From positions 248,001 to 312,000 of the forward strand of contig WACJ01000331.1 of assembly GCA_008973525.1 (NCBI GenBank): DNA of 64,000 nt, in the 5' to 3' direction. The notes under the pieces were generated by a model that was not told where the DNA came from, searched no databases, and was given only the letters and a program-made list of their open reading frames with translations. Of this stretch, positions 1-64,000 are shown piece by piece. This DNA comes from Stenopsyche tienmushanensis (Eukaryota; Arthropoda; Insecta; Trichoptera; Stenopsychidae). Numbering within the stretch: the first letter of the stretch is position 1; every line of letters starts with the position of its first letter. The translations under genes and the position numbers were made by a program.

Positions 1-5
1 CGATC

Positions 6-2103
6 ATGTCCATTCCCTCGAACATTAGAGACCCTGTCACTGGGAGTTTTTCCACGAACATTGTGGATTCGACAAAAATCCTACTGGACACTTTGCTTCC
101 TCAAGATGACCCTGATCGCGATTCTCCGGCCCATAGATTTATTAGAGCTGCTGCCGGAATAAACTTCTCGGTTCCGGACGCCCCGTTGCCCGGCGATGAC
201 GAGATCTCTGAGGTCTTCTCTTCGCTGAGGGTGAGGAAGGCCCCTGGTCCCGATCGTGTGGATGGTCGGATGGCGCGCTGCATCTATTCGGGTGCGAGCG
301 GGCTGTTTGGCAGTCTATATCGGGAGTGTTTCCGTCGCGGCATTTTTCCCGCTTGCTGGAAATTGGGACTGGCCGTCATTATTCCCAAACCAAAGGCTGG
401 CAGGCCTCCCAGTGACCCTAAATCTTTCAGACTAATTGTTCTGCTGCCGATCCTTGGGAAGGTGTTGGAGAGGCTCATTTCAAAAAGATTGCGGGAGGTG
501 GTTGAAATCAAGTCTCCGTTTTCGAATACTCAATTTGGCTTTCGGCCGGGTCGGTCCACTGCTGATGCGATCCTCCACCTCATTAGTGTGGTCGACAGTC
601 ACCCCGGAGAGTATGTCTGCGTTGTGTTTTTTGACTTTGTTGGTGCATTTGACAATGCCTGGTGGGACGCCATTAGGTTGAAGCTGGGCCTCAAAGGAGT
701 TCCGGCCAACCTGGTGGCCATCATCGGGAGCTATCTATCTAACAGATTTGTTGTCGCCGAGGCGGGCTCATCCGTTCTGCTGCATGAACTGACAAGGGGC
801 TGCCCGCAGGGTTCGGTCCTTGGACCGACTCTGTGGAACGTCCTGCTTGACGACATTTTTGACCTCGACTTGCCTGTGGGCTGTTCCCTCACGGCATATG
901 CGGATGACCTTGCGCTGATTGTCCGGGGTGCCTCTCGAGGATCGGGCCACGGACGCGGTTTCCGCTTTGTCGGAGTGGTGCGTGCTTAATAAGCTCGCGT
1001 TCGCTCCGGCGAAGACGTGCGCGATTCAGCTTTCGGGCCATTCAAGATGTCCGCCTCGCATCTATCTGGGAGGCTCTCCCATTACTTTTAAAACTTCCGT
1101 GTCCTATCTGGGGGTAACCCTGGGCGAGAGGTGCAGGTTTTCCATCCATTACAGGACTGCGCTGGAGAGAGCTAACGCTGCCTTCGCTAAAATGACAAGG
1201 ATCTCCGGGTCTGATTGGGGCATTGGTGGTGGTAACATGAAAATTCTTTACAACGCAATATTTTTAGGAATTTTCTGCTATGCGGCGGGTGTTTGGGCGA
1301 ATCGCCTCAATAACCCTGGCAGATCGGGCCTGCGTGGCCACGTGGACAGACCTGGTCCTCGTGGGATGGACCTCACCACCTCCAAGGCCATCTGTGCTGG
1401 TCAAAGGAGGGCTTTGATCAGCTTGACGAAGGCTTATAGGACTGTCTCAACCGCGGCACTGCCGGTTTTGGCCGGCGTGCTGCCACTGGATTTGCAGCTG
1501 CAACTGAGCGCGGCTGCGTACTGTTTCAAGAATGGCTTGCCGATATTCTTAGGTGATAGGGCAGTTGAAACATCCCTTCTGGATGGTCTCGAACCCACTG
1601 TAGAAGCACACGTTAGAATTTTAAAAAGGAGGGTGCTTGATGCTTGCTTAGTAATTTGGAATGACAGATGGTCGAAAGAGATGAATGGGGAGCATTTGCG
1701 AAAGTTTTTCCCTAACGTTAAATGCCGCTTGTCGTGTCGCTGGGTCGTTCCGGGTTACTGGACGTCCCAGTTCCTCACGGGACACGGGTGGTTCAAGCAC
1801 TCACTCCTTCGGTTTGGTCTTGAATGTCTTTCGGATTGTCCATGTTTGCACGCGGACATGACCGCCGATCACGTGCTTTGGTCATGTCCAGGCATGGACA
1901 CCGATCGAGAGGTTCTTCTGCGATGTGTCAGGGGTTCCGCTTCAGGACCTGTTGGGCACAGAGACCTTGTGGCTGGTCCCAAAGCCTTTAAGGCTTTTAA
2001 CACTTTTTGCTTAAAATTTGGCACTTTGTGCGAGGTGGGCGGGTTCTACGGGCCGGTGAGTGAGATGCCGGTTGGTGGTGCTCGTCCCGCCTCTTTGATT
2101 TAA
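6..2103 (+). pseudogene. R1-like non-LTR retrotransposon ORF2, copy 1 (RT to C-terminus)
   Basis: Reverse transcriptase part of an ORF2 that copies element RNA at a nicked target. The window edge cuts off the endonuclease. The frame from position 6 carries the fingers motif SPFSNTQFGFRPGRST, the catalytic block FFDFVGAFDNAWW (about residues 206-220), GCPQGSVLGP and the active site YADDLAL (about residue 297). Near 925 the reading moves to the +1 frame (open from 919) and continues through SEWCVLNKLAFAPAKTC and the thumb to a C-terminal CCHC-type motif CPCLHADMTADHVLWSC (C-x-C-x8-H-x4-C), as in R1/I-type ORF2 proteins. It ends in a stop at 2101-2103. Alignment to copy 2 suggests a small deletion at the shift. 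All catalytic Asp residues remain, so the frameshift is the main visible lesion. GC content is clearly above the flanks. Confidence 0.9.
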
Positions 2104-2231
2104 ATTCTACTGACTACCTTTCTATTGCAATTCATGATTTATTACTGATACCCTGTTCTGTGCGGTCGATCCATTGATATATTTTCAGATTCTATGACTA
2201 TTTTTATACTGTGTTATGTGTTCTATTTCTG

Positions 2232-2237
2232 AATAAA
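2232..2237 (+). terminator. AATAAA polyadenylation signal of copy 1
   Basis: AATAAA lies about 130 bp after the copy 1 ORF2 stop, in an otherwise featureless 3' UTR (2104-2270). The position fits the element's own 3' end. No poly(A) tail is visible after it. Confidence 0.4.
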
Positions 2238-2270
2238 ATATTCTTATGTGTTGACTATTTCTTGACAACC

Positions 2271-2297
2271 CCCACTGGTAAATTAGATGCCAGTGGG
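2271..2297. repeat. 8-bp perfect hairpin
   Basis: CCCACTGG pairs with CCAGTGGG across an 11-nt loop. It sits just after the copy 1 polyadenylation signal and could mark the 3' UTR end or a recognition structure. No matching hairpin was seen after copies 2 or 3. Confidence 0.45.
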
Positions 2298-2418
2298 TGG
2301 AGCTGCTTAATATTATTGTTTTTTTTTGTAATATTTATTTATTATTGACTGAGTTTGTGATCGGCTCGCGCGAACAGGGGTCTTTGACTGATATATATGA
2401 ACTGGCAGCTGGCTAGAC

Positions 2419-2772
2419 TGATAAAAATAATTGACCCCAGATATAATTTCCGACTCCGCCAGCGTCAGCAACGAGTGCCCCTTCCCCCCCAAACCCTGCA
2501 AATTTTGCACAGCCACGGGTGGAGCAGAGGAATGTCTCTCGCACCGTACCCCTATATAAGTAATTTTTTCAACGCTTTTTGCGTTCTTTGTTTAGTTGCG
2601 TGCGTCCGCTTTGACCGGTGTTCTTTAATCTGGTCTTGGCGTGGGCGTGAGGAGAGTGGTGGGTTTCCCCTCAAACGGTGTCCCTATCTACTTAAATTGG
2701 ACTTAGCAGATTCTTCGATTTAAATTGTAAATTCAGTCAAATTGAGTGGCCCCCGTCGCCGTCGACGGTCGT
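2419..2772 (+). repeat. Shared junction module, copy 1/copy 2
   Basis: This sequence lies between the 3' end of R1-like copy 1 and the 5' UTR of copy 2. It aligns, with divergence, to 6989-7400 and 11372-11560. Shared landmarks are GATAAAAATAATTGACCCC, a CAGCGTCAGCAACGAGTG block, ACGCTTTTTGCGTTCTTT, and GGTGTCCCTATCTAC followed by GGCCCCCGTCGCCG. Each occurrence has an R1-like copy on both sides, so it is either the 5' UTR/promoter of the downstream element, the 3' UTR of the upstream one, or a preferred target. Confidence 0.7.
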
Positions 2773-3222
2773 CCGCCGCTAGGGCTGCGCCCCGTGGCGC
2801 CCCCCTTCCCCCCCCCGGCCTCCGCCCCCCCCCCCCCAACCCCCCTCCACCCCTAATAAGTTTTTTTTTGTGTTTTTGAAAAAATTTTTTTTTCGAATCC
2901 CCCCCCCCAAAAATTTTTTGTTACCCCTCATCCTAGAATCGAATAAGGATCTTTTTGCGAGCACGGCACACCTGCTCCCGATTTTTCACGGACGCTGGTT
3001 GCCGAGTTATCGAGGTTTTAGCTTTAAGTATAATTAGTATTAAGGTTAATTTAAGTTACAGCATAAGTTTTAGCGTTAGTTTTTTTTTGTTTTTTTTTTA
3101 TTTTTTTTTATTAGTTACTTTTATATTCGTTAATTATTCTAATTCACTCTTCTTTTCTTGTATGTACTTAGCATAAGTTAGATTAAGTACTAATATAATC
3201 AGGCACTGTTTTAGCTGTCAAG
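2773..3222 (+). promoter_or_regulatory. 5' UTR of R1-like copy 2
   Basis: Non-coding stretch from the junction module to the ORF1 start. It has the C-rich tract, then A/T homopolymers and a long T-rich segment (about 3080-3180) just before the ORF. No TATA box is evident, in keeping with internal promoters of non-LTR elements. The ORF1 ATG has the context GTCAAGATGGTG, a reasonable Kozak match. Confidence 0.45.
2793..2855. repeat. C-rich tract (G-quadruplex-prone on - strand)
   Basis: Consecutive runs of C up to 14 long, broken by short spacers, sit in the 5' UTR of R1-like copy 2. The minus strand has many G runs of three or more, enough for G-quadruplex formation. A second short C run lies near 2900 between T/A homopolymers. 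Such tracts are also assembly-error prone. Confidence 0.6.
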
Positions 3223-4824
3223 ATGGTGCGCCACTCCCCCAGGAAGGTGGGTAGGGTGAGACACTCTCCGCCCGCGTCGCGAGCGTCTACGTCCTCGACG
3301 ACGTCGGCCCCCTTGGAGGTCTCGGATCCTCCTCAACACTCCTCTGACCTTCTATCGGGTTCTCGGTCACCGCGTTCCCAGATTGTCCCGCCTCCTCTGA
3401 CCCTCCCTACTCCTGAGGGTGCGCCAAAGAGGGCGCTTCAGCGTTCTCCCCCGGACCGCGCTGATGATGTCGATCCTGGAGGGGTGTCCCCGCCGGAGAA
3501 GAGACATCGCTGTAGGGATCCTGCTGGTGTGTCTGGCGATCCCGCTCAGGCCTCGGCCGCGACAAGTTGCGCCCCAACTGATCCTCACTCCCCGTCGGCT
3601 GCGACCCCTCCGTCATCGGGCATCTTGACGCACGATTACCCCCGAGTTGACTTCGAGGCCCGCAGTAAGGGCTTCAAAGACAAGATTGCTTTCCTGTCGG
3701 GAATCTTCCAGGACACCAGAAGCAGGATGTCTGGTGATACGAGAGCTGAGGGTCTCAGTGCCGTCGACTCCGTCAAGGAGTCGATCTTCGATGTACTACT
3801 GGCATGTTCTTTACAGGAAACGGCCCTGGAGAAGCTGAGGGCCGAGTACATGAAGAAACTGCTGGAACTGAACCTGGCCCAGTCTGCACTGCCCCCTGTA
3901 TCCCAGCCTACGGATGAACCGTCGTCGTGGTCCAGCGTTGCTGCTCGCGTCCCTCTCAGGTCGGGTGTCACTCGGGTTGCTCCTGAGTTCCCCCCATTGA
4001 GAAATAATAGGAGGATTCCGGTGGTAGGCGATGGTGGGGCGTGGTTCACGCCTTCTCCCAGACCCACATTAATTGTCAGGCCCAAGGACACGACTGCTGA
4101 CAAATCTTATGGCGCAGTTATTTCAGCAATGAAGGCCAATGTGGATCCACTTAAGGACGGTCTCTGCGTCAAGCGCACTGTTGCGGCCCGCAATGGGGGT
4201 GTCATCCTCATCCCGGACTCCCAGAAGGGCGCTGAGAGGTGGCTGAACTGCGAGAAGCTTGCTTCTGCAGGACTCACGGTCACCTCATTGTCTGCTTCCT
4301 CCGACCCTAAGGTTCTGATCTCCGGCATTCCGGCGGATCTGTCGGAAGCCGAGATCATGGAGGGCATCTACGGGTCGATTTCAGCTAGGTTCCCGGGCGA
4401 GATCGGCGATCTGCAGGAGCTGACTCGGTCGTGTGTGACTCGCTCTTTGAGAGTTCCGCTGGGGCGTTCCAACGCCACCATGATCCTTTCTGTCCCGTCA
4501 AAAATTAGGCACATGCTGATTTCGTCGCCGAGGGTCTACCTGGGCTGGGTGTCCTGCCCGGTGGTCGACCACCTGCCGTGCACCAAATGTTTCAGATGTC
4601 AGCAATACGGGCACTACGTTGCTGCGTGCCCGGAGAAGGAGCCTACCTGCTCGTGCTGCGCTAAGGTGGGGCACGAGCACAAGGAGTGCACTGACAAGAG
4701 CGCGCAGATTTGCGCTACATGCAGGCGGATGGGTCAGCCCGACAGCCATCGCACGGGAGCTCAGGAGTGCCCTGCTTACGCTGCTAGCGTGAGAAGACTC
4801 CTGAGCAGGACGAACTACCGGTAG
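3223..4824 (+). CDS. R1-like retrotransposon ORF1 (Gag-like, CCHC zinc knuckles)
   Basis: Uninterrupted 533-residue ORF1, the best-preserved gene in the window. It would coat element RNA. Residues 1 to about 125 are Ser/Pro/Arg-rich and probably disordered. Residues about 145-230 are helical with a possible coiled coil (ETALEKLRAEYMKKLLELN), and about 290-440 form a folded core. Three zinc knuckles close the protein (about residues 455-514): CFRCQQYGHYVAAC, CSCCAKVGHEHKEC and a longer CATCRRMG...H...C. This triple arrangement is usual for ORF1 of R1/I-like elements. The first ATG has a good Kozak context after a 5' UTR. The stop is followed within about 40 bp by the ORF2 endonuclease reading. 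Intactness here contrasts with the broken ORF2. Confidence 0.9.
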   Translation: MVRHSPRKVGRVRHSPPASRASTSSTTSAPLEVSDPPQHSSDLLSGSRSPRSQIVPPPLTLPTPEGAPKRALQRSPPDRADDVDPGGVSPPEKRHRCRDPAGVSGDPAQASAATSCAPTDPHSPSAATPPSSGILTHDYPRVDFEARSKGFKDKIAFLSGIFQDTRSRMSGDTRAEGLSAVDSVKESIFDVLLACSLQETALEKLRAEYMKKLLELNLAQSALPPVSQPTDEPSSWSSVAARVPLRSGVTRVAPEFPPLRNNRRIPVVGDGGAWFTPSPRPTLIVRPKDTTADKSYGAVISAMKANVDPLKDGLCVKRTVAARNGGVILIPDSQKGAERWLNCEKLASAGLTVTSLSASSDPKVLISGIPADLSEAEIMEGIYGSISARFPGEIGDLQELTRSCVTRSLRVPLGRSNATMILSVPSKIRHMLISSPRVYLGWVSCPVVDHLPCTKCFRCQQYGHYVAACPEKEPTCSCCAKVGHEHKECTDKSAQICATCRRMGQPDSHRTGAQECPAYAASVRRLLSRTNYR

Positions 4825-4844
4825 AAGCGGGCGCTCGGGGAGCG

Positions 4845-6920
4845 CCTAGAGTCATCAGATGCGCCCAGATCAACCTGGCCAGGTCGAGGGTTGCCACCTC
4901 CGAATTGCGGATGGTGGCGTGTGAATTTTCTCTTGATATAGTTATGGTACAGGAACCCTTCATTATCAATGGCTGCATTCCGGGGCTGGGTGAGTCGGTG
5001 TTCGTGGCGCTCTCGGGTCCCGCGGCTATGTCGGCGGTGGTGATCTTTACTAACAGATTTAATTGCATGCTTTTGACGAATGTATCCAGCGACTTCCATG
5101 TCCTTGCCAGGCGCCTTTCTCACCGTATCGTATCGATGGCCGGATGGCCCGTGAGATTTATAATAAGTCACCGGTACTTTCGGCTGTCTTTATCGGGAGT
5201 GTTTCCGCCGCGGCATTTTTCCCCATTGTTGGAAGATTGGCCTTGCGGTCGTTCTCCCGAAACCCAAGGCCGATAGGCCTCCCAGTGACCCTAAATCGTT
5301 CCGACTTATAGTTCTTCTCCCCGTTTTTGGGAAAGTTTTAGAGAAACTCATCGCCGCGAGGCTAGGGGTGATTTTGGAGCGCGCTTCTCCACTGTCTAGG
5401 GCGCAATTCGGTTTTCGACCGGGGCGCTCGACCACCATGGCGGTGGAGTATCTGCTGAATACGGCGGAAGCTTCGCCGAATAGGTATTGTTGTATTGTAT
5501 TTTTAGATTTTGTTGGCGCCTTCGACAATGCCTGGTGGGCGGCGGTCATTTTGAAGCTGGGGCTCAAGGGCGTACCAGCCAATCTGATAGCCCTCATCAG
5601 GAGTTATTTGTTGGGGCGCTCTGTCCTTGCTGAAGCTGGCACCAATGTAATTCTTCATCATTTATCCAGGGGATGTCCGCAGGGGTCGGTCCTCGGACCG
5701 TCTCTGTGGAATGTCCTCCTGGACGATATCTTTTGTTTAGATCTGCCTCCAAGATGTTCGCTATCTGCTTATGCTGACGACCTGTCCCTCATGGTGATGG
5801 GCGATACCAGGTTGGAGATTGAATCCAGGTCAAATGCGGCGGTAGCGTTGCTGTCGGAGTGGGGCGCGCTAAATAAGCTCGTCTTTGCTCCGGCAAAGAC
5901 CTGCGCGCTGCAACTTAAAGGTCATGGCAAGAGGGCACCGTGGATCTACCAAGGTGATAACCTTATTCGTTTTAAATCTACTGTCTCCTATCTTGGTGTC
6001 GCCCTCTCCGAGCGGATTAGGTTCACGGAGCACATTGCCTGTGCTCTCGAAAAAGCCAACACTGCCTTCGGAAGAATCGTCAGGATTTCTGGCTCCGAAT
6101 GGGGTGTTGGTGGTAGGAACCTGAAGGTCATGTATCATTCTATTTTTGTTTCCATTTTTTTTTATGCCTCCGGTGCCTGGGCTCATAGACTGGATTACAC
6201 AATTGCCTCGGTCACCGGGGGTTAAATTTGACACATCAGCGTGCTATCTATGCCGGACAGAGGAGGGCGCTGATCATCGTGACTAAAGCATATAGGACCG
6301 TCTCGACTGCTGCGCTGCCCGTTCTGGCTGGCCTTCTGCCGCTAGACCTGCAGCTGCAGTTGAGTGCGGCACCTCATCTTTTTCTAAACAATTTGCAAAT
6401 ATACGTTGGCAGTGGTACTTTTGAAACACCCCGTCTGGGTGATCCCGAACCCAATGTAGAGTCACTCGTTAGTAACTTAAAAAAGAGAGTCCTGATTGCT
6501 TGCCATAATGTATGGAATAATAGATGGTTGGCCTCCGAAGATGGAGGTCAGCTCAAAAAATTTTTTAGTTCAATTAAATACCGTTTGTCATGTCGCTGGG
6601 TGGTTCCATGCCATTGGACCTCCCAGTTCCTCACAGGACATGGACGGTTCAGGGCTCATCTTTCGCGTTTTGGTATTGCACGACTTTCGGTGTGCCCATG
6701 CATGCACGCGGACATGACAGCAGATCATGTGCTTTGGTCATGTCTGGGCATGGACCCCGATCGAGACTTCCTCCTGCGCTGTGTACGGGGTCCGTTCATC
6801 GGGCCTTTGGGACACGCAAACCTTGTGGCTGACCCAGGTTGCTTTGCAGCCTTTAAAAAGTTTTGTTTAAGTTTTGGCACAAAGTGCGAGCCGGGTGGTT
6901 ACTATGGCACGTGGTCATAG
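4845..6920 (+). pseudogene. R1-like non-LTR retrotransposon ORF2, copy 2
   Basis: ORF2 following ORF1, in several frames. About 4857-5110 reads as the start of the APE-type endonuclease (QINLARSR..., IVMVQEPFI, GCIPGLGES). It then jumps at about 5120 straight into the RT domain (YRIDGRMAREIYNKS), so most of the endonuclease is deleted. Further shifts occur at about 5190-5330. From 5368 the RT is open: AQFGFRPGRST, FLDFVGAFDNAWW, GCPQGSVLGPS, YADDLSL. Another break at about 6225 moves to the frame open from 6228, which carries the C-terminal motif CPCMHADMTADHVLWSC and ends at 6920. The element cannot make a full enzyme even though its ORF1 is intact. It is closest to copy 1 in this window. 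Confidence 0.88.
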
Positions 6921-6988
6921 GACACCCCGGCATTTTCATTGTAAATGTAAATATAGATTCAATTGGTTGGACATCTTGCTGGCGCCTG

Positions 6989-7400
6989 GATTTAATAATA
7001 GACACCGTAGCTCCGGCTAAATTTTTCGTATCCACCAGTACCGGCAGCGAGTGTCCATACCCATAATCCCTGCAATTTCTGCAGCAGCCAAGGTGAGTGG
7101 GAGGAGTTGTTCTCACACCCATCCCGTGTTCATTATGTTCTACGCATTTTGCGTACTTTTGATTTGCAAGCGTGCGTCTGCGACGGCCAGTTCGTAACTG
7201 GCTCAGTGCGGGCGCGGTGGTATCAGTGGTGGGTCCTTAAGGGTGTCCCTATCTACCTCATTCCGTTGTTGGCGGCCGTGGCGATCGGATCGGTTTTTGC
7301 GAGCTCCGCCGAAAGCTGTGGTCATTGCGACAATTGTGTGTTTTTTGCGTGACTAATCAGTCAACAGTGCCATTACGGCCCCCGCGGCAAATTGCGCGGC
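6989..7400 (+). repeat. Shared junction module, copy 2/copy 3
   Basis: Follows copy 2 by 68 bp. Positions 6989-7167 are almost identical to 11372-11555 (landmarks: GACACCGTAGCTCCGGCTAA, CACCAGTACCGGCAGCGAG, ACGCATTTTGCGTACTTTTG). Positions 7168-7400 are alignable, with more divergence, to 2610-2772, including GGTGTCCCTATCTAC and the CAGTCAA...GGCCCCCG end. An ORF1 remnant lies downstream at 8991. Confidence 0.72.
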
Positions 7401-8300
7401 GCCGATTAGTGATTTTTTAATCGAAAAAAGACGATTTGATTGATAGTATTGTTGCAATCAATTAATTTTTATATTTAATTTCGTGATCGTTTGGTGAATT
7501 TCCCAACGGCGACACCGCTGGGGGAAGCGCGAGGCGCTCCCTTGCACCACTGTGAAAACTCAGACTCGATTGACAATATTTTAAGTGATAAAATAACAAT
7601 TTTGTGTAAAATAATAAATTTCTATTTTTAATTAAATTGTGAATTTTTCCGGATCGTCCCCATTTTTTGTGGGACTGTGCGCTCCAACATCAGGAGTGCG
7701 CCCCCGCGAAAACGCGGCGGAAAAAACGCACCGCTTAAGAGTTATCCAAGGATTATCGATCTATTTTAAAATTTTAATTAATAATTATTTTAATTTTTTG
7801 TGTCGGATCACCCCCAATATCTCAAGTAGGGATGCGGGGAGGTCCTGTAATATAACCGTGTGAAAACAGAACGGAAAACATTCCATTTTCAGTGATAAAA
7901 CGAACACCAAGCATTTCATTGATAAACTGTATTAATTTTATATTTTTAATTTTAAAAATAAAATAGTGTGTAGATTCATCACACGGGAGTTTGTCCCGTG
8001 TGATGAATCAAAATAGTCTTAGTTTCTGCCCCTAATCATAACCCAACGAAAACCCGAACGAAAATAGACATTTTTAAGTGATAAACTGTAAAACAAAATA
8101 TTCATTCATAAAGTTTAATAAATTTCTATTAAATAATTATTGTATAAAGTTTGCCCGTTCAAGGTGAAAATAGGCCATAACGAGAGTCGACTCTCCATAA
8201 TCACACCGACAAATAAAAATCCGGGAAAAGAACAACTTTTCATTGATAAACAACCGATAGTAAGAAATTATTGTTACAACGTCACGCTGTGGGAGGAGCC
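7380..8300 (+). repeat. GATAAA/hairpin tandem units
   Basis: AT-rich DNA with recurrent motifs of the form (A/C)A(G/T)TGATAAA at about 7584, 7891, 7919, 8077 and 8241. Several share neighbours such as TTTAATAAATTTCTATT and GAACGAAAA/GAACGGAAAA. Between them lie short GC-rich fold-backs: around 7385-7412, 7510-7545 (GCGC arms), 7676-7706 (GCGCTCC / GGAGTGCGC), 7973-8009 and the palindrome GAGAGTCGACTCTC near 8173-8190. It looks like five diverged units of about 100-300 bp, perhaps the repetitive 5' UTR of R1-like copy 3. No coding capacity is seen. Confidence 0.5.
7973..8009. repeat. 16-bp perfect hairpin
   Basis: GATTCATCACACGGGA (7973-7988) pairs perfectly with 7994-8009 across the 5-nt loop GTTTG. 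It lies in the AT-rich 5' region of R1-like copy 3. It is too perfect to be chance and has no partner elsewhere in the window that I could see. Confidence 0.85.
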
Positions 8301-8990
8301 ATAGCGCGATCGTTTACTACTAACGAGCTCTTCAATGAATTTATGGACAATTAGCATTACTACGATGCCGTCGCCGTACAGGCAACTGGAATAAAAACAG
8401 ACATCGACTACAATTAAATATTATAATTAAATACTATAATTAAACTTTTGAATAAAACTCTTGTATTAAATTATACACACTCCGCCGTCGCTCTGCGACC
8501 GGTCAGCGCCTAAACTCATCAAGCCCGAGACGCCCTCCCCGTCAATTCTGACCGGGATACGTTTGGTGCGATCGGGCCGAATACCACGATCAAGCCTGCG
8601 GTTTACTTTCCCATCCTGGTTAAATAAACATTGATTAGTTTTTAGTGTGCTGGTTTTCTATTGTTATCCTCTATGTATTTTCTATGTATTTTTCTCATGT
8701 TGGTCATATAACGCTACTACAAAGCGGACACTGTTTAACTTTAATTGTTTTAGTAATAAATGTATCAGGTGTGAATAAACACTGTTAGTTTTAAGCCTTT
8801 CTGCTCCTGTAATAAAGCTCATTGCACGTCCTTGTTTGGGCAGTGCACACATTGCACTAATGTGCCCATTTGACGGCCATTTCCACTGTTAAATATTGTA
8901 CGCTTATTCATTTTGTTTTCCAACATTTCTGCCCTGCACTAACGCTTAATTACAGCCACTTTCATCAAAGATGATGGGCCATTCGCCTAA
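8301..8990. other. Stretch without a recognisable gene
   Basis: Falls where the 5' part of ORF1 of R1-like copy 3 would be expected. I could not align it to ORF1 of copy 2. No ORF of note. A short GTAGCGGA-type tandem repeat occurs at 8990-9025, at the edge of the recognisable ORF1. Confidence 0.4.
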
Positions 8991-9497
8991 GTAGCGGAAG
9001 TAGCGGTAGCCAAAGTAGCGGAAGACATCGTAATCAAAGAAATCCACGAAGCAGTACTGACCGAACTAACTACTCTCGAAAAATTCAAAGAATCGTCCAC
9101 CGTCCGGTCCTTTCGTTTCCGAGAGGGCGGGGACCGAGGAACCCTTATCATCAGCGTACTACCCGCTATTCGAAATGCGCTCATCAAACGCACCAACATC
9201 TACATTGACTGGGTGCAGTGCCGAGTCCGGGACTTTATCCCGGACTCTCGGTGCTACAGGTGTAACCAATACGGGCACATCAGAGCCACCTGCAAGGCTG
9301 CGGAACCAACCTGCGGGCACTGCGCCTCGGCTGGCCACGAACAAAAGGATTGCCCCAACGCCAAATCCCCTAAAGCATGCGCCACGTGCAAGTCAATCGG
9401 AAAGCTGCACAACCACGGCACTGGCACCTGGGACTGTCCGGCGTATCAGGCCAACACGAGGAGAGGACTTGAGCGTATCAACTACGGAGCTCAATAA
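8991..9497 (+). pseudogene. R1-like ORF1, copy 3 (C-terminal part)
   Basis: Open frame after an in-frame stop at 8988-8990. It encodes the end of an ORF1 protein: a folded segment (ALIKRTNIYIDWVQC) and the three zinc knuckles CYRCNQYGHIRATC, CGHCASAGHEQKDC and CATCKSIGKLHNHG...C, ending ...DCPAYQANTRRGLERINY. It matches copy 2 ORF1 in order and spacing, but the N-terminal two thirds are missing or unrecognisable. The stop at 9495-9497 overlaps the already open ORF2 frame. Confidence 0.85.
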
Positions 9498-11379
9498 CGA
9501 ACACTCCCCCCACAAGGCGAACAAGTACCACAAAAGCGGCGGACCAAAGGGGCGACGCTCTCAATTGAAAACACTTAAGATAGGACAGCTAAATGTAGGA
9601 AGGTCCAGAGCAGCCACTACAATGCTGCATCAGATCGCTGCTGAAGAAAAGCTTGACATAATCATAATTCAAGAGCCCTTCTGCCTTTATGGCACCATTC
9701 CGGGGCTAGGTGGAAGGACGAAGATAGTCTTCACTGGCGAGAAACCTGGTGCCGCAGTGGCAATATTCAATGCCGAGATTGACTGTCTGAACCTCAGTCA
9801 CCTGTCCACGGAAAACAGAGCCTGCGCGGAGATTAGATGGTCAAACATGTCCATTATTATCTTCTCGTGCTACTTCAAATTCAATGAAGATCACGAGCAA
9901 CACATACTAGGACTGGACCAATCCATATCTGCTCTGGGTCTAAATGCTGTTTCAAAAACGAAATTGATCATCGGTGCGGACACCAATGCTAGATCGGCGA
10001 TGTGGGGGCCACCGGATCAGGCAAGTGCTGGAAATGTCAGCAGAAACATAGCCGTCGAACAATGGATCGCTGCGCAGGAGGACCTGTTCGTAATGAACGA
10101 CCCGGATAGCGAACCTACCTTCAATACTGTGAACGGCTCCAGCCACATCGACGTCACTCTGGCAAACCGGAGGACTGCGCACCTAATTTCAGACTGGAAG
10201 GTCTCAAAGGAACTCTCCAGCAGCGATCACGCTTTAATCACCTTCCGCCTGTCCCACTCCCCAACCGACGCGACCCCCCCGACATACTCCATACTCAAGA
10301 GATTCAGTTCCAGGCGTTATATACACCGGTTGGATGAGCCGCTTGCCGCTGCAATGCAGGATCAGGATTTTGTCAGCACCTGTCTGAAACGCGGACCTGA
10401 CACAGCGGCTCAGCTCCTAAATGACAAAATAATTGAAGCAGCCGAGTCCGGACTAGGTAGGGTAACAGGGAAATATCAAAACAGACCGCCCTGGTGGAAC
10501 GCAAAACTCGGCATACTACGGACGGCAGTTAACAAAGCCCGCAGACTATACAGGAAAGCCATCTTAACTCACCCTGACGGTCCTACTTGCCCCATTGTAC
10601 TGGGGAAAAAAACTACCTGGAGACAACGAGGCGAGGTTTAAACGCGAGGTCGGGCGCGCAAAGAAAGACAGCTGGAGAGAATACGTGGAAGGACAGGCGG
10701 AGGTGGGACCTTGGGGACCTGCCTACAGAGCGGTGTCGGGCGGCCCCATCAAGGTGCTGTCCGACGTAAGAAACCCTACCACGGGACGAGTCGTAACGAG
10801 CGCGGAAGACTCAATAAAAATACTGATAGACACTCTTCTTCCAGGCGACTCTGTCGAAAATGATCTCCCAGAACATGCAGAAACTCGCATACTGGCCAAG
10901 GAAATGACATCAAATCAAGACAAAGCAGCACCTCCAACCATGGATGAAATTGAAACCATAATACGCAACTTAAAATCCAGCAAATCTCCTGGGCCAGACC
11001 GGATCGACTCCAACATCATAAAAAGGGCATTCGGGAAAATTGATATTGACTTGCTATTCATATACAGGCAATGTCTAGACAAAGGTATCTTCCCCAAGTG
11101 TTGGAAGGAAGGGCTGGCAGTCATCCTCCCAAAAGCGAAATCCAACAAGGAAACAGTAGACCCGAAGGCTTACAGGATCATTATCTTGCTTCCGATCCTT
11201 GTGAAGATCTTCGAGAAAATAATCGCGAACAGATTAAACACAATTTGGTGTCCGGTCCCCGCGCCTTCAGCGCCTTCAACTCCTTCTGTAGGAGTTTTGG
11301 CGCCAAATGCGAATTTGGTAAGTTCTATGGGCTTCACCCAGAGGACAAGCTTACAAGCCCGTTGGCCCGTTGGATTTAA
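9480..11379 (+). pseudogene. R1-like non-LTR retrotransposon ORF2, copy 3
   Basis: The frame to 10641 gives a complete APE-type endonuclease: LKIGQLNVGRSR, DIIIIQEPF, IIGADTNARSAMWG, SSHIDVTLANRR and the SSDHALI active-site block. No ATG is available between the ORF1 stop and the endonuclease, so initiation would need overlap, readthrough or a non-AUG start. A shift at about 10600 leads to the frame with the RT N-terminal region (SPGPDRIDSNIIKRAFG, KCWKEGLAVILPKAKS, AYRIIILLPILVKIFEK). At about 11242 an internal deletion removes the rest of the RT and joins the extreme C-terminus (GPRAFSAFNSFCRSFGAKCE), which ends at 11379. Palm and active site are absent. Confidence 0.88.
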
Positions 11380-11560
11380 AAATAGACACCGTAGCTCCGG
11401 CTAAAATTTTTCGTATCCACCAGTACCGGCAGCGAGTGTCCATACCCATAATCCCTGCAATTTCTGCAGCAGCCAAGGTGAGTGGGAGGAGCTGTTCTCA
11501 CATCCATCCCGTGTTCATTATGTTCTACGCATTTTGCGTACTTTTGATTTGCAAGCGTCT
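11372..11560 (+). repeat. Shared junction module, copy 3/copy 4
   Basis: Begins inside the last codons of copy 3 ORF2 (GGATTTAAAAATAGACACCG) and stays nearly identical to 6989-7167, then diverges abruptly after GATTTGCAAGCGT. The sharp edge is compatible with a recombination or insertion boundary. Confidence 0.75.
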
Positions 11561-12480
11561 TCGCCTGCTTGCTGCTCCACTCTCGTTCGTCCTACAGTCC
11601 TGTGGTTTTCTCCATTGCGTCTGCAAGGTTCTCGCCGTTAGTCTGAGGCCCCGGTCAAGTTGATCGGAGCATCGACTGTCTGGTTTTTTGTATTTTTATG
11701 CCCGTGGTCCGCGGCCCGTCTTGTCGGCGGTATTCCGGGACTCCGGGTGAAGATTTCATCCAGCTTTTTTGTGCACGGACACCGCTTAGTTTTTAAGTAC
11801 GTTTTGGTTTTTGTCCCGACTCGATCGGTATTGGTAGTTTTACGAAATATAATACAATGCTATTATTTTATAGTAAGTAAATAAAATATCTATGGGAGAA
11901 AACCCGTATTTTTAAATAAGCAATGTTATTATAGCTGGAAAGTACAACATTGCATAGAACAGAGAAATAGGTCGGAAATACCGTGAAAACTTCTTACCTT
12001 GGCAAGCTTCTGCGACATGCAGAGCTTGTGAAGGGCTATCATGAGTGGAAATTGCAGCAAGCTGGTTACTGACCGGATCCGAGAAAAGGTATTGCGGGCA
12101 CCATTGCACACAACGGCAGTAGTCAAGTTCTAAAATAAAAATGCATGGAGCACGAATCAAAGCATGGAGCGAACCAAATCGTACATACCCCTAATCCAAG
12201 TGCTGTTTAATAGTCATTTGTTGTCGTTGCAAAATACCAGGACGACAGTTAAAAATGTGAGGCCCAAGAAAGTCACAACAATCAATACCAGTTATGTGAC
12301 GGCTCACGAGAGTCCGAGGATGCGACTAGCGGCTCTACAAGCGACGCTGTCCAATATGGGCAGCAGACGAATTTGCAAGACCTAAGTCCGCTTAAAAAAA
12401 CGGTGCACCAAATATCCAACTGATCCAACTGGTTCAACTCTATTTCCTACCACAGAATAACAGAGGCTTAATCTACATCG
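11561..12480. other. Stretch without a recognisable gene
   Basis: Sequence after the third junction module. An AATAAA lies near 11877-11885. GC content falls towards 12 kb. By analogy with copy 2, this should be 5' UTR and N-terminal ORF1 of copy 4, but decay is too advanced to assign. Short ORFs here (for example 12164-12385 +) match nothing I know. Confidence 0.35.
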
Positions 12481-12499
12481 CCGGCGGCATGCACTTGGA

Positions 12500-13560
12500 A
12501 AAACTCTAGGTCGAGAAAGCGACAGCTAACAGCGATGACGAATTCAGCTCTGGATAAAACAACGAACGAGATCAACAAGAAGGTGACAGTGGGAATTCTC
12601 GCCATCATCTTCGAGTCAGATACCAAAATGTCTGGCACCTAGGAACGCATTACAGGCGCCTTATATAAGTTCATACAAACTACGGTAAGAACCATCATAA
12701 ATGAAACCGATATGGCAGCTTTGGAGACAAAAGAGCTCGTTCATATCGACAAAATATAACGTCTCGAAAAGGCAATAAAAAGGAGCCTTGTCGGCGTCCA
12801 CTCTAACCACGGCATGCGAAAGCAAGACCCAGATTTCCTGGAAAAGGAGAGGACACATTCGTAAGCCCTACAGCATGACATGGGCAGCCGAACATGGGCT
12901 CTCCAACGAATTCGGCCGGTAGTAGTCATTCGCTCAAGAGAGAACAAATTTGGATACAATCATAATATACAACAAGACTCTCGTCAATCCAAGGATGGAG
13001 GACGTAAGCATCGCTGACCGCGAATCAGCCCAAACTACTGCTATGGGACACCCCAGCAGGTATGACAAGTTTCAAAGTGTTGCAGTTCAAGCATACCACC
13101 ATCAAAGAGAATAAACTCTCCTTTTCTACTCTCAAAAAAGTAACCATTTGCAGGAAAAAAGCAAACTCATCTAGAGCATGTTCCCGGCTACGTGAATTTT
13201 AATAAATAATAAATATCTCCGACTCTCGTTGCTATAGATGCCACGTGTTGCAAGTGCCAGCGAGCAACTTATCTAAATAAAGCGTAACCATGCAACCACT
13301 GCAGCTAGTCAGAATACACGATATTAGCACGATAAAGCACGATAAAAGGAATAACCTGAAATTAGCAAAGCATACTAACAGATCGCATGATTACCCAGCC
13401 TATAGGGCGAACCTCAAAATTATCATATTCCAAATGGATATCCAAATCGGGAAGCGAGAATTCCATTCGGTGGAAATACTTCATAGCATATCTTTAACGT
13501 ATATAAAAACTCCATTGCAATCCCGAATCAAGGTTATCCATAATTACCTATGGATTGGGT
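12500..13560 (+). pseudogene. Degenerate R1-like ORF1/ORF2 start, copy 4
   Basis: A heavily mutated relic. About 12550-12760 reads, with stops, as VGILAIIFESDTKMSG...ERITGALYKFIQ, matching the ORF1 helical region of copy 2 (KIAFLSGIFQDTRSRMSGD). Near 13218-13245 PDSRCYRC recalls the first zinc knuckle of copy 3, and 13388-13420 (HDYPAYRANLK) the ORF1 C-terminus. The continuation LKIIIFQMDIQIGKREFHSV resembles the LKIGQLNVGRS start of the ORF2 endonuclease. Order and spacing match copy 3, so this is a fourth element in the same orientation. Confidence 0.55.
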
Positions 13561-13579
13561 CTATCAACGGAACAATATA

Positions 13580-14700
13580 ACTCGCGAGAAAAATATTAGA
13601 AGAACTCCAAAAAAATGAAACATATAAACAATGTCTACATAACGACTTAATCACGTCTTTACAGTTTTAAGTTAGTTTTATCTACACTCGGTCAAACGTA
13701 AAAAAGTGGGAAAGAGATTGGTAATAGATACTAGCATATATACACGTAGATAAATGAATAATTTCCTCTACAGAAAGGTAGATAAAACACTTTTTCAGCA
13801 GCTGAGCAGCAGAAAAAAAGTGATGCAATTAAAGGAAGAAAGATAAACAAGTACGACCAAGACAAGATAAAAATAAATAAATTGAGTAATTATAAGGAAC
13901 AAGTTAAAATTAAGTCTGGCACCCTCATTCGCATAAAATAAGGCATACTGCACAAATTTCTCGATCAGGTTTTCTATGGTTCACCTAATCAACTATAAGT
14001 AATCGACGAGAAGCAAAGAGTTTATAGCTACATGTATAGATGAGATAACAATTAATACACATAGCAGAACATCTCCCAAAAGGTTTCAAAATAAAAGTGG
14101 AAATAGTAAATTCACGCAAAAATAAGTAAAGTCTCTAAACAAAACGCTTAACTTTCTAACTCAAACCCACTGGATGAGGAAGCCTGATAATTGCACCTTT
14201 GGGTAGGGTAGACATAGGGTAGCACTCGGGGTGATCGAGCTCAACGCTGACAACATGGTCTACAGCATGATGGAAAGCAAGAAAAAATGGGACCTTTGGC
14301 GCGACTATGTAGAAGACATCATGAGCGCCAAAGAAGACAGTGAAAGAGAGAGGCGCAGAGCGCCTCTTCAACAATAGAATAGGGCCATTAAATGGCTAGA
14401 CTACCTGTCACCCTTGAAGCAATGTGTAAAACAATACCAGGGGGACAGAGGAGACCAAAGGGAGCGATTTAGTGGGCAGGTGCGGCTGGTGGGTTTCCCT
14501 TATGGAAACTCATACAGACGTAAATCCCACACTCCCCGGATGATGGCAACATTATCCGGAAGTCTTGCGAAGATTTTCGCTCCCACAGGAAAAAAAAAAG
14601 ACATAAGAATAAGCCGGACTCTAAATAACCATCACAAAGTCAAAGATGACAGAAGCCCTCGCGGGCTAGTTAATCGCTAAATTCAAAAGCTCAGCAAAAC
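13580..14700 (+). other. Probable remainder of copy 4; unassigned ORFs
   Basis: Two short open stretches, about 14240-14376 (SKKKWDLWRDYVEDIMSAKE) and 14414-14680 (88 residues, basic), stand out in slightly GC-richer DNA. The first loosely recalls the KKDSWREYVEGQ segment upstream of the RT in copy 3, which would fit the position in copy 4, but the match is too weak to assign. Elsewhere I see nothing. Confidence 0.3.
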
Positions 14701-14806
14701 ATTGACCATTAACATTATGGGCACTAATAGAATCAAAATACTTATTACAAAAACGATAACTAAAATAGACCGTCTAAAGCATTTTACATTTGATGTCATA
14801 TTTCTT

Positions 14807-14843
14807 TTTTGTATCCTTTTATAGTTTGTAAAAGGATACAAAA
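14807..14843. repeat. 15-bp perfect hairpin
   Basis: TTTTGTATCCTTTTA (14807-14821) pairs perfectly with 14829-14843 around a 7-nt loop. It lies in AT-rich non-coding DNA after the R1-like array. Confidence 0.8.
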
Positions 14844-15930
14844 CATATTTTATTCATAATACTGATTTTTATTTTAAATCAATATTTTACATAATTCGTT
14901 ATGTTAAGAAGTATTCAATATTTTGGCTTTAAGTCAGTTTATCACGATTGAAATCACAAAAAAAAAAACAAGAAGAGAAAATGTTTGTTGGCGTGGTGAT
15001 AGATCTCGTGAATTGGCTGGAATGCAAATATATCAATTGCCGAAGTACAGGTCTCCATTTCTTCAAAAAGATATACACCAGAAGTACCAGTTCTGATGTT
15101 CTTCATGCCCTTAACCTGTAATATACAAACAACAAACACGTAAATCTCATTTAAAAGGTACAATAATACGCTAGTGACAATTGATTATCGCATTAATCGA
15201 CAGTTTGTTCTACTCGTACTATATATTAAAACCAAATGAAAATCTCTTAAAAAAATTATAATCTTTATACATTTTTCAATAAACACGTGAAACTATAATA
15301 CTTGATGAGGTTTTTTTGTTGAAAGTATAAACGGTGCTTTGCGCAGTAGCTGTGAGTCGAAATTCGACTTTCCTTGCGCAGGGATAACAGATCCGGGATC
15401 CCTGGATTGGATTCCCTATCTGCTAACGCATGACGGTATTTGACGGTAACTATGCGTCAATGGGTTAAATGAGATTATCTAGAAATTGCATTTTAAAAAA
15501 CGATCTAAGTTGGGGCTTAAAAAGTTTTTAATCGACCTGGCTGAATTTTTGGGAGGTTTCTCACTATATTTTTGTTGATTGGATATACCTAAAGTTTTAA
15601 GGTTTTCGCGTAAAAACATTTCTTTTTTGGGGTAAAATTTGTCAAGAATATATGAAAGTTTAACTAAAAAACCCATTTAGTTTTTTTTTAAATTTTATAC
15701 TAGGTATATTCTTCTCATGCACATATTAAAAATCAAAAAATTCGTTTTCAGATCAATAGAAAAAATCCGATAAATTCTTGATATCACGAAAAAAGCGCCT
15801 AATGGAATACCTTATAACGTCGCCGAAATGAATAATGTAGCAAAGGTGTAATAAAATGATATAAAAATATTATTTTATTACCTTTAAAAAATATATGAAA
15901 ACCTCGGAGCTCGCCAGATTCCCTGAAAAC
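14844..15930. other. AT-rich non-coding stretch with possible piggyBac-type end
   Basis: No credible coding sequence. At 15420-15468 the sequence ends ...AACTATGCGTCAATGGG followed by TTAA (15465-15468). Read inversely this is TTAA-CCCATTGACGCATAG, the style of a piggyBac terminus. The matching other end was not found. AGTCGAA-A-TTCGACT near 15355 is a small palindrome flanked by two TGCGCA copies. Confidence 0.3.
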
Positions 15931-15937
15931 CCCACAC

Positions 15938-16045
15938 GTGAGATATCTAGGAGTGAATCTGGCCACAAAGCTAAGGTGGGGAGAACACATCTCTTCGTCT
16001 CAAGCGCGAAGGCTAGCGGCTCTGGGGGCGCTCTCTTCCATATAC
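15938..16045 (+). pseudogene. Non-LTR reverse transcriptase C-terminal fragment
   Basis: Encodes RYLGVNLATKLRWGEHISS...ARRLAALGALSSIYR, the conserved segment after the RT palm (x-YLG-V-x-LD-x-L-x-W-x-x-H) in Jockey- or I-like elements. It is cut by the hAT terminus at 16052. It differs from the R1-like copies of the left block. Confidence 0.6.
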
Positions 16046-16051
16046 CGTAGA

Positions 16052-17262
16052 CCAGTGGTTCTTAACCTCTTGGTTGCCGCCCGAGGTGCCGTTGATAAAA
16101 CGGCACCTCCGGTTGCCGCGTTTTCAATGCGAAAAAATAGTACTTCTACTAATAAAGAAATATTTCAAATATTTTTCACATACATAATTGGTGAGCCACA
16201 ATCAATCAGGATATAATTTGCATGATAAAACGACACTTGATTTTCACTAGGGTTGCCACACTCTATCACATGAAATTGAAATTTTTTTCATTAAAAAATA
16301 TAAAACCAGTTGTGATTATTCACACCATAGATATTTTGAACGATTGCTTACTTTTAATCTATTAAAAATTAATAATTTTTATTTTTGAATAAATTTGATA
16401 TTTTTGACAATTTCTGTTTGTGCCAACCTTGACGAAATATTTCGAATATATCCTAAACTAAGGAAAAATATTTACAGTTTTCGATGTTTTTTGATGTTAA
16501 AAAATGATTCTTAACGTCACTGTTAAAAAATCGAAATGAATTTCCCTTTTATTTAGGCAATGCACTTTCGATGACCGCGCACCGGTGCGCGCACGGCAAC
16601 CAACAAGTTAAACAGGAGTCTGCGGACCCCTGAGGCATGACGTTGTGCACTAAAAAATCCCCAATCTCCCAATCCATCAAAAACAAAAAATTAGAAAATA
16701 TTTTGAAGAGTATTTATTATTTGAATTTACTTATATATGCAATAAAAATATAAATAGAACTGTCTGTGTTCTATGTCGCGAAAATGCATCAAACGAATTT
16801 ATGAAACTCGCCAAATTCCGACGTCATTTGCAAACAAACCACATCGAACACTTCTGAAAGTCTATTGATTTTTTTTAAATAAAAAAACGAGCACTTGATT
16901 CAAACCAAAATCTAATGCATAAAACCACAACTAGTGATATCAGTAAAAACGCAGTACAAGCATCGTATGAAGTATCCCTACTTATAGCAAAAGCTAGAAA
17001 ACCTCATAATATGGCAGAACAACTAATTCTTCCTGCTACAAAAATAAAAACGAATATAATGTTGGAGCCTAAAGCAAAATAAGATATTAATTTGATTTCA
17101 CTGTCGAATGATACAATCAAGAATAGGATTGAAGACATGTCAAATAATATAAAAGAGCAGTTAATTTCAAGAGTGCTCAAAAGTCAATATTACTTCCTAC
17201 AAATGGATGAGAGTACCGACCATTCTAATAATGTTAATTTGTTAGCATTTATTAGGTATTAA
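16052..17262 (+). pseudogene. BED-finger hAT transposase pseudogene (ZBED5-like), hAT-C
   Basis: Starts with a hAT-type terminus CAGTGGTTCTTAACCTC and carries, after about 700 bp of non-coding DNA, a + strand transposase relic with many stops. The BED zinc finger reads CVLCRENASNEFMKLAKFRRHL...H (about 16765-16855). It is followed by the family's signature ASYEVSLLIAKARKPHNMAE, LSNDTIKNRIEDMSNNIKEQL and YYFLQMDESTDHSNNVNLLAFIRY (about 16950-17262), which carries the first catalytic-region Asp of the DEST block. The remainder and the right terminus are missing. A 14-bp palindrome GCGCACCGGTGCGC is at 16577-16590. Confidence 0.75.
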
Positions 17263-17570
17263 TTTGAATACGAGTCTTCTCCGGGCAGCCGTAGGTAAAA
17301 CGGCTTAGTGCTCGATACGCTTCGCGAAAAAATTCGATTTAGTGATACGTTGATTTCTTTCTGTGCCTTGTCGGCACCCTCACCCCCACAGCACTCTCCC
17401 GCGCTCTATTCGTACGCCCTGACGAAACGTTCACTAATATATATATATAAAATTCGCGAGTGACACCGAAAAAAAATGTTTTTATGACATCTGCACAAAA
17501 AAATGGAACATCTCTCCTGCATCACTTGAGATGAATTGCAACAAAGATAATGACGCAAGTAAAGGCTTGT
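17263..17570. other. Stretch between hAT-C and the piggyBac host repeat
   Basis: A GC-richer patch (17275-17430) with small inverted repeats such as CTTCGCGAAA and an (AT)n run near 17440. No gene recognised. Confidence 0.4.
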
Positions 17571-17676
17571 TCAGACGAAGATAATAAAACGACAGACGTG
17601 GTAGTATTGACCGCACGTTAATTCGGTACTATTTATTAAGGACTGCCAACTCTCACGCGCCGTGACAAAGAACATT
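17571..17676 (+). repeat. Host repeat (hAT-E), left flank of the piggyBac insertion
   Basis: Starts near GGCTTGTTCAGACG. It aligns in inverse orientation to about 63393-63525 (shared: ACGTTAATTCGG, CTGCCAACTCT, CGCCGTGACA). The alignment resumes after the piggyBac element at 20259, which marks this as one repeat split by the insertion. Confidence 0.7.
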
Positions 17677-20258
17677 TTAACCTGTTAAATGCCAACGACG
17701 TGCCGGTGCGTTAGACGTGTTTGTGCCCCGTACGCCAACGACGCGCCCGTGCGCAACTACGTTTCATCACAGAAAAACACATATTTTTAACACTTAAATT
17801 TTACTATGCTAAGAACACATATTGATGAATCCAAAAATGCTTTCACATTTTTAAAAAACTCGGTATTTCCCTTTCATTTTTAAATGAATTTAACAGAGGT
17901 CATCAGGGCTGCCTACTGAATGATCTGAATGAACGGGAGAGTGTCGTCACTTAAATTTGCCTTATCTGTTTATATGACTGATAATACCACAATACCGGGG
18001 AATACCATTTATCTCCTAAAACATCAATCCTTCGTAAATTGTCTTCTGACAGGAATCGTTTTATACTTGTCTTGTTGCGATTTTTTATATAAAATTCTCA
18101 TTTTTTTCCCGTGATTTATAAAAATTATCATTTTTAAGTTTGTGCTGAAACTTTTTCATGATTTTGTCTTGAGACTATTTCGTGATTTTGTGCTGTGAAT
18201 TGTTTCTTGATAATATTTTTTTGTCGTGTAAAATATTATTCCATAAAAATGGAATTCAAAGCTTTTTCTGATGAAGGTGAATACTCTGATAATGAAAGTT
18301 TTAGTGAATTACCTTTTGGGGAGGATATATTTTCTTTAGATGGTGAGGATAATGTAACAATCTTTCAAGAACCCACAGGTGCAGGCGTTTTTATTTGGGA
18401 AGAGCGGGATTTTAGTCCTATAATCCATCCATTTGATGACACTTCGTCAGGTATTAAAATAAATATCAGTGATGAAAATGAAAGCGAATTGGGTTTTTTT
18501 AAAATATTTTGTGGACGACGAAATGTTAAACATAATAGTTACAGAGACTAACCGTCAATATCATTATGTGACTTCCAAATTACCATTTTTGAGTACTCCC
18601 CTAAAATCGTGGATTGATTCCAATAAGGATGAAATATATGTTTTTTGGGTCTGTGTTTGTTATTCCCATTAAATTCAAGAAATTCAATAGACCATTACTG
18701 GTCAACTGATCCATTATTATATTCACCAATATATTCAGAAACTATGCCTCGAAATAGATTTCAATTATTACTTCGCATATTACATTGTTACAACAATGAA
18801 GAACATGTTTAGTTTAGTTTTAGAAGTTTGCATAAAATAAATCCCATTTTAAACATTTAAAAAAAAAAAATCCAAGTGCATATTATCTTTATAGGAAAAT
18901 TTGCATCGACGAAAGTCTATTATTATTTAAAGGACGCCTGATTTTTAAACAATATATACCGTCAAAAGTCAGTCGTTTTGGTATAAAATTATGTGTTAGA
19001 TATAATCATACATACAGGATCAACCACAGAATTTACTGATAATTCTGATATGGGAGTTGGAGCTAAAGTCGTAATGTCTCTCATTACCCCATATTTAGGC
19101 GCTGGTCATACATTATATTTTGATAACTGGTTTGCGACCCCAAAACTATTCCAGAAATTGCAAGAAAGCAAAACCAATGCAGTCGGAATTATGAAGAGAA
19201 ATCGTCTCGAAATGCCAGCATTCAAAAAAAAAATGAAGAAAGGGGATTCGTGTTCATTTCATATAAAAACTATTATGGCTCTAGCATGGAAAGACAAAAG
19301 GGACGTTACCATGTTGTCGACAATTCACACTCCTGAATTTGTAGAAACTGGAAAAACAAATTACAAAACCGGCGAGCCCGTACTAAAACCTACTGTAGCT
19401 ATTGATAATAGTAAAAATATGGGAAGTGTAGATAGGAGCGACATGATGATAAGCTCCATAAAAAGCATCAGAAAAAACATGAGATGGTATAAGAAGCTCC
19501 TAATGCATATAATGTTCAATGCAAATGCACTGTATATGCTGAAAACCGGAAAGCAGATGTCATTACCTAAATTTTCTTATTCAGTGATAGGTCAATTATT
19601 TGAAAAACATAAAATACTGATAGCTGCGAAAATAATATCCACGAGTCTACCATCACGGTTAGGAGTCAATACTCATTTTATTGGTACTAAACCCTTTTCG
19701 ATTGGAACAAAACCTGGAACTTCATCAACGTATTTGAGAAAAAGAATTGTTTTTATTGTTTGTTCTTCTTCAAAAAAAAGAACGGATAAAAAATATGTAT
19801 GTATACAGTGTAATGTGCCACTGTGTAAAGAACCATGTTTTAAAATTTATCACACACAATTGAATTTTTAAAACAATATAAATAAAGTGTATTGGTTCAA
19901 AAAATATTTTTCAAATGATCTAAAAATATATCAAAAATAATAATATTTGTTTATATAAATTGAGACAACCCTAAATAAACAATTAATTTGAATGGCGTGT
20001 ATATAATATTAGCAGAAAATTAAATAAAAAAATATAATCATTATGAGTTGTGGCAACCCTAATCAAGAATCACTCAAAAGCCGTAAATGATCCCGTAGGA
20101 TGGCATGTGGTATACATATATATGCTAGGACACATAAGTCACCTTTTGGCAATAAAATATGCAAGTCAAACTCATTTTTATGCAATTTCTAATATCTCTA
20201 AATTCGCTGGCGTGGAGCGCACGGCTCGCTCATTACGCTATGGCAGTTAAAAGGTTAA
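17677..20258 (+). mobile_element. piggyBac-like element with TTAA target duplications
   Basis: TTAA at 17677-17680 and 20255-20258 flank a 2574-bp element (17681-20254), close to the usual piggyBac size. The termini are CCTGTTAAATGCC on the left and, read inward, CCTTTTAACTGCC on the right. The inverse copy of the host repeat at 63389-63392 has a single TTAA and no insert at the matching position, so the insertion is directly visible. Subterminal DNA is relatively GC-rich (CGACGTGCCGGTGCG). Confidence 0.9.
18249..19871 (+). pseudogene. piggyBac-like transposase
   Basis: Cut-and-paste transposase of the DDE_Tnp_1_7 type. The start ATG at 18249 opens an acidic N-terminus (EFKAFSDEGEYSDNESFSEL), as is usual in the family. 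The frame breaks near 18500-18660 and is degraded to about 18960. CIDESLLLFKGR (about 18900) carries the first catalytic Asp. From 18993 the frame is open for 292 residues: HTLYFDNWFATP with the second Asp and MGSVDRSDMM with the third. It ends in a cysteine-rich finger, FIVCSSSKKRTDKKYVCIQC and VPLCKEPCFKIYH. All three catalytic acids survive in separate frames, so decay looks recent relative to the other elements here. Confidence 0.9.
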
Positions 20259-20880
20259 AATGAATCTACAGGCAGGGCCTTTTCAGAAAAAATGCGACCA
20301 GAGAGTATTTAGTATTTTACATACTACGTAAAAGTGAACCTACGCATTTCAAGTCTTGCGATTAGTATTGACTTACGATTACTTGCCGGAACTCAGGTTT
20401 AATACGCAAAATAAATTTAATTTCTATTGAAAATTCGACTAATGTGAAATATGCATTTTTATTTTGGATAAAGATGAGAGTTTAATGTTACACCGACGAT
20501 AAGTATCATATGATATTTTTGAAAATGTAAACATGCTCAATATGTCTCTTCAAGAAAAAATGTGATATTCTAACAATGGCTGAGCAAGTAACCGTGTTTC
20601 GTATTAAAATCGTAATGCGAAGGGAGAATTTAGAAATGTTTCCATCGTTGTGTGAATTTTGATTCCGAAAATGAAATAAACGCGAAACAAATTAAAAATA
20701 TTACATCGACACGTTTCAAAAATTTCGAGACAGAGCTTTGTAACCAATTTATAGATCTTCTTAGTATTAAAACAGAGTTTCAATGGGTCATGAACCCATT
20801 GACTGAACATCATCTTTCGATTATTACTAAGCATTAAAAGAGATAGATTCTTTCGATACTACTAAGCAAATACAACCACA
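20259..20880 (+). pseudogene. hAT-E host repeat, right part (hAT-like remnant)
   Basis: Continues the split repeat. It aligns inversely to 62700-63388 and directly to 61230-61505. The coding traces are AEQVTVFRIKIVMRREN and DSENEINAKQIKNITSTRFKNFE, in two frames (20576-20840), which recall the C-terminal half of ZBED5/FAM200-like hAT transposases. Homology to copy B breaks off near 20865, just before the LTR insertion. Confidence 0.5.
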
Positions 20881-20921
20881 TCGCCCAAATGAAATTCTAA
20901 TTCAAATTGTAATAAATATAT

Positions 20922-21707
20922 TGTAACGTGGAGTTGGGAAATCCCCAACCTAAGAAACAGGGTTGCCGTGCAAGCCTGGCAATTCAAGGGAAAGAATTTC
21001 TAGAAGCGTAACGATACTCGGTTAAATGATCCATCAATCCACTTATCTTAACGACCATAACAAAGACTTTTGTTGATAAAAGCATCAAATGATCGACCTT
21101 TCTGGAAGGACGATTAGCATTCCGTAGGATCAAATAACAATAATCGAATACGCTCGAAGCGCCATATCAATCCAGCAATAAGATAAGCAGCAATTACCAT
21201 AAAAATTCCGATACAACTACGCAATGCAATTGGCGTCCAGAAAGATCGATGAAAGAGAAGGGGATCATTAAACCGTGTATAAAAGAGGTGCAGGGCACCA
21301 TACAGCTTCCTCTCCTTCGGGAGTCGAGCTTCGGCTCGACGACTGTTAAAGTTCGAATCTTCGGGAGTCGAGCTTCGGCTCGACGATTGAGAGAGTCAGT
21401 CCTGAGTCCCGAGTCCGAGTCCCTGACGTAACTTTGATTGAGCGAGTAGTGTTGAAATTCGCCTCGCAACCGTAGCCTCCATGAAGTACGAAGAATAAAA
21501 TATTAAAGAAGAGACCATCTTTGAAACTCATCGTCCGAAGATCCACCATCCACCACCCCCTCCCCATTATTTGAATCCTTTTCGCCGACGTTTCGGGAGA
21601 CGCGGCAGCCGTGGGCTATTGGAAAACCCGCGCTGAGGATACCGTCGCGCGCCGGAAGGATAGAAGAAGAAAAGCGACCGGTCCGCGGCAAAGATAACTG
21701 GGCCCCG
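20922..21707 (+). mobile_element. Solo LTR, copy 1 (TGTAACGTGG type)
   Basis: Begins TGTAACGTGGAG. It is alignable to 25660-26497, 28300-28670 and inversely 44935-45295 through GGTTGCCGTGCAAGCC, AACGATACTCGGTTAAATGA, CGACCTTTCTGGAAG and AAGATAACTGGGCCCCG. A TATA box, GTATAAAAGAGGTGC, is near 21278, so TSS/R region follows. The right edge departs from the other copies after 21707, so the 3' end is truncated. No internal retroelement coding sequence is attached. Family (Ty3/gypsy, BEL or other) cannot be told from the LTR alone. Confidence 0.75.
21323..21384 (+). repeat. Two cUUCGg-type hairpins in LTR copy 1
   Basis: GTCGAGC-TTCG-GCTCGAC occurs twice (21323-21340 and 21367-21384), about 45 bp and 90 bp after the TATA box. 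In RNA this is a 7-bp stem closed by the ultrastable C(UUCG)G tetraloop. Three related hairpins occupy the same place in LTR copy 2. Confidence 0.8.
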
Positions 21708-22040
21708 AAACTTTTTCACTACACACGTGCACACATATATTATATTGTAGGGGTACAACTTACAATTATTGTCGTCTTAGGAGTACGCGATCAAAATACT
21801 TTGGAGACTGCTGCCTTAAAGATTCTTCATCTTTATTGTGAGGCTACAACAGTAGACACAGGTAGCCCTCGGTTCACGCCGGTTCAATTTACGCCGATCT
21901 ATAATAACGCCGCTACGCAATCCACCGTCAAATTCTTCGATTCTCGACTTCGATGCTAGACTGATTTTCGTTTCAGTATGGACGTATTTACATTATGCAT
22001 TCGTTAAAACATTGACTGCTATTGAATATATTTATTTTTC
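21708..22040. other. Stretch after LTR copy 1
   Basis: AT-rich, no ORF of note, not alignable to the other LTR copies. It is absent from the inverse host-repeat copy at 62660-62700, so it belongs to the inserted material or to an unrelated insertion. Confidence 0.4.
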
Positions 22041-22510
22041 GTGTTTAATATTGTTGGGTATGTATACAATTACATTAAATTGAATTAATATTACGCCTAT
22101 TCGATTTGCGCGGGGTTTTGTAGACATTTTGTAGTTTGTTTGGTTTGATTTTTGGACGATTATATGAATCCTTGTCTATGAATGGCCCCAATTCTCAGAA
22201 TTCTTATAACAATAAATGCTGTGTAATGTGCAATATACTTTCGAAGCATTTCGTTCAAATTTGTCCAGAGCTTGGAAGTCGCTTGATATGACAAACACGC
22301 GGCACCGTACAAAATTATTTCTAAAGACTTTAACAATACTCTATTTGTGAAATGAACAAAACAATATCTATTATGCTGCTTCTTCAGGCAAAAACATTAA
22401 TCAATCGTCGTTTTGCTTGTTAGATTTATTAATGCACCGATTATTTTAAATACTTATGCACTATACTATACGATTTACAATAATTCTTATTTTACTAAAT
22501 TAGCATTAAT
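22041..22510 (+). repeat. hAT-E host repeat, third segment
   Basis: Inverse match to 62160-62662. Shared blocks include TTTAATATTGTTGGGTATGT, CGATTTGCGCGGGGTTTTGT, CAATATACTTT and ATCAATCGTCGTTTT. In the 62 kb copy it sits directly beside the 20.26-20.87 kb homology, which shows that 20881-22030 here is inserted DNA. Confidence 0.7.
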
Positions 22511-22842
22511 AGCAATATAAAATCGCTTGAAATGTGCGGGATTTCTTATTATCACTCGCCCATACTTAGCGGAGTATTAATATTAAGCCGATATAGTGTC
22601 CCAGCTGCCAGAACGATTGCTGACCCTACTCGTCATTTTGTTATGATTTTTCAGTCAATGGGAGACGTCGATTTGAGAAGCACTTGACGAGGTGTTACAT
22701 GACAAGGGTAGTCTATACGGATTCAAGAGGTAATACGAACACTCGCTTGGCATCAAATGTGTCATTTTAAAGACTGAAAAAAGTTGGCTGGCCTCCTACT
22801 TTAGAATTAAACCATCTTCGGATTTCGATATATAGTGTAATT
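22511..22842. other. Stretch without a recognisable gene
   Basis: AT-rich DNA at the 3' side of the minus-strand RT pseudogene. Probably includes its 3' UTR. Nothing else seen. Confidence 0.4.
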
Positions 22843-23950
22843 TTAATATGGGTCATATTTTTTTCGTATTACCTCTTGAATCCGAATTTTGAGGCAATTC
22901 AAGAATTCCTGACAAATTGTTATGTTATTTAGTATTTTATAAATGGTAGTTATTTCGAGTATGCTACGGCGGTCACACAGTTTAGCCATGCTTAAAAAGT
23001 TAAGTCTCTGATGATAAGTACTTCTACTACTGATACCACTAGACATGAAGGCCAGGCTACGCGTAAAGGATTTGTTAATTCTTTCTATGCACTCGGAATG
23101 CGCAGCGTAACATGGGTTCCAAATCACACATGCATACTCCAACATACTTCTAACCAATGCGTTAAAAATAATGATTTTGGATTCGGTCTTCCTAAACTAC
23201 TTTGTGTTGCGTTTAATAAAGTTCACCAATCTAGCAGATCTGTCGACAATGTTATTGACGTGTGCAGTGAATTTCAGTTTTTTGTTGAACAGAACTCCCA
23301 GGTCTCTCACCTCAGAAGACTCATTGATCGGCACTCCGTTGATATTAAAACAAAATTTAATAGGATTTATTTTTCTTGTAAATGATATAGATTGACATTT
23401 GGTTACATTTAGTACCATTTTATTAGTTAAACACCATGAATGAACGTGATCGATGTCGTCTTGGAGGAGGAGAGCATCGGCAGGGCACTTGACTTCTTTG
23501 AAGATTTTTATATCATCGGCGAAGAGAGAACAGTCGCTGTTTGTAATACATTCGACAATATCGTTAATGAACAAAGTGAATAAGATTGGTCCCAGCCTGG
23601 GACTCCCAGGTGTGATCCCTGAGGAGCTCCGGACGTTGAAAAATATTCGTAAGACGCGTATCCTCCAACCCCCACTGACTGAGGCCTTTGACTTAGATAA
23701 GAAGCGAACCATTTGAGAAGTGAACCATAATTTTATATGCGGCCCGCAGGATCATTTGGGTTGGCCACCCCTGGTTTAAAACATCCTCGGCGGGGCCCTT
23801 TTTGTATATTGGCATTATCTCTGCCTTCTTCCATATTTTAACTATATTCATATTCCATTTTTTTAACCTATTTGTTTCAGCTATGTCTATTTTTCCAGTT
23901 TGCTCCCAGTCTGACCAATTAAATATTGTTTGATTATGCCCGGTAGGCAC
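22843..23950 (-). pseudogene. Non-LTR reverse transcriptase pseudogene (CR1/Jockey-like)
   Basis: Minus-strand ORF2 relic in at least three frames. The 5'-most part (23800-23950) reads IVKIWKKAEIMPIYKKGPAEDV, the RT block before the palm. Then comes SSGITPGSPRLGPILFTLFIND (from the PQG box, mutated) and the catalytic SLFADDIKIF, the WCLTNKMVLNVTKCQSISF block and VRDLGVLFNKKLKF (23197-23712). The C-terminal segment is MVRSMLEYACVIWNPC...RINKSFTRSL (22843-23157). FADD is intact. A hAT-A terminal fragment at 23727-23773 sits inside the reading. The element differs from the R1-like copies and from the Jockey at 36-38 kb. Confidence 0.8.
23727..23773 (-). mobile_element. hAT-A terminal fragment
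   Basis: On the minus strand it reads CAGGGGTGGCCAACCCAAAT...GCGGGCCGCATATAAAATTA, the left end of the hAT-A family seen complete at 53171. Compared with that copy about 30 bp between two GCGGGCC repeats are missing, as expected for slippage or repair between direct repeats. It interrupts the RT pseudogene. Confidence 0.6.
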
Positions 23951-24470
23951 TAAACGCCGAAGTTCGAATACTTTGATGCGACATAATTACCCCTTGCTAA
24001 TATAATTTGACTAATATTTTTTGCGGCCTAACCACAATGGACTACTCCTAACTACTATGCTTATGAGATTTTATGTATTTTAAATATTGGCTACTTGACT
24101 ATTACTTATTTACAGAGTAGATACTTAAATACTCTACTTAAATTCTAACAGCAAGCTGATATTCAGTTTATCTACAATATTATTCATTGCTGCTTTTACA
24201 AATCTTGACTTGCTTATCATTCACTATCTCTTACATAGTCGACCCTACCCAACAATATGGAGATCTATGAACCTTACCGGTTCGGAGCCAAGAAGCTTTA
24301 GGAACAGAACAAGGACAAGAAGAACACCAAAGAGACGGCCTCGAGGAGATGCATATGAAGAATTTCACTTTGCAACGTAAACCCCTTCCTATGAATGAAT
24401 ATTGAAGAGGCCAATAGTTCTGTAGTGGACTTTCAGTGGCTGCACTATGATGATGATGAATTTAAATATA
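23951..24470. other. Stretch without a recognisable gene
   Basis: AT-rich, with a GC-richer purine-rich patch at 24290-24370 (AGAACAAGGACAAGAAGAAC). No homology recognised. Confidence 0.4.
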
Positions 24471-24559
24471 TAAAACTAAAGAAGATTTGTTATTTTGTGA
24501 TTCACTAACTTCGTGTACTACATCTATGGCTATATTTAATAGTTTTAATAATTTAATAA

Positions 24560-25590
24560 TTAGAAATGAGATCGAGTGGTTAAAATGTGTTGGAATTGGC
24601 AACGATGGGGCACGTGCAATATCAGGAGCAAAACCTGGATTGATCTCTTATTAAAGGTGTAGCACCTCAGGTCATTTGGAACCGTTATATACAGGGAATC
24701 ATTGGCATTCAAAAATATATCAATCGATTTAAAAAACACATTGCACAAAGTTGTTAAAGTTGTCAATTTGATTTGTCCGCTCAATTCCCGAATTTTTAAA
24801 ATTTCATGCGACGAGATGAGAAGTCAAAATACACGGGTATTATTGCATACTGAAGTTGAAGTTGATTGTCACGTGGAAAAGTGCTCAATCGCCTTTTTGA
24901 ACTTCGTGATGAAATACGATTATTTTTAATAGGTACGCAATTTGAATTCAATGGACGTTTTAACAATTTTCTTGATTAGCTAAAGCTGATTATTTAGCTG
25001 ATATTTTTACTTATTTGAATGAACGGAATTTGAGGCTACAAGGTGCAGCTGTAAATATATTTAAAGTTGAAGACAAAATAGAAGTGATTATAAAAAAATC
25101 GTCTTGTGATCGAAACGCATTCACGAACGCATGTATGTTTTTTTTCCAATACTCAACGATTTTATAGAAACTTCGAATGTAGAGTTTCCTGATAAAATTC
25201 AGAAGATTTTTGTTGAACATTTAATGACTCTAAAATTCAACTTTTTTATTTATTATTACTTTCCCAGTTCTGATTCTGACAATAATTGAATTAGAGAACC
25301 ATGCAACACGGAAGGCACTGATGCTAAATATTTATCTACACATGAACAGGACATTCTCGTAGAATTATCATGCGATACGTCCATGAAATTACAATTCAAC
25401 AAAACGGAACTGACAAGCTTTTGGTTACTTCTCAAGTTTAATTACACTGCGCTTGCAAATAAAACACTCCAACATTTGATTCAATTTTGTAGAACATATT
25501 TATGTGAACAGGCTTTTTCGGAAATATTTTATATGAAATCAAAATATAGAAACGTTTGTTATATTATATATTATTCTTTTATTAACTAAA
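24560..25590 (+). pseudogene. hAT transposase pseudogene (ZBED5/SCAND3-like), hAT-D
   Basis: Plus-strand relic of the catalytic and C-terminal part of a BED-type hAT transposase, with many stops. In order: CVGIGNDGARAISGAKPGLI (central Asp block), then a His-rich segment equivalent decayed, LLHTEV...SRGKVLNRLFELRDEIRLFL (about 24835-24925) and, after a gap, the dimerisation segment ALANKTLQHLIQFCRTYLCE followed by QAFSEIFYMKSKYRN (25383-25555). Domain order and spacing match the family. N-terminus and both termini were not found. Confidence 0.72.
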
Positions 25591-25659
25591 ATATATTAGA
25601 TGTTAGAATTTAGCTTGTAATTAGAATAAGGATATGAACCCAAAACCTAAATTTAAGAT

Positions 25660-26497
25660 TGTAAATATAAAGACAGGGTTGCCGTGCAAGCCTTCCCAAG
25701 AAGGATTTTATAAAAGCGTAATGATACTCGGTTAAATGACTCCCTCCAAACCGCTTCAAAATCATCAGCAAAGTCTGATTCATCAATACCCGTGTCTTAA
25801 TGACTTGTTTTTAAAAGCATCGAATGATCGACCTTTCTGGAAGTACGATTAGCATTCCTTAATATCGAGTAACAATGATCGAACACGCTCGAAGCACCAT
25901 AACAATTCAGTAATAAGAGCAGTGAAAATTATCATAAAAATTCCATGACAACTACGCAATGAAATTAACTTCCGGAAATTTCGATGCAAGAGAAGGGGAG
26001 CATTAAGCCGAGTATAAAAGAGGTGCGGGTCACCATACAGGACACTTTGGAGACCGAGCTTCGGGTCGGACCCTCGGGAGTCGAGCTTCGGCCCGACATC
26101 CACCTGGAAGACACTTTGAGGTCGAGCTTTGGCTCGACCGAAAGAAGTCCAGATTTAGCTTCGGTTGAGCTAGCGGCTTGAAATTCGGTCGACATTTTAT
26201 ACGCCTCGCAACCGTACCCTTTACGAAGTGCGGACAATAAAACGTTAAAGAGAAGAGACCATCTTTGAAGTTAGTCGTCTGAAGATCCACCACCTACTAC
26301 CCCCCCCCCCTCCTCTCTTTTATTGAGTCCTTTTCGCCGACGTTACGAGAGACGTGGCAGCCGTGGGTTGTCAGAAAACCCGCGCTGAGGGTACCGTAGC
26401 GCGCCGGAGAGGTTGAAGAAGAAAAGAAGAAAAGCGACCGGCCCGCGACGAAGATAACTGGGGCCCCGATATTCGGCTAGGGCTCGCCCACGTTACA
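25660..26497 (+). mobile_element. Solo LTR, copy 2 (most complete)
   Basis: The 838-bp copy of the TGTAACGTGG-type LTR. The first bases have decayed (TGTAAATATAAAGACAGGG), while the right end is intact (GGCTCGCCCACGTTACA), complementary to the TGTAACGTGG start of copy 1, so the LTR has inverted termini of about 10 bp. A TATA box (GTATAAAAGAGGTGC) lies near 26012. It is followed by three hairpins of the GTCGAGC-TTCG-GCYCGAC type at 26053-26070, 26080-26097 and 26121-26138, and a C tract near 26300. No clear target duplication, so it is old. Confidence 0.78.
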
Positions 26498-26790
26498 ATA
26501 CATTAAATAAAGGTTAATTAATTTTAAAAAAATGAAATTAATACGTTTGCCTCTTTAAGTGAAATCTCGCAATTAGCACATAGCAAATGTAACAATAATA
26601 TCATTCAATGGCAAAAAATAGGCTTCTTTTATCTAAACTTCATGTGATCTGTATGGAATTAGTTTTCATAACCTTTTGAATTGATATCCTACAGTCGGTT
26701 TTGGTGTTTCCTACCTTGTTGACTAAATATAACGCTCCAACGGAGAGCATCTAACTGCGCGCGCTTGGGTTTTGAAGCAAGTATCGCCGT
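26498..26790. other. Short AT-rich interval
   Basis: Between LTR copy 2 and the Mutator-like remnant. No ORF or motif recognised. Confidence 0.35.
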
Positions 26791-26799
26791 TTCGTGTAT

Positions 26800-27845
26800 G
26801 TTATGCGATTGATTGGCGCTGATTTGCACAATATAAACTATTTTTGTGGATATATGGATATTGGCAAGAGTTTTAATGTTAATTTATATTATAATATTAT
26901 AAAATCTATCTCTGAAGGCGTAAACACTGTTTACGACGTTGTGATTCGTAAAGCCGTTCGAGAAGAAACATAGTTAAATGGACAAGCTGGCTTTCCAGAA
27001 AATGAGCTCTCAGTTTCTGGCGATGGTTCGTGGTCCAAGAGAGGATTTTCTTTTCTTCTAGGCATTTATTATTATTATTTCATACCACCATAAAATCGAG
27101 TTTCTGTAAAGCACGCAATGCGTGAAATGGCAAAGAAGATACAAATGAATATGACGCTTGGTACGAAAGTCACGAACCAGAATATCAGGCAATTCACCAT
27201 GGTAGTACTGGTAAGACAGAGGTAGACGGCATTATTGAAATATTTCAACGATCGATAAAAAAAATCACAACATAAAATATGCTTATTACATCGGCGATGG
27301 AGATACAAAATCTTTTAAAAATCTACTTGAAGCTGCTCCGTACGGTGATGACTTTGTTGTGAAGAAAAAAGAGTTCGTGTAAAAGGATGCATAGGAGGGC
27401 CAAAGAAGCTAAAAAACAGCTCACACAACTCAGAAAAGCGCGTAAAGAAGTTGAAAGTCAAGGCAAAAAAGCCGCGAAAACTCAATTTTCCCACCCACCA
27501 GCTCTTGATAAAGAAACACAAGACATTTTGAAACCAATGTATGAAGAGCTGAGCCAAAATGAACTTTTAGAGTTAGTTTTAATAGCAGATTTAATAGTTT
27601 CAGAGAAAAAATATATTGAAAATATGCTTTTTTTATATCATTGGAATACCTCCTTAAGGCGGGTAGAAAAGAAATGCGGAGAGCCCACGGACAGTCAGTT
27701 AATTTGTCTAAAAAATATTATTTTTATTTCTGTACCAGTGGTGGATTCAGTCACGCGCGCTTCGTGCCTCAAAAAGTTTTTTATTTACCGTGTAATAAAA
27801 GGATCTATGAAATTGTTTAAAGAATATGTTCATATTTTAAAATAA
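26800..27845 (+). pseudogene. Mutator-like transposase domain remnant
   Basis: Plus-strand relic resembling the Mutator-like transposase domain (Pfam PF20700 type) common in hemipteran and cnidarian genomes. Readable blocks with frame changes: NLYYNIIKSISEGVNTVYDV (about 26878-26940), RKAVREET...NGQAGFPENELSVSGDGSWSKRGFS (26950-27055), YAYYIGDGDTKSFKNLLEAA and PYGDDFVVKKKEFV (27275-27380). The IGDGD block is the most diagnostic. The tail 27387-27640 is Lys-rich (RRAKEAKKQLTQLRKARKEV) and may be a later part of the same protein. Family placement rests on memory of the family pattern and no search was run. Confidence 0.6.
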
Positions 27846-28299
27846 GCGATTTCACTTTTATGCGGCGTGTAGAAATCGTGATTGAAATACCAAGCTTAAA
27901 TTGAAAAACTAAGTCTTTCTCTGCTTTGATGCCGCGTAATAAGGACATCGCAATAGGAAATCGCATTTATCGAATCGGTCCAGGAGCCTCAAACGAAAAT
28001 TGCGCCAAGGGCCTCTCCAGTGCATTCTATGATAATTTGATTTATTTTTTTGCGACCCGCCTTCCGAGTTTGACCCTTCTGCTGTAGGCACAAAAGAAAA
28101 TAAAGACACTAACTAAACTTGCCAAAATAGTCCTCCTTTATGTCCCGGAAATTGCATTACGTTTTTATGTTGCATTTTGTTTTTGTAAGCTTATGAAATT
28201 ATTTTGCAATCTTGTTACCAGTGTTTTTTTGTAACCTTTTTTTGTGCAATCTTATAAAGGTGTGTTTTTTATAAATTGTGCAATTTTCGCATATACCTA
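27846..28299. other. Stretch without a recognisable gene
   Basis: AT-rich, with T-rich runs at 28160-28280. Minus-strand ORF 27909-28109 matches nothing known to me. Confidence 0.35.
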
Positions 28300-28670
28300 T
28301 GTAGCGTGGAGAGAAAAAATGGTTGAAAAATTGCCAACATAAGAGACGGGGTTACCGTGCAAACCTGTCGATTTCCCTTTTAAAGGAAGGATTTTAAATG
28401 TTCTAGAAGGGTGCCACAATAACATTTCAACGATGAGAGCAGCGATAATTACCATAACTGGGCAATGAAATTGTCTTTCAGGAAGATCCCCCCCCTCCTT
28501 CTATCGAGTCCTTTTCGCAGACGTTACACGAGTGACCGTCCGTCGCACCGGACGGTCACTCGTGTAACGTCGCACACCGGAGGGGCTGAAGAAGAAGAAG
28601 AGAGAGTGACCGGCTCATGACGAAGATAACTGGGCCCCGATATTCGGCTGAGGGCAGTGCCCATGTTACA
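28300..28670 (+). mobile_element. Solo LTR, copy 3 (internally deleted, with snap-back)
   Basis: Starts TGTAGCGTGGAGAG and ends TGCCCATGTTACA. The middle, including TATA and the hairpin array present in copies 1 and 2, is deleted. In its place near the 3' part lies a perfect 22-bp hairpin (28521-28570). The last about 90 bp (GACGAAGATAACTGGGCCCC, ATATTCGGCT) are well preserved. Confidence 0.72.
28521..28570. repeat. 22-bp perfect hairpin inside LTR copy 3
   Basis: Positions 28521-28542 are the exact reverse complement of 28549-28570, with a 6-nt loop. In the other copies this site reads GACGTTACGAGAGACGTGGC and continues into about 60 bp of LTR that are missing here. A fold-back template switch that replaced LTR sequence would explain it. 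Confidence 0.88.
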
Positions 28671-29080
28671 TCTACATATGTAAATTGAATATAATTTAAT
28701 AAAAATAGAATTCCATATTTTGTAACAGAAAAAAACGTTGAGAACAACTGCTTTTGATTTGTATTACTTTTTATGATTCAATTGCGTATGTGACTTCATC
28801 GGTATTGTCACAAAATATAATTATTTCGTATTAGTTTTACAACAAATGCACAAGTTGTCAGCGACCGGAAGTCTAAGAGCGGAAGTCGCAAGGCGTTAGA
28901 AGACAAGAGTCAAGAAATAGTAATTGTGTTTCAGTGATGGTTTAAGTCAATTTTTATGTTCATGAATTGCGTCAATAATTGTGTGTCCGCGAAAGCGTAA
29001 AGTTTGAAAATATGTAAAATAAAATTAGTCCCGACAAATTGGGTGCGCAGAAAATTTAACAAAAAATATATTAAATGACT
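28671..29080. other. Stretch without a recognisable gene
   Basis: AT-rich. A GC-richer patch at 28858-28920 (GCGACCGGAAGTCTAAGAGC) has two GCGGAAGTC-like repeats. No gene seen. Confidence 0.35.
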
Positions 29081-29084
29081 TGTA

Positions 29085-29700
29085 AAACACTCACTTGAAA
29101 ACGGCCATAGATATATAGAAGCATTGGAGTCTTCTTTTATCCGTATTTCATTTCCATCTGGAATAGATAAATATTCATTTTTAATAATCGACTCGAGCTA
29201 GAATCAAGTTTTATTTTGAATTCCGGTATTTAAATATCTAGACATAATTTAAACGAGACTCCGGAAGAATAAGTTTGCCTCCATAAACGAAGCCATTCGT
29301 AATTAGTACGTAAAAATTGCAACAACTCACTTGAAATCTGTCATAATCGTAGTGGAGTCTTGTTTGCTTTGGATTTATTCCAAATCTGGTTTTTATACGA
29401 ATTTGTCTTTGTTTAATTCTGCAGGAATATGAAGATTGAACTGGATAAATACTGGAACGTGACAAGACGACTTCCAACTTGCGACTGCTCACTCGACATA
29501 ACCGCAAACCTTTTCATCACGTTGCAACATTGTATTGCTATATACAGTGTGATTCATAAATACCTCCTGTAAAAATAACGGTATCATTTGTTTATGTGGA
29601 ATTATCGATATTCTTAATGTGGTATTTTGAGTTATGCGATGCCTCAAAATATCAATATTCTAATTCTGATGAAAGATTTCAAATTTTCATAGAATTTCTT
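29085..29700 (-). repeat. Exon-like block family, copy 1 (partial)
   Basis: Minus-strand orientation relative to the family. Contains one 63-bp block (29095-29157) bordered by TCTATTCCAG-like upstream sequence and CAA|GTGAGT downstream. It also contains the leader region with SSRKLEVVLSRSS-type reading and the near-palindrome ACATTGTAT-TGCTAT-ATACAGTGT (about 29531-29554). It aligns directly to 35340-35940 and inversely to 50440-51060. Reading is disrupted, so this copy is dead. Confidence 0.6.
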
Positions 29701-29754
29701 TACGTATTTTAACTTTCCTGGATTTTTTTTATCTTTTGTTATGCGAACTCATCA

Positions 29755-30038
29755 CTAGGTTTTAATGCCACCCATACATAATTTTTAATCTTTAAAAATT
29801 GTTTTGTTCCCTTAAGAAATATAAATGAAAAGTTTTAGGAAGAAATCACTATGAAATTGTTATCAAAACAAGTAAAATTTCAAAACATATAATGAAAAAC
29901 TGAAATTCAAAATAATTTTAATATTGATTTTTCTATATTCATTTACTGCGATTCTTGCGCTTTTTTGTTAAATTTGTCACCGATATCTAACATTCCTTTT
30001 CAATAACCCAAAGCGAAAGGGCTAAAGTCAAAACACTA
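29755..30038 (-). mobile_element. Non-autonomous hAT fragment inside hAT-H, copy 1
   Basis: Inverse counterpart of 42171-42532. Its right boundary meets GTTTAGAC at 30039-30046, the inverse of the GTCTAAAC duplication of the 42 kb copy. About 50 bp of one terminus are missing here. Confidence 0.5.
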
Positions 30039-30668
30039 GTTTAGACGGTTATTCGTATTTTTTAAATAATTTATCATCTAACATTAAAAGCGGGATAAAA
30101 GTTGACGCCCTTCAACATTTACTTGCAACAAAGATGAACCATGAAGAATTCGGCAATGCAGACATTCAATCAATTTGGTGTCCTGCAAATAGCGTTGATG
30201 CAGAAAGGTTTTTCAGTGCATACAAACTAATTGTGAACGATCGGCGTACTAGTTTGAAACAATCGTCAATAGAAACATGCTCGATGATCAATTTTAATCA
30301 CTATTCAAATTTAATTGATTTTTTTCTCCTATTTTTAATTAATTTCAAATGTTTTCTATAATATATGTATGTATATCGTTTTGTAAATTATGTTTAAATT
30401 GGACTATTTAACTTCAAATTTGTGATTAAGAAATAATCGCTAAATAGATGCTAAAATGTGTTATTTTATTTGCTCTATAACGCTAAATTCAAGAATAAAA
30501 CTGCTATTTTTTAAAAAAATAGATGCTAAAAACACGTATCTCTAGTCATGAGTCATACGTATCCACATTCTTTTTCTTCGTTGCAATTGTTTTTTATTTG
30601 TATCTTTATTCAAAAAATTTGCTATTATATATTTAGTTAAATTTATAAACGTTCTACCTCGACCGTGG
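30039..30668 (+). pseudogene. hAT transposase C-terminal remnant, hAT-H copy 1
   Basis: The open stretch 30134-30361 encodes NADIQSIWCPANSVDAERFF, SAYKLIVNDRRTSLKQSSIE, the hATC dimerisation signature (W-C-P-x-N-S-V-x-x-E-R-x-F-S). It is followed by about 180 bp of AT-rich 3' DNA with paired TAGATGCTAAAA repeats near 30445 and 30520. The unit, including its flanks out to CTACCTCGACCGTGG, aligns inversely to 41507-42170, so the two are copies of one larger duplicated segment. Confidence 0.7.
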
Positions 30669-30689
30669 ATCGAGACAGACTGATTGTGA

Positions 30690-30777
30690 GACTAGTAGTG
30701 TTGACACAGCGAAATTTGATCGGACCGAGACTGGAGCGAGATCGAACCGTTACTGGCACCATAGTGTGGATCGGGCC
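30690..30777 (-). mobile_element. TTAA-type MITE fragment
   Basis: On the minus strand the end reads GGCCCGATCCACACTATGGT, followed by GCC...GTTCGATCTCGCTCC. It is flanked at 30778-30781 by TTAA. The same terminus is at 43567 (also with TTAA) and both ends are at 46259-46463. Confidence 0.55.
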
Positions 30778-30782
30778 TTAAA

Positions 30783-31035
30783 AAACAAGCATTGTCGATA
30801 GCACACAATATTCGGTAATTTCTTTGCATAAGCAAATAACACACTTGAAATCAAAATCATTATTAGTCGATAAATTTGGGCTAACGATCTATACAATCGT
30901 GCGATGCATGCGGGGAAGCTCTCCGTCTCAGTCTCCCGAACTGCGTTAAGTTCTCTCTGTCTCTGTCTGTCTCCGAGTTTCAATGTGCAAGAGTGCTCTA
31001 CCTGGGATATGAGAGTTCGGACATATGTATGTCCA
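30783..31035 (-). repeat. Dispersed repeat shared with 44.33-44.55 kb
   Basis: Inverse match to 44335-44545 through CGCAGTTCGGGAGACTGAGA, TTGTATAGATCGTTA, TTCAAGTGTGTTATTT and a near-palindromic GACATAYATGTATGTC end. It contains a CTCTCTGTCTCTGTCTGTCT run at about 30952-30973. Identity of the element unknown. Confidence 0.55.
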
Positions 31036-31439
31036 AACTAATCAAAGGGTTAACTTCTTCATGTAAACCTTTGAACACAAACCTACAAACAGTAGATATG
31101 GAAGGAGACTCGACGATGCATCCAACACTCTTCTTCCATCAGTCACACATAAAGCACTTCGTCCATCTTTCATACATAGAGTATTATCCTCTATTCACTC
31201 GTAAAGCTTACATTAATTCATTTTAGTTCTTCGAGCTATTGATTTACGATTACGACTTACGATTCTTACATACTGCTCCTACGGCTCTCAGTCCGCCACG
31301 CACTAGCCCTCCGCGCTACAATATTATATTTTGTAAGTAAGATCAGAGATAATCCTAAAATTTAAGTTTAAGCAGTTTGTACGAATGCGCTTAGCCTTAA
31401 TATTATTGTACATTATTTTCATAAAATACTATTAACCAA
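31036..31439. other. Stretch without a recognisable gene
   Basis: Contains ORF 30993-31226 (+) without recognisable homology, and non-coding AT-rich DNA. Confidence 0.3.
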
Positions 31440-31730
31440 AAAAGGCAATGGCATCAATCTCCGTCGCCAATTTGAAGTTGAAAATGCCTTCAATTGTAAT
31501 TTGTATGCAAGATGTAGTTTCCGAATGACAGAATTATAGTATTTTTGATGAAAAATTAAACTAAAATTACTGTAATGTTAATCGATGTTTATTTTATACC
31601 ATATTTTAGTCACCCTGTGCTAGCTTTAGTTGAGAATTGTCACAAATATGTTTTGGTGGTACGGACTATGTTAACCCTTAAAAGTAAATAAGCCTATAAA
31701 TTGGTATAGTTATATTCAACTACAAATTTA
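31440..31730 (+). repeat. Upstream unit of the duplicated locus, copy 1
   Basis: Aligns to 39610-39940 (direct) and 47985-48330 (inverse) through AAAAGGC, ACCATATTTTAGTCACCCTG, GAATTGT-CACAAAYA-TTTTG and the final TATATTCA block. It lies about 2 kb from the exon-like copy 1, as in the other two loci. Confidence 0.5.
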
Positions 31731-31764
31731 ATCAATTTTAATGATGCAATGTAATATCTGAAAG

Positions 31765-31857
31765 TAATCCCGCGGTTAAGCGGTTGGACTCGTGATTCAA
31801 TCATCTTGGGTGCAAGTCTACAGGAGATATGGCTGCCGGCCATATTTAAAAAAAACA
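31765..31857 (+). repeat. tRNA-derived SINE-like fragment
   Basis: Contains AATCCCGCGGTTAAGCGGTT (A-box like, Ser/Leu tRNA style), GGACTCGTGATTCAATC in anticodon-arm position and GGGTGCAAGTCTA (degenerate B box), ending in an A-rich tail at 31847-31855. The acceptor arm does not pair, so it is not a functional tRNA. Confidence 0.45.
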
Positions 31858-32099
31858 TATATATGCTATAAAAAATCATGTTAAAATGGTTGGCATTGGT
31901 CCCATAAAATGGATTACTAAAAGCCATCTCAAAATAAAAAGAAATATAATACACTTGAGCTTCGTATAACACGTTCTTCTCGTATAATTAGTCGAAATAT
32001 TAGACGAAGCTGAAGAAATAATCCTAAAAAGATTTTTCCATAAATGTGTTAATGTATATTTCGTCGATTGTTCAATAAAAAAATAAAGGGTATTAACAA

Positions 32100-32640
32100 A
32101 CAAACAAAATCAGTACTCCATACGAGAAACGTTTCGCCAAAAAATCATGTTTAGTGACGAGGTTAATTTTTAGATGAATGGATTTGTGAACAAGCAAAAT
32201 TGTCAAATTTGGGACATTACCAATCCACACGAGATACACTAGCACAAAATGCATCTAGAGAAATTCACTGTTTATTGCGATTTTTTATCTGGCAGAATCA
32301 TCAGTCCGTACTTCTTCCAAAAAGAAATTGGCATTATCGTAACTGTCAACGGCCATGATAAGCAACTTCTTATGACCTAAACATCAATAGATGATATGGA
32401 TATCGACGACATGTGGTTCCAACAGGACGGCGCTACGTGCCACACACCACGATGGATCGATATCAACATAACGAACGCCATCAAAAACATTAGTCTACCT
32501 TGCTATAAAACGCATTTCTATACGACTTTCTTCCTTATTTTTGGTGGAGGTCTTTTCGTCTCTTGCTTTGGTTAAACGTATTTGGTGAGAGATAACATTC
32601 CAGATATAACACAGTACTTATACAGCCGTGGAACAAATTA
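32100..32640 (+). pseudogene. mariner-like transposase remnant
   Basis: Plus-strand reading with stops: IMFSDEVNF...MNGFVNKQNCQIWDITNPHE, FTVYCDFLSGRIISPYFFQK, VTVNGHDKQLLMT and DMWFQQDGATCHTPR. It matches the DD34D transposase group with an SDEAHF block and a WFQQDGATCHT block, carrying the first two catalytic acids. The third block is lost. No terminal repeats were found. Confidence 0.7.
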
Positions 32641-33159
32641 TCATCAAGTGCATCGATGCACACGTTTTTTTAATGCATTATGTTTACAATTTTCAGGGAT
32701 TTTCGACCATTGTATTTTTTATAGTTAAACTATTTAATAAGATTAATACAACGTGCGTATCTTATAATATAATATAATAATAATATTATCTAATATCGAA
32801 TAACATAATAAGGTCTCTGTATAACAATTATTCCCGTAAGCGTCGATTTCTCAGATATGTAATTCAACACTTTATGGTTTTTAAATAATTTGTTAAGAAA
32901 TGCAGATTAGATAACGCGGACCAAATAAGGACATCGGTCGAGATCCAAATCAAATGTAATGTAAATGTAATTAGTATTAAGTATTCATAAAGTGTAAGGT
33001 AATATAAAGACGTGCTATTTTAATAGAATTTTGCATGATAGTTTTAACATCATAAAGTTAATTGTCATCAGTAAATGGAGAAGGGTACATGACAATTTCA
33101 ATTCAATTTCATCTAAGAAAAAAGAGTATAGAAGAGAAGAAAGAAAAAACCGTAGTGGT
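32641..33159. other. Stretch without a recognisable gene
   Basis: Very AT-rich, with AATATAATATAATAATAATA around 32765-32790. No coding signal. Confidence 0.35.
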
Positions 33160-33167
33160 TTATAAAC

Positions 33168-33827
33168 CAGGGATGACCAACCCAAATGATCTTGCGGGCT
33201 ACTTTGGCAATGCATCATAACTCCGCAGGCCACAAGTGAAAAGTTGAAACATAATGAGTTACTATTGTGTTTACTATTATTCTTAAATGTAAACATAGAT
33301 AAAATAAAAATAATGATACTCAGCGTACATTTTAAAGAAATATTTAACACTGAAAATTAAAAATAAAATGTAAAAATTTAAATGAAATCATTAAAAAATA
33401 TTTATTTTACTAGTACGATATTTGTTTCTCCACTCTTTCGCTCAGCTTTTGCAAATCGATCTCAATTTTGGTATACGAGTTTTTTTTGGGTGGTGGTCAA
33501 CCAGTTTCATTCGGAGATATTCTGGGACCGATTAGAATTCAATATGCAAAGGAGATATTTCAAAAAAATTGTTGTATTTGTCTAACTGTAAATTACCGAA
33601 TCGGCTTTCAAAAATAGCTGTAAGTTTTCTTTTTTTTTTACATATTGGATGTAAATGTTACATTTTGATTTATTAAATTCTTTCAACAAGGGAAAGTGGT
33701 GAAGAGGGTTATTACTTTTCAATTGCGATTACTTTAGCCGTTATAAAATAAATATATTTTCTAAAAGTGTGATGAATCTCGTGGGCCGAAAAAATTTTCA
33801 AGGTGGGCTGCGGGTTGTTCATCCCTG
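33168..33827 (-). mobile_element. hAT-A, copy 1 (internally deleted)
   Basis: 660 bp from CAGGGATGACCAACCC to GGGTTGTTCATCCCTG, flanked by the 8-bp duplication TTATAAAC (33160-33167) / TGATAAAC (33828-33835), one mismatch. Interior shares with 53171-55970 both ends and the minus-strand transposase trace near 33550-33760. The site TTTACTATTATTCTTAAA at about 33270 is the uninterrupted form of the mariner insertion site in the larger copy. Confidence 0.85.
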
Positions 33828-33844
33828 TGATAAACGATGCGATG

Positions 33845-35940
33845 CCGTTTTTTTTAAGGAATAACTAAAGGTAAATAAATTGTGTTTTGTTCGAAATTCA
33901 AATATAGCTTGGGAAACTGCAAAAGTGATGGCCGCGTGGAACCCCTTGGGCCACTTTTTCGTCCAGGAGAGTTAATTTTACCGCTGTCTGATCAGCAGAT
34001 TTAGATGTATCAATATAAAACCAAATTGATAATTATAAACCAGGCACCAAGCTCAACTGTGTTATAAAATATTTTCACTATATTCAAGAAAAAATATTTA
34101 ACTTGTGAATAAAGTTGATTACCCCCGAAAAATTGGAAGTAATGAAAGAACAACATTCAGTCAGTTGAAATGAAAATATTCTATTCTAAAAAAATTTCTA
34201 CAATATATGGATGTATTCGTTAAAAAATATTATGATGTATTTGTAATTTTTTTTTTAATACAATTTGCAATATTTTTGCCGACGGATAAGATTTACATAT
34301 ATTTTATACGATTAAAATATTGACAAATGTGGGTACTGTCATTCCTTGAAAGTTAAGTAGTTTCCATCATTCGTTAACGCTGGCAAGAACTAAAACGTTA
34401 GGATTACATCGAGAGTTACACGTCTACAAAAACCCGTTGAAGGGGAAACGATCAATATATTATCAAATAATGCTATAAATATAGGGTAAAGTTTAGATCT
34501 TTATCGAAAAATAACCTTTTAAATAAATGAAGTACCTAATGAAATGTGTAGGAATAATATTTGAATTCATACATAGAACAAAATTCTCAACTACATAAAT
34601 GGGAAAAAGTATATTAAATTATCATAAATGAAAATAGCTTACCAAAAAACAGAAAAATATTCAAAATCTTTCCATAGCTGCATAGGTGCGATTCTTTTAC
34701 GTTGTGTCTTTTCAAATTAAAATGTCTTTAATTAATATTGGAAAAACAGGCAACAATAATTTCAGTCGGGCATAGGCTGGTTTGTGACATTGGAGTCATA
34801 TTTTATCCAAATTTCATCTCAATCTGGAATAGATAAGTAGTCGTTATAGATAATAATCTACCAGAATTGGAGTCAAGAGTTTGACTTTAGTTCTCAGTAT
34901 GGTTAAATACAGATATATATTAAATGCAATTTCGACTGAGTACATTTGCTTCTTTCAATAAGACCCACTTGTAATCAGCATGAAAAATTGTAGCAATAAC
35001 TTTATTAAATGGAAAAAAACACTTACTTGAAAACGGTCATAAGCATAAAAGAGTATTGCAATCTACTTTTATCCAAATTTCATTTAAATCTATGTGGATT
35101 TAAATTTACTGAAACTATTAATGATGTATATAAAATCCTCACATTAATGCAGTCAAAATTGGATTTTAGCATTGAAGCCTTTTTTGTCTGAATTTCATCT
35201 CACTCTGGAATAAATTTGTATTCATTTATAATAATTTATTTGTATTTAAGATTTTAATTTAGAATATGGTTAAATATAGACGACGTTTAATACAATCTTA
35301 ATTTAAGAAACCGCTCCTAAATAGCACGTAACAATAATTTCGTTCGATGATTAAATTAAACTTACTTGAATACGACCACAATTGTGTTAGAGCATTGGAG
35401 TCTTCTTTTATCTGTATTTCATTTCCATCTGGAATAGATAAATATTCATTTTTAATAATCGACAGTTTAAATGGAATTCCGGCAGATCGACGAAACGAAG
35501 CCAAATCGATTAAACAAAGGCATTCGTAATAAGTACGTAAAAATTGCAACAACTCACATGAAATCTGCCATAATCGTAGTGGAGTCTTATTTGCTTTGGA
35601 TTTTTTCCAAATCTGGTTGTTATACGAATTTGTTTTTGTTTAATTCTGCAGGAATATGAAGATTGAACTGGATAAATACTGGAACGTGACTAGACGACTC
35701 CCAACTTGCGACTGCTCACTCGACATAACCGCAAACCTTTTCATCACGTTGCAACACTGTATTGCTATATACAGTGTGATTCAAAAATACCTCTTGTAAA
35801 AATATTGGTATAATTTGTTTTTGTGGAATTATCGATATCTTTTTAACGGGGTATTTTGAGTTATGCGATGCCTCAACATATCGATATTCTTATTTCGCTG
35901 AAAGATTTTAAATTTTCAAAGAAATACTTTAAATAAAATA
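33845..35940 (-). other. Exon-like block family, copy 2 (left arm)
   Basis: Minus-strand orientation. Blocks: A' 35366-35428 (63 bp), B' 35143-35204 (62), C' 35027-35089 (63), G' about 34761-34823 (63), with intervals of 161, 53 and 203 bp. Blocks A' and G' follow TCTATTCCAG and block B' follows TTATTCCAG. Blocks A' and C' are followed by CAA|GTAAG, and B' by AAT|GTGAGG. In one shared frame they read [D/N]EIxIKxDSNxL (A': NEIQIKEDSNALTQLWSYS). A leader block ends at 35558 (CAT|GTGAGTTG). Some blocks carry stops in that frame, so this copy may be decayed or non-coding. A TTTGCAG|TTTCCCAAGC acceptor-like site near 33925 could start a last block. Confidence 0.5.
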
Positions 35941-36214
35941 AAATAAATAAAATTGATAATATTTTTCAAGACTTCTTTTTAGTTTGTGATAATCGAATTC
36001 CATAAGTTCAACGATAAACGTAATTCGCATGAAGATCCACTCATTCCAACTAGAGATCTCCTTCATCGTCGTTGATAGGGATGTTCATGTTCAAGTTTCA
36101 GTTAAATTGTCAAAACATTTTTTTTAATCAATTTATCCTTTGATTCAGTATTTAGTTCTTATAGTGTCGTTTCTGGCCCATTCATCAACGAGGACCTAAT
36201 GTTCATTCATTTGA
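35941..36214. other. Interval at the 3' side of the Jockey element
   Basis: A AAATAAAATAAAATAAATAA run at 35932-35955, then AT-rich DNA. Probably 3' UTR of the Jockey-like element. No gene. Confidence 0.35.
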
Positions 36215-38300
36215 ATCTTTTGACCAGGTCATGAACCAAATATCTTTTCAGCCTACGCGTTTCGGAGGCTTGGCTAATTAGCTCTTCAACAAGGCGGTTG
36301 GGGTGATTGTTTAACCCTTTTTTTTTTGTATTTTTGGCTATGGCTCTCGATCTCCTGCCTCATTGTTGGTATGCTTAATATGTTATGTAAATTTTTTCGT
36401 TTGTAACATACCATGGAACGTTGCCTATAGTACGCAGCACTTTGGATTGAAAGTTTTGGAGAATGTCAATATTGGAGTTTTTTGCGGTACCCCAGAGCTG
36501 TATCCCATATGTTCAGATTGGTTTTAATATACTTTTGTATACTAGTGTTTTATTTACTAGGGACAGTTCCGATTTTTTGCCCATTAACCAATATAGCATT
36601 TTCAGTTTGATCTCCAGTTCCTTTTTCTTATTGCTTATGTATTTCTTCCACGTTAAACATCTGTCCAGGTGCATGCCGAGATATTTAACTACATCTGCCT
36701 GTGGCAGTGCACAATCATTCAGTGAGACAGGAGGACATGTCTCTCGTCTACAAGTGAAAGTGACATACGTGGATTTACTTTCATTGGCCTTTATGCGCCA
36801 TTTCTTTATATTGTTGAGGTCACGTTGGAGCAGTTGAGACGCTATTGCGGGGTCGTCGTGCGAGGTTAGAAAATCTGTGTCGTCCACAAAGGTGGCCGTT
36901 GTCGTGGTGTTTGTTGTCGGAATGTCGGCTGTTTATAAAAGGAATAAAACTGGATCAAGTACGCTGCCTTGTGGGACGCCGGATTTTATATCATGGAGTG
37001 TGGTGGCTTCATCTTCGTATTTGATGTAGAATGTTCTGCTAGTCAGGTATGATTTGAATATGAAAAAGTAGTTTGTGGGCAGTTGTTTTCCGATATTATA
37101 TAGCAAGCCCGGATGCCACACTACGTCAAAAGCCTGAGTTCCGTCCAGGAATGCTGCCGAACAATATTTTCTGTCTTCTAAGTCCTTGTGTATTCTATTG
37201 AATATCTTGTGTATTTGTTCCACAGTCGCATGTGGTTGACGAAATCCAAATTATTGGGAGTAAGCTGATGGGTCTGTATGATTTGACGTCATGTATATCC
37301 TTGCCGGGCTTTGGGATTAGAATAATCTTAGCCACTTTCCACTGTGGGGGGAAATAGACAATTTTTTGTACCGCATTGAATGTTTGTACCAAGAACTTAA
37401 ATCCTTTAGTAAGGAGTTCCTTTACCATTCTTCCCGTAATGAGATCGTAGCCAGACGATTTTTTAATGTCGACTTTTGCTATGACTGATTGATTTTTTTG
37501 TTTTTGTCGGCCCGTGAATCTCATCTTCGTTTTCTGAAGTATTCATGTTTTTGTGTGGAGTGAATACTTCTGTCAAGTGACTAGCGAATATTTCTGCTTT
37601 TTCTTTGCTGTTTCTAGTCCATTCTCCGTTTTTCTTTTTGATAGGCGGTGATGTTACTTGGGGTCGCCTTAAGTATTTTGTACCTTTCCACAGTGAGTAT
37701 TCTGTGGCTTCAGTGGCGGTTAGCCCGTTGAGGTAGTCGCTGATTGCTTCATTTTTGCTTTTGGTGATGGCATTTTTAAGGTTTTTTATAGCTCGGTTTA
37801 GTTTGTTTTTGTTTTCCGGCGATCTCGTTACTCTCGTCTCTCGTCCTTTGGTGGTTATCAGTCTCGAGCCCCATTGTGTATGTTTAGCGTTATTATCTCC
37901 ACCAGTGATTAATTTATTTCCAAGGGTGTTATAAAATCGTTGGAAGTTCTCTTTTTTAATACAGTGTCTAGGTAGAGAGTACACGGCTTAGATGGTGATC
38001 GGTCCTCTCCAGTCTTCTACGACGATGTTGGTAGCCTGGAGGTGTTCCTCTGTAAATTTTGAAGCTTCGTGATGTTTAATAGACATTCTTAGTATAACTG
38101 CAGTTCCGCCGTGAGCTGTCCCATCTGGATGCTCTATTGTGTATGTACTGTATTGTGGGATTTTTATATAACCTTTGTCCGTAAAGTGAGTTTTTGATAT
38201 CAACATAATATCAATGTTTTCCATTTTCAGAAAATTTTGTACCTCAATTGTGTGTTTAGACAAGCCATTGGCGTTCCATATTGCTATTTGATATTTCTGG
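36215..38300 (-). pseudogene. Jockey-like non-LTR retrotransposon ORF2
   Basis: Near full-length but frameshifted minus-strand ORF2. Endonuclease start IAIWNANGLSKHTIEVQNFL (about 38285), then SKTHFTDKGYIKIPQY, HPDGTAHGGTAVI, and GGDNNAKHTQWGS (37900). A linker follows (RAIKNLKNAITKSKNEAIS, TEYSLWKGTKYLRRPQ). RT: SSGYDLITGRMVKELL, WKVAKIILIPKPGKD, SYRPISLLPI, AAFLDGTQAFDVVWHPGLL and SGVPQGSVLDPVLF. The active site reads FVDD instead of FADD (about 36885). The thumb has VVKYLGMHLDRCLTWKKYI, and the C-terminal RRLKRYLVHDLVKR ends near 36220. At least four frame breaks. It splits the left arm of the inverted duplication and is absent from the right arm, so it inserted later. Confidence 0.88.
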
Positions 38301-38868
38301 AACAGGTTTTAATATCTCATTCATAAATATTTCAATTTTAATCCAGAATTCGAAAAATCGCGGATACATTTACACGATTAAACTGCCACAAATCTTTATA
38401 TTCAGCTTCAAACATTTAAATAAAACTTTTGATTTGACGATGATTCAGAACAGCCTTGCAAATAGCATATTTTTCTGTTATTTTGAGTAAATTCCTACAC
38501 TTTTTTATTTCAGCCAATTTCCCTGAAATGTATTGTATTTTGTTTATCGTCTGATGAAATGTTGTCGAGTGGTTTGAATAATAATGCGCAAAATAATAAT
38601 GAGCATTTAAGCGTATGAATTTGAAGTTCAACAGCTCCCATTGTAGATCGATTATGATTATAATGATGACGTTTGTCGGTGTTGCTAAAAGATATACAAT
38701 AGTTCATATGCAATGATCAGAAGTGTTAGCAGCGTCTACGTTTAAACTGCCAAACTGCAAAAGACTACAAAAAACAATACGAATTTCGATTGTTTAAAGA
38801 AGATGGCTTGTTATATAGGCACGGCAGTATTGTTTCAAGCCGAGTTGCATAATTTCAAAATGATTATA
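38301..38868. other. Interval upstream of the Jockey ORF2
   Basis: ORF1 of the Jockey element would be expected here on the minus strand, but no zinc-knuckle protein is readable. Minus-strand ORFs 38416-38631 and 38510-38713 are unrecognised. The copy is probably 5' truncated near the ORF2 start. Confidence 0.35.
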
Positions 38869-39567
38869 GACTCAGGCCTCGTATAACACGGTTTTATACA
38901 ACACTTTTGTATATATTGTGACGAGCGTTTTACAACACGCTGTATATAACACGGTTTGAGGGAAAAAACATACATAATTGAATAATTACCAACAAACAAG
39001 GTATAATTTTAATATTTAAAAGCATATTATATTAGTCAGACATTTGAAAAAATATTATGATACATCACTAAAAATGAAAATGTAGCACTTCCACAAAATG
39101 AGATTGTCTATTATACTAGAATTTTTTAAAGAGAAAATGATTCTATAATGGAAAGAAATTTAAAATTCGAGAGAGAATTACAGCAGATTTTGAAACAATG
39201 AAATACGCCAAGATTTATACGCTAAAAACAGACAATCGTTTATTACTGAATGTATGAAGGATAAAACAAAACCCACTACTCCAGAGTTCTCTGATGATGG
39301 AAACCCACAACAGATCTCGAAAAAGAATAAAACACATAGAATGACAAGTGACAGCGATGATGAATGAATAGTTTATTATTATGTTATTAAAGTTTTTTTT
39401 AGTTAATTTCGTCAATGTATATGTATTTTAAAAAATAAAGTATATACCTATATGAACCATCTTCGATATTTTTATGAAATTAAAATCCTAATTTTGTATG
39501 AACCTTTTATAACACGGATTTATATTACACGACGTTTTTGTGGAACCATATAACCGTGGTCCGAGTG
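38869..39567 (+). mobile_element. Tigger/pogo-like element, internally deleted
   Basis: Ends: GACTCAGGCCTCGTATAACA on the left and, inverted, CACTCGGACCACGGTTATAT on the right, both abutting TA (38867-38868; 39568-39569). Internal repeats of TATAACACGG and CACGACGTTTTTGTGG. About 39220-39366 reads ITECMKDKTKPTTPEFSDDG and ends TSDSDDE-stop, an acidic C-terminus typical of Tigger-like transposases. The same right end occurs inversely at about 48585-48660, so the insertion predates the inverted duplication. Confidence 0.5.
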
Positions 39568-39940
39568 TACTTACCTAAAAGTTTCAATGATAATCTATAT
39601 TATTAACAATAAAAGGCGATATTCATCTGATCGTCAATTTAACGCAATTGAAAGTAATTTCAATTTTAATTTGTATTAATCCTGTTCCTTCCGATTAACT
39701 GAATATACTTATTGACGAGAAAATAGAATTTTTAAAATTTATTATAATTTATTTGATATCATATTTTAGTCAGCCTGTACTAACATGTTTAGAATTGTTG
39801 CAAACACATTTTGATAGTACTGACTCTGTTAGACCTTAGAGTATACAAAAGGAGATAATAATATTCAGTTGAAAATGTTAGCAATTTATTTTACATATTA
39901 TATTATTATATGTATTCTATGAAGACTCTTTAGGGACGTT
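39568..39940 (+). repeat. Upstream unit of the duplicated locus, copy 2 (left arm inner end)
   Basis: Inverse match to 47985-48573 (GTACTGACTCTGTTAGACCT, TCGTCAATTTAACGCAATTG, TTGACGAGAAAATAGA). Homology ends near TTCTATGAAG...CTTTAG at about 39935. Function unknown. Confidence 0.6.
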
Positions 39941-40530
39941 TCTACCTTGTTGGGCCTAAAAGAAATCGATATTTTTAATGCAAAAAGTATTAAACATTGA
40001 ATGTTGATATTTAGTATCTTTAGTATTTATCTTTATTGAACATAAAAATATTTTTTAAAGTTTAACAAAATATAGTTGTGGGAGTGGGGGGAGCCACATA
40101 TGTCGATGGACGAGCGATGACATTCTTTACCATGGAAGTCCTAAATTCTGGACAGGTGATTTGCAATAAAAAAAAAATTAAACATATTTTTACTTTGTAA
40201 AATATCGTGTAGAGTAATGACTGTAATTAGGAAGAAATATTTAAAAAAATAGTGTGTTCTTACTTAAACTTTTTTTGTAGTTATTTATTCATTAAAAATA
40301 ACTGTCGAATATTTTTAGATAATTGTAATGTATACGATGAAAATGTTTATTATACAAGTGCCTACCAAATTTCATAAAGAATGCTCATCTTGTGCGTGTG
40401 GGAGCACTTCCGTGAGCTTGGAAAAAGTAGTTTCGAGAAAAACGCGTTTAAAGTCCCGCCACTCCTCAGCTTCGCGAAGCGCAGCTTCTCCTCGTCAGCC
40501 TATATTATAAGCTCTATAGGTTCCTATATT
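39941..40530. other. Stretch without a recognisable gene
   Basis: AT-rich. A GC-richer patch at 40386-40505 contains GTTTCGAGAAAAACGCGTTT and the palindrome GCTTCGCGAAGC. I could not assign it. Confidence 0.35.
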
Positions 40531-41300
40531 CAGTGGCTCCTAACCTGGGGGTAATTACCCCCGAGGGGTAAATTGGCTATTCTGGGGGTATTGATGTTAT
40601 TTTTTGGTATGTAGATATAATAATAGAATGACTGATGAGCGTCATGTGGCTTGCACTCTTTTTCAAGAAGTCTCTCACTGTGTTCTAATTCTTTTCTAGC
40701 AATCCTTCTCGCAAGTGGAGGGATGAAGGCCCACTTTACCAATTTACTCGAGCACTAATTTGCACGTTTCGCATCTGTAACAGTATTTTAAGTAAAACGA
40801 CTTCTACTTCTGGAAAAAAGCGCTTGTATAAAGAAGCATTTCTGCAATGGGGTTTCACGAATATTGTTGACTAGAATATAGAAAAGCCTCAGTGTGTTAT
40901 ATGTTATAAAGTTCTTGGTTCAGAGAGCATGAAACCGAGCAAACTAAAAAAACATTTCGATAATGTTCATAAGGAGTTGGCAAGTAAATAATTTGATTTT
41001 TTAAAAGAAAAGAGAGTTTTTGCAATTTTCTTCCACAGAAAATGCACAAAAGATAACTGGATCGTGTCTTCAAGCTTCGTATCAAATTGCTTATCCCATT
41101 GCTATGAACAAAAAATGGCAAACTATAGGAAAGGAATTCATGAAATCTTGTTTGTGTCTCTCGTTATTGGTGAGCAACGTGTGGCTAAGATTAACCAAAT
41201 ATCATTCTCCAATAGAACAATTCAAATTCGTATTTTAGAGTTGATTAATGATATTTTGGTAACTATTATTTCTGAAATTAAGATGACCGTGTAAAAAAAG
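40531..41300 (+). pseudogene. hAT-B, copy 1, with BED zinc-finger transposase start
   Basis: Left terminus CAGTGGCTCCTAACCTGGGG at 40531, carrying the perfect palindrome GGGGGTAATTACCCCC (40547-40562). The + strand encodes KRLYKEAFLQWGFTNIVD, then the BED finger PQCVICYKVLGSESMKPSKL-KKH...H (about 40892-40975), and a degraded continuation to about 41300. The N-terminal reading is that of ZBED5-like hAT transposases. The right end is missing, replaced by the hAT-H segment at 41.5 kb. Confidence 0.72.
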
Positions 41301-41506
41301 GAATTCTTGTTCTATGTCTTTTCCCAACACTACTCGCGGTGAAGACATATTCAAAACGCCAAAACAGCTATAATACTTGTGGAAAAAGGACTGAACTGGT
41401 CAAAGCTAGTTGGCGTTTGTACAGACGGGCGCCTTCCATGATGGGAATACGTTCTGGATTTCGAGCAGTCGTGAAACAATTTGCTCCTTAAGTTTTGTCT
41501 TACCCA

Positions 41507-42540
41507 CGGTCGAGGTAGAACGTTTATAAATTTAACTCCTAACAAAATAGCGTTTAATTTTTCGGTATACGAACTAGCGATAATAGCAAATTTTTTGAAT
41601 GAAGATACAAATAAAAAATAATTGCAACGAAGAAAAAGAATGTGAATACGTATGACTCATGACTAGAAATACGTGTTTTTAGCATCTATTTTTTTAAAAA
41701 AATAGCATTTTTATTCTTGAATTTAGCGTTATAGAGCAAATAAAATAATACATTTTAGCATCAATTTAGCGTTTATTTCTTAATCACAAATTTGAAGTTA
41801 AATAGTCTAATTTAAAAATAATTTACAAAACGATATACATACATATATTATAGAAAACATTTGAAATTGATTAAAAATAGGAGAAAAAAATCAATTAAAC
41901 TTAAATAGTGATTAAAATTGATCATCGAGCATGTTTCTATTGACGATTGTTTCAAACTAGTACGCCGATCGTTCACAATTAATTTGTATGCACTGAAAAA
42001 CCTTTCTGCATCAACGCTATTTGCCGGACACCAAACTCATTGAATGTCCGCATTGCCGAATTCTTCATGGTTCATCTTTGTTGCAAGTAAAAGTTGAAGG
42101 GCATCAAATTTTATCCCGCTTTTAATGTTAGATGATTAATTATTTAAAAAATACGAATAACCGTCTAAACTAGTGTTTTCCAACGTGGGGCCCACGCCCC
42201 ACAGGGGGGCAATTTAAAAATGGACTCGATACGACTTTAGCCCTTTCGCTTTGGGTTATTTAAATGCAATGTTAGATATCGGTGACAAATTTAACAAAAA
42301 AGCGCAAGAATCGCAGTAAATGAATATAGAAAAATCAATATTAAAATTATTTTGAATTTCAGTTTCAGAAATTTTACTTGTTTTGATAACAATTTCATAG
42401 TGATTTCTCCCTAAAACTTTTCATTTATATTTCTTAAGGGAACAAAACAATTTTTAAAGATTAAATATGGGGGGCATAAAAATTTTAGAAATGTTTAGGT
42501 GGAGCATGGCCTAAAAAGGTTGGGAAACACTGATCTAAGC
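41507..42540 (-). pseudogene. hAT-H copy 2 with nested non-autonomous hAT
   Basis: Minus-strand copy of the hATC-containing segment at 30.04-30.67 kb (shared from CCCACGGTCGAGGTAGAACG to GTCTAAAC). Its reading is more mutated. It is followed at 42171-42532 by a 362-bp non-autonomous hAT with TAGTGTTTTCCAACG and AGGTTGGGAAACACTG ends and near-duplicated 8-bp flanks GTCTAAAC / ATCTAAGC. Confidence 0.65.
42171..42532. mobile_element. Non-autonomous hAT (362 bp)
   Basis: Termini TAGTGTTTTCCAAC (first base mutated from C) and, inverted, CAGTGTTTCCCAACC. Flanks 42163-42170 and 42533-42540 match at 6 of 8 positions. The GC-rich end contains GTGGGGCCCACGCCCCAC, able to fold. The same insertion at the same host site occurs at 29.76-30.04 kb, so it preceded the duplication. 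Confidence 0.6.
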
Positions 42541-43480
42541 ATTGAGTGGCCGTCAATGTTGTAAATAAAGGTAAGTTTTTCAATAATAATGACGTTTCAT
42601 CAATTGGGAAATTGCATCTACTTCCAGCTACATGCGGATTGAACAGATGATTATATCTAAATGTGACCCGAGTTTAAATAAACTTTTACGGGAAACTGAC
42701 TCGAGCATATCTATCAATTCTGTCAATGTCATCCGTTTCAATTAGTAGCTTCTGGGTTTTCATAGGCAAAATACCACTTACGTTGTAACCGAGAGAACGT
42801 TTTATTGTCATAATTTCATCTCACAATAAATGGGAAAAGGGGTGCCAAGATCCTTCTAATGTGTCTAATAAATTAATAAACTTATCGCATATCTCGCTAA
42901 CAAATTTACATTGATTTTTTAATGTATTTGTGTCAGACTCATACAACTCTATAATTCGTCCTTTTCCTACACTTGTTGTATCTGAGTTTTTAAAAATATC
43001 TATACATCAAACTATGCGTCCAAATATTTGACTGATTTGAACCATGATTTCCAACGGGTTATAATTGAACTCGTAAATAATACTGTTGGGAGATGAGGTT
43101 ACGATTTCTACAAAAATGCAACAAAACTTGATTTTATTTTGCGGGAATGCAAAAATGGCATTTTATGTCATCTCCATGACTTATTTCTTCATATCTGCTC
43201 CATATAATGGAACATACGTTCTTCTTAATTGGTCTGCACATGAAAAATCGCTCGATCGCAAATCACATATTCCCAAAAATATTATTTCACCGCAGGATGG
43301 TTCAACTTTTCCAGGGGTATATTGGCTTTGAGGCATGTGCAAACGGTTTTTTTTTATGAATTTCGATTTTTCTTGTCTTCTATCTATTATATTTGTTATT
43401 GTCGATTGACGAGTATTACTTGTGGCAGGTGTCAAAGCTGTCTTCTTGTGTCCATTCATATTATATTAGTGTTTGGCATC
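42541..43480. other. Stretch without a recognisable gene
   Basis: AT-rich. ORFs 43086-43331 (+) and 43181-43459 (-) overlap one another. The minus-strand reading (MNGHKKTALTPATSNTRQST) could be an N-terminal BED-type fragment, but I cannot place it. Confidence 0.3.
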
Positions 43481-43488
43481 ATAGAGCA

Positions 43489-43567
43489 GGTCCGGTCAAA
43501 TATCGTTTCGGACGAACCGGTACCGGCGAGATCGAACCGTCAACGGCACCACAGTGTGGATCGGGCC
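43489..43567 (-). mobile_element. TTAA-type MITE fragment
   Basis: Same terminus as at 30777 (GATCGGGCC then TTAA at 43568-43571), preceded by GAGATCGAACCGTCAACGGC. Only one half of the inverted-repeat element is present. Confidence 0.55.
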
Positions 43568-43571
43568 TTAA

Positions 43572-44334
43572 TAGAGTTGTCTTCGAATACTACTCTGATA
43601 TTCATATACAAAACATTAACATCAGTATCCACTTTTAAGCCGAAAAGTTACACATTTATTGAAGTTTTTTGTAATTTTCAGTATGCGATTTCAATTTCAA
43701 TATGTAATTTTCATACGAAAAAGCATTTTCGAAATCGAAACAATTGTACTGCAGCCAAGAATATCCAATAAATTAGCAAAAATGGAACAGCAAGTTTTGC
43801 ATTAATTTGTTGAGAAGAAAACTCATTGTTTCTGTTAAATTTTAATGTGTCAGACTGTTAAATTTTAATGTATAGTTACGTACATCTGTCACATTATAAG
43901 ATAAAAAAAAATTACATAAATAACTAATTTTATTTTAGTATTGGTGGTCCGCAAAAAAGTATTCAGATTTAGCAGATGATTTTAAATGGAAATACGAAAT
44001 AGAAATTGTTAAATTACTATTCTCTCATTCATTAGGAATGGAACCACTCTAGATTAAAGATTGAAGGTTGATAATTTTATATTTCGTTTTGGATACACAT
44101 AATACTTTGTCCAACTATGTAAAAATAAAGCATGTAATAGGTAATCCAATTATGTATTCATTATTATCAACTATAGAATAGTAAAACTGAACCATCCGGA
44201 TATTCTTATAATTTTTGAAGTATGAAAAAAACAAAACATTTTACATATATAAATTTTGTTCTTAATTTAGTTTTAATCTGTACCGCCGTTGACGTTGGTT
44301 TTATTGTTAGAAGTGTATTAAGCTGAGGAGCATC
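43572..44334. other. Stretch without a recognisable gene
   Basis: AT-rich, no motif beyond short ORFs. Confidence 0.35.
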
Positions 44335-44545
44335 GACATACATGTATGTCCGAATTCTCATGTCCCAAAAAGAGCACTTAGCGCAGTTCGGGAGACAGAG
44401 ACGGATAGCTTTCTCACATGCATCTCATGATTGTATAGATCGTTAAGCCCAAATTTATGATTTCGATTTCAAGTGTGTTATTTTTTACGCAAAGAAACGA
44501 CTGTATATTGTGTGTTATCGAGAGTGTTTGTTTATTAACGGCTTG
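44335..44545 (+). repeat. Dispersed repeat shared with 30.78-31.03 kb
   Basis: Starts with the perfect 16-bp palindrome GACATACATGTATGTC (44335-44350). The rest matches the 31 kb copy inversely. It ends in TTTATTAACGG, with a TTAA where the 31 kb copy carries the MITE, which suggests that this is the unoccupied form. Confidence 0.55.
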
Positions 44546-44934
44546 CCGTTCTTCTCTGCGCGTTGAATGAATCTTTGTTCAATTATCATTTCCTTCTAAA
44601 GGAGGAGTAAATGAATCGATTTTTTGTGCATTGTTTATGTAAAGAAATGACGTGGTCTTGTATTCACTATCAAGTGTTCATTTACAATTGAAGATTGACT
44701 TACGCTGATTAGGAGCTGACAGAAAGTAATCGGCGTAAAGCGATTATGACATCAACGACTTCATTGATTTTAAATTTGCTCGCTCCTCAACAGGTTAAAA
44801 ACACGTCCAACTTTTATGTCCTTTTATATTGATCCAAATATTTGAAATCTATTTTTTTCAAATTATTCGTACTCATAATTGTACGTTTTCACAAGAGATA
44901 AAAATTAACATTATATTAAGTATGTAATTTTGAT

Positions 44935-45295
44935 GGAATTCAAGGTAATACTCTGGAATGTTTTCAGAGCATTCGATCATTTGCCTTGTTTTGAAAATAC
45001 GTCGTTACTTTGATTGGAAATCGTCCTTATCATCACCTGGGAATGTTCCAAAAAGCTCAATGATATGCATTGTTTTTCAAACAAGTCATTATTACGGTTA
45101 TTAAGATATGTGAATTGTCGAACTGGAATTCGCTTGCAATTTCGACTTTGGGAACGTTTTGGAGTGTCATTTAGCCGAGTATCATTACTCCCTTGCAAAA
45201 ACCTTTTCATAAAAAAAAAAAATCGACAGGTTTGCACGGCAACTCCATCCTTTCTATGTCGGTAATTTTACAACCAGTTTTCCTTCCCTGCTACA
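44935..45295 (-). mobile_element. Solo LTR fragment, copy 4
   Basis: Minus-strand 5' part of the TGTAACGTGG-type LTR. It begins TGTAGCAGGGAAGG at 45295 and contains GTTGCCGTGCAAACCTGTCG and AGTAATGATACTCGGCTAAA. The 3' half with TATA and the hairpin array is lost. The ORFs that cross it (45014-45265, 45193-45408) are incidental. Confidence 0.65.
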
Positions 45296-45740
45296 GAATC
45301 TTAAAACTCGAGATGTTTCACGATCAACTCGTCCTGACCTTTCCTTTTTCTGTGATGTTTAAGAGACAATACATATTTCAATACTATATCATTATATTAA
45401 CATATTGAAAATTTGCTGCTGCATCGGTTTCCCCAGCGGCATTTTGTCAATGAGTGAAATTGTGGCATTAAAGGTTTTTTTCAGCCTCGTGTCCGAACCG
45501 ATTCGTTGAACATAAGTGAGATAGTCGCGGTACCCGAGTTCAGCGAAGGCAAAAAAAAACACTACCCCTAAGTAATGATTTCGCCTAGGTAGTGAATACA
45601 CAAGTGTTGTGATCGTTCGTCGATTTTGAAAAATATACTATTAAGAATATTATTCGGATATTTCTCCAAATATTTATATAAATTATTTCTCCAAATATCC
45701 GAATATATGTATAAAATATCCGAATATATGTATATCATTT
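45296..45740. other. Left end region of hAT-F
   Basis: No gene. From about 45640 on there are repeated ATATCCGAATATATG motifs, matched by TATATCCGAATA near the right ends at 47765-47785 and 62025-62040. They look like subterminal transposase-binding repeats. The exact left terminus was not identified. Confidence 0.4.
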
Positions 45741-45747
45741 TGTGAGA

Positions 45748-47660
45748 ATGGATAATAATTTGCAATCAGCGGTGTGTAATAAATGTGGGAAAACTTTTGG
45801 ATGTAAAGGATCTACAACGACTCCTATGATAAATCATCTGAAATCTCATAATATTTCTCTAAATAAGACTGTGAATTATGACACTATCATAGAGATTGAT
45901 CCAAAGGAAACCAAAATTGAAAAATCGACAACCAACATTATTTTGAATTATATCAAGAAAGAATCGTTACAGGAAATTTTATCAAGAGTCGTTGCAGTTG
46001 ATGGCGTGTCTGTCTATTATTGCTATAACAAAATCAAAAGATATCAAGGGTTATGTGGAATCTAAAAGCTACACAATACCCAAAAGTGCTATGACGATAA
46101 CATCACAAATTATCCAAATTTACGAAGAAAAACATGACAAACTTCGAATTACTTTTCAAAACTACAAGAAGGAGAATCACTTATTATCTATTACAGTCGA
46201 CGAATGGATTGATTGTGCTATCACACTATATTTAAATCTGTTTTGGGACTGATGGTAAGGTCCGATCCACACTATGGTGCCGTTGATGGTTCGATCTCGC
46301 TCCGATCCCGGTTCGATCAAATATTCTTACACAAGAAACAGTCAGAGTATTCACACTATCGGATCGTTCCAATCCCATTTTTGTATGAGAATATTTGACC
46401 GGACCGAGACCGAGACCGAGAGCGAGATCGAACCGTTACCGGCACCATAGTGTAGATCGGGTCTGAAACTTTTGAATCATACGTTTTGGGGCTATGTGAA
46501 ATCAAAGACACGGGAAATGCTGAAAACATCAAAATGCTAGTAGTGAATAAATTAAAAGAATTTGATATTGATATCGAAAGTGATGTGATTGCTTCAACCA
46601 ATGATGGTGCAGCTGTTATGAAAAAGTATGGGAGCAGCTTAAACGTTATTTATCAACTTTATTTCAATCATGCTTTGCATTTAGCAGTAATGGATTGCTT
46701 ATATCAAAAGAGAGATATTTCTCGTCAATGTCAGGAAGAAGAAAATGTCTCATAACGTTGAAGTAATCGAAGAAGAAAACTATTTGATGCAAAATAATAT
46801 CGGAATTGTACTGCAAAAAATTCGAAAAGTTATAAGAATCTTTAGAAAATCGCCCATAAAAATACAATTTTACAAAAAAATATTTTTCAACGGGAGAATA
46901 AGAAACTAAAACTATTGTTGTTGGATATAAATATTCAGTGGAATTCGATGATTGTTATGATAAAAAGATTTATAAAATAGCTTATCCTCGTCGGAGGATA
47001 TGAATATGGATACTATTTCTGAAAGTGAATTAATGATTTTAAGAAATCTACCTGATGTTCTGACTCCAATGGAAGTTGCCATTAATGAATTGAGTGTTAA
47101 TATTGCAACAATAATAACGACCGAGGGAGTTTATAAATTTATATTTGATAAGTTTGAAAAATTTGGAAGTTCGTTAAGTTATGAATTATTACATGCAGTA
47201 AAAAAGAAAATGAACGAACGCTGACATCACACTCTTGATATATTTAGAAAGTGGAAATTTTCCCAGTTCTAATAAACATTTTTGATACTCAACCAAATAT
47301 GAAGATATTTCTTTGACACAAAGTATTATTGATAGTATTATATATTTTCTGATTATAATTTTTTAAATAACTGACAGGACTCTGGTGAAGAAATTATATC
47401 TCTTCCTCTTTCATCTTCCGAATTGCACCATGAAATGCAAAATTAAATGTTGTCTCCCGCGAAAACGAAAAATTATGACAGTACAAATAACCTGAAAAAA
47501 TATTTCAAATATTTAGATCAATATAAAAGGACAGAAAAGTTAGACGTGTTGTTTAATACACTTCTAACAATAAAACTTACGTCAACAGCTACTCAACAAG
47601 TATTTTCAACGACAGGGAAAATTAAGGACAAACTTAAAATATAAAACATTCAATGCTCTG
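45748..47660 (+). pseudogene. hAT-F transposase pseudogene (BED finger to hATC)
   Basis: The start ATG at 45748 opens a BED zinc finger, CNKCGKTFGCKGSTTTPMINHLKSH (C-x2-C...H-x4-H). It then continues with LSITVDEWIDCAITLYLNL (about 46188-46245). The reading is cut by the MITE at 46259-46463 and resumes with FESYVLGLCEIKDTGNAENI, KMLVVNKLKEFDIDIESDVI, ASTNDGAAVMKKYG (catalytic Asp in NDGA) and NHALHLAVMDCLY. After degraded DNA, the dimerisation block TSTATQQVFSTTGKIKDKLK ends near 47644. Usual order for BED-type hAT transposases, about 600 residues. Several frameshifts. A second, shorter copy is at 61.6-62.1 kb. Confidence 0.78.
46259..46463. mobile_element. MITE with long inverted repeats inside hAT-F
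   Basis: A 205-bp element whose halves are inverted copies: GGTCCGATCCACACTATGGT at the left and, inverted, GACCCGATCTACACTATGGT at the right, continuing through GCCG...GGTTCGATCTCGCT over more than 60 bp. Flanks are GTAA and TGAA, possibly mutated TTAA, since the two related ends at 30777 and 43567 both abut exact TTAA. It interrupts the transposase reading. Confidence 0.7.
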
Positions 47661-47984
47661 TTATTTTTAAAATATGAATTTTTAAAGTTTCAATTAAAGA
47701 CATAATAAAAATGAGCTCGTTTTAATGATAATGTTTTGTTATTTTCATTCCTCAAAAACTATGCGGACATCCGAATATATCCGAATAGGGGCAATGGTTA
47801 GTATTCGATAAGCTTATAATGACGAATAATTGTAATTCCTAGTGGTGGCATTACAAAAATATACGAGTATATAACGAAACATTCTCAAAACATGAGATAT
47901 CCCCTAATTTCATTTTTTCGTCCAATCTATATTTATGTTTATTTCAATAAAAATACAAACAAAACTCGGCCAAAAAGATTTATT
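47661..47984 (+). mobile_element. Right end of hAT-F copy 1
   Basis: Aligns to 61925-62105: GCTCTGTTAT, ATATCCGAATA repeats and the common end GACGAATAATTGTAATTCCTAG at about 47825-47845. That gives an inverted terminus of CTAGGAATTACAATTATTCG. Confidence 0.55.
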
Positions 47985-48660
47985 TATCTAAATTCTAAAG
48001 TCACTTCATAGAATACATTTATAATATAATGTGTAAAATACATTGCTAACATTTTCAAATGAATATTTTATCTCTTATTGTATACTTCAAGGGCTAACAG
48101 AGTCGGTACTATCAGAATGTCTTTGCAACAATTCTAAACAATAGTTAGTACAGGCTGATTAAAAAATGACATCAAATAAATTGTAATAAATTTTACAAAA
48201 GTCATTTAGAAAGTCTATTTTCTCGTCAATAAGAATATTCAGTTAATCGGAAAGAACAGGATTAATACAAATTAAAATTGAAAGTACTTTCAATTGCGTT
48301 AAATTAACATTGATGATCAGATGACTATCGCCTTTTATTGTTAATACAATAGATCGGCGGTTCTTAAACTTATATAGTTCGCGGATCCCCTCTTGAGCAA
48401 AATTTTTTATGCGCAATTTTTTTTCACGCACCCTATTAGAACAAACATTTTTTGGTGATCTCATTTCAACCTTTATCAAACAAACAAACATTTCTTGGTC
48501 AAATATTGTCAAAATTCTTATAATGTTTTCTGAAAATAATTCCACGAAAATTTAGGTAAGTACAAAACACTTTAGGTAAGTATACTCGGGCCTAGTATAA
48601 CACAGTTATATGGTTCCACAAAAACGCCGTGTAATTCAAATTCGTGTTATAGAAGGTTCA
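47985..48660 (-). repeat. Upstream unit of the duplicated locus, copy 3, plus Tigger-like end
   Basis: Inverse of 39568-39940 (47985-48330) followed by extra sequence with a hAT-like GGCGGTTCTTAAACT end near 48350. At 48573-48660 the Tigger-like terminus TACTCGGGCCTAGTATAACA appears, matching the inverse of 39480-39567. The SINE interrupts it at 48672. Confidence 0.55.
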
Positions 48661-48661
48661 C

Positions 48662-49176
48662 ATAGTTCATATTTTTTTTTTTTTTTAAATCCTTATGACG
48701 TCCATCAAAGCATGAATCTTTGATGTGTCATATCCGATAACGGATATAGGGTGATCTCCATAGGAGATCTTACTTGGGAGATGATTTTTAATGTGGTGGT
48801 TTCCCGTTGCCTTCCACACGTGGTAAAGTAAGGATAGGATTATTTGGAAAGGTAGGAGAGGAGAGAATCTATGAGTGAGTAGCGAAATTATCATTATATA
48901 TATAAATGATAATTTAATTATTGTTGCAAATTCAATTACTCACTCATGGGCGTCCCTGCACGACTTTATTAATCGCCTCAGAATTTACTTTTTCTAATCC
49001 AGGAAATCAGGGTAAACCTGGATCGAGACGATCGATCAGAATTATTAATATTTCCGATCTCCCAAATTTGTTGGTACGGTGAAAATTTTTCCACAATCTG
49101 GATTTGAACCCGAACCTTTGCAACAAGAGTCCAGAATCTAAGCCACTATACCAACACTTGGTCGAATAGTTCATAT
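48662..49176 (-). mobile_element. tRNA-derived SINE with 11-bp target duplication
   Basis: Minus-strand SINE of 493 bp (48673-49165) flanked by the perfect repeat ATAGTTCATAT (48662-48672 and 49166-49176). The head reads GTTGGTATAGTGGCTTAGAT (A box) and GGTTCGGGTTCAAATCC (B box), a tRNA-like pol III promoter. The body contains GGAAGGCAACGGGAAACCAC. It ends in a run of about 15 A (T on +, 48673-48686). An AT-rich fold-back sits mid-body (48871-48947). The perfect duplication suggests a young insertion. Confidence 0.88.
48871..48947. repeat. Fold-back inside the SINE
   Basis: ATGAGTGAGTA (48871-48881) and TACTCACTCAT (48937-48947) are perfect inverted repeats. Within them AAATTATCATT pairs with AATGATAATTT around (AT)n. 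It may be a small MITE inserted into the SINE body or an expanded internal structure. Confidence 0.65.
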
Positions 49177-49194
49177 AAGTAAGTACTTATACAC

Positions 49195-50190
49195 TTATCC
49201 CTCGATATACGCGGTAGATACGCTCCGAGCGAAACCACGTAAATCGAGACTTTAGGTTCATACAAAAACGGAAGATAGGTTCCAGAAAATAAAAATCCGC
49301 GTAAATCAAGACTTCAAGTTCATATAAAGTAGAGGGATAGGTCCTAAAAAACCGCGTAAAACGAGTACATTGTATATACAGGTATATCTGAATAAAAAAT
49401 AGAGTTTTATTAAGAAATAGATTTAATAGCTCGACATAAATTTATAACATGTTTATAATTAAAAGCATAATTATATAAAGATAATTTTATTATTCCACAT
49501 CCTCACTGCTGTATTCTAATTCAACCATTTTTTTTCTTTTGGGTTGGCTCGAAATCACTACTATCATCGGATTCAAATCCAGCGGAAGGCTCTTCTTCTC
49601 GTCTTATTAAATAGTCTGTAACAAATTTTTGTGTTGTGTTTTTTTTAAGTCTTTGTAAATTTCACTGTATTGCGCGCAAATGCTTTTAAGGTCTCGCTGA
49701 AATTTAACAGTACGTTTAATAACAGGATCAGTGTCCAAAACCTTATTTTCAAAGTGATTGGCCAATATCTTTAGACATACATTTATTTGGTTTATTAGTA
49801 ATGTCATTGTTACTACAATCGCTACTTTTAACATTTTCTTTTTCGTTAGTTGACACCATATAAATCAATTTTTCTTTGTCTATTTCCTGATCAACAAACA
49901 ATTCATCGATATCACTGAATTCAAAATTCTCCAACCCTTGTTCTAACGCTTTTGTTATATTTAAAATGCTGTTAAATGTTTCATTTTTTCGAAGAATTAT
50001 ATGATTACGTTCAACTACTTCTGGCCATACTGCTCTCCAACAAGCATTTAATGTTGACTTTTTAATTTCTTAAATTGCTAATCCTATAAATTTCCCACAA
50101 TTTAAGATAGTGAAAAATTTCTAGACTTGATTTTTACAAAATGTATTTTTTTCTGACTGCGTAAAATGGGTACCGCGTAAATGAATGTAC
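49195..50190 (-). pseudogene. Tigger-like transposase C-terminal remnant
   Basis: The terminus TCCCTCGATATACGCGGTAG near 49197 is of the Tigger/pogo style, and TTACGCGGTACCCATTTTAC (inverse, about 50160-50180) may be the other end. The minus strand encodes CWRAVWPEVVERNHIILRKN (about 49985-50045), the run LENFEFSDIDELFVDQEIDK, and HFENKVLDTDPVIKRTVKFQ with RDLKSICAQYSEIYKDLKK (49640-49770). It ends in an acidic tail (SSDFEPTQKKK). Order matches the Tigger transposase C-terminus, with the DDE core missing. Confidence 0.62.
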
Positions 50191-50439
50191 ATTGACGAAA
50201 TTAATTGAAAAATATTATCAATTTTTGGTGACATATATTTATGCGAGCTAACATTTTGTAAACTCAAGCATAAAAAACCTGATAAGATTTCAATAAAAAA
50301 TTTTTTTCGTCCGCCTTCCATTTTTTTTAATAAAAATCCAATCCGGCCCGTTTTTCACAAAAAATGTGATCCTTACTCTAGAGCAGCGGTTGTTAAACAG
50401 GGGTCCAAAAATCTAAGAAACTTCTAAAAAATACGTAAT
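50191..50439. other. Short interval
   Basis: AT-rich, with a GAGCAGCGGTTGTTAAACAG motif at about 50382 that could be a hAT end. No gene. Confidence 0.35.
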
Positions 50440-52990
50440 ATAAATTTCTTTGAAAATTTAAAATCTTTCAGCGGAATAAGAATATCGATATGTTGAGGCA
50501 TCGCATAACTCAAAATACCCCGTTAAAAAGATATCGATAATTCCACAAAAACAAATTATACCAATATTTTTACAAGAGGTATTTTTGAATCACACTGTAT
50601 ATAGCAATACAGTGTTGCAACGTGATGAAAAGGTTTGCAGTTATGTCGAGTGAGCAGTCGCAAGTTGGGAGTCGTCTCGTCACGTTCCAGTTCAATCTTC
50701 ATATTCCTGCAGAATTAAATAAATTCTTATTACAACCAGATTTGGAAAAAATCCAAAGCAAACAAGACTCCACTACGATTATAGCAGATTTCATGTGAGT
50801 TGTTGCAATTTTTACGTACTTATTACGAATGCCTTTGTTTAATCGATTTGTCTTCGTTTCGTCGATCTGCCGGAATTCCATTTAAACTGTCGATTATTAA
50901 AAATGAATATTTATCTATTCCAGATAGAAATGAAATGCGGATAAAAGAAGACTCCAATGCTCTAATACAATTGTGGTCGTATTCAAGTAAGCTTAATTTA
51001 ATCATCGAACGAAATTATTGTTACGTGCTATTTAGGAGCGGTTTCTTAAATTAAGATTGCATTAAACGTCGTGTATATTTAACCATATTCTGAATTAAAA
51101 TCTTAAATACAAATAAATTATTATAAATGAATACGAATTTATTCCAGAGTGAGATGAAATTCAGACAAAAAAGGCTTCAATGCTAAAATCCAATTTTGAC
51201 TGCATTAATGTGAGGATTTTATATACATCATTAATAGTTTCAGTAAATTTAAATCCACATAGATTTAGATGAAATTTGGATAAAAGTAGATTGCAATACT
51301 CTTTTATGCTTATAACCGTTTTCAAGTAAGTGTTTTTTTCCATTTAATAAAGTTATTGCTACAATTTTTCATGCTGATTACATGTGGGTCTTATTGAAAG
51401 AAGCAAATGTACTCAGTCGGAATTGCATTTAATATGTCTGTATTTAACCATACTGAGAACTAAAGTCAAACTCTTGACTCCAATTCTGGTAGATTATTAT
51501 CTATAACGACTACTTATCTATTCCAGATGGAAATGAAATGCGGATAAAAGAAGACTCCGATGCTCTAACACAATTGTGGTCGTATTCAAGTAAGCTTAAT
51601 TTAATCATCGAACAAAATTATTGTTACGTGCTATTTAGGAGCGGTTTCTTAAATTAAGATTGTGTTAAACGTCGTCTATATTTAACCACATTCTAAATTA
51701 AAATCATAAATACAAATAAATTATTATAAATGAATACAAATTTATTATAGAGTGAGATGAAATTCAGACAAAAAAGGCTTCAATGCTAAAATCCAATTTT
51801 GACTGCATTAATGTGAGGATTTTATATACATCATTAATAGTTTCATTAAATTTAAATCCACATAGATTTAGATGAAATTTGGATAAAAGTAGATTGCAAT
51901 ACTCTTTTATGCTTATAACCGTTTTCAAATAAGTGTTTTTTTTCCCATTTAATAAAATTATTGCTACAATTTTTCATGCTTATTACAAGTGGATCTTATT
52001 GAAAGAAGCAAATGTACTCAGTCGGAATTGCATTTAATATATGTCTGTATTTAACCATACTGAGAACTAAAGTCAAACTCTTGACTCCAATTCCGGTAGA
52101 TTATTATCTATAACGACTACTTATCTATTCCAGATTGAGATGAAATTTGGATAAAATATGACTCCAATGTCACAAACCAGCCTATGCCCGACTGAAATTA
52201 TTGTTGCCTGTTTTTCCAATATTAATTAAAGACATTTTAATTTGAAAAGACACAACGTAAAAGAATCGCACCTATGCAGCTATGGAAAGGTTTTGAATAT
52301 TTTTTTGTTTTTTGGTAAGCTATTTTCATTTATGATAATTTAATATACTTTTTCCCATTTATGTAGTTGAGAATTTTGTTCTATGTATGAATTCAAATAT
52401 TATTCCTACACATTTCATTAGGTACTTCATTTATTTAAAAGGTTATTTTGCGATAAAGATCTAAACTTTACCCTATATTTATAGCATTATTTGATAATAT
52501 ATTGATCGTTTCCCCTTCAACGGGTTTTTGTAGACGTGTAACTCTCGATGTAATCCTAACGTTTTAGTTCTTGCCAGCGTTAACGAATGATGGAAACTAC
52601 TTAACTTTCAAGGAATGACAGTACCGTCCAGTCAATATTTTAATTATTAATCGTATATTTAGAATGGGATATTTTCATTTTAACTAACTGAATGTGGTTC
52701 TTTTATTATTTCCAATTTTCCAGGGGTGCTTAACTTCATTCATAAGTTAAATTTTTTTTTTTCTGAATATATGAATATAGTGAAAATATTTTATTTTATA
52801 AATATGGTATTACACAGTTTTGCTTGGTACGATTGCTAATCTTCTTTGCATATATAAGTATAAATTTGATTTTATATTGATATATACTGATCAGACGGCG
52901 GTAAAAAATGCGAGAAAATGGACCAATTTAATTTCTTTTACAGTTTCCCAAGCTAAATTTGAGTTTCGAACAAAACAAAATTTACTTACC
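50440..52990 (+). other. Exon-like block family, copy 3 (right arm, expanded)
   Basis: Plus-strand orientation. Leader with ATG at 50643 (MSSEQSQVGSRLVTFQ) ending at CAT|GTGAGT (50794). Then blocks A 50924-50986 (63 bp), B 51148-51209 (62), C 51263-51325 (63), D 51527-51589 (63), E 51751-51812 (62), F 51866-51928 (63), G from 52134. Intervals are 161, 53, 201, 161, 53 and 205 bp, so ABC was duplicated to DEF. A, D and G follow TCTATTCCAG; A, C and D precede GTAAG. The common frame reads NEMRIKEDSNALIQLWSYS (A) and DEIWIKYDSNVTN (G). Stops in B, C and G argue for decay or non-coding RNA. F has lost its GT donor. Length and edges are conserved across all copies. Confidence 0.55.
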
Positions 52991-53170
52991 TTTAATTATT
53001 CTGTAAACAAAAACTTATACGTTCATGTTTTTTCCTTAAATATAACTTAAACATGTTTATTTTAAATGCGAAATATTTATTAGATAAATAAGTGCTTACA
53101 AAATTAATTTTAAATTTAAATTTAGTATTTTTTAACTGTAATCGCAAGTCACTTACTAAAAGCTCTAATC
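52991..53170 (-). pseudogene. hAT-G transposase, part after the hAT-A insertion
   Basis: Minus-strand reading LELLVSDLRLQLKNTKFKFK from the target duplication leftwards. Together with 55971-56210 it forms one hAT (GTF2IRD2/ZBED5-like) reading, split exactly at the duplicated 8 bp of hAT-A. Confidence 0.55.
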
Positions 53171-53435
53171 CAGGGATGGCCAACCCAAATGATCTTGCGG
53201 GCCACTTTGGCAATGCATCATCACTCCGCGGGCCGCATATAAAATTATATATCCCCATATTAGATTTAGATACACTATAGACATTTTTTTGGAGTGAAAA
53301 ATTGAAATATAATGAGTTATTATTATTGTATTTACTATAAGGAGGACCGAAAAAAATCCAAAAAAATATTCCTTAAAGAAAACTTTTAATTAAAAAAAAA
53401 CATAATTTTTTCAAAAAAATAGTTTCCATAATTTT

Positions 53436-54260
53436 TTATAACCTTTCACCTATTGGGTAGTTTTTCGATGCCATTTTTGTAAAAAAAAATAGTTTTTCAT
53501 CGAAAAACTTTTGAATATGTATTGTCATATTGTCGAAAGTGATGAATTTTTTATTTTGAAGGGAGTGCTCCAATGATTTAAAAATGTGATAATCAGAGGG
53601 AGCAGGAGAGATATCAGGAGAATAGTCGGGATGAGGTAAAAGTCCAAGTCCAAGTTGCATTATTATTTCTTGGATGACTTTTGCGAAATGTGATCGGGCA
53701 TTATCCTGTTGCAGTATTCTCAGTTTGTTATTAACTAACAGTGAACGTTTTTCGCAGTTCATTTTTCATTTTCTCAAATTGTTGGCAATACAACGTTACA
53801 GTAATTGTCTCACTAGGTTTTAATAGTTCAAAGTAGAGTACACCGTCGATATCCCACCACACAAACAGAAGAACTTTTTAAGATCAAATATGGTTTTGCT
53901 ATTGGAACAGCTGACTGACCTGGGGAGAGCCATTGTTTTTTCGGGTAGAATTATTTCATAGAACCCACTTCTCGTCACAAGTTATTTTTCTTCGCCAAAA
54001 GATGTCTGTTTCTTACCTGGATAAAAGAGATGCACAGATCGTTCTTCGTTGCTCTAACGCAGTTGGCATCAATGTGTGCGGAACCCAAATTCCTTGTTTT
54101 TGAATTTTACCAATGCGATGAAGATGTTCCTGTACTATTGACCATGGACAGCCAAGTTTAATCGATAATTCCGAAAATGGTTTGACGAGGATCTGATTCC
54201 ACTAATGACGTCAATACGTCATCATCCAATTTTAAAGACCATTCTATTTTAGGGGCAACC
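53436..54260 (-). pseudogene. mariner transposase (DD34D type)
   Basis: Minus-strand reading with frame breaks. The N-terminal side has KLGCPWSIVQEHLHRIGKIQ and GIWVPHTL. The first catalytic block is CDEKWVLWNN (first D). NNKLRILQQDNARSHFAK carries the second D, and LLPHPDYSPDISPAPSDYHI the third, with the final HIFKSLEHSLQNKKF. Block order and spacing match mariner transposases. It lies between the left terminal repeat and the nested hAT-B. Frameshifts before 53762 make it non-functional. Confidence 0.85.
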
Positions 54261-54544
54261 CTGAAATCTATATCTTTTTATTTATATTTTTATTATTTTT
54301 ATTTTTTTTCTTCATCTTTGACATTTATTAAGTTTTAACACTTTTCCATATGTATCTGTAATTGTTTTTGTTACTTCTTTCTCCTTCATTTCCAGGTTAA
54401 AAAAGAACAAAATACAATGCCGTAAAAGTTCTCCATCGATTATTGGCCCTGACATTCTTAATAAACAACGGTAACAAATAATATAAATAAAAATAGCAAA
54501 TTCACGATCCCCAAGATCTACTAGCATCAAAAAATATGTATTTA

Positions 54545-55333
54545 CTCTACGGCAGTGTTTCCTAACCTTTTTAGTCTCGTTACCCCTATAACCTATCAGG
54601 GAAACTGATTTTACCCCCTTTAAAATTTTGTTGAAGAAAACAACATATATAATACATAAAAATAGTCTTTATTTATCATGAAATTGCACAAAACTATAAG
54701 AAATTACAATTTGAACATACTTCCTTCATTAATTTAATGATGGTTAATGTGAAAGTTGAAATTGTTTTACATTTGCAAGTTTTTTTGAATTTTAGGTTTA
54801 GTCCAATTGCGAACACTCTTTTTTTTAAGAAATCAAAAATCGCATTCTTTACCTGCCAACTCCTTGTGAACATTCTCGAAATGTTCTTTAAGTTTGCTCG
54901 GTTTCATGTTCTTTGTACCAAGAACTTTATTATATATAACACACTGAGGCTTTCCATATTCCTGTCAACAATATTCGTGAAACCCCATTGTATAAATGCT
55001 TCTTTATACAAGCGCTTTTTTCCAGAAGCAGAAGTCATTTCACTTAAAATACTGTCACAAAGACGAAAGTGCAAATTAGTGCTCGAGTAAATTGAAACTG
55101 TATCGTCTCCGTTTTTCGTCTCTTCATCTCTCTCCTTGCGAGAAGGATTACTAGAAAGGCATTAGAACACAGTGAGAGACTTCTTGGAAGAGAATGCAAG
55201 CCATATGACGCTCATCTGTCATTTTATTATTATATCTACATACTGAAAATGAATATTGTCATTACCCCCGCAGAAAAGCCGTTTTACCCCTCGGGGGGTA
55301 ATTCCCCCCAGGTTAGGAACCACTGCTCTACGG
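54545..55333 (-). mobile_element. hAT-B, copy 2 (773 bp) nested in mariner
   Basis: 54553-55325 with ends CAGTGTTTCCTAACC and, inverted, CAGTGGTTCCTAACCTGGGG, flanked by perfect CTCTACGG at 54545-54552 and 55326-55333. The minus strand keeps the start of a BED transposase (KKRLYKEAFIQWGFTNIVDR, then KPSKLKEHFENVHKELA), while catalytic and C-terminal parts are deleted. It is therefore non-autonomous and derived from the element represented at 40531. Confidence 0.92.
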
Positions 55334-55970
55334 TGTCTTGACACAAACTGACCCTAAAATCAGATACCTAAAAATTTTGATTTCCGGTCCTCCTAATATT
55401 ATTCTTAAATGTAAACATAGATAATATAATAATATTGATACTCAATTTACATTGTAAAGAAATATGTAAATCTAAAAATTAAATATAAGAAATACATAAA
55501 TATAAATAAAATCATTAAAAAATATTTTACTAGTGCGATATTTGTTTTTCCACTCTTTCACTTAGCTTTTGGAAATCGATCTCAGTTAGGGTATTTGAGT
55601 TTATTTTTAGGTGGTGGTTAAGCATTTATATTTGGAGATATTCTGGAATCGATTCAATTTCAACTTGAAAAGGAGATAAATATATTTCAAAAATTTTATT
55701 GTGTTTGTTTAACTGTAAATTACTGAATCGGCTTTCAAAATCAGCTGTAAGTTTTCTTATTTCTTTTGCATATTTAATGTAATTGTTACATTTTGATTTC
55801 TTAAATTCTTTCAACAATGGAAAGTGATGAGCGTAATTACTTTTCAATTGTGATTACTTTGGCCAGTATAAAATAGATATATTTTCTAAAAGTGTGATGA
55901 TTCTCGCGGGCCGAAAAAATATTCCAGGCGGGCCGCATGCGGCCCGCGGGCTGCGGGTTGGCCATGCCTG

Positions 55971-56210
55971 CTCTAATCGTTTCGCTACAGATTTTCTTGA
56001 TAATTGCATACTCTGAATCGCGTTAATAATTTCATCTTTGTTTTTATAATTTTCAAATAATATTTCGGCAGCTGATATAAATCCTTCATCAAATCACCGA
56101 AAGATTTCTTGTTTGGCCAATAAATGGGTGACACGTAACGATGCCACGGCGGGGGATATAGATTTGTTACAAACGTTCTTGAAAAATGATTGCTGTGAGT
56201 GTAGTACACC
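55971..56210 (-). pseudogene. hAT-G transposase, part before the hAT-A insertion
   Basis: Minus-strand reading in two frames. DGFISAAEILFENYKNKDEI then INAIQSMQLSRKSVAKRLE ends at the CTCTAATC duplication and joins LELLVSDLRLQL on the other side of hAT-A. The segment is the characteristic N-terminal-central block of GTF2IRD2-like hAT proteins. Confidence 0.6.
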
Positions 56211-56782
56211 CTTTTATTTTTGTACTAGTTCTTTCCTTATTTTTGAATTATGAAGATAGTCACGATTATAATGTTTATGCGCGGAATTAAAATGGCGATT
56301 TAGATTACCTCTTTTTGATAGAGCGACCACCAGTTTACATATTAAACACAAACACTTATTATTGATTTTGAAGAAAAATTCTTCTTCTTAGTCATCTTCA
56401 TCATCATCATCAGACTCATTTTTAAAGATGTATCACAATTTTCGCTCGGAACGAGAAAATAAAACTGTTTAAAATAGTCTCTGCTCGAATCCACGGATAT
56501 GCACAGAACAGAAGCACGTAACAACACAATAATGTGTATTTCTAAAAACGATATTTTTTAAATGCAGTCCATTGCTGGAACGCGTGTTATGGAAAAACAA
56601 TTTCGAAGAATATTGTAATAAAGCTGATGTTAAATCTTCTAAGAAAGTGTATTATCCAGATGTTTAATAAAAACATCTGAAAACCGTTGTCAAAGAATGC
56701 CACGAGCGCGGTCTTACTTTGATCATTCGTTAATCCCCTAAATTAGCAGATAAGCACGAATCAAGTCGAGATAAAAAGTGTA
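56211..56782. other. Stretch without a recognisable gene
   Basis: AT-rich. (CAT)n-like run at 56395-56415. Possibly more of hAT-G at 56211-56340 (RNLNRHFNSAH-like minus reading), not firmly assignable. Confidence 0.3.
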
Positions 56783-56816
56783 AAGAACCGCACCCCGCTC
56801 GTGGGGTGCGGTTCTT
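56783..56816. repeat. 14-bp perfect hairpin
   Basis: AAGAACCGCACCCC (56783-56796) pairs perfectly with 56803-56816 around GCTCGT. It lies in unique-looking DNA. Confidence 0.82.
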
Positions 56817-57707
56817 CCCGATGCTCCAGCGGCGTTCTCGGTGACTCCGAAAAAGGAGGAATCGTTCCGATCAAATATAAAACAATTACATTTTCTTACG
56901 TCGCTTTATTCAGGATGAGCGATATTACAAACTGTCACGATTTACACTACAATACTATGATTGTGAGGCACTGGGCCCCCATGCGAGGCGAAGCGCTTCG
57001 AGACCGCAGGACGAAGCCAACTCGCATCCGACCTTCACGGGCTCCAACTTTTGACTCTTTTCGTCCACACTATAGTATTTTTTTCAAAATTCACGGAGGT
57101 CGTCGGGATCGATCAAATTTCGCTTAAAGATCGACCGGTCGACCGGGATCGACTGGTTGAACGCCCCTGATATAGATCCTTCCATAATTCAAAATTGTCA
57201 CCTTTTGCCGACTTCGGGTGTTCGGGACTTCGGGAACTGTGCTTCTATTATATATTGTGCGCTTTGTTTATTGACCGAGTTTATAAATTCTACTATTTTT
57301 TTGGATTGGACCGATACAAATGTTCAATTTTTACTTACTTATGTATAACTCTAGATTTTTTTTTATTTGTTCACATTTAGAAATAGGTTCTCCAATTTTT
57401 ATCGAACGTTTTTAGTGTTTAGATCATCCGTTTAGATAAATTATATATTTTGATTACATGTTTTTCTCTCGTCCATATTTTTATGATGAAAAGTATTTAA
57501 TAAACCACTTTTATAGCAACAGAGCCGTAATAAAAAAATATTTTCATATAATATTGTATACTTTAAAAATATTTGGGAAAAAATTATAATATATTCGCAT
57601 TATAAATTACTTGAAAAATAATATTTATGAGCAAGAATTGAATGCTCCACATGATTCCTCACAAAGTAGATTTTTATTTTTAGCTCAAATGTTTTATTTA
57701 TTTAATA
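56817..57707. other. Mixed non-coding stretch
   Basis: 56817-57150 is GC-richer, with GATCGACCGGTCGACCGGGA palindromic blocks near 57127-57150 and TCCACACTATAGT resembling the MITE terminus, so it is perhaps a degraded relative of that MITE. 57151-57707 is AT-rich without signal. Confidence 0.35.
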
Positions 57708-58500
57708 CTAGCGAATACCCGGCATGCGTTGCAATGCCACACTTAAGATATAAAGTGTACGTATTTTAATTCAGTTTATTGGAATGAATTTATATATTTT
57801 TAATTACACTGAAAAAATCCAGATAGAGGCGGATGCCTCAGACGCTCTATATATCTATGTAATTATTTTCATCTATTTAATTTTTAAGCAGTTTTCATCT
57901 ATATATTTATCCTAGCCTAAGAATCTCAAAGTAAAATTAGAATATTTAGCTAGTTTCCACCCGCGCTCAGAGCGCAAGTGATCGCAAGAAGTGGAAAAGG
58001 AGCTTGTCCTTGCAGACATGGAATTTTAATTTGACGGTTTTGCACCATGCTGTGTACTTTGCTCGCGGGTTGGCGTGCTCCCGATTACGGAGATCAATCA
58101 CACAGTTCGGATCAGAGGAGGCTCCCCATGTTGTTGTTATATTCGTCCCAAAGATTATGCTTATGCCGTGCTAATGAAGTGTTTTTAGATTCAAAATACT
58201 TTTACATATGATGCGTACCGTCTGGCAAGAAATGATTTGGGCGTGAGCAGTCCACATACAGCTGTCCATGTGAGAAGCATGCACGCATACCCTGTGTGTT
58301 TCTTTTCTTTGTTGATGCTCGTACCGGAAACTGCACACGTTTCAATTCGAATAGCATATCAGTCGGAATCATTGGGAAACAACCTCTTCTTGAAATTTTT
58401 CATTCCAAACTGTAGCTCTAATGATATTATTCATCATTTTTTTTCACTAAAAACCTGGTACAGTTGCTACATGTCGTGGCGGACTTATGTTCCGGAGAAG
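57708..58500 (-). pseudogene. Helitron remnant 1: helicase C-terminus and 3' end
   Basis: Minus strand. PMIPTDMLFELKRVQFPVRA (about 58320-58385) and ACFSHGQLYVDCSR (about 58215-58260) are the last conserved helicase blocks (IPTD...FKRLQFPVRL and FSHGQLYVACSR) of Helitron Pif1-like helicases, with a deletion between them. The element ends GCCGGGTATTCGCTAG|T at 57708-57711. A hairpin (GGCATTGCAACGCATGCC) lies about 10 nt before CTAG, as expected of a Helitron 3' terminus inserted before T. Confidence 0.7.
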
Positions 58501-58562
58501 AATTATAAGCACGCCAATTTTCAGTGTTAATATATCCAATTCAAATATATTTTTATATAGAA

Positions 58563-59865
58563 CTAGCTGGTACCCGGCGCGTGGCTGCCACAGAAGAAAT
58601 AGTTCTAAAAATACCATTTGAAACTTGAAAGAGTTGTCTTTTTTAATTAGTAATGATAGAAATAATGACATTTTTTTTCCGATAATGAATACATTTATTA
58701 AAATTAAATGATATATAAAGGAAAAATACAATTTATTAAAAGTATACATTTTGTTTATTTAATTGCTTGGGGTAGACAATAGTTTTGATTTTTTCGTTTT
58801 TGGCAAATACAAATAAATTTCTCGGCTGTCCGACGTGGATTTTCCAGATTCAATTCGCACACTTGTGCCTTGTTCACATGTGGTCATTGAGAATGCAAGT
58901 CCAACGGGGAGCTGCAGTCGTCTCTTATCAAATGGCACGTCGGTGGGAATGAGCACATCTTTTTCTTTCGACTTTCCATTAAGAATACATACTTGTCTCG
59001 ATGATATTTGACATCAGTTCCTTCATGGTGAGTCTTGTTCCAATTTGTACGGTGGTACATCAGGAAGATTCGACGAATTTAAAAACTTTATTGGATAGTT
59101 AACAACTTGGTCTGCATTCATGGCGCTGTCAATCTATTTGTAGGTAACAGAATTGCTTGCAATTTGTTATTGTATTGTGTGGTTGATTGTATTGACGTCG
59201 GTGTTTTCTGCTGCCATAATAGCATGTTCGCAAAGCCAATAATGATTTTTATAATTATTAAAAATTTGCGGAAAAACTTTCTGAATGAGTAAATCGATGG
59301 ATGGGGCACAACAACGCAAAAGTTCGATGAAAATGAAATACACTTGGTAGCATCAACATGCACTTTTCATTCACCAATGTTCAATAGTCGTTTTAAAAAT
59401 GCCTCGCGCTACAAATGCACGCGCATATTTGTCTTTAATGTCAGTTTTCGCACGTCTCTCCAAAGAAGCGATGCTTTGAGGCAAGCATCAGCTAGTATCG
59501 ATGAAGGTATCACTGGAAGAGGTTGTCGAATGTCGCCACACAATAAAATCGGAGCGCCACCAAACGGTTTTGCATTTGATCGTAAGTTCGATTAAGCATT
59601 GCATTCGTCCCACCATAATCACCTTGCAAATTTTCAAAACTTTAGCTATGTCAGAAATTTTAGGAATGTTACATGTCGGAACTTCCGATAAATGCATATC
59701 TAATAGCAATTTGAGTGTCGAATGCGCTGTTCGTCCACCATCTAATAATGTTGCCGCAATACCCAATGAAGCAAGAGCCAAAGCATTTCTATTTTGAGAT
59801 CGAATGTGAGTCAATAGTAAACTGATGAGAAACGTTTTTCCAGTACCGCCAGGCGCAATATTTTA
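58563..59865 (-). pseudogene. Helitron remnant 2: Pif1-like helicase and 3' end
   Basis: Minus strand. Walker A APGGTGKT near 59845, then HIRSQNRNALALASLGIAAT, LLDGGRTAHSTLKLLL, PTCNIPKISDIAKVL (59488-59814). After a gap comes NADQVVNYPIKFLNSSNLPD (about 59045-59120), and finally IPTDVPFDKRRLQLPVGLAF with YLYLPKTKKSK (58759-58956). Blocks are in normal helicase order with deletions. The 3' end GGGTACCAGCTAG|T is at 58563-58566, and its sequence matches remnant 1. Rep/HUH domain not seen. The two remnants lie head to tail. Confidence 0.8.
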
Positions 59866-60199
59866 AGAAATTATCTTGATGAGTTTGATCAAAAATAATT
59901 ATTCATTTGTTTCTTTTTTATTAAAATTAAATTTAAATTCAAATCTGGTTAGGTTAGGTTTGTTTGTTTTTATTGTATCGAAATGAAGACGTTTTCAATT
60001 TACCAATAAATTTGCCCCCCGTTAACAGGATTTAACCATTATCCATTTTACACTGGGATGCAAACTGTAATCGTAATGAATATCATATTGAAATGCAGCA
60101 ATATTCAAATGAACATGTACTTTCGATTGTCGTTGCACGTTGGTCGTCTGATTTTGATCGGATAGCACTCAAACGTACCTTTTCAAATTGTTATAGTAA
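59866..60199. other. Stretch without a recognisable gene
   Basis: AT-rich. GGTTAGGTTAGGTT-like short repeat at 59946-59960. No coding signal. Confidence 0.35.
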
Positions 60200-60510
60200 C
60201 CTTTCCCTATTGATGTTAGACTTTCCTAGGCTGACGTGTTCGTCAGGACCCCAAAGAGATGAACGGGCATTAGTATCTGCACCAATGATGATCCTTGTAC
60301 CGGCATTAGAAGAGAGGGAGATCATGGCTTGTTGTAGTCCCTGAAGATGAAGCTCCGGGTCGTCGCTATATTTGAAGTAGCATGAAAATAAATGTCCGCA
60401 GGGATCAGTTTTAGGCCCTATCTTGTGGAATGTCCTCATAGACGACATCTTCAATCTGAACTTGCCCACTGGATGCAAGCTTATCGGGTACGCAGACAAC
60501 CTCATCTCTT
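60200..60510. pseudogene. Head-to-head R1-like chimera (endonuclease / RT)
   Basis: The minus strand 60200-60396 encodes R1-like endonuclease (HLFSCYFKYSDDPELHLQ, GTRIIIGADTNARSSLWGP), closest to copy 3. Starting at the same place, the plus strand 60394-60505 encodes the RT block PQGSVLGPILWNVLIDDIFN and GYADNLIS. The two meet at AATGTCCGCAGGG. The RT active site is YADN, having lost the second Asp. Such a junction can come from 5' inversion during target-primed reverse transcription or from recombination between two copies. Confidence 0.75.
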
Positions 60511-61229
60511 GTCATCAAAAATTCTATTAAAATGTCCCTAAATTTTAGAAAACTTATCGCCTTTTCCATTTTAATGCGGTATAAAATCAATGCATTAAAT
60601 ACTGCCATGTCCAACAGATGGAATATTATTTTTTTATAACACCGAATTGTTTTTCGGGGGCACGAATAATATGATATGAGTTGGTCTGATCTATCAACAC
60701 CACCTATAAATTTGTTGTATATCTATTAGTTTTTTCGGTGATGTATGGTTGTTATGCTTAAAATACATCTCTTGTATCGTGCCATTTTGAAATATGTATA
60801 TTATTTTTTCTTAACCCTTTTTAACTTTCTTCTTTCTTATTTTTGCTGGATTTCCTCTTCTATTTGCACGTAATTTTGGACATTTATTAAGTCACGTGCT
60901 AAGTCATCCAGGATCCCTAGTACTATTCAATACGGCAATTGTGTGGCTAATACTGGTACTGACATATGTAATGCCTTCTCAGAATTCATTAGATCAACTA
61001 TTCTAAGCCCAACTATCTTAGACATCTCACTTGCATCAAATATTACAGTTGAATCAGTTTAGGACATAACCACCATCATGATTGATTCTGACCTAATAAC
61101 TAAAATGTTACTCAAAATTGACTCATCCATATCAACTGGTCCTGATTATTTGCCCGCCTTGAGATGAATGTGATATAGAAAAATGATATTTATTTTTGTT
61201 ATGTTTGACCCCTCGTCGTAAGCGTCCAT
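60511..61229. other. Stretch without a recognisable gene
   Basis: AT-rich. 61060-61165 reads on + with a stop as ITTIMIDSDLITKMLLKIDS and STGPDYLPA, faintly like the segment before an RT domain. Not assigned. Confidence 0.3.
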
Positions 61230-61560
61230 TTCATTACAATTATTTCATACGATTATTTGCCGGAATTCAGGTTTAATACGCAAAATAGATTTGATTTATG
61301 TGAAATATGAATTTTATGTTTGGATAAAGACGATAGTTTAAAGTTACACTGACGATAAGTATCACCAGATATTTTTAAAAATGTAAATATGCCCAATATG
61401 TCTCTTAAAAAAATGATAATATTCTTAAAATGGCTGAGCAAGTAACCGTATTTCGTAATAAAATTGTGATCCAGAGGGAGAATTTAGAAACAATTCCATC
61501 GTTGTGTGATTTTGCTTCCGCGACTTCGACGACGAAAGATCACACGAATACTGGGGTATT
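61230..61560 (+). repeat. hAT-E host repeat, copy C (partial)
   Basis: Direct match to 20375-20655: ATTTGCCGGAATTCAGGTTT, CACTGACGATAAGTATCA, AATATGTCTCTTAAAAAAAT and the AEQVTVFRNKIV-type coding trace around 61430-61510. Confidence 0.6.
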
Positions 61561-61599
61561 CACTATCTGAGTGGAACCATAACTTAAGGATATTGTTTT

Positions 61600-62110
61600 T
61601 TTTGCCTTTTCCGAGCTCTGGTGCTATGAATATCTTATATGGTGTGGAAATAACACCTCATTCTGTTTCAATTTCAAAATTGCATCTCATGAAATGCAAA
61701 ATTCAATGTCGTTTCTCACGAAAACGAAGAAATATGACGGTACAAATTTCAAATATTTATATCAATATAGAAGGACAGAAAAGTTGGACATGTTAAACAT
61801 GTTGTTTAATACACTTCTAACAATTAAACCAACGTAAAAAGCTACTGAACGAGCATTTTCAAAGGCAGGACAAACTAAAACTAATTTAAGAACAAACAAC
61901 AAACATTTAATGCTCTGTTATATTTAAAATATGAATTTTCATGTTTCAATAAATGATAAAAATACGATCGTTTTCAATGGTAATGTTTGTTATTTTCATA
62001 CTTTAAAAACTATTCGGATGTCCGAATATATCCGAATAGTGACACATTTTACTATTCGATATTCGAATAGCTGATAATGACGAATAATTGTAATCCCTAG
62101 TATGGACGAG
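61600..62110 (+). pseudogene. hAT-F copy 2, C-terminal remnant and right end
   Basis: Aligns to 47415-47850. The hATC-like trace KATERAFSKAGQTKTNL-type reading (about 61838-61885) contains stops. The right end is GACGAATAATTGTAATCCCTAG (about 62083-62102), preceded by TATATCCGAATAGT subterminal repeats. Confidence 0.6.
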
Positions 62111-62159
62111 TGATAGCTCGAAATCCCACAAATTTACAGCGATTTTTTTTCCGCACGGT

Positions 62160-63525
62160 TTTCACAAAAGTAATAATCCTAATTTAGTAAAATGAGAGGT
62201 GTTATGAAGTATATAGTATAGTGCGTATTTATTTTAAATAATTGCTTCATAAATAAATCTAACGAGTAGAAAAACGACGATTGATTTATGTTTTTGTTTG
62301 AAGAAGAAACATAAATAGATAATGTTTTATTAATTTCCCAAATAGAATATTGTTGAAGTCTTTAGAAATTATTTTACACAATGCCACGTGTTTATTGTAT
62401 CAAACGACTCTCAAATTGTGAACAAGTTTGAACGAAATACTTCAAAAGTATATTGCATGTTACACAGCTAAATACTAAAAATAAAGCCAAAAAAGAATTT
62501 ATTTTTACTAAACATCCGAGAATTATGGTAATTTATTAATAGATAAGGATTCATATATTCGTCCAAAAATAAAAAAAAAACTACAAACTTTCTACAAAAC
62601 CCCGCGCAAATCGAATCGGCGTAATAATGATTTAATGTAAATGAATACATACCCAACAATATTAAATAGAAAGTTGAGTTGTTCCCTTACAATGAGCAAT
62701 GTCATTGTATTTGCTTAATAGTATCGAAAGAATTTATCTTTGCCAATGTTTAATATTTTTATAATAACTCACTAAAGGTGATGTTCAGCAAATGGGTTCA
62801 TTGAAACTCTGATGTATGCCAATAAGGTCATAAAAACATTGATTACAAATCTTTGTCTCCAAATTTGTAAAACGTGTTGATATAAGATTTTTAATTTGTT
62901 TCGCATTTATTTCATTTTCGGAATCAAAATCACACAACGATGGAAACATTTCTAAATTATCCCTCCGCATCACGATTTTGTTACGAAATACGGTTACTTG
63001 CTCAGTCATTGTTAGAATATCACCATTTTTTTGAAGAGACATTAAGCATGTTTACATTTTCCAAAATATCAGATGATACTTATTATCGGTGTAACTTTAA
63101 ACTCTCATCTTTGTCCAAAATAATATGCGTATTTCCCATTAGTGGAATTTTCAATCGAAATTAAATTTATTTTACGTATTAAATCTGAATTCCGGCGAGT
63201 AATCGTATATCAATAGTACTGATGTCGTTTGTGCACCTCAATGATTGGAGCAGATGAGTTTTTTTCTATGTACCGTGTATTTTAAGGGATTTTCTCGAAA
63301 TACGTAGTTTCACTTTTACGCAGTATGTAAAATTCTAAATACTATTTCTTCGCATTTTGTTTGGAAAGGTCCTGCCTGTAAATTCATTTTAAAGTTTTCT
63401 ATGTCACGGCGGGACAGAGTTGGCAGCTCTAGCCAAAAAACAGTCCCGAATTAACGTACGGTTACTACTTTTCTGACTTTATTTTATTTTAAGGTGTACG
63501 CTACGTGTGAACAAGCCATTACATC
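62160..63525 (-). repeat. hAT-E host repeat, copy B (without piggyBac)
   Basis: Inverse of 17571-17676 + 20259-20865 + 22041-22510 in uninterrupted order. The TTAA at 63389-63392 corresponds to the piggyBac target, and the junction near 62665-62700 to the place of the LTR-bearing insert. The minus-strand ORF 62785-63042 (ILTMTEQVTVFRNKIVMRRD, DSENEINAKQIKNLISTRFT) is a hAT-like fragment related to ZBED5/FAM200 proteins. Confidence 0.72.
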
Positions 63526-63585
63526 CAAATAGAACCGAGTGTTACTATTTAAGAATGCTGTTGGTTAATGTCAAAGGCCATACTT

Positions 63586-64000
63586 CATTGAGAACGGTCC
63601 AACGGAAATTCGAACATTATTCGCCATCATTTTAATCACATGTTCGCCATCCAACCCGAAAGATTTGTGATTAAAATTCAAAGAGGATTTGAGCGAAGAC
63701 TTTTTACATACCGTTAGCATTGTCATTACAATGCCATTGAGTTTTCGGTCAATATTTTCAATCAAGCTCTGATCGAAATCGAAGACATTTACTTAACCAT
63801 CAACATCAAAGAATTCATTCAATAAGAATTCGTTCTGCACTTGAACAGCAATGATTTGAATGCATTTGTCAAAGCAAACGAACAACATTTGTTTGCGGAA
63901 CAAAAATTGACCTACGATACAATTACAAATGGCAGAGGTGGTCTGATCTACCTTAATGCGCCTGGCGGAACTGGAAAAACGTTTCTCATCAGTTTACTAT
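63586..64000 (+). pseudogene. Helitron helicase remnant 3 (runs off the window)
   Basis: The plus strand reads, with stops, IRTLFAIILITCSPSNPKDL and FKEDLSEDF, the conserved block upstream of the helicase core. Later QKLTYDTITNGRGGLIYLNA, then Walker A PGGTGKTFLISLL, at the window edge. The same Walker A region occurs inversely at 59820-59865. Upstream Rep domain not visible. Confidence 0.72.

What the first reader, a model, noticed from the sequence alone, without database searches (positions are those of the whole stretch)
1..14700. Head-to-tail array of four R1-like retrotransposons with a shared junction module
Four copies lie in the same orientation at a period of roughly 4-4.6 kb, with a common 190-400 bp module between consecutive copies (2419, 6989, 11372). 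Random insertion would not give this order. Known causes are sequence-specific targeting, telomere-directed insertion, as with TRAS/SART or the Drosophila HeT-A/TART arrays, or tandem duplication. The modules of junctions 2/3 and 3/4 are nearly identical over about 180 bp although the flanking copies are more diverged. GC content is well above the rest of the window.
Basis: partly seen in the sequence, partly recalled or inferred. Interest (0 to 1): 0.78.

Follow-up and report, generated by a model that had tools for sequence, protein, structure and literature searches.

The report
Stacked R1 retrotransposons in 28S gene
This is a stack of R1 jumping genes that appear to have landed one after another in the same spot of a ribosomal RNA gene, a known kind of array, here long, built from several distinct R1 lineages, and more decayed the further a copy lies from the gene.

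Summary
The head-to-tail R1-like copies are real, but the cause is the 28S rRNA gene, not the telomere. The window is part of a longer array (contig C331:211,281 to about 262,700). It starts at a 28S fragment that ends exactly at the R1 insertion site; elements follow, 7 of 11 junctions keeping the 14-bp 28S R1 target TGTCCCTATCTACT (window 2679-2692; 7244-7257 with one change). The "junction module" is 3' UTR of the upstream element. Three main lineages (A, A', B) are interleaved, and no neighbouring pair compared is mutually closest, so recent tandem duplication did not build the array. A second array (C345) has a changed target at its 28S end, and its spacers carry the same change: spacers are locally copied target-site duplications. 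ORF2 is open in the copies nearest the 28S; damage grows away from it. In the window, "copy 2" is an A/A' fusion, "copy 3" a deleted B joined to an A' 3' UTR, and "copy 4" a wreck known mainly by its 5' UTR. Tandem R1 arrays with 14-bp spacers are published for Drosophila (PMC2718515), so this is a new member of a known kind, notable for length, lineage mixing and order of decay.

The parts
1..2678 (+).
   Evidence: RVT_1 7.9e-30; 86% identical over 5,190 bp to E2; one frame switch in ORF2
2679..2692 (+). 14-bp 28S R1 target-site duplication between E7 and E8 (TGTCCCTATCTACT, exact)
   Evidence: same 14-mer at 2703-2716 of an uninterrupted 28S sequence, L032
2693..5102 (+). E8a: 5' part of a lineage A element: 5' UTR, ORF1 3199-4824 with CCHC motifs, start of the endonuclease from 4788
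   Evidence: ORFs; 80.8% to E2 over 3569-5102, 78% to E7 over 3219-5101; zf-CCHC_2 0.00061, below Pfam's cut-off
5127..7243 (+). E8b: 3' part of a lineage A' element fused to E8a: RT 5167-6225, C-terminal region 6189-6920, 3' UTR to 7243
   Evidence: 92.1% to F3 of C345 over 2,118 bp; RVT_1 1.1e-30
7244..7257 (+). 28S target-site duplication between E8b and E9 (TGTCCCTATCTACC, one change at the last base)
7258..11350 (+). E9 (lineage B, copy 3): 5' UTR from 7258, ORF1 remnant 8991-9497, ORF2 9070-10641 and 10568-11241, about 1.4 kb deleted at 11241/11243, C-terminal end 11243-11350
   Evidence: 75% to E4 over 9010-11240 and 87% over 11245-11350; Exo_endo_phos_2 3.1e-15
11371..11558 (+). stretch of A' 3' UTR joined to E9; the end of this UTR and the 14-bp spacer are missing
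   Evidence: 97.9% to 6987-7173, 96.8% to F3
11559..14700 (+).
   Evidence: 80.5% to E6 positions 52-305; 83.7% to F4; no ORF match

Best explanation
The region is an R1 retrotransposon array at the R1 site of a 28S rRNA gene copy. Each element entered by target-primed reverse transcription, cutting before TGTCC and duplicating 14 bp of 28S DNA. The duplicate left between the upstream 28S and the element's 5' end still carries the 28S flank that the R1 endonuclease needs, so later R1 elements of any lineage insert there again, one in front of the other. The array therefore grows at its 28S (left) end, the youngest copy lying next to the 28S and the oldest furthest away. Old inner copies decay by frameshifts and by deletions that fuse neighbours and remove spacers, which gives the chimeric copies in the window. 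Shown: 28S flank, 14-bp spacers, lineage mixing, locally matching spacers in a second array, order of decay. Inferred: the cutting steps (from the literature), endonuclease preference for the 28S side, direction of growth, deletion rather than template switching as origin of the fusions.
For: 28S aligns to C331:211,160-211,294 and ends exactly at base 2716 of the L032 28S sequence, the last base of the 14-mer; the first element follows. On C331:188,001-332,000 all 8 matches to the 14-mer at up to 2 mismatches are on the + strand and at element boundaries (one 28S/E1, seven element/element); mean of 5 random sequences 0.4, both strands. C345: a 28S fragment whose junction reads TGTCCAATATGAGT is followed by elements with spacers TGTCCAATATGAGT (269,296; 275,034) and TGTCCAATATGCGG (280,935); no exact copy elsewhere in the fetched C331, C345 and C338 stretches. 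All 7 alignments of L032 to the fetched regions end at or before the R1 site; L032 reaches 385 bases beyond it. Lineages interleave: E1 B, E2 A, E3 B, E4 B, E5 A', E6 B, E7 A, E8 A/A', E9 B. ORF2 is open over 1,250, 1,119, 814 (5'-truncated), 1,232, 1,090 and 1,022 aa (3' end lost) in E1-E6; E7 has 1 frame switch, E8 2-3 plus a deletion, E9 deletions, 2 frame switches and 1 stop, E10 no match. Hand scores of ORF2 damage against position: rho 0.89, p 0.00018; with ORF1 and the 3' loss of E6 counted 0.96, p 0.00005; ORF2 only without E10 0.84, p 0.002. PMC2718515 section 13 (read) describes such arrays and this mechanism in Drosophila.
Against: Four of 11 junctions lack the spacer (E6/E7, E8a/E8b, E9/A' 3' UTR, A' 3' UTR/E10), explained only by assumed deletions. 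ORF1 is not clean in all 28S-side copies: E5 and F2 each show a frame switch there. The C345 trend (F1, F2 open ORF2; F3 one stop; F4 a wreck) is not significant alone (p 0.083). Damage scores were assigned by hand after seeing the data, and E10's value is nominal. No 28S downstream of the R1 site was found to the right of the array, so its right end is not anchored. C345 also holds a canonical-like 14-mer at 286,312 whose relation to F4 is unclear. Genome-wide counts of 28S sites could not be made (search tool busy). Assembly errors cannot be excluded without reads.
Confidence: 0.93

Rival explanations
1. Telomere-directed addition, as in HeT-A/TART or TRAS/SART.
For: One orientation and a decay gradient would fit addition at a chromosome end.
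Against: Element 3' ends abut 28S 14-mers and the array starts in a 28S fragment; no telomere-type repeats in the 261.5 kb scanned; the array lies 71-123 kb from the contig's right end and more than 200 kb from its left end.
Confidence: 0.02
2. Tandem duplication or unequal crossing-over of one R1 unit, as the title of Rae 1982 suggests for D. virilis (seen only as a reference entry) and as PMC2718515 proposes for the uniform D. melanogaster arrays.
For: Would give head-to-tail units with identical spacers.
Against: Adjacent copies share 48-70% protein identity on C331 and 86-87% on C345; the closest pairs F1/F3 (97%), E5/F2 (93%), E8/F3 (93%), E2/E7 (91%) are not neighbours (E9, E10 and F4 not in that table). 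E7 and E8a, both A, are not closer to each other (78%) than E8a is to E2 (81%).
Confidence: 0.04
3. Arrays formed by repeated insertion, but into the downstream duplicate, so that growth is on the right.
For: Spacer sequence alone does not fix the direction.
Against: The most decayed copies are on the right in both arrays; upstream 28S is preserved, downstream 28S was not found.
Confidence: 0.06
4. The fused copies (E8; E9 with an A' 3' UTR) arose by template switching during reverse transcription rather than by later deletion.
For: Reverse transcriptases of this kind can switch templates (recalled); breakpoints lie within coding or UTR sequence.
Against: The fusions lie in the right part: 4 of 6 junctions from E6 on lack the spacer, against 0 of 5 from E1 to E6 (counting the fusions as junctions presupposes two elements). 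E8 misses about 7.4 kb relative to a whole A and a whole A' element (own arithmetic), as one deletion would give.
Confidence: 0.25

Closest known systems
Tandem R1 arrays of Drosophila (ancestral-type R1, Stage and Eickbush 2009, PMC2718515)
   Same: R1 at the 28S site, copies separated by the 14-bp TSD, new insertions thought to enter the 5' TSD of a resident copy; mixed lineages noted for D. ananassae (R1A tandem copies all upstream of R1B) (section 13 read; other passages)
   Different: There at most an average of two to three elements per inserted unit; here 7 inter-element spacers in one contig and remnants of about 12 elements, three main lineages interleaved, visible decay order, and a second array with its own spacer sequence
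R1 arrays of D. melanogaster
   Same: many consecutive R1 copies; R1 copies flanking the X rDNA largely fragmented (PMC12400953, one passage seen)
   Different: there uniform rearranged junctions, thought to come from amplification of one event (PMC2718515); here different lineages with TSD spacers
TRAS/SART and HeT-A/TART (recalled, not compared by a call)
   Same: head-to-tail order; TRAS and SART belong to the R1 clade
   Different: no telomeric repeats in the scanned stretches, 28S spacers instead

Membership tests
R1 element | Inserted at the R1 site of 28S rDNA | tested here: met
   28S ends at the 14-mer, then the element (C331 and C345)
R1 element | 14-bp target-site duplication | tested here: met
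   8 boundaries on C331 with 0-1 changes, 4 further junctions without it; array-specific version at 4 boundaries on C345
R1 element | Two ORFs: gag-like with CCHC motifs, and endonuclease plus RT | tested here: met
   Pfam RVT_1 and Exo_endo_phos_2 above cut-off, CCHC below cut-off; two long open frames in E1, E4 and E5
R1 element | RT phylogeny within the R1 clade | tested here: inconclusive
   Relatives that a source names R1 are Eumeta proteins at 39-44% (120 of 222 hits listed); no tree with reference clades was built
Tandem R1 array (ancestral type) | Copies separated by the 14-bp TSD at the normal site | tested here: met
   7 of 11 junctions
TRAS/SART or HeT-A/TART telomeric arrays | Telomeric repeats or chromosome end at the junctions | tested here: not met
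   no telomere-type repeats in 261.5 kb; junctions are 28S
Active R1 | Retrotransposition by the copies with open frames | not testable with these tools
   open frames only

The most novel reading that the evidence does not exclude
R1 arrays are stratified records: each lineage in turn re-inserts into the duplicate next to the 28S gene, so position gives age, and each array copies its own target variant as a barcode. The C345 array shows that R1 accepts a target whose last nine bases differ, so specificity would rest on the 28S flank and the first five bases (TGTCC).
Probability: 0.55. Interest if true: 0.5.

Novelty: new member of a known kind. Interest (0 to 1): 0.36.

Why it matters
Assembled R1 arrays with several lineages let the insertion order be read from the sequence. 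They test the published re-insertion model directly, show how long R1 can persist in dead 28S copies, and offer natural target variants that bear on R1 endonuclease specificity.

Tried and rejected
Considered and dropped: telomere model; module as host multicopy target or as a 188-bp target-site duplication; module as 5' UTR of the downstream element (dropped once the 28S 14-mer was found about 250 bp downstream of its start); module as a known structured RNA (Rfam, 0 matches in the window). A consensus fold of ten 3' UTRs was weak (-11.5, several broken pairs) and is not used. One search was a mis-chosen alignment and gave nothing. Plasmid collection: no match. A 28S pattern in viral contigs: 0 matches. 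Paper searches: none found, listings. Papers opened: PMC2718515 (section 13 and passages), PMC12400953 (two passages), PMC10257491 (passages), PMC2048585 (passages). Solved-structure search gave RT matches of several kinds (LINE-1, R2, retron, group II intron), no named R1 chain. The organism was not identified; named relatives of the RT are mostly insects.
Full report
What was claimed.

What is there. Protein comparisons place R1-like ORFs at 3-2103, 3199-6920 and 8991-11404, all on the + strand. The window is G000:C331:248,001-312,000 of a 451-Mb assembly. I fetched the rest of C331 from 178,001 to its end, C345:240,001-307,500 and C338:190,001-240,000. At E below 1e-6, tblastn shows R1-like matches on the + strand of C331 from 203,687 to 259,401 and none on the other strand in between. 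The copy at 203.7-208.1 kb lies left of the 28S fragment, and no spacer was found at it.

The boundaries. The 14-bp R1 target in 28S was recalled, then verified: it is bases 2703-2716 of an uninterrupted eukaryotic 28S sequence, L032. On C331:188,001-332,000 it occurs at 211,281; 218,058; 223,242; 225,979; 234,139; 239,821; 250,679 and 255,244 (the last with one change), all on the + strand, against a mean of 0.4 in 5 random sequences. The first belongs to a 28S fragment that aligns at 89.6% to C331:211,160-211,294 and ends at base 2716; Rfam finds the same fragment. The others separate one R1 copy from the next. Window positions are 2679 and 7244.

The module. Ten genomic matches were found. 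Eight were fetched; in 7 of 8 an R1 ORF2 end lies just upstream, and in one (L005, C338) none was found. Two were not examined. One of the seven (L008, C524) is a decayed single copy without the 28S spacer within its 3.1 kb. The near identity of the modules at junctions 2/3 and 3/4 is identity of A' 3' UTRs; F3 on C345 has the same one, 99% to the first and 96.8% to the second.

Mixed lineages. Naming the elements E1 to E10 from the 28S side, the RT to C-terminal region gives lineage B (E1, E3, E4, E6), A (E2, E7) and A' (E5, E8, and F1-F3 of C345). B against A or A' is 47-52%, A against A' 64-66%, within B 64-76%. E9 and F4 had too few aligned residues (122 and 142; cut-off 200) and E10 none, so they are not in that table; E9 is B by its match to E4. 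Neighbours on C331 share 48-70%, on C345 86-87%. No neighbouring pair is mutually closest; only for E3 is the nearest relative a neighbour (E4, 70%), while E4 is nearer to E6 (76%). The pairs at 91-97% are not neighbours. This order is expected from independent insertions, not from duplication.

Local copying of the target. On C345 a 28S fragment (Rfam) keeps TGTCC of the target and continues as AATATGAGT, followed by a 5'-truncated A' copy. Whether those nine bases are a changed 28S or were left by an earlier insertion is open. The same 14-mer separates F1/F2 (269,296) and F2/F3 (275,034), and TGTCCAATATGCGG separates F3/F4 (280,935). Elsewhere in the fetched C331, C345 and C338 stretches the closest matches have two mismatches (C331:260,348 and C345:260,332) and are not at boundaries. 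So spacers are copies of the local target. C345 also holds a canonical-like site at 286,312 (one change), next to an A-type 3' end, whose relation to F4 is open, and another at 307,351 on the - strand at the end of a 28S piece.

Order of decay. ORF2 is open over 1,250, 1,119, 814 (5'-truncated), 1,232 and 1,090 aa in E1-E5 and over 1,022 aa in E6, whose 3' end is lost. E7 has one frame switch, E8 two or three (by reference) and a deletion, E9 deletions with two frame switches and a stop, E10 no recognisable ORF. On C345 ORF2 of F1 (5'-truncated) and F2 is open, F3 has one stop, F4 is a wreck. Against a perfect gradient, ORF1 of E5 and of F2 each show a frame switch. Hand scores of ORF2 damage give rho 0.89, p 0.00018 for C331 and p 0.083 for C345. 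Counting ORF1 and the 3' loss of E6 gives 0.96, p 0.00005; leaving out E10 gives 0.94, p 0.00033, or with ORF2 only 0.84, p 0.002; C345 stays at 0.083. All scores were set after seeing the data.

The window's copies. "Copy 2" is A up to 5102 and A' from 5127. "Copy 3" lacks about 1.4 kb, mostly RT, and ends in an A' 3' UTR beginning 20 bp after B similarity stops. That UTR stops at 11558, where a 5' UTR like that of E6 begins 51 bp inside its counterpart, so spacer and flanks are missing. The simplest account is deletion between neighbouring elements; template switching is not excluded. If the fusions are counted as junctions, spacers are present at 5 of 5 junctions from E1 to E6 and at 2 of 6 from E6 to E10 (E7/E8a, E8b/E9), and the array holds remnants of about 12 elements.

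Mechanism and precedent. Section 13 of PMC2718515 (read) reports tandem R1 arrays in seven Drosophila species, separated by the 14-bp TSD, and proposes insertion into the TSD at the 5' end of resident copies. The boundaries and the order found here fit that model. What I did not see in the searches made is an array of this length and lineage mixture with an order of decay and array-specific spacers; those searches cover only openly licensed papers, and most results were seen as listings.

Limits. 28S sites could not be surveyed genome-wide because the search tool stayed busy. No 28S was found at the right end of the array; L032 covers only 385 bases beyond the R1 site. Read support is unknown. 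The species is not identified.

Noticed in passing
window 18987-19871 (+): Transposase remnant of the DDE_Tnp_1_7 family (4.3e-31), piggyBac-like by recall
   Followed up: partly
window 23197-23751 (-), 36492-37987 (-): RT and endonuclease fragments of other LINEs; RT matches to the array elements mostly 21-30%
   Followed up: no
window 60206-60503: Two short R1-like pieces, EN on the - strand and RT on the + strand, abutting
   Followed up: no
window 34311-35925 and 50444-52644: Inverted pair about 96% identical, with internal repeats of about 600 bp
   Followed up: no
L009/L010 (C331:196,845-199,743): GC-rich 331-bp tandem repeat, 8.8 copies, possibly rDNA spacer; not tested
   Followed up: no
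C331:316,032-325,507 (-) and many other contigs: Further R1-clade copies, mostly about 40-57% identical to the array families; the C331 ones have no 28S 14-mer at up to 2 mismatches. The genome gave 115 scored RT matches (of 4,535 candidates), some families in many near-identical copies
   Followed up: partly
E6 (C331:239,883-240,139) and window 11559-11811: Share a 5' UTR that differs from the one of E1, E4 and E9 although E6 is also lineage B: possible 5' UTR exchange
   Followed up: partly
L016 and L030 (C331), L023 (C345): Further 28S fragments, one directly followed by a 5'-truncated lineage A copy, and an 18S fragment
   Followed up: partly
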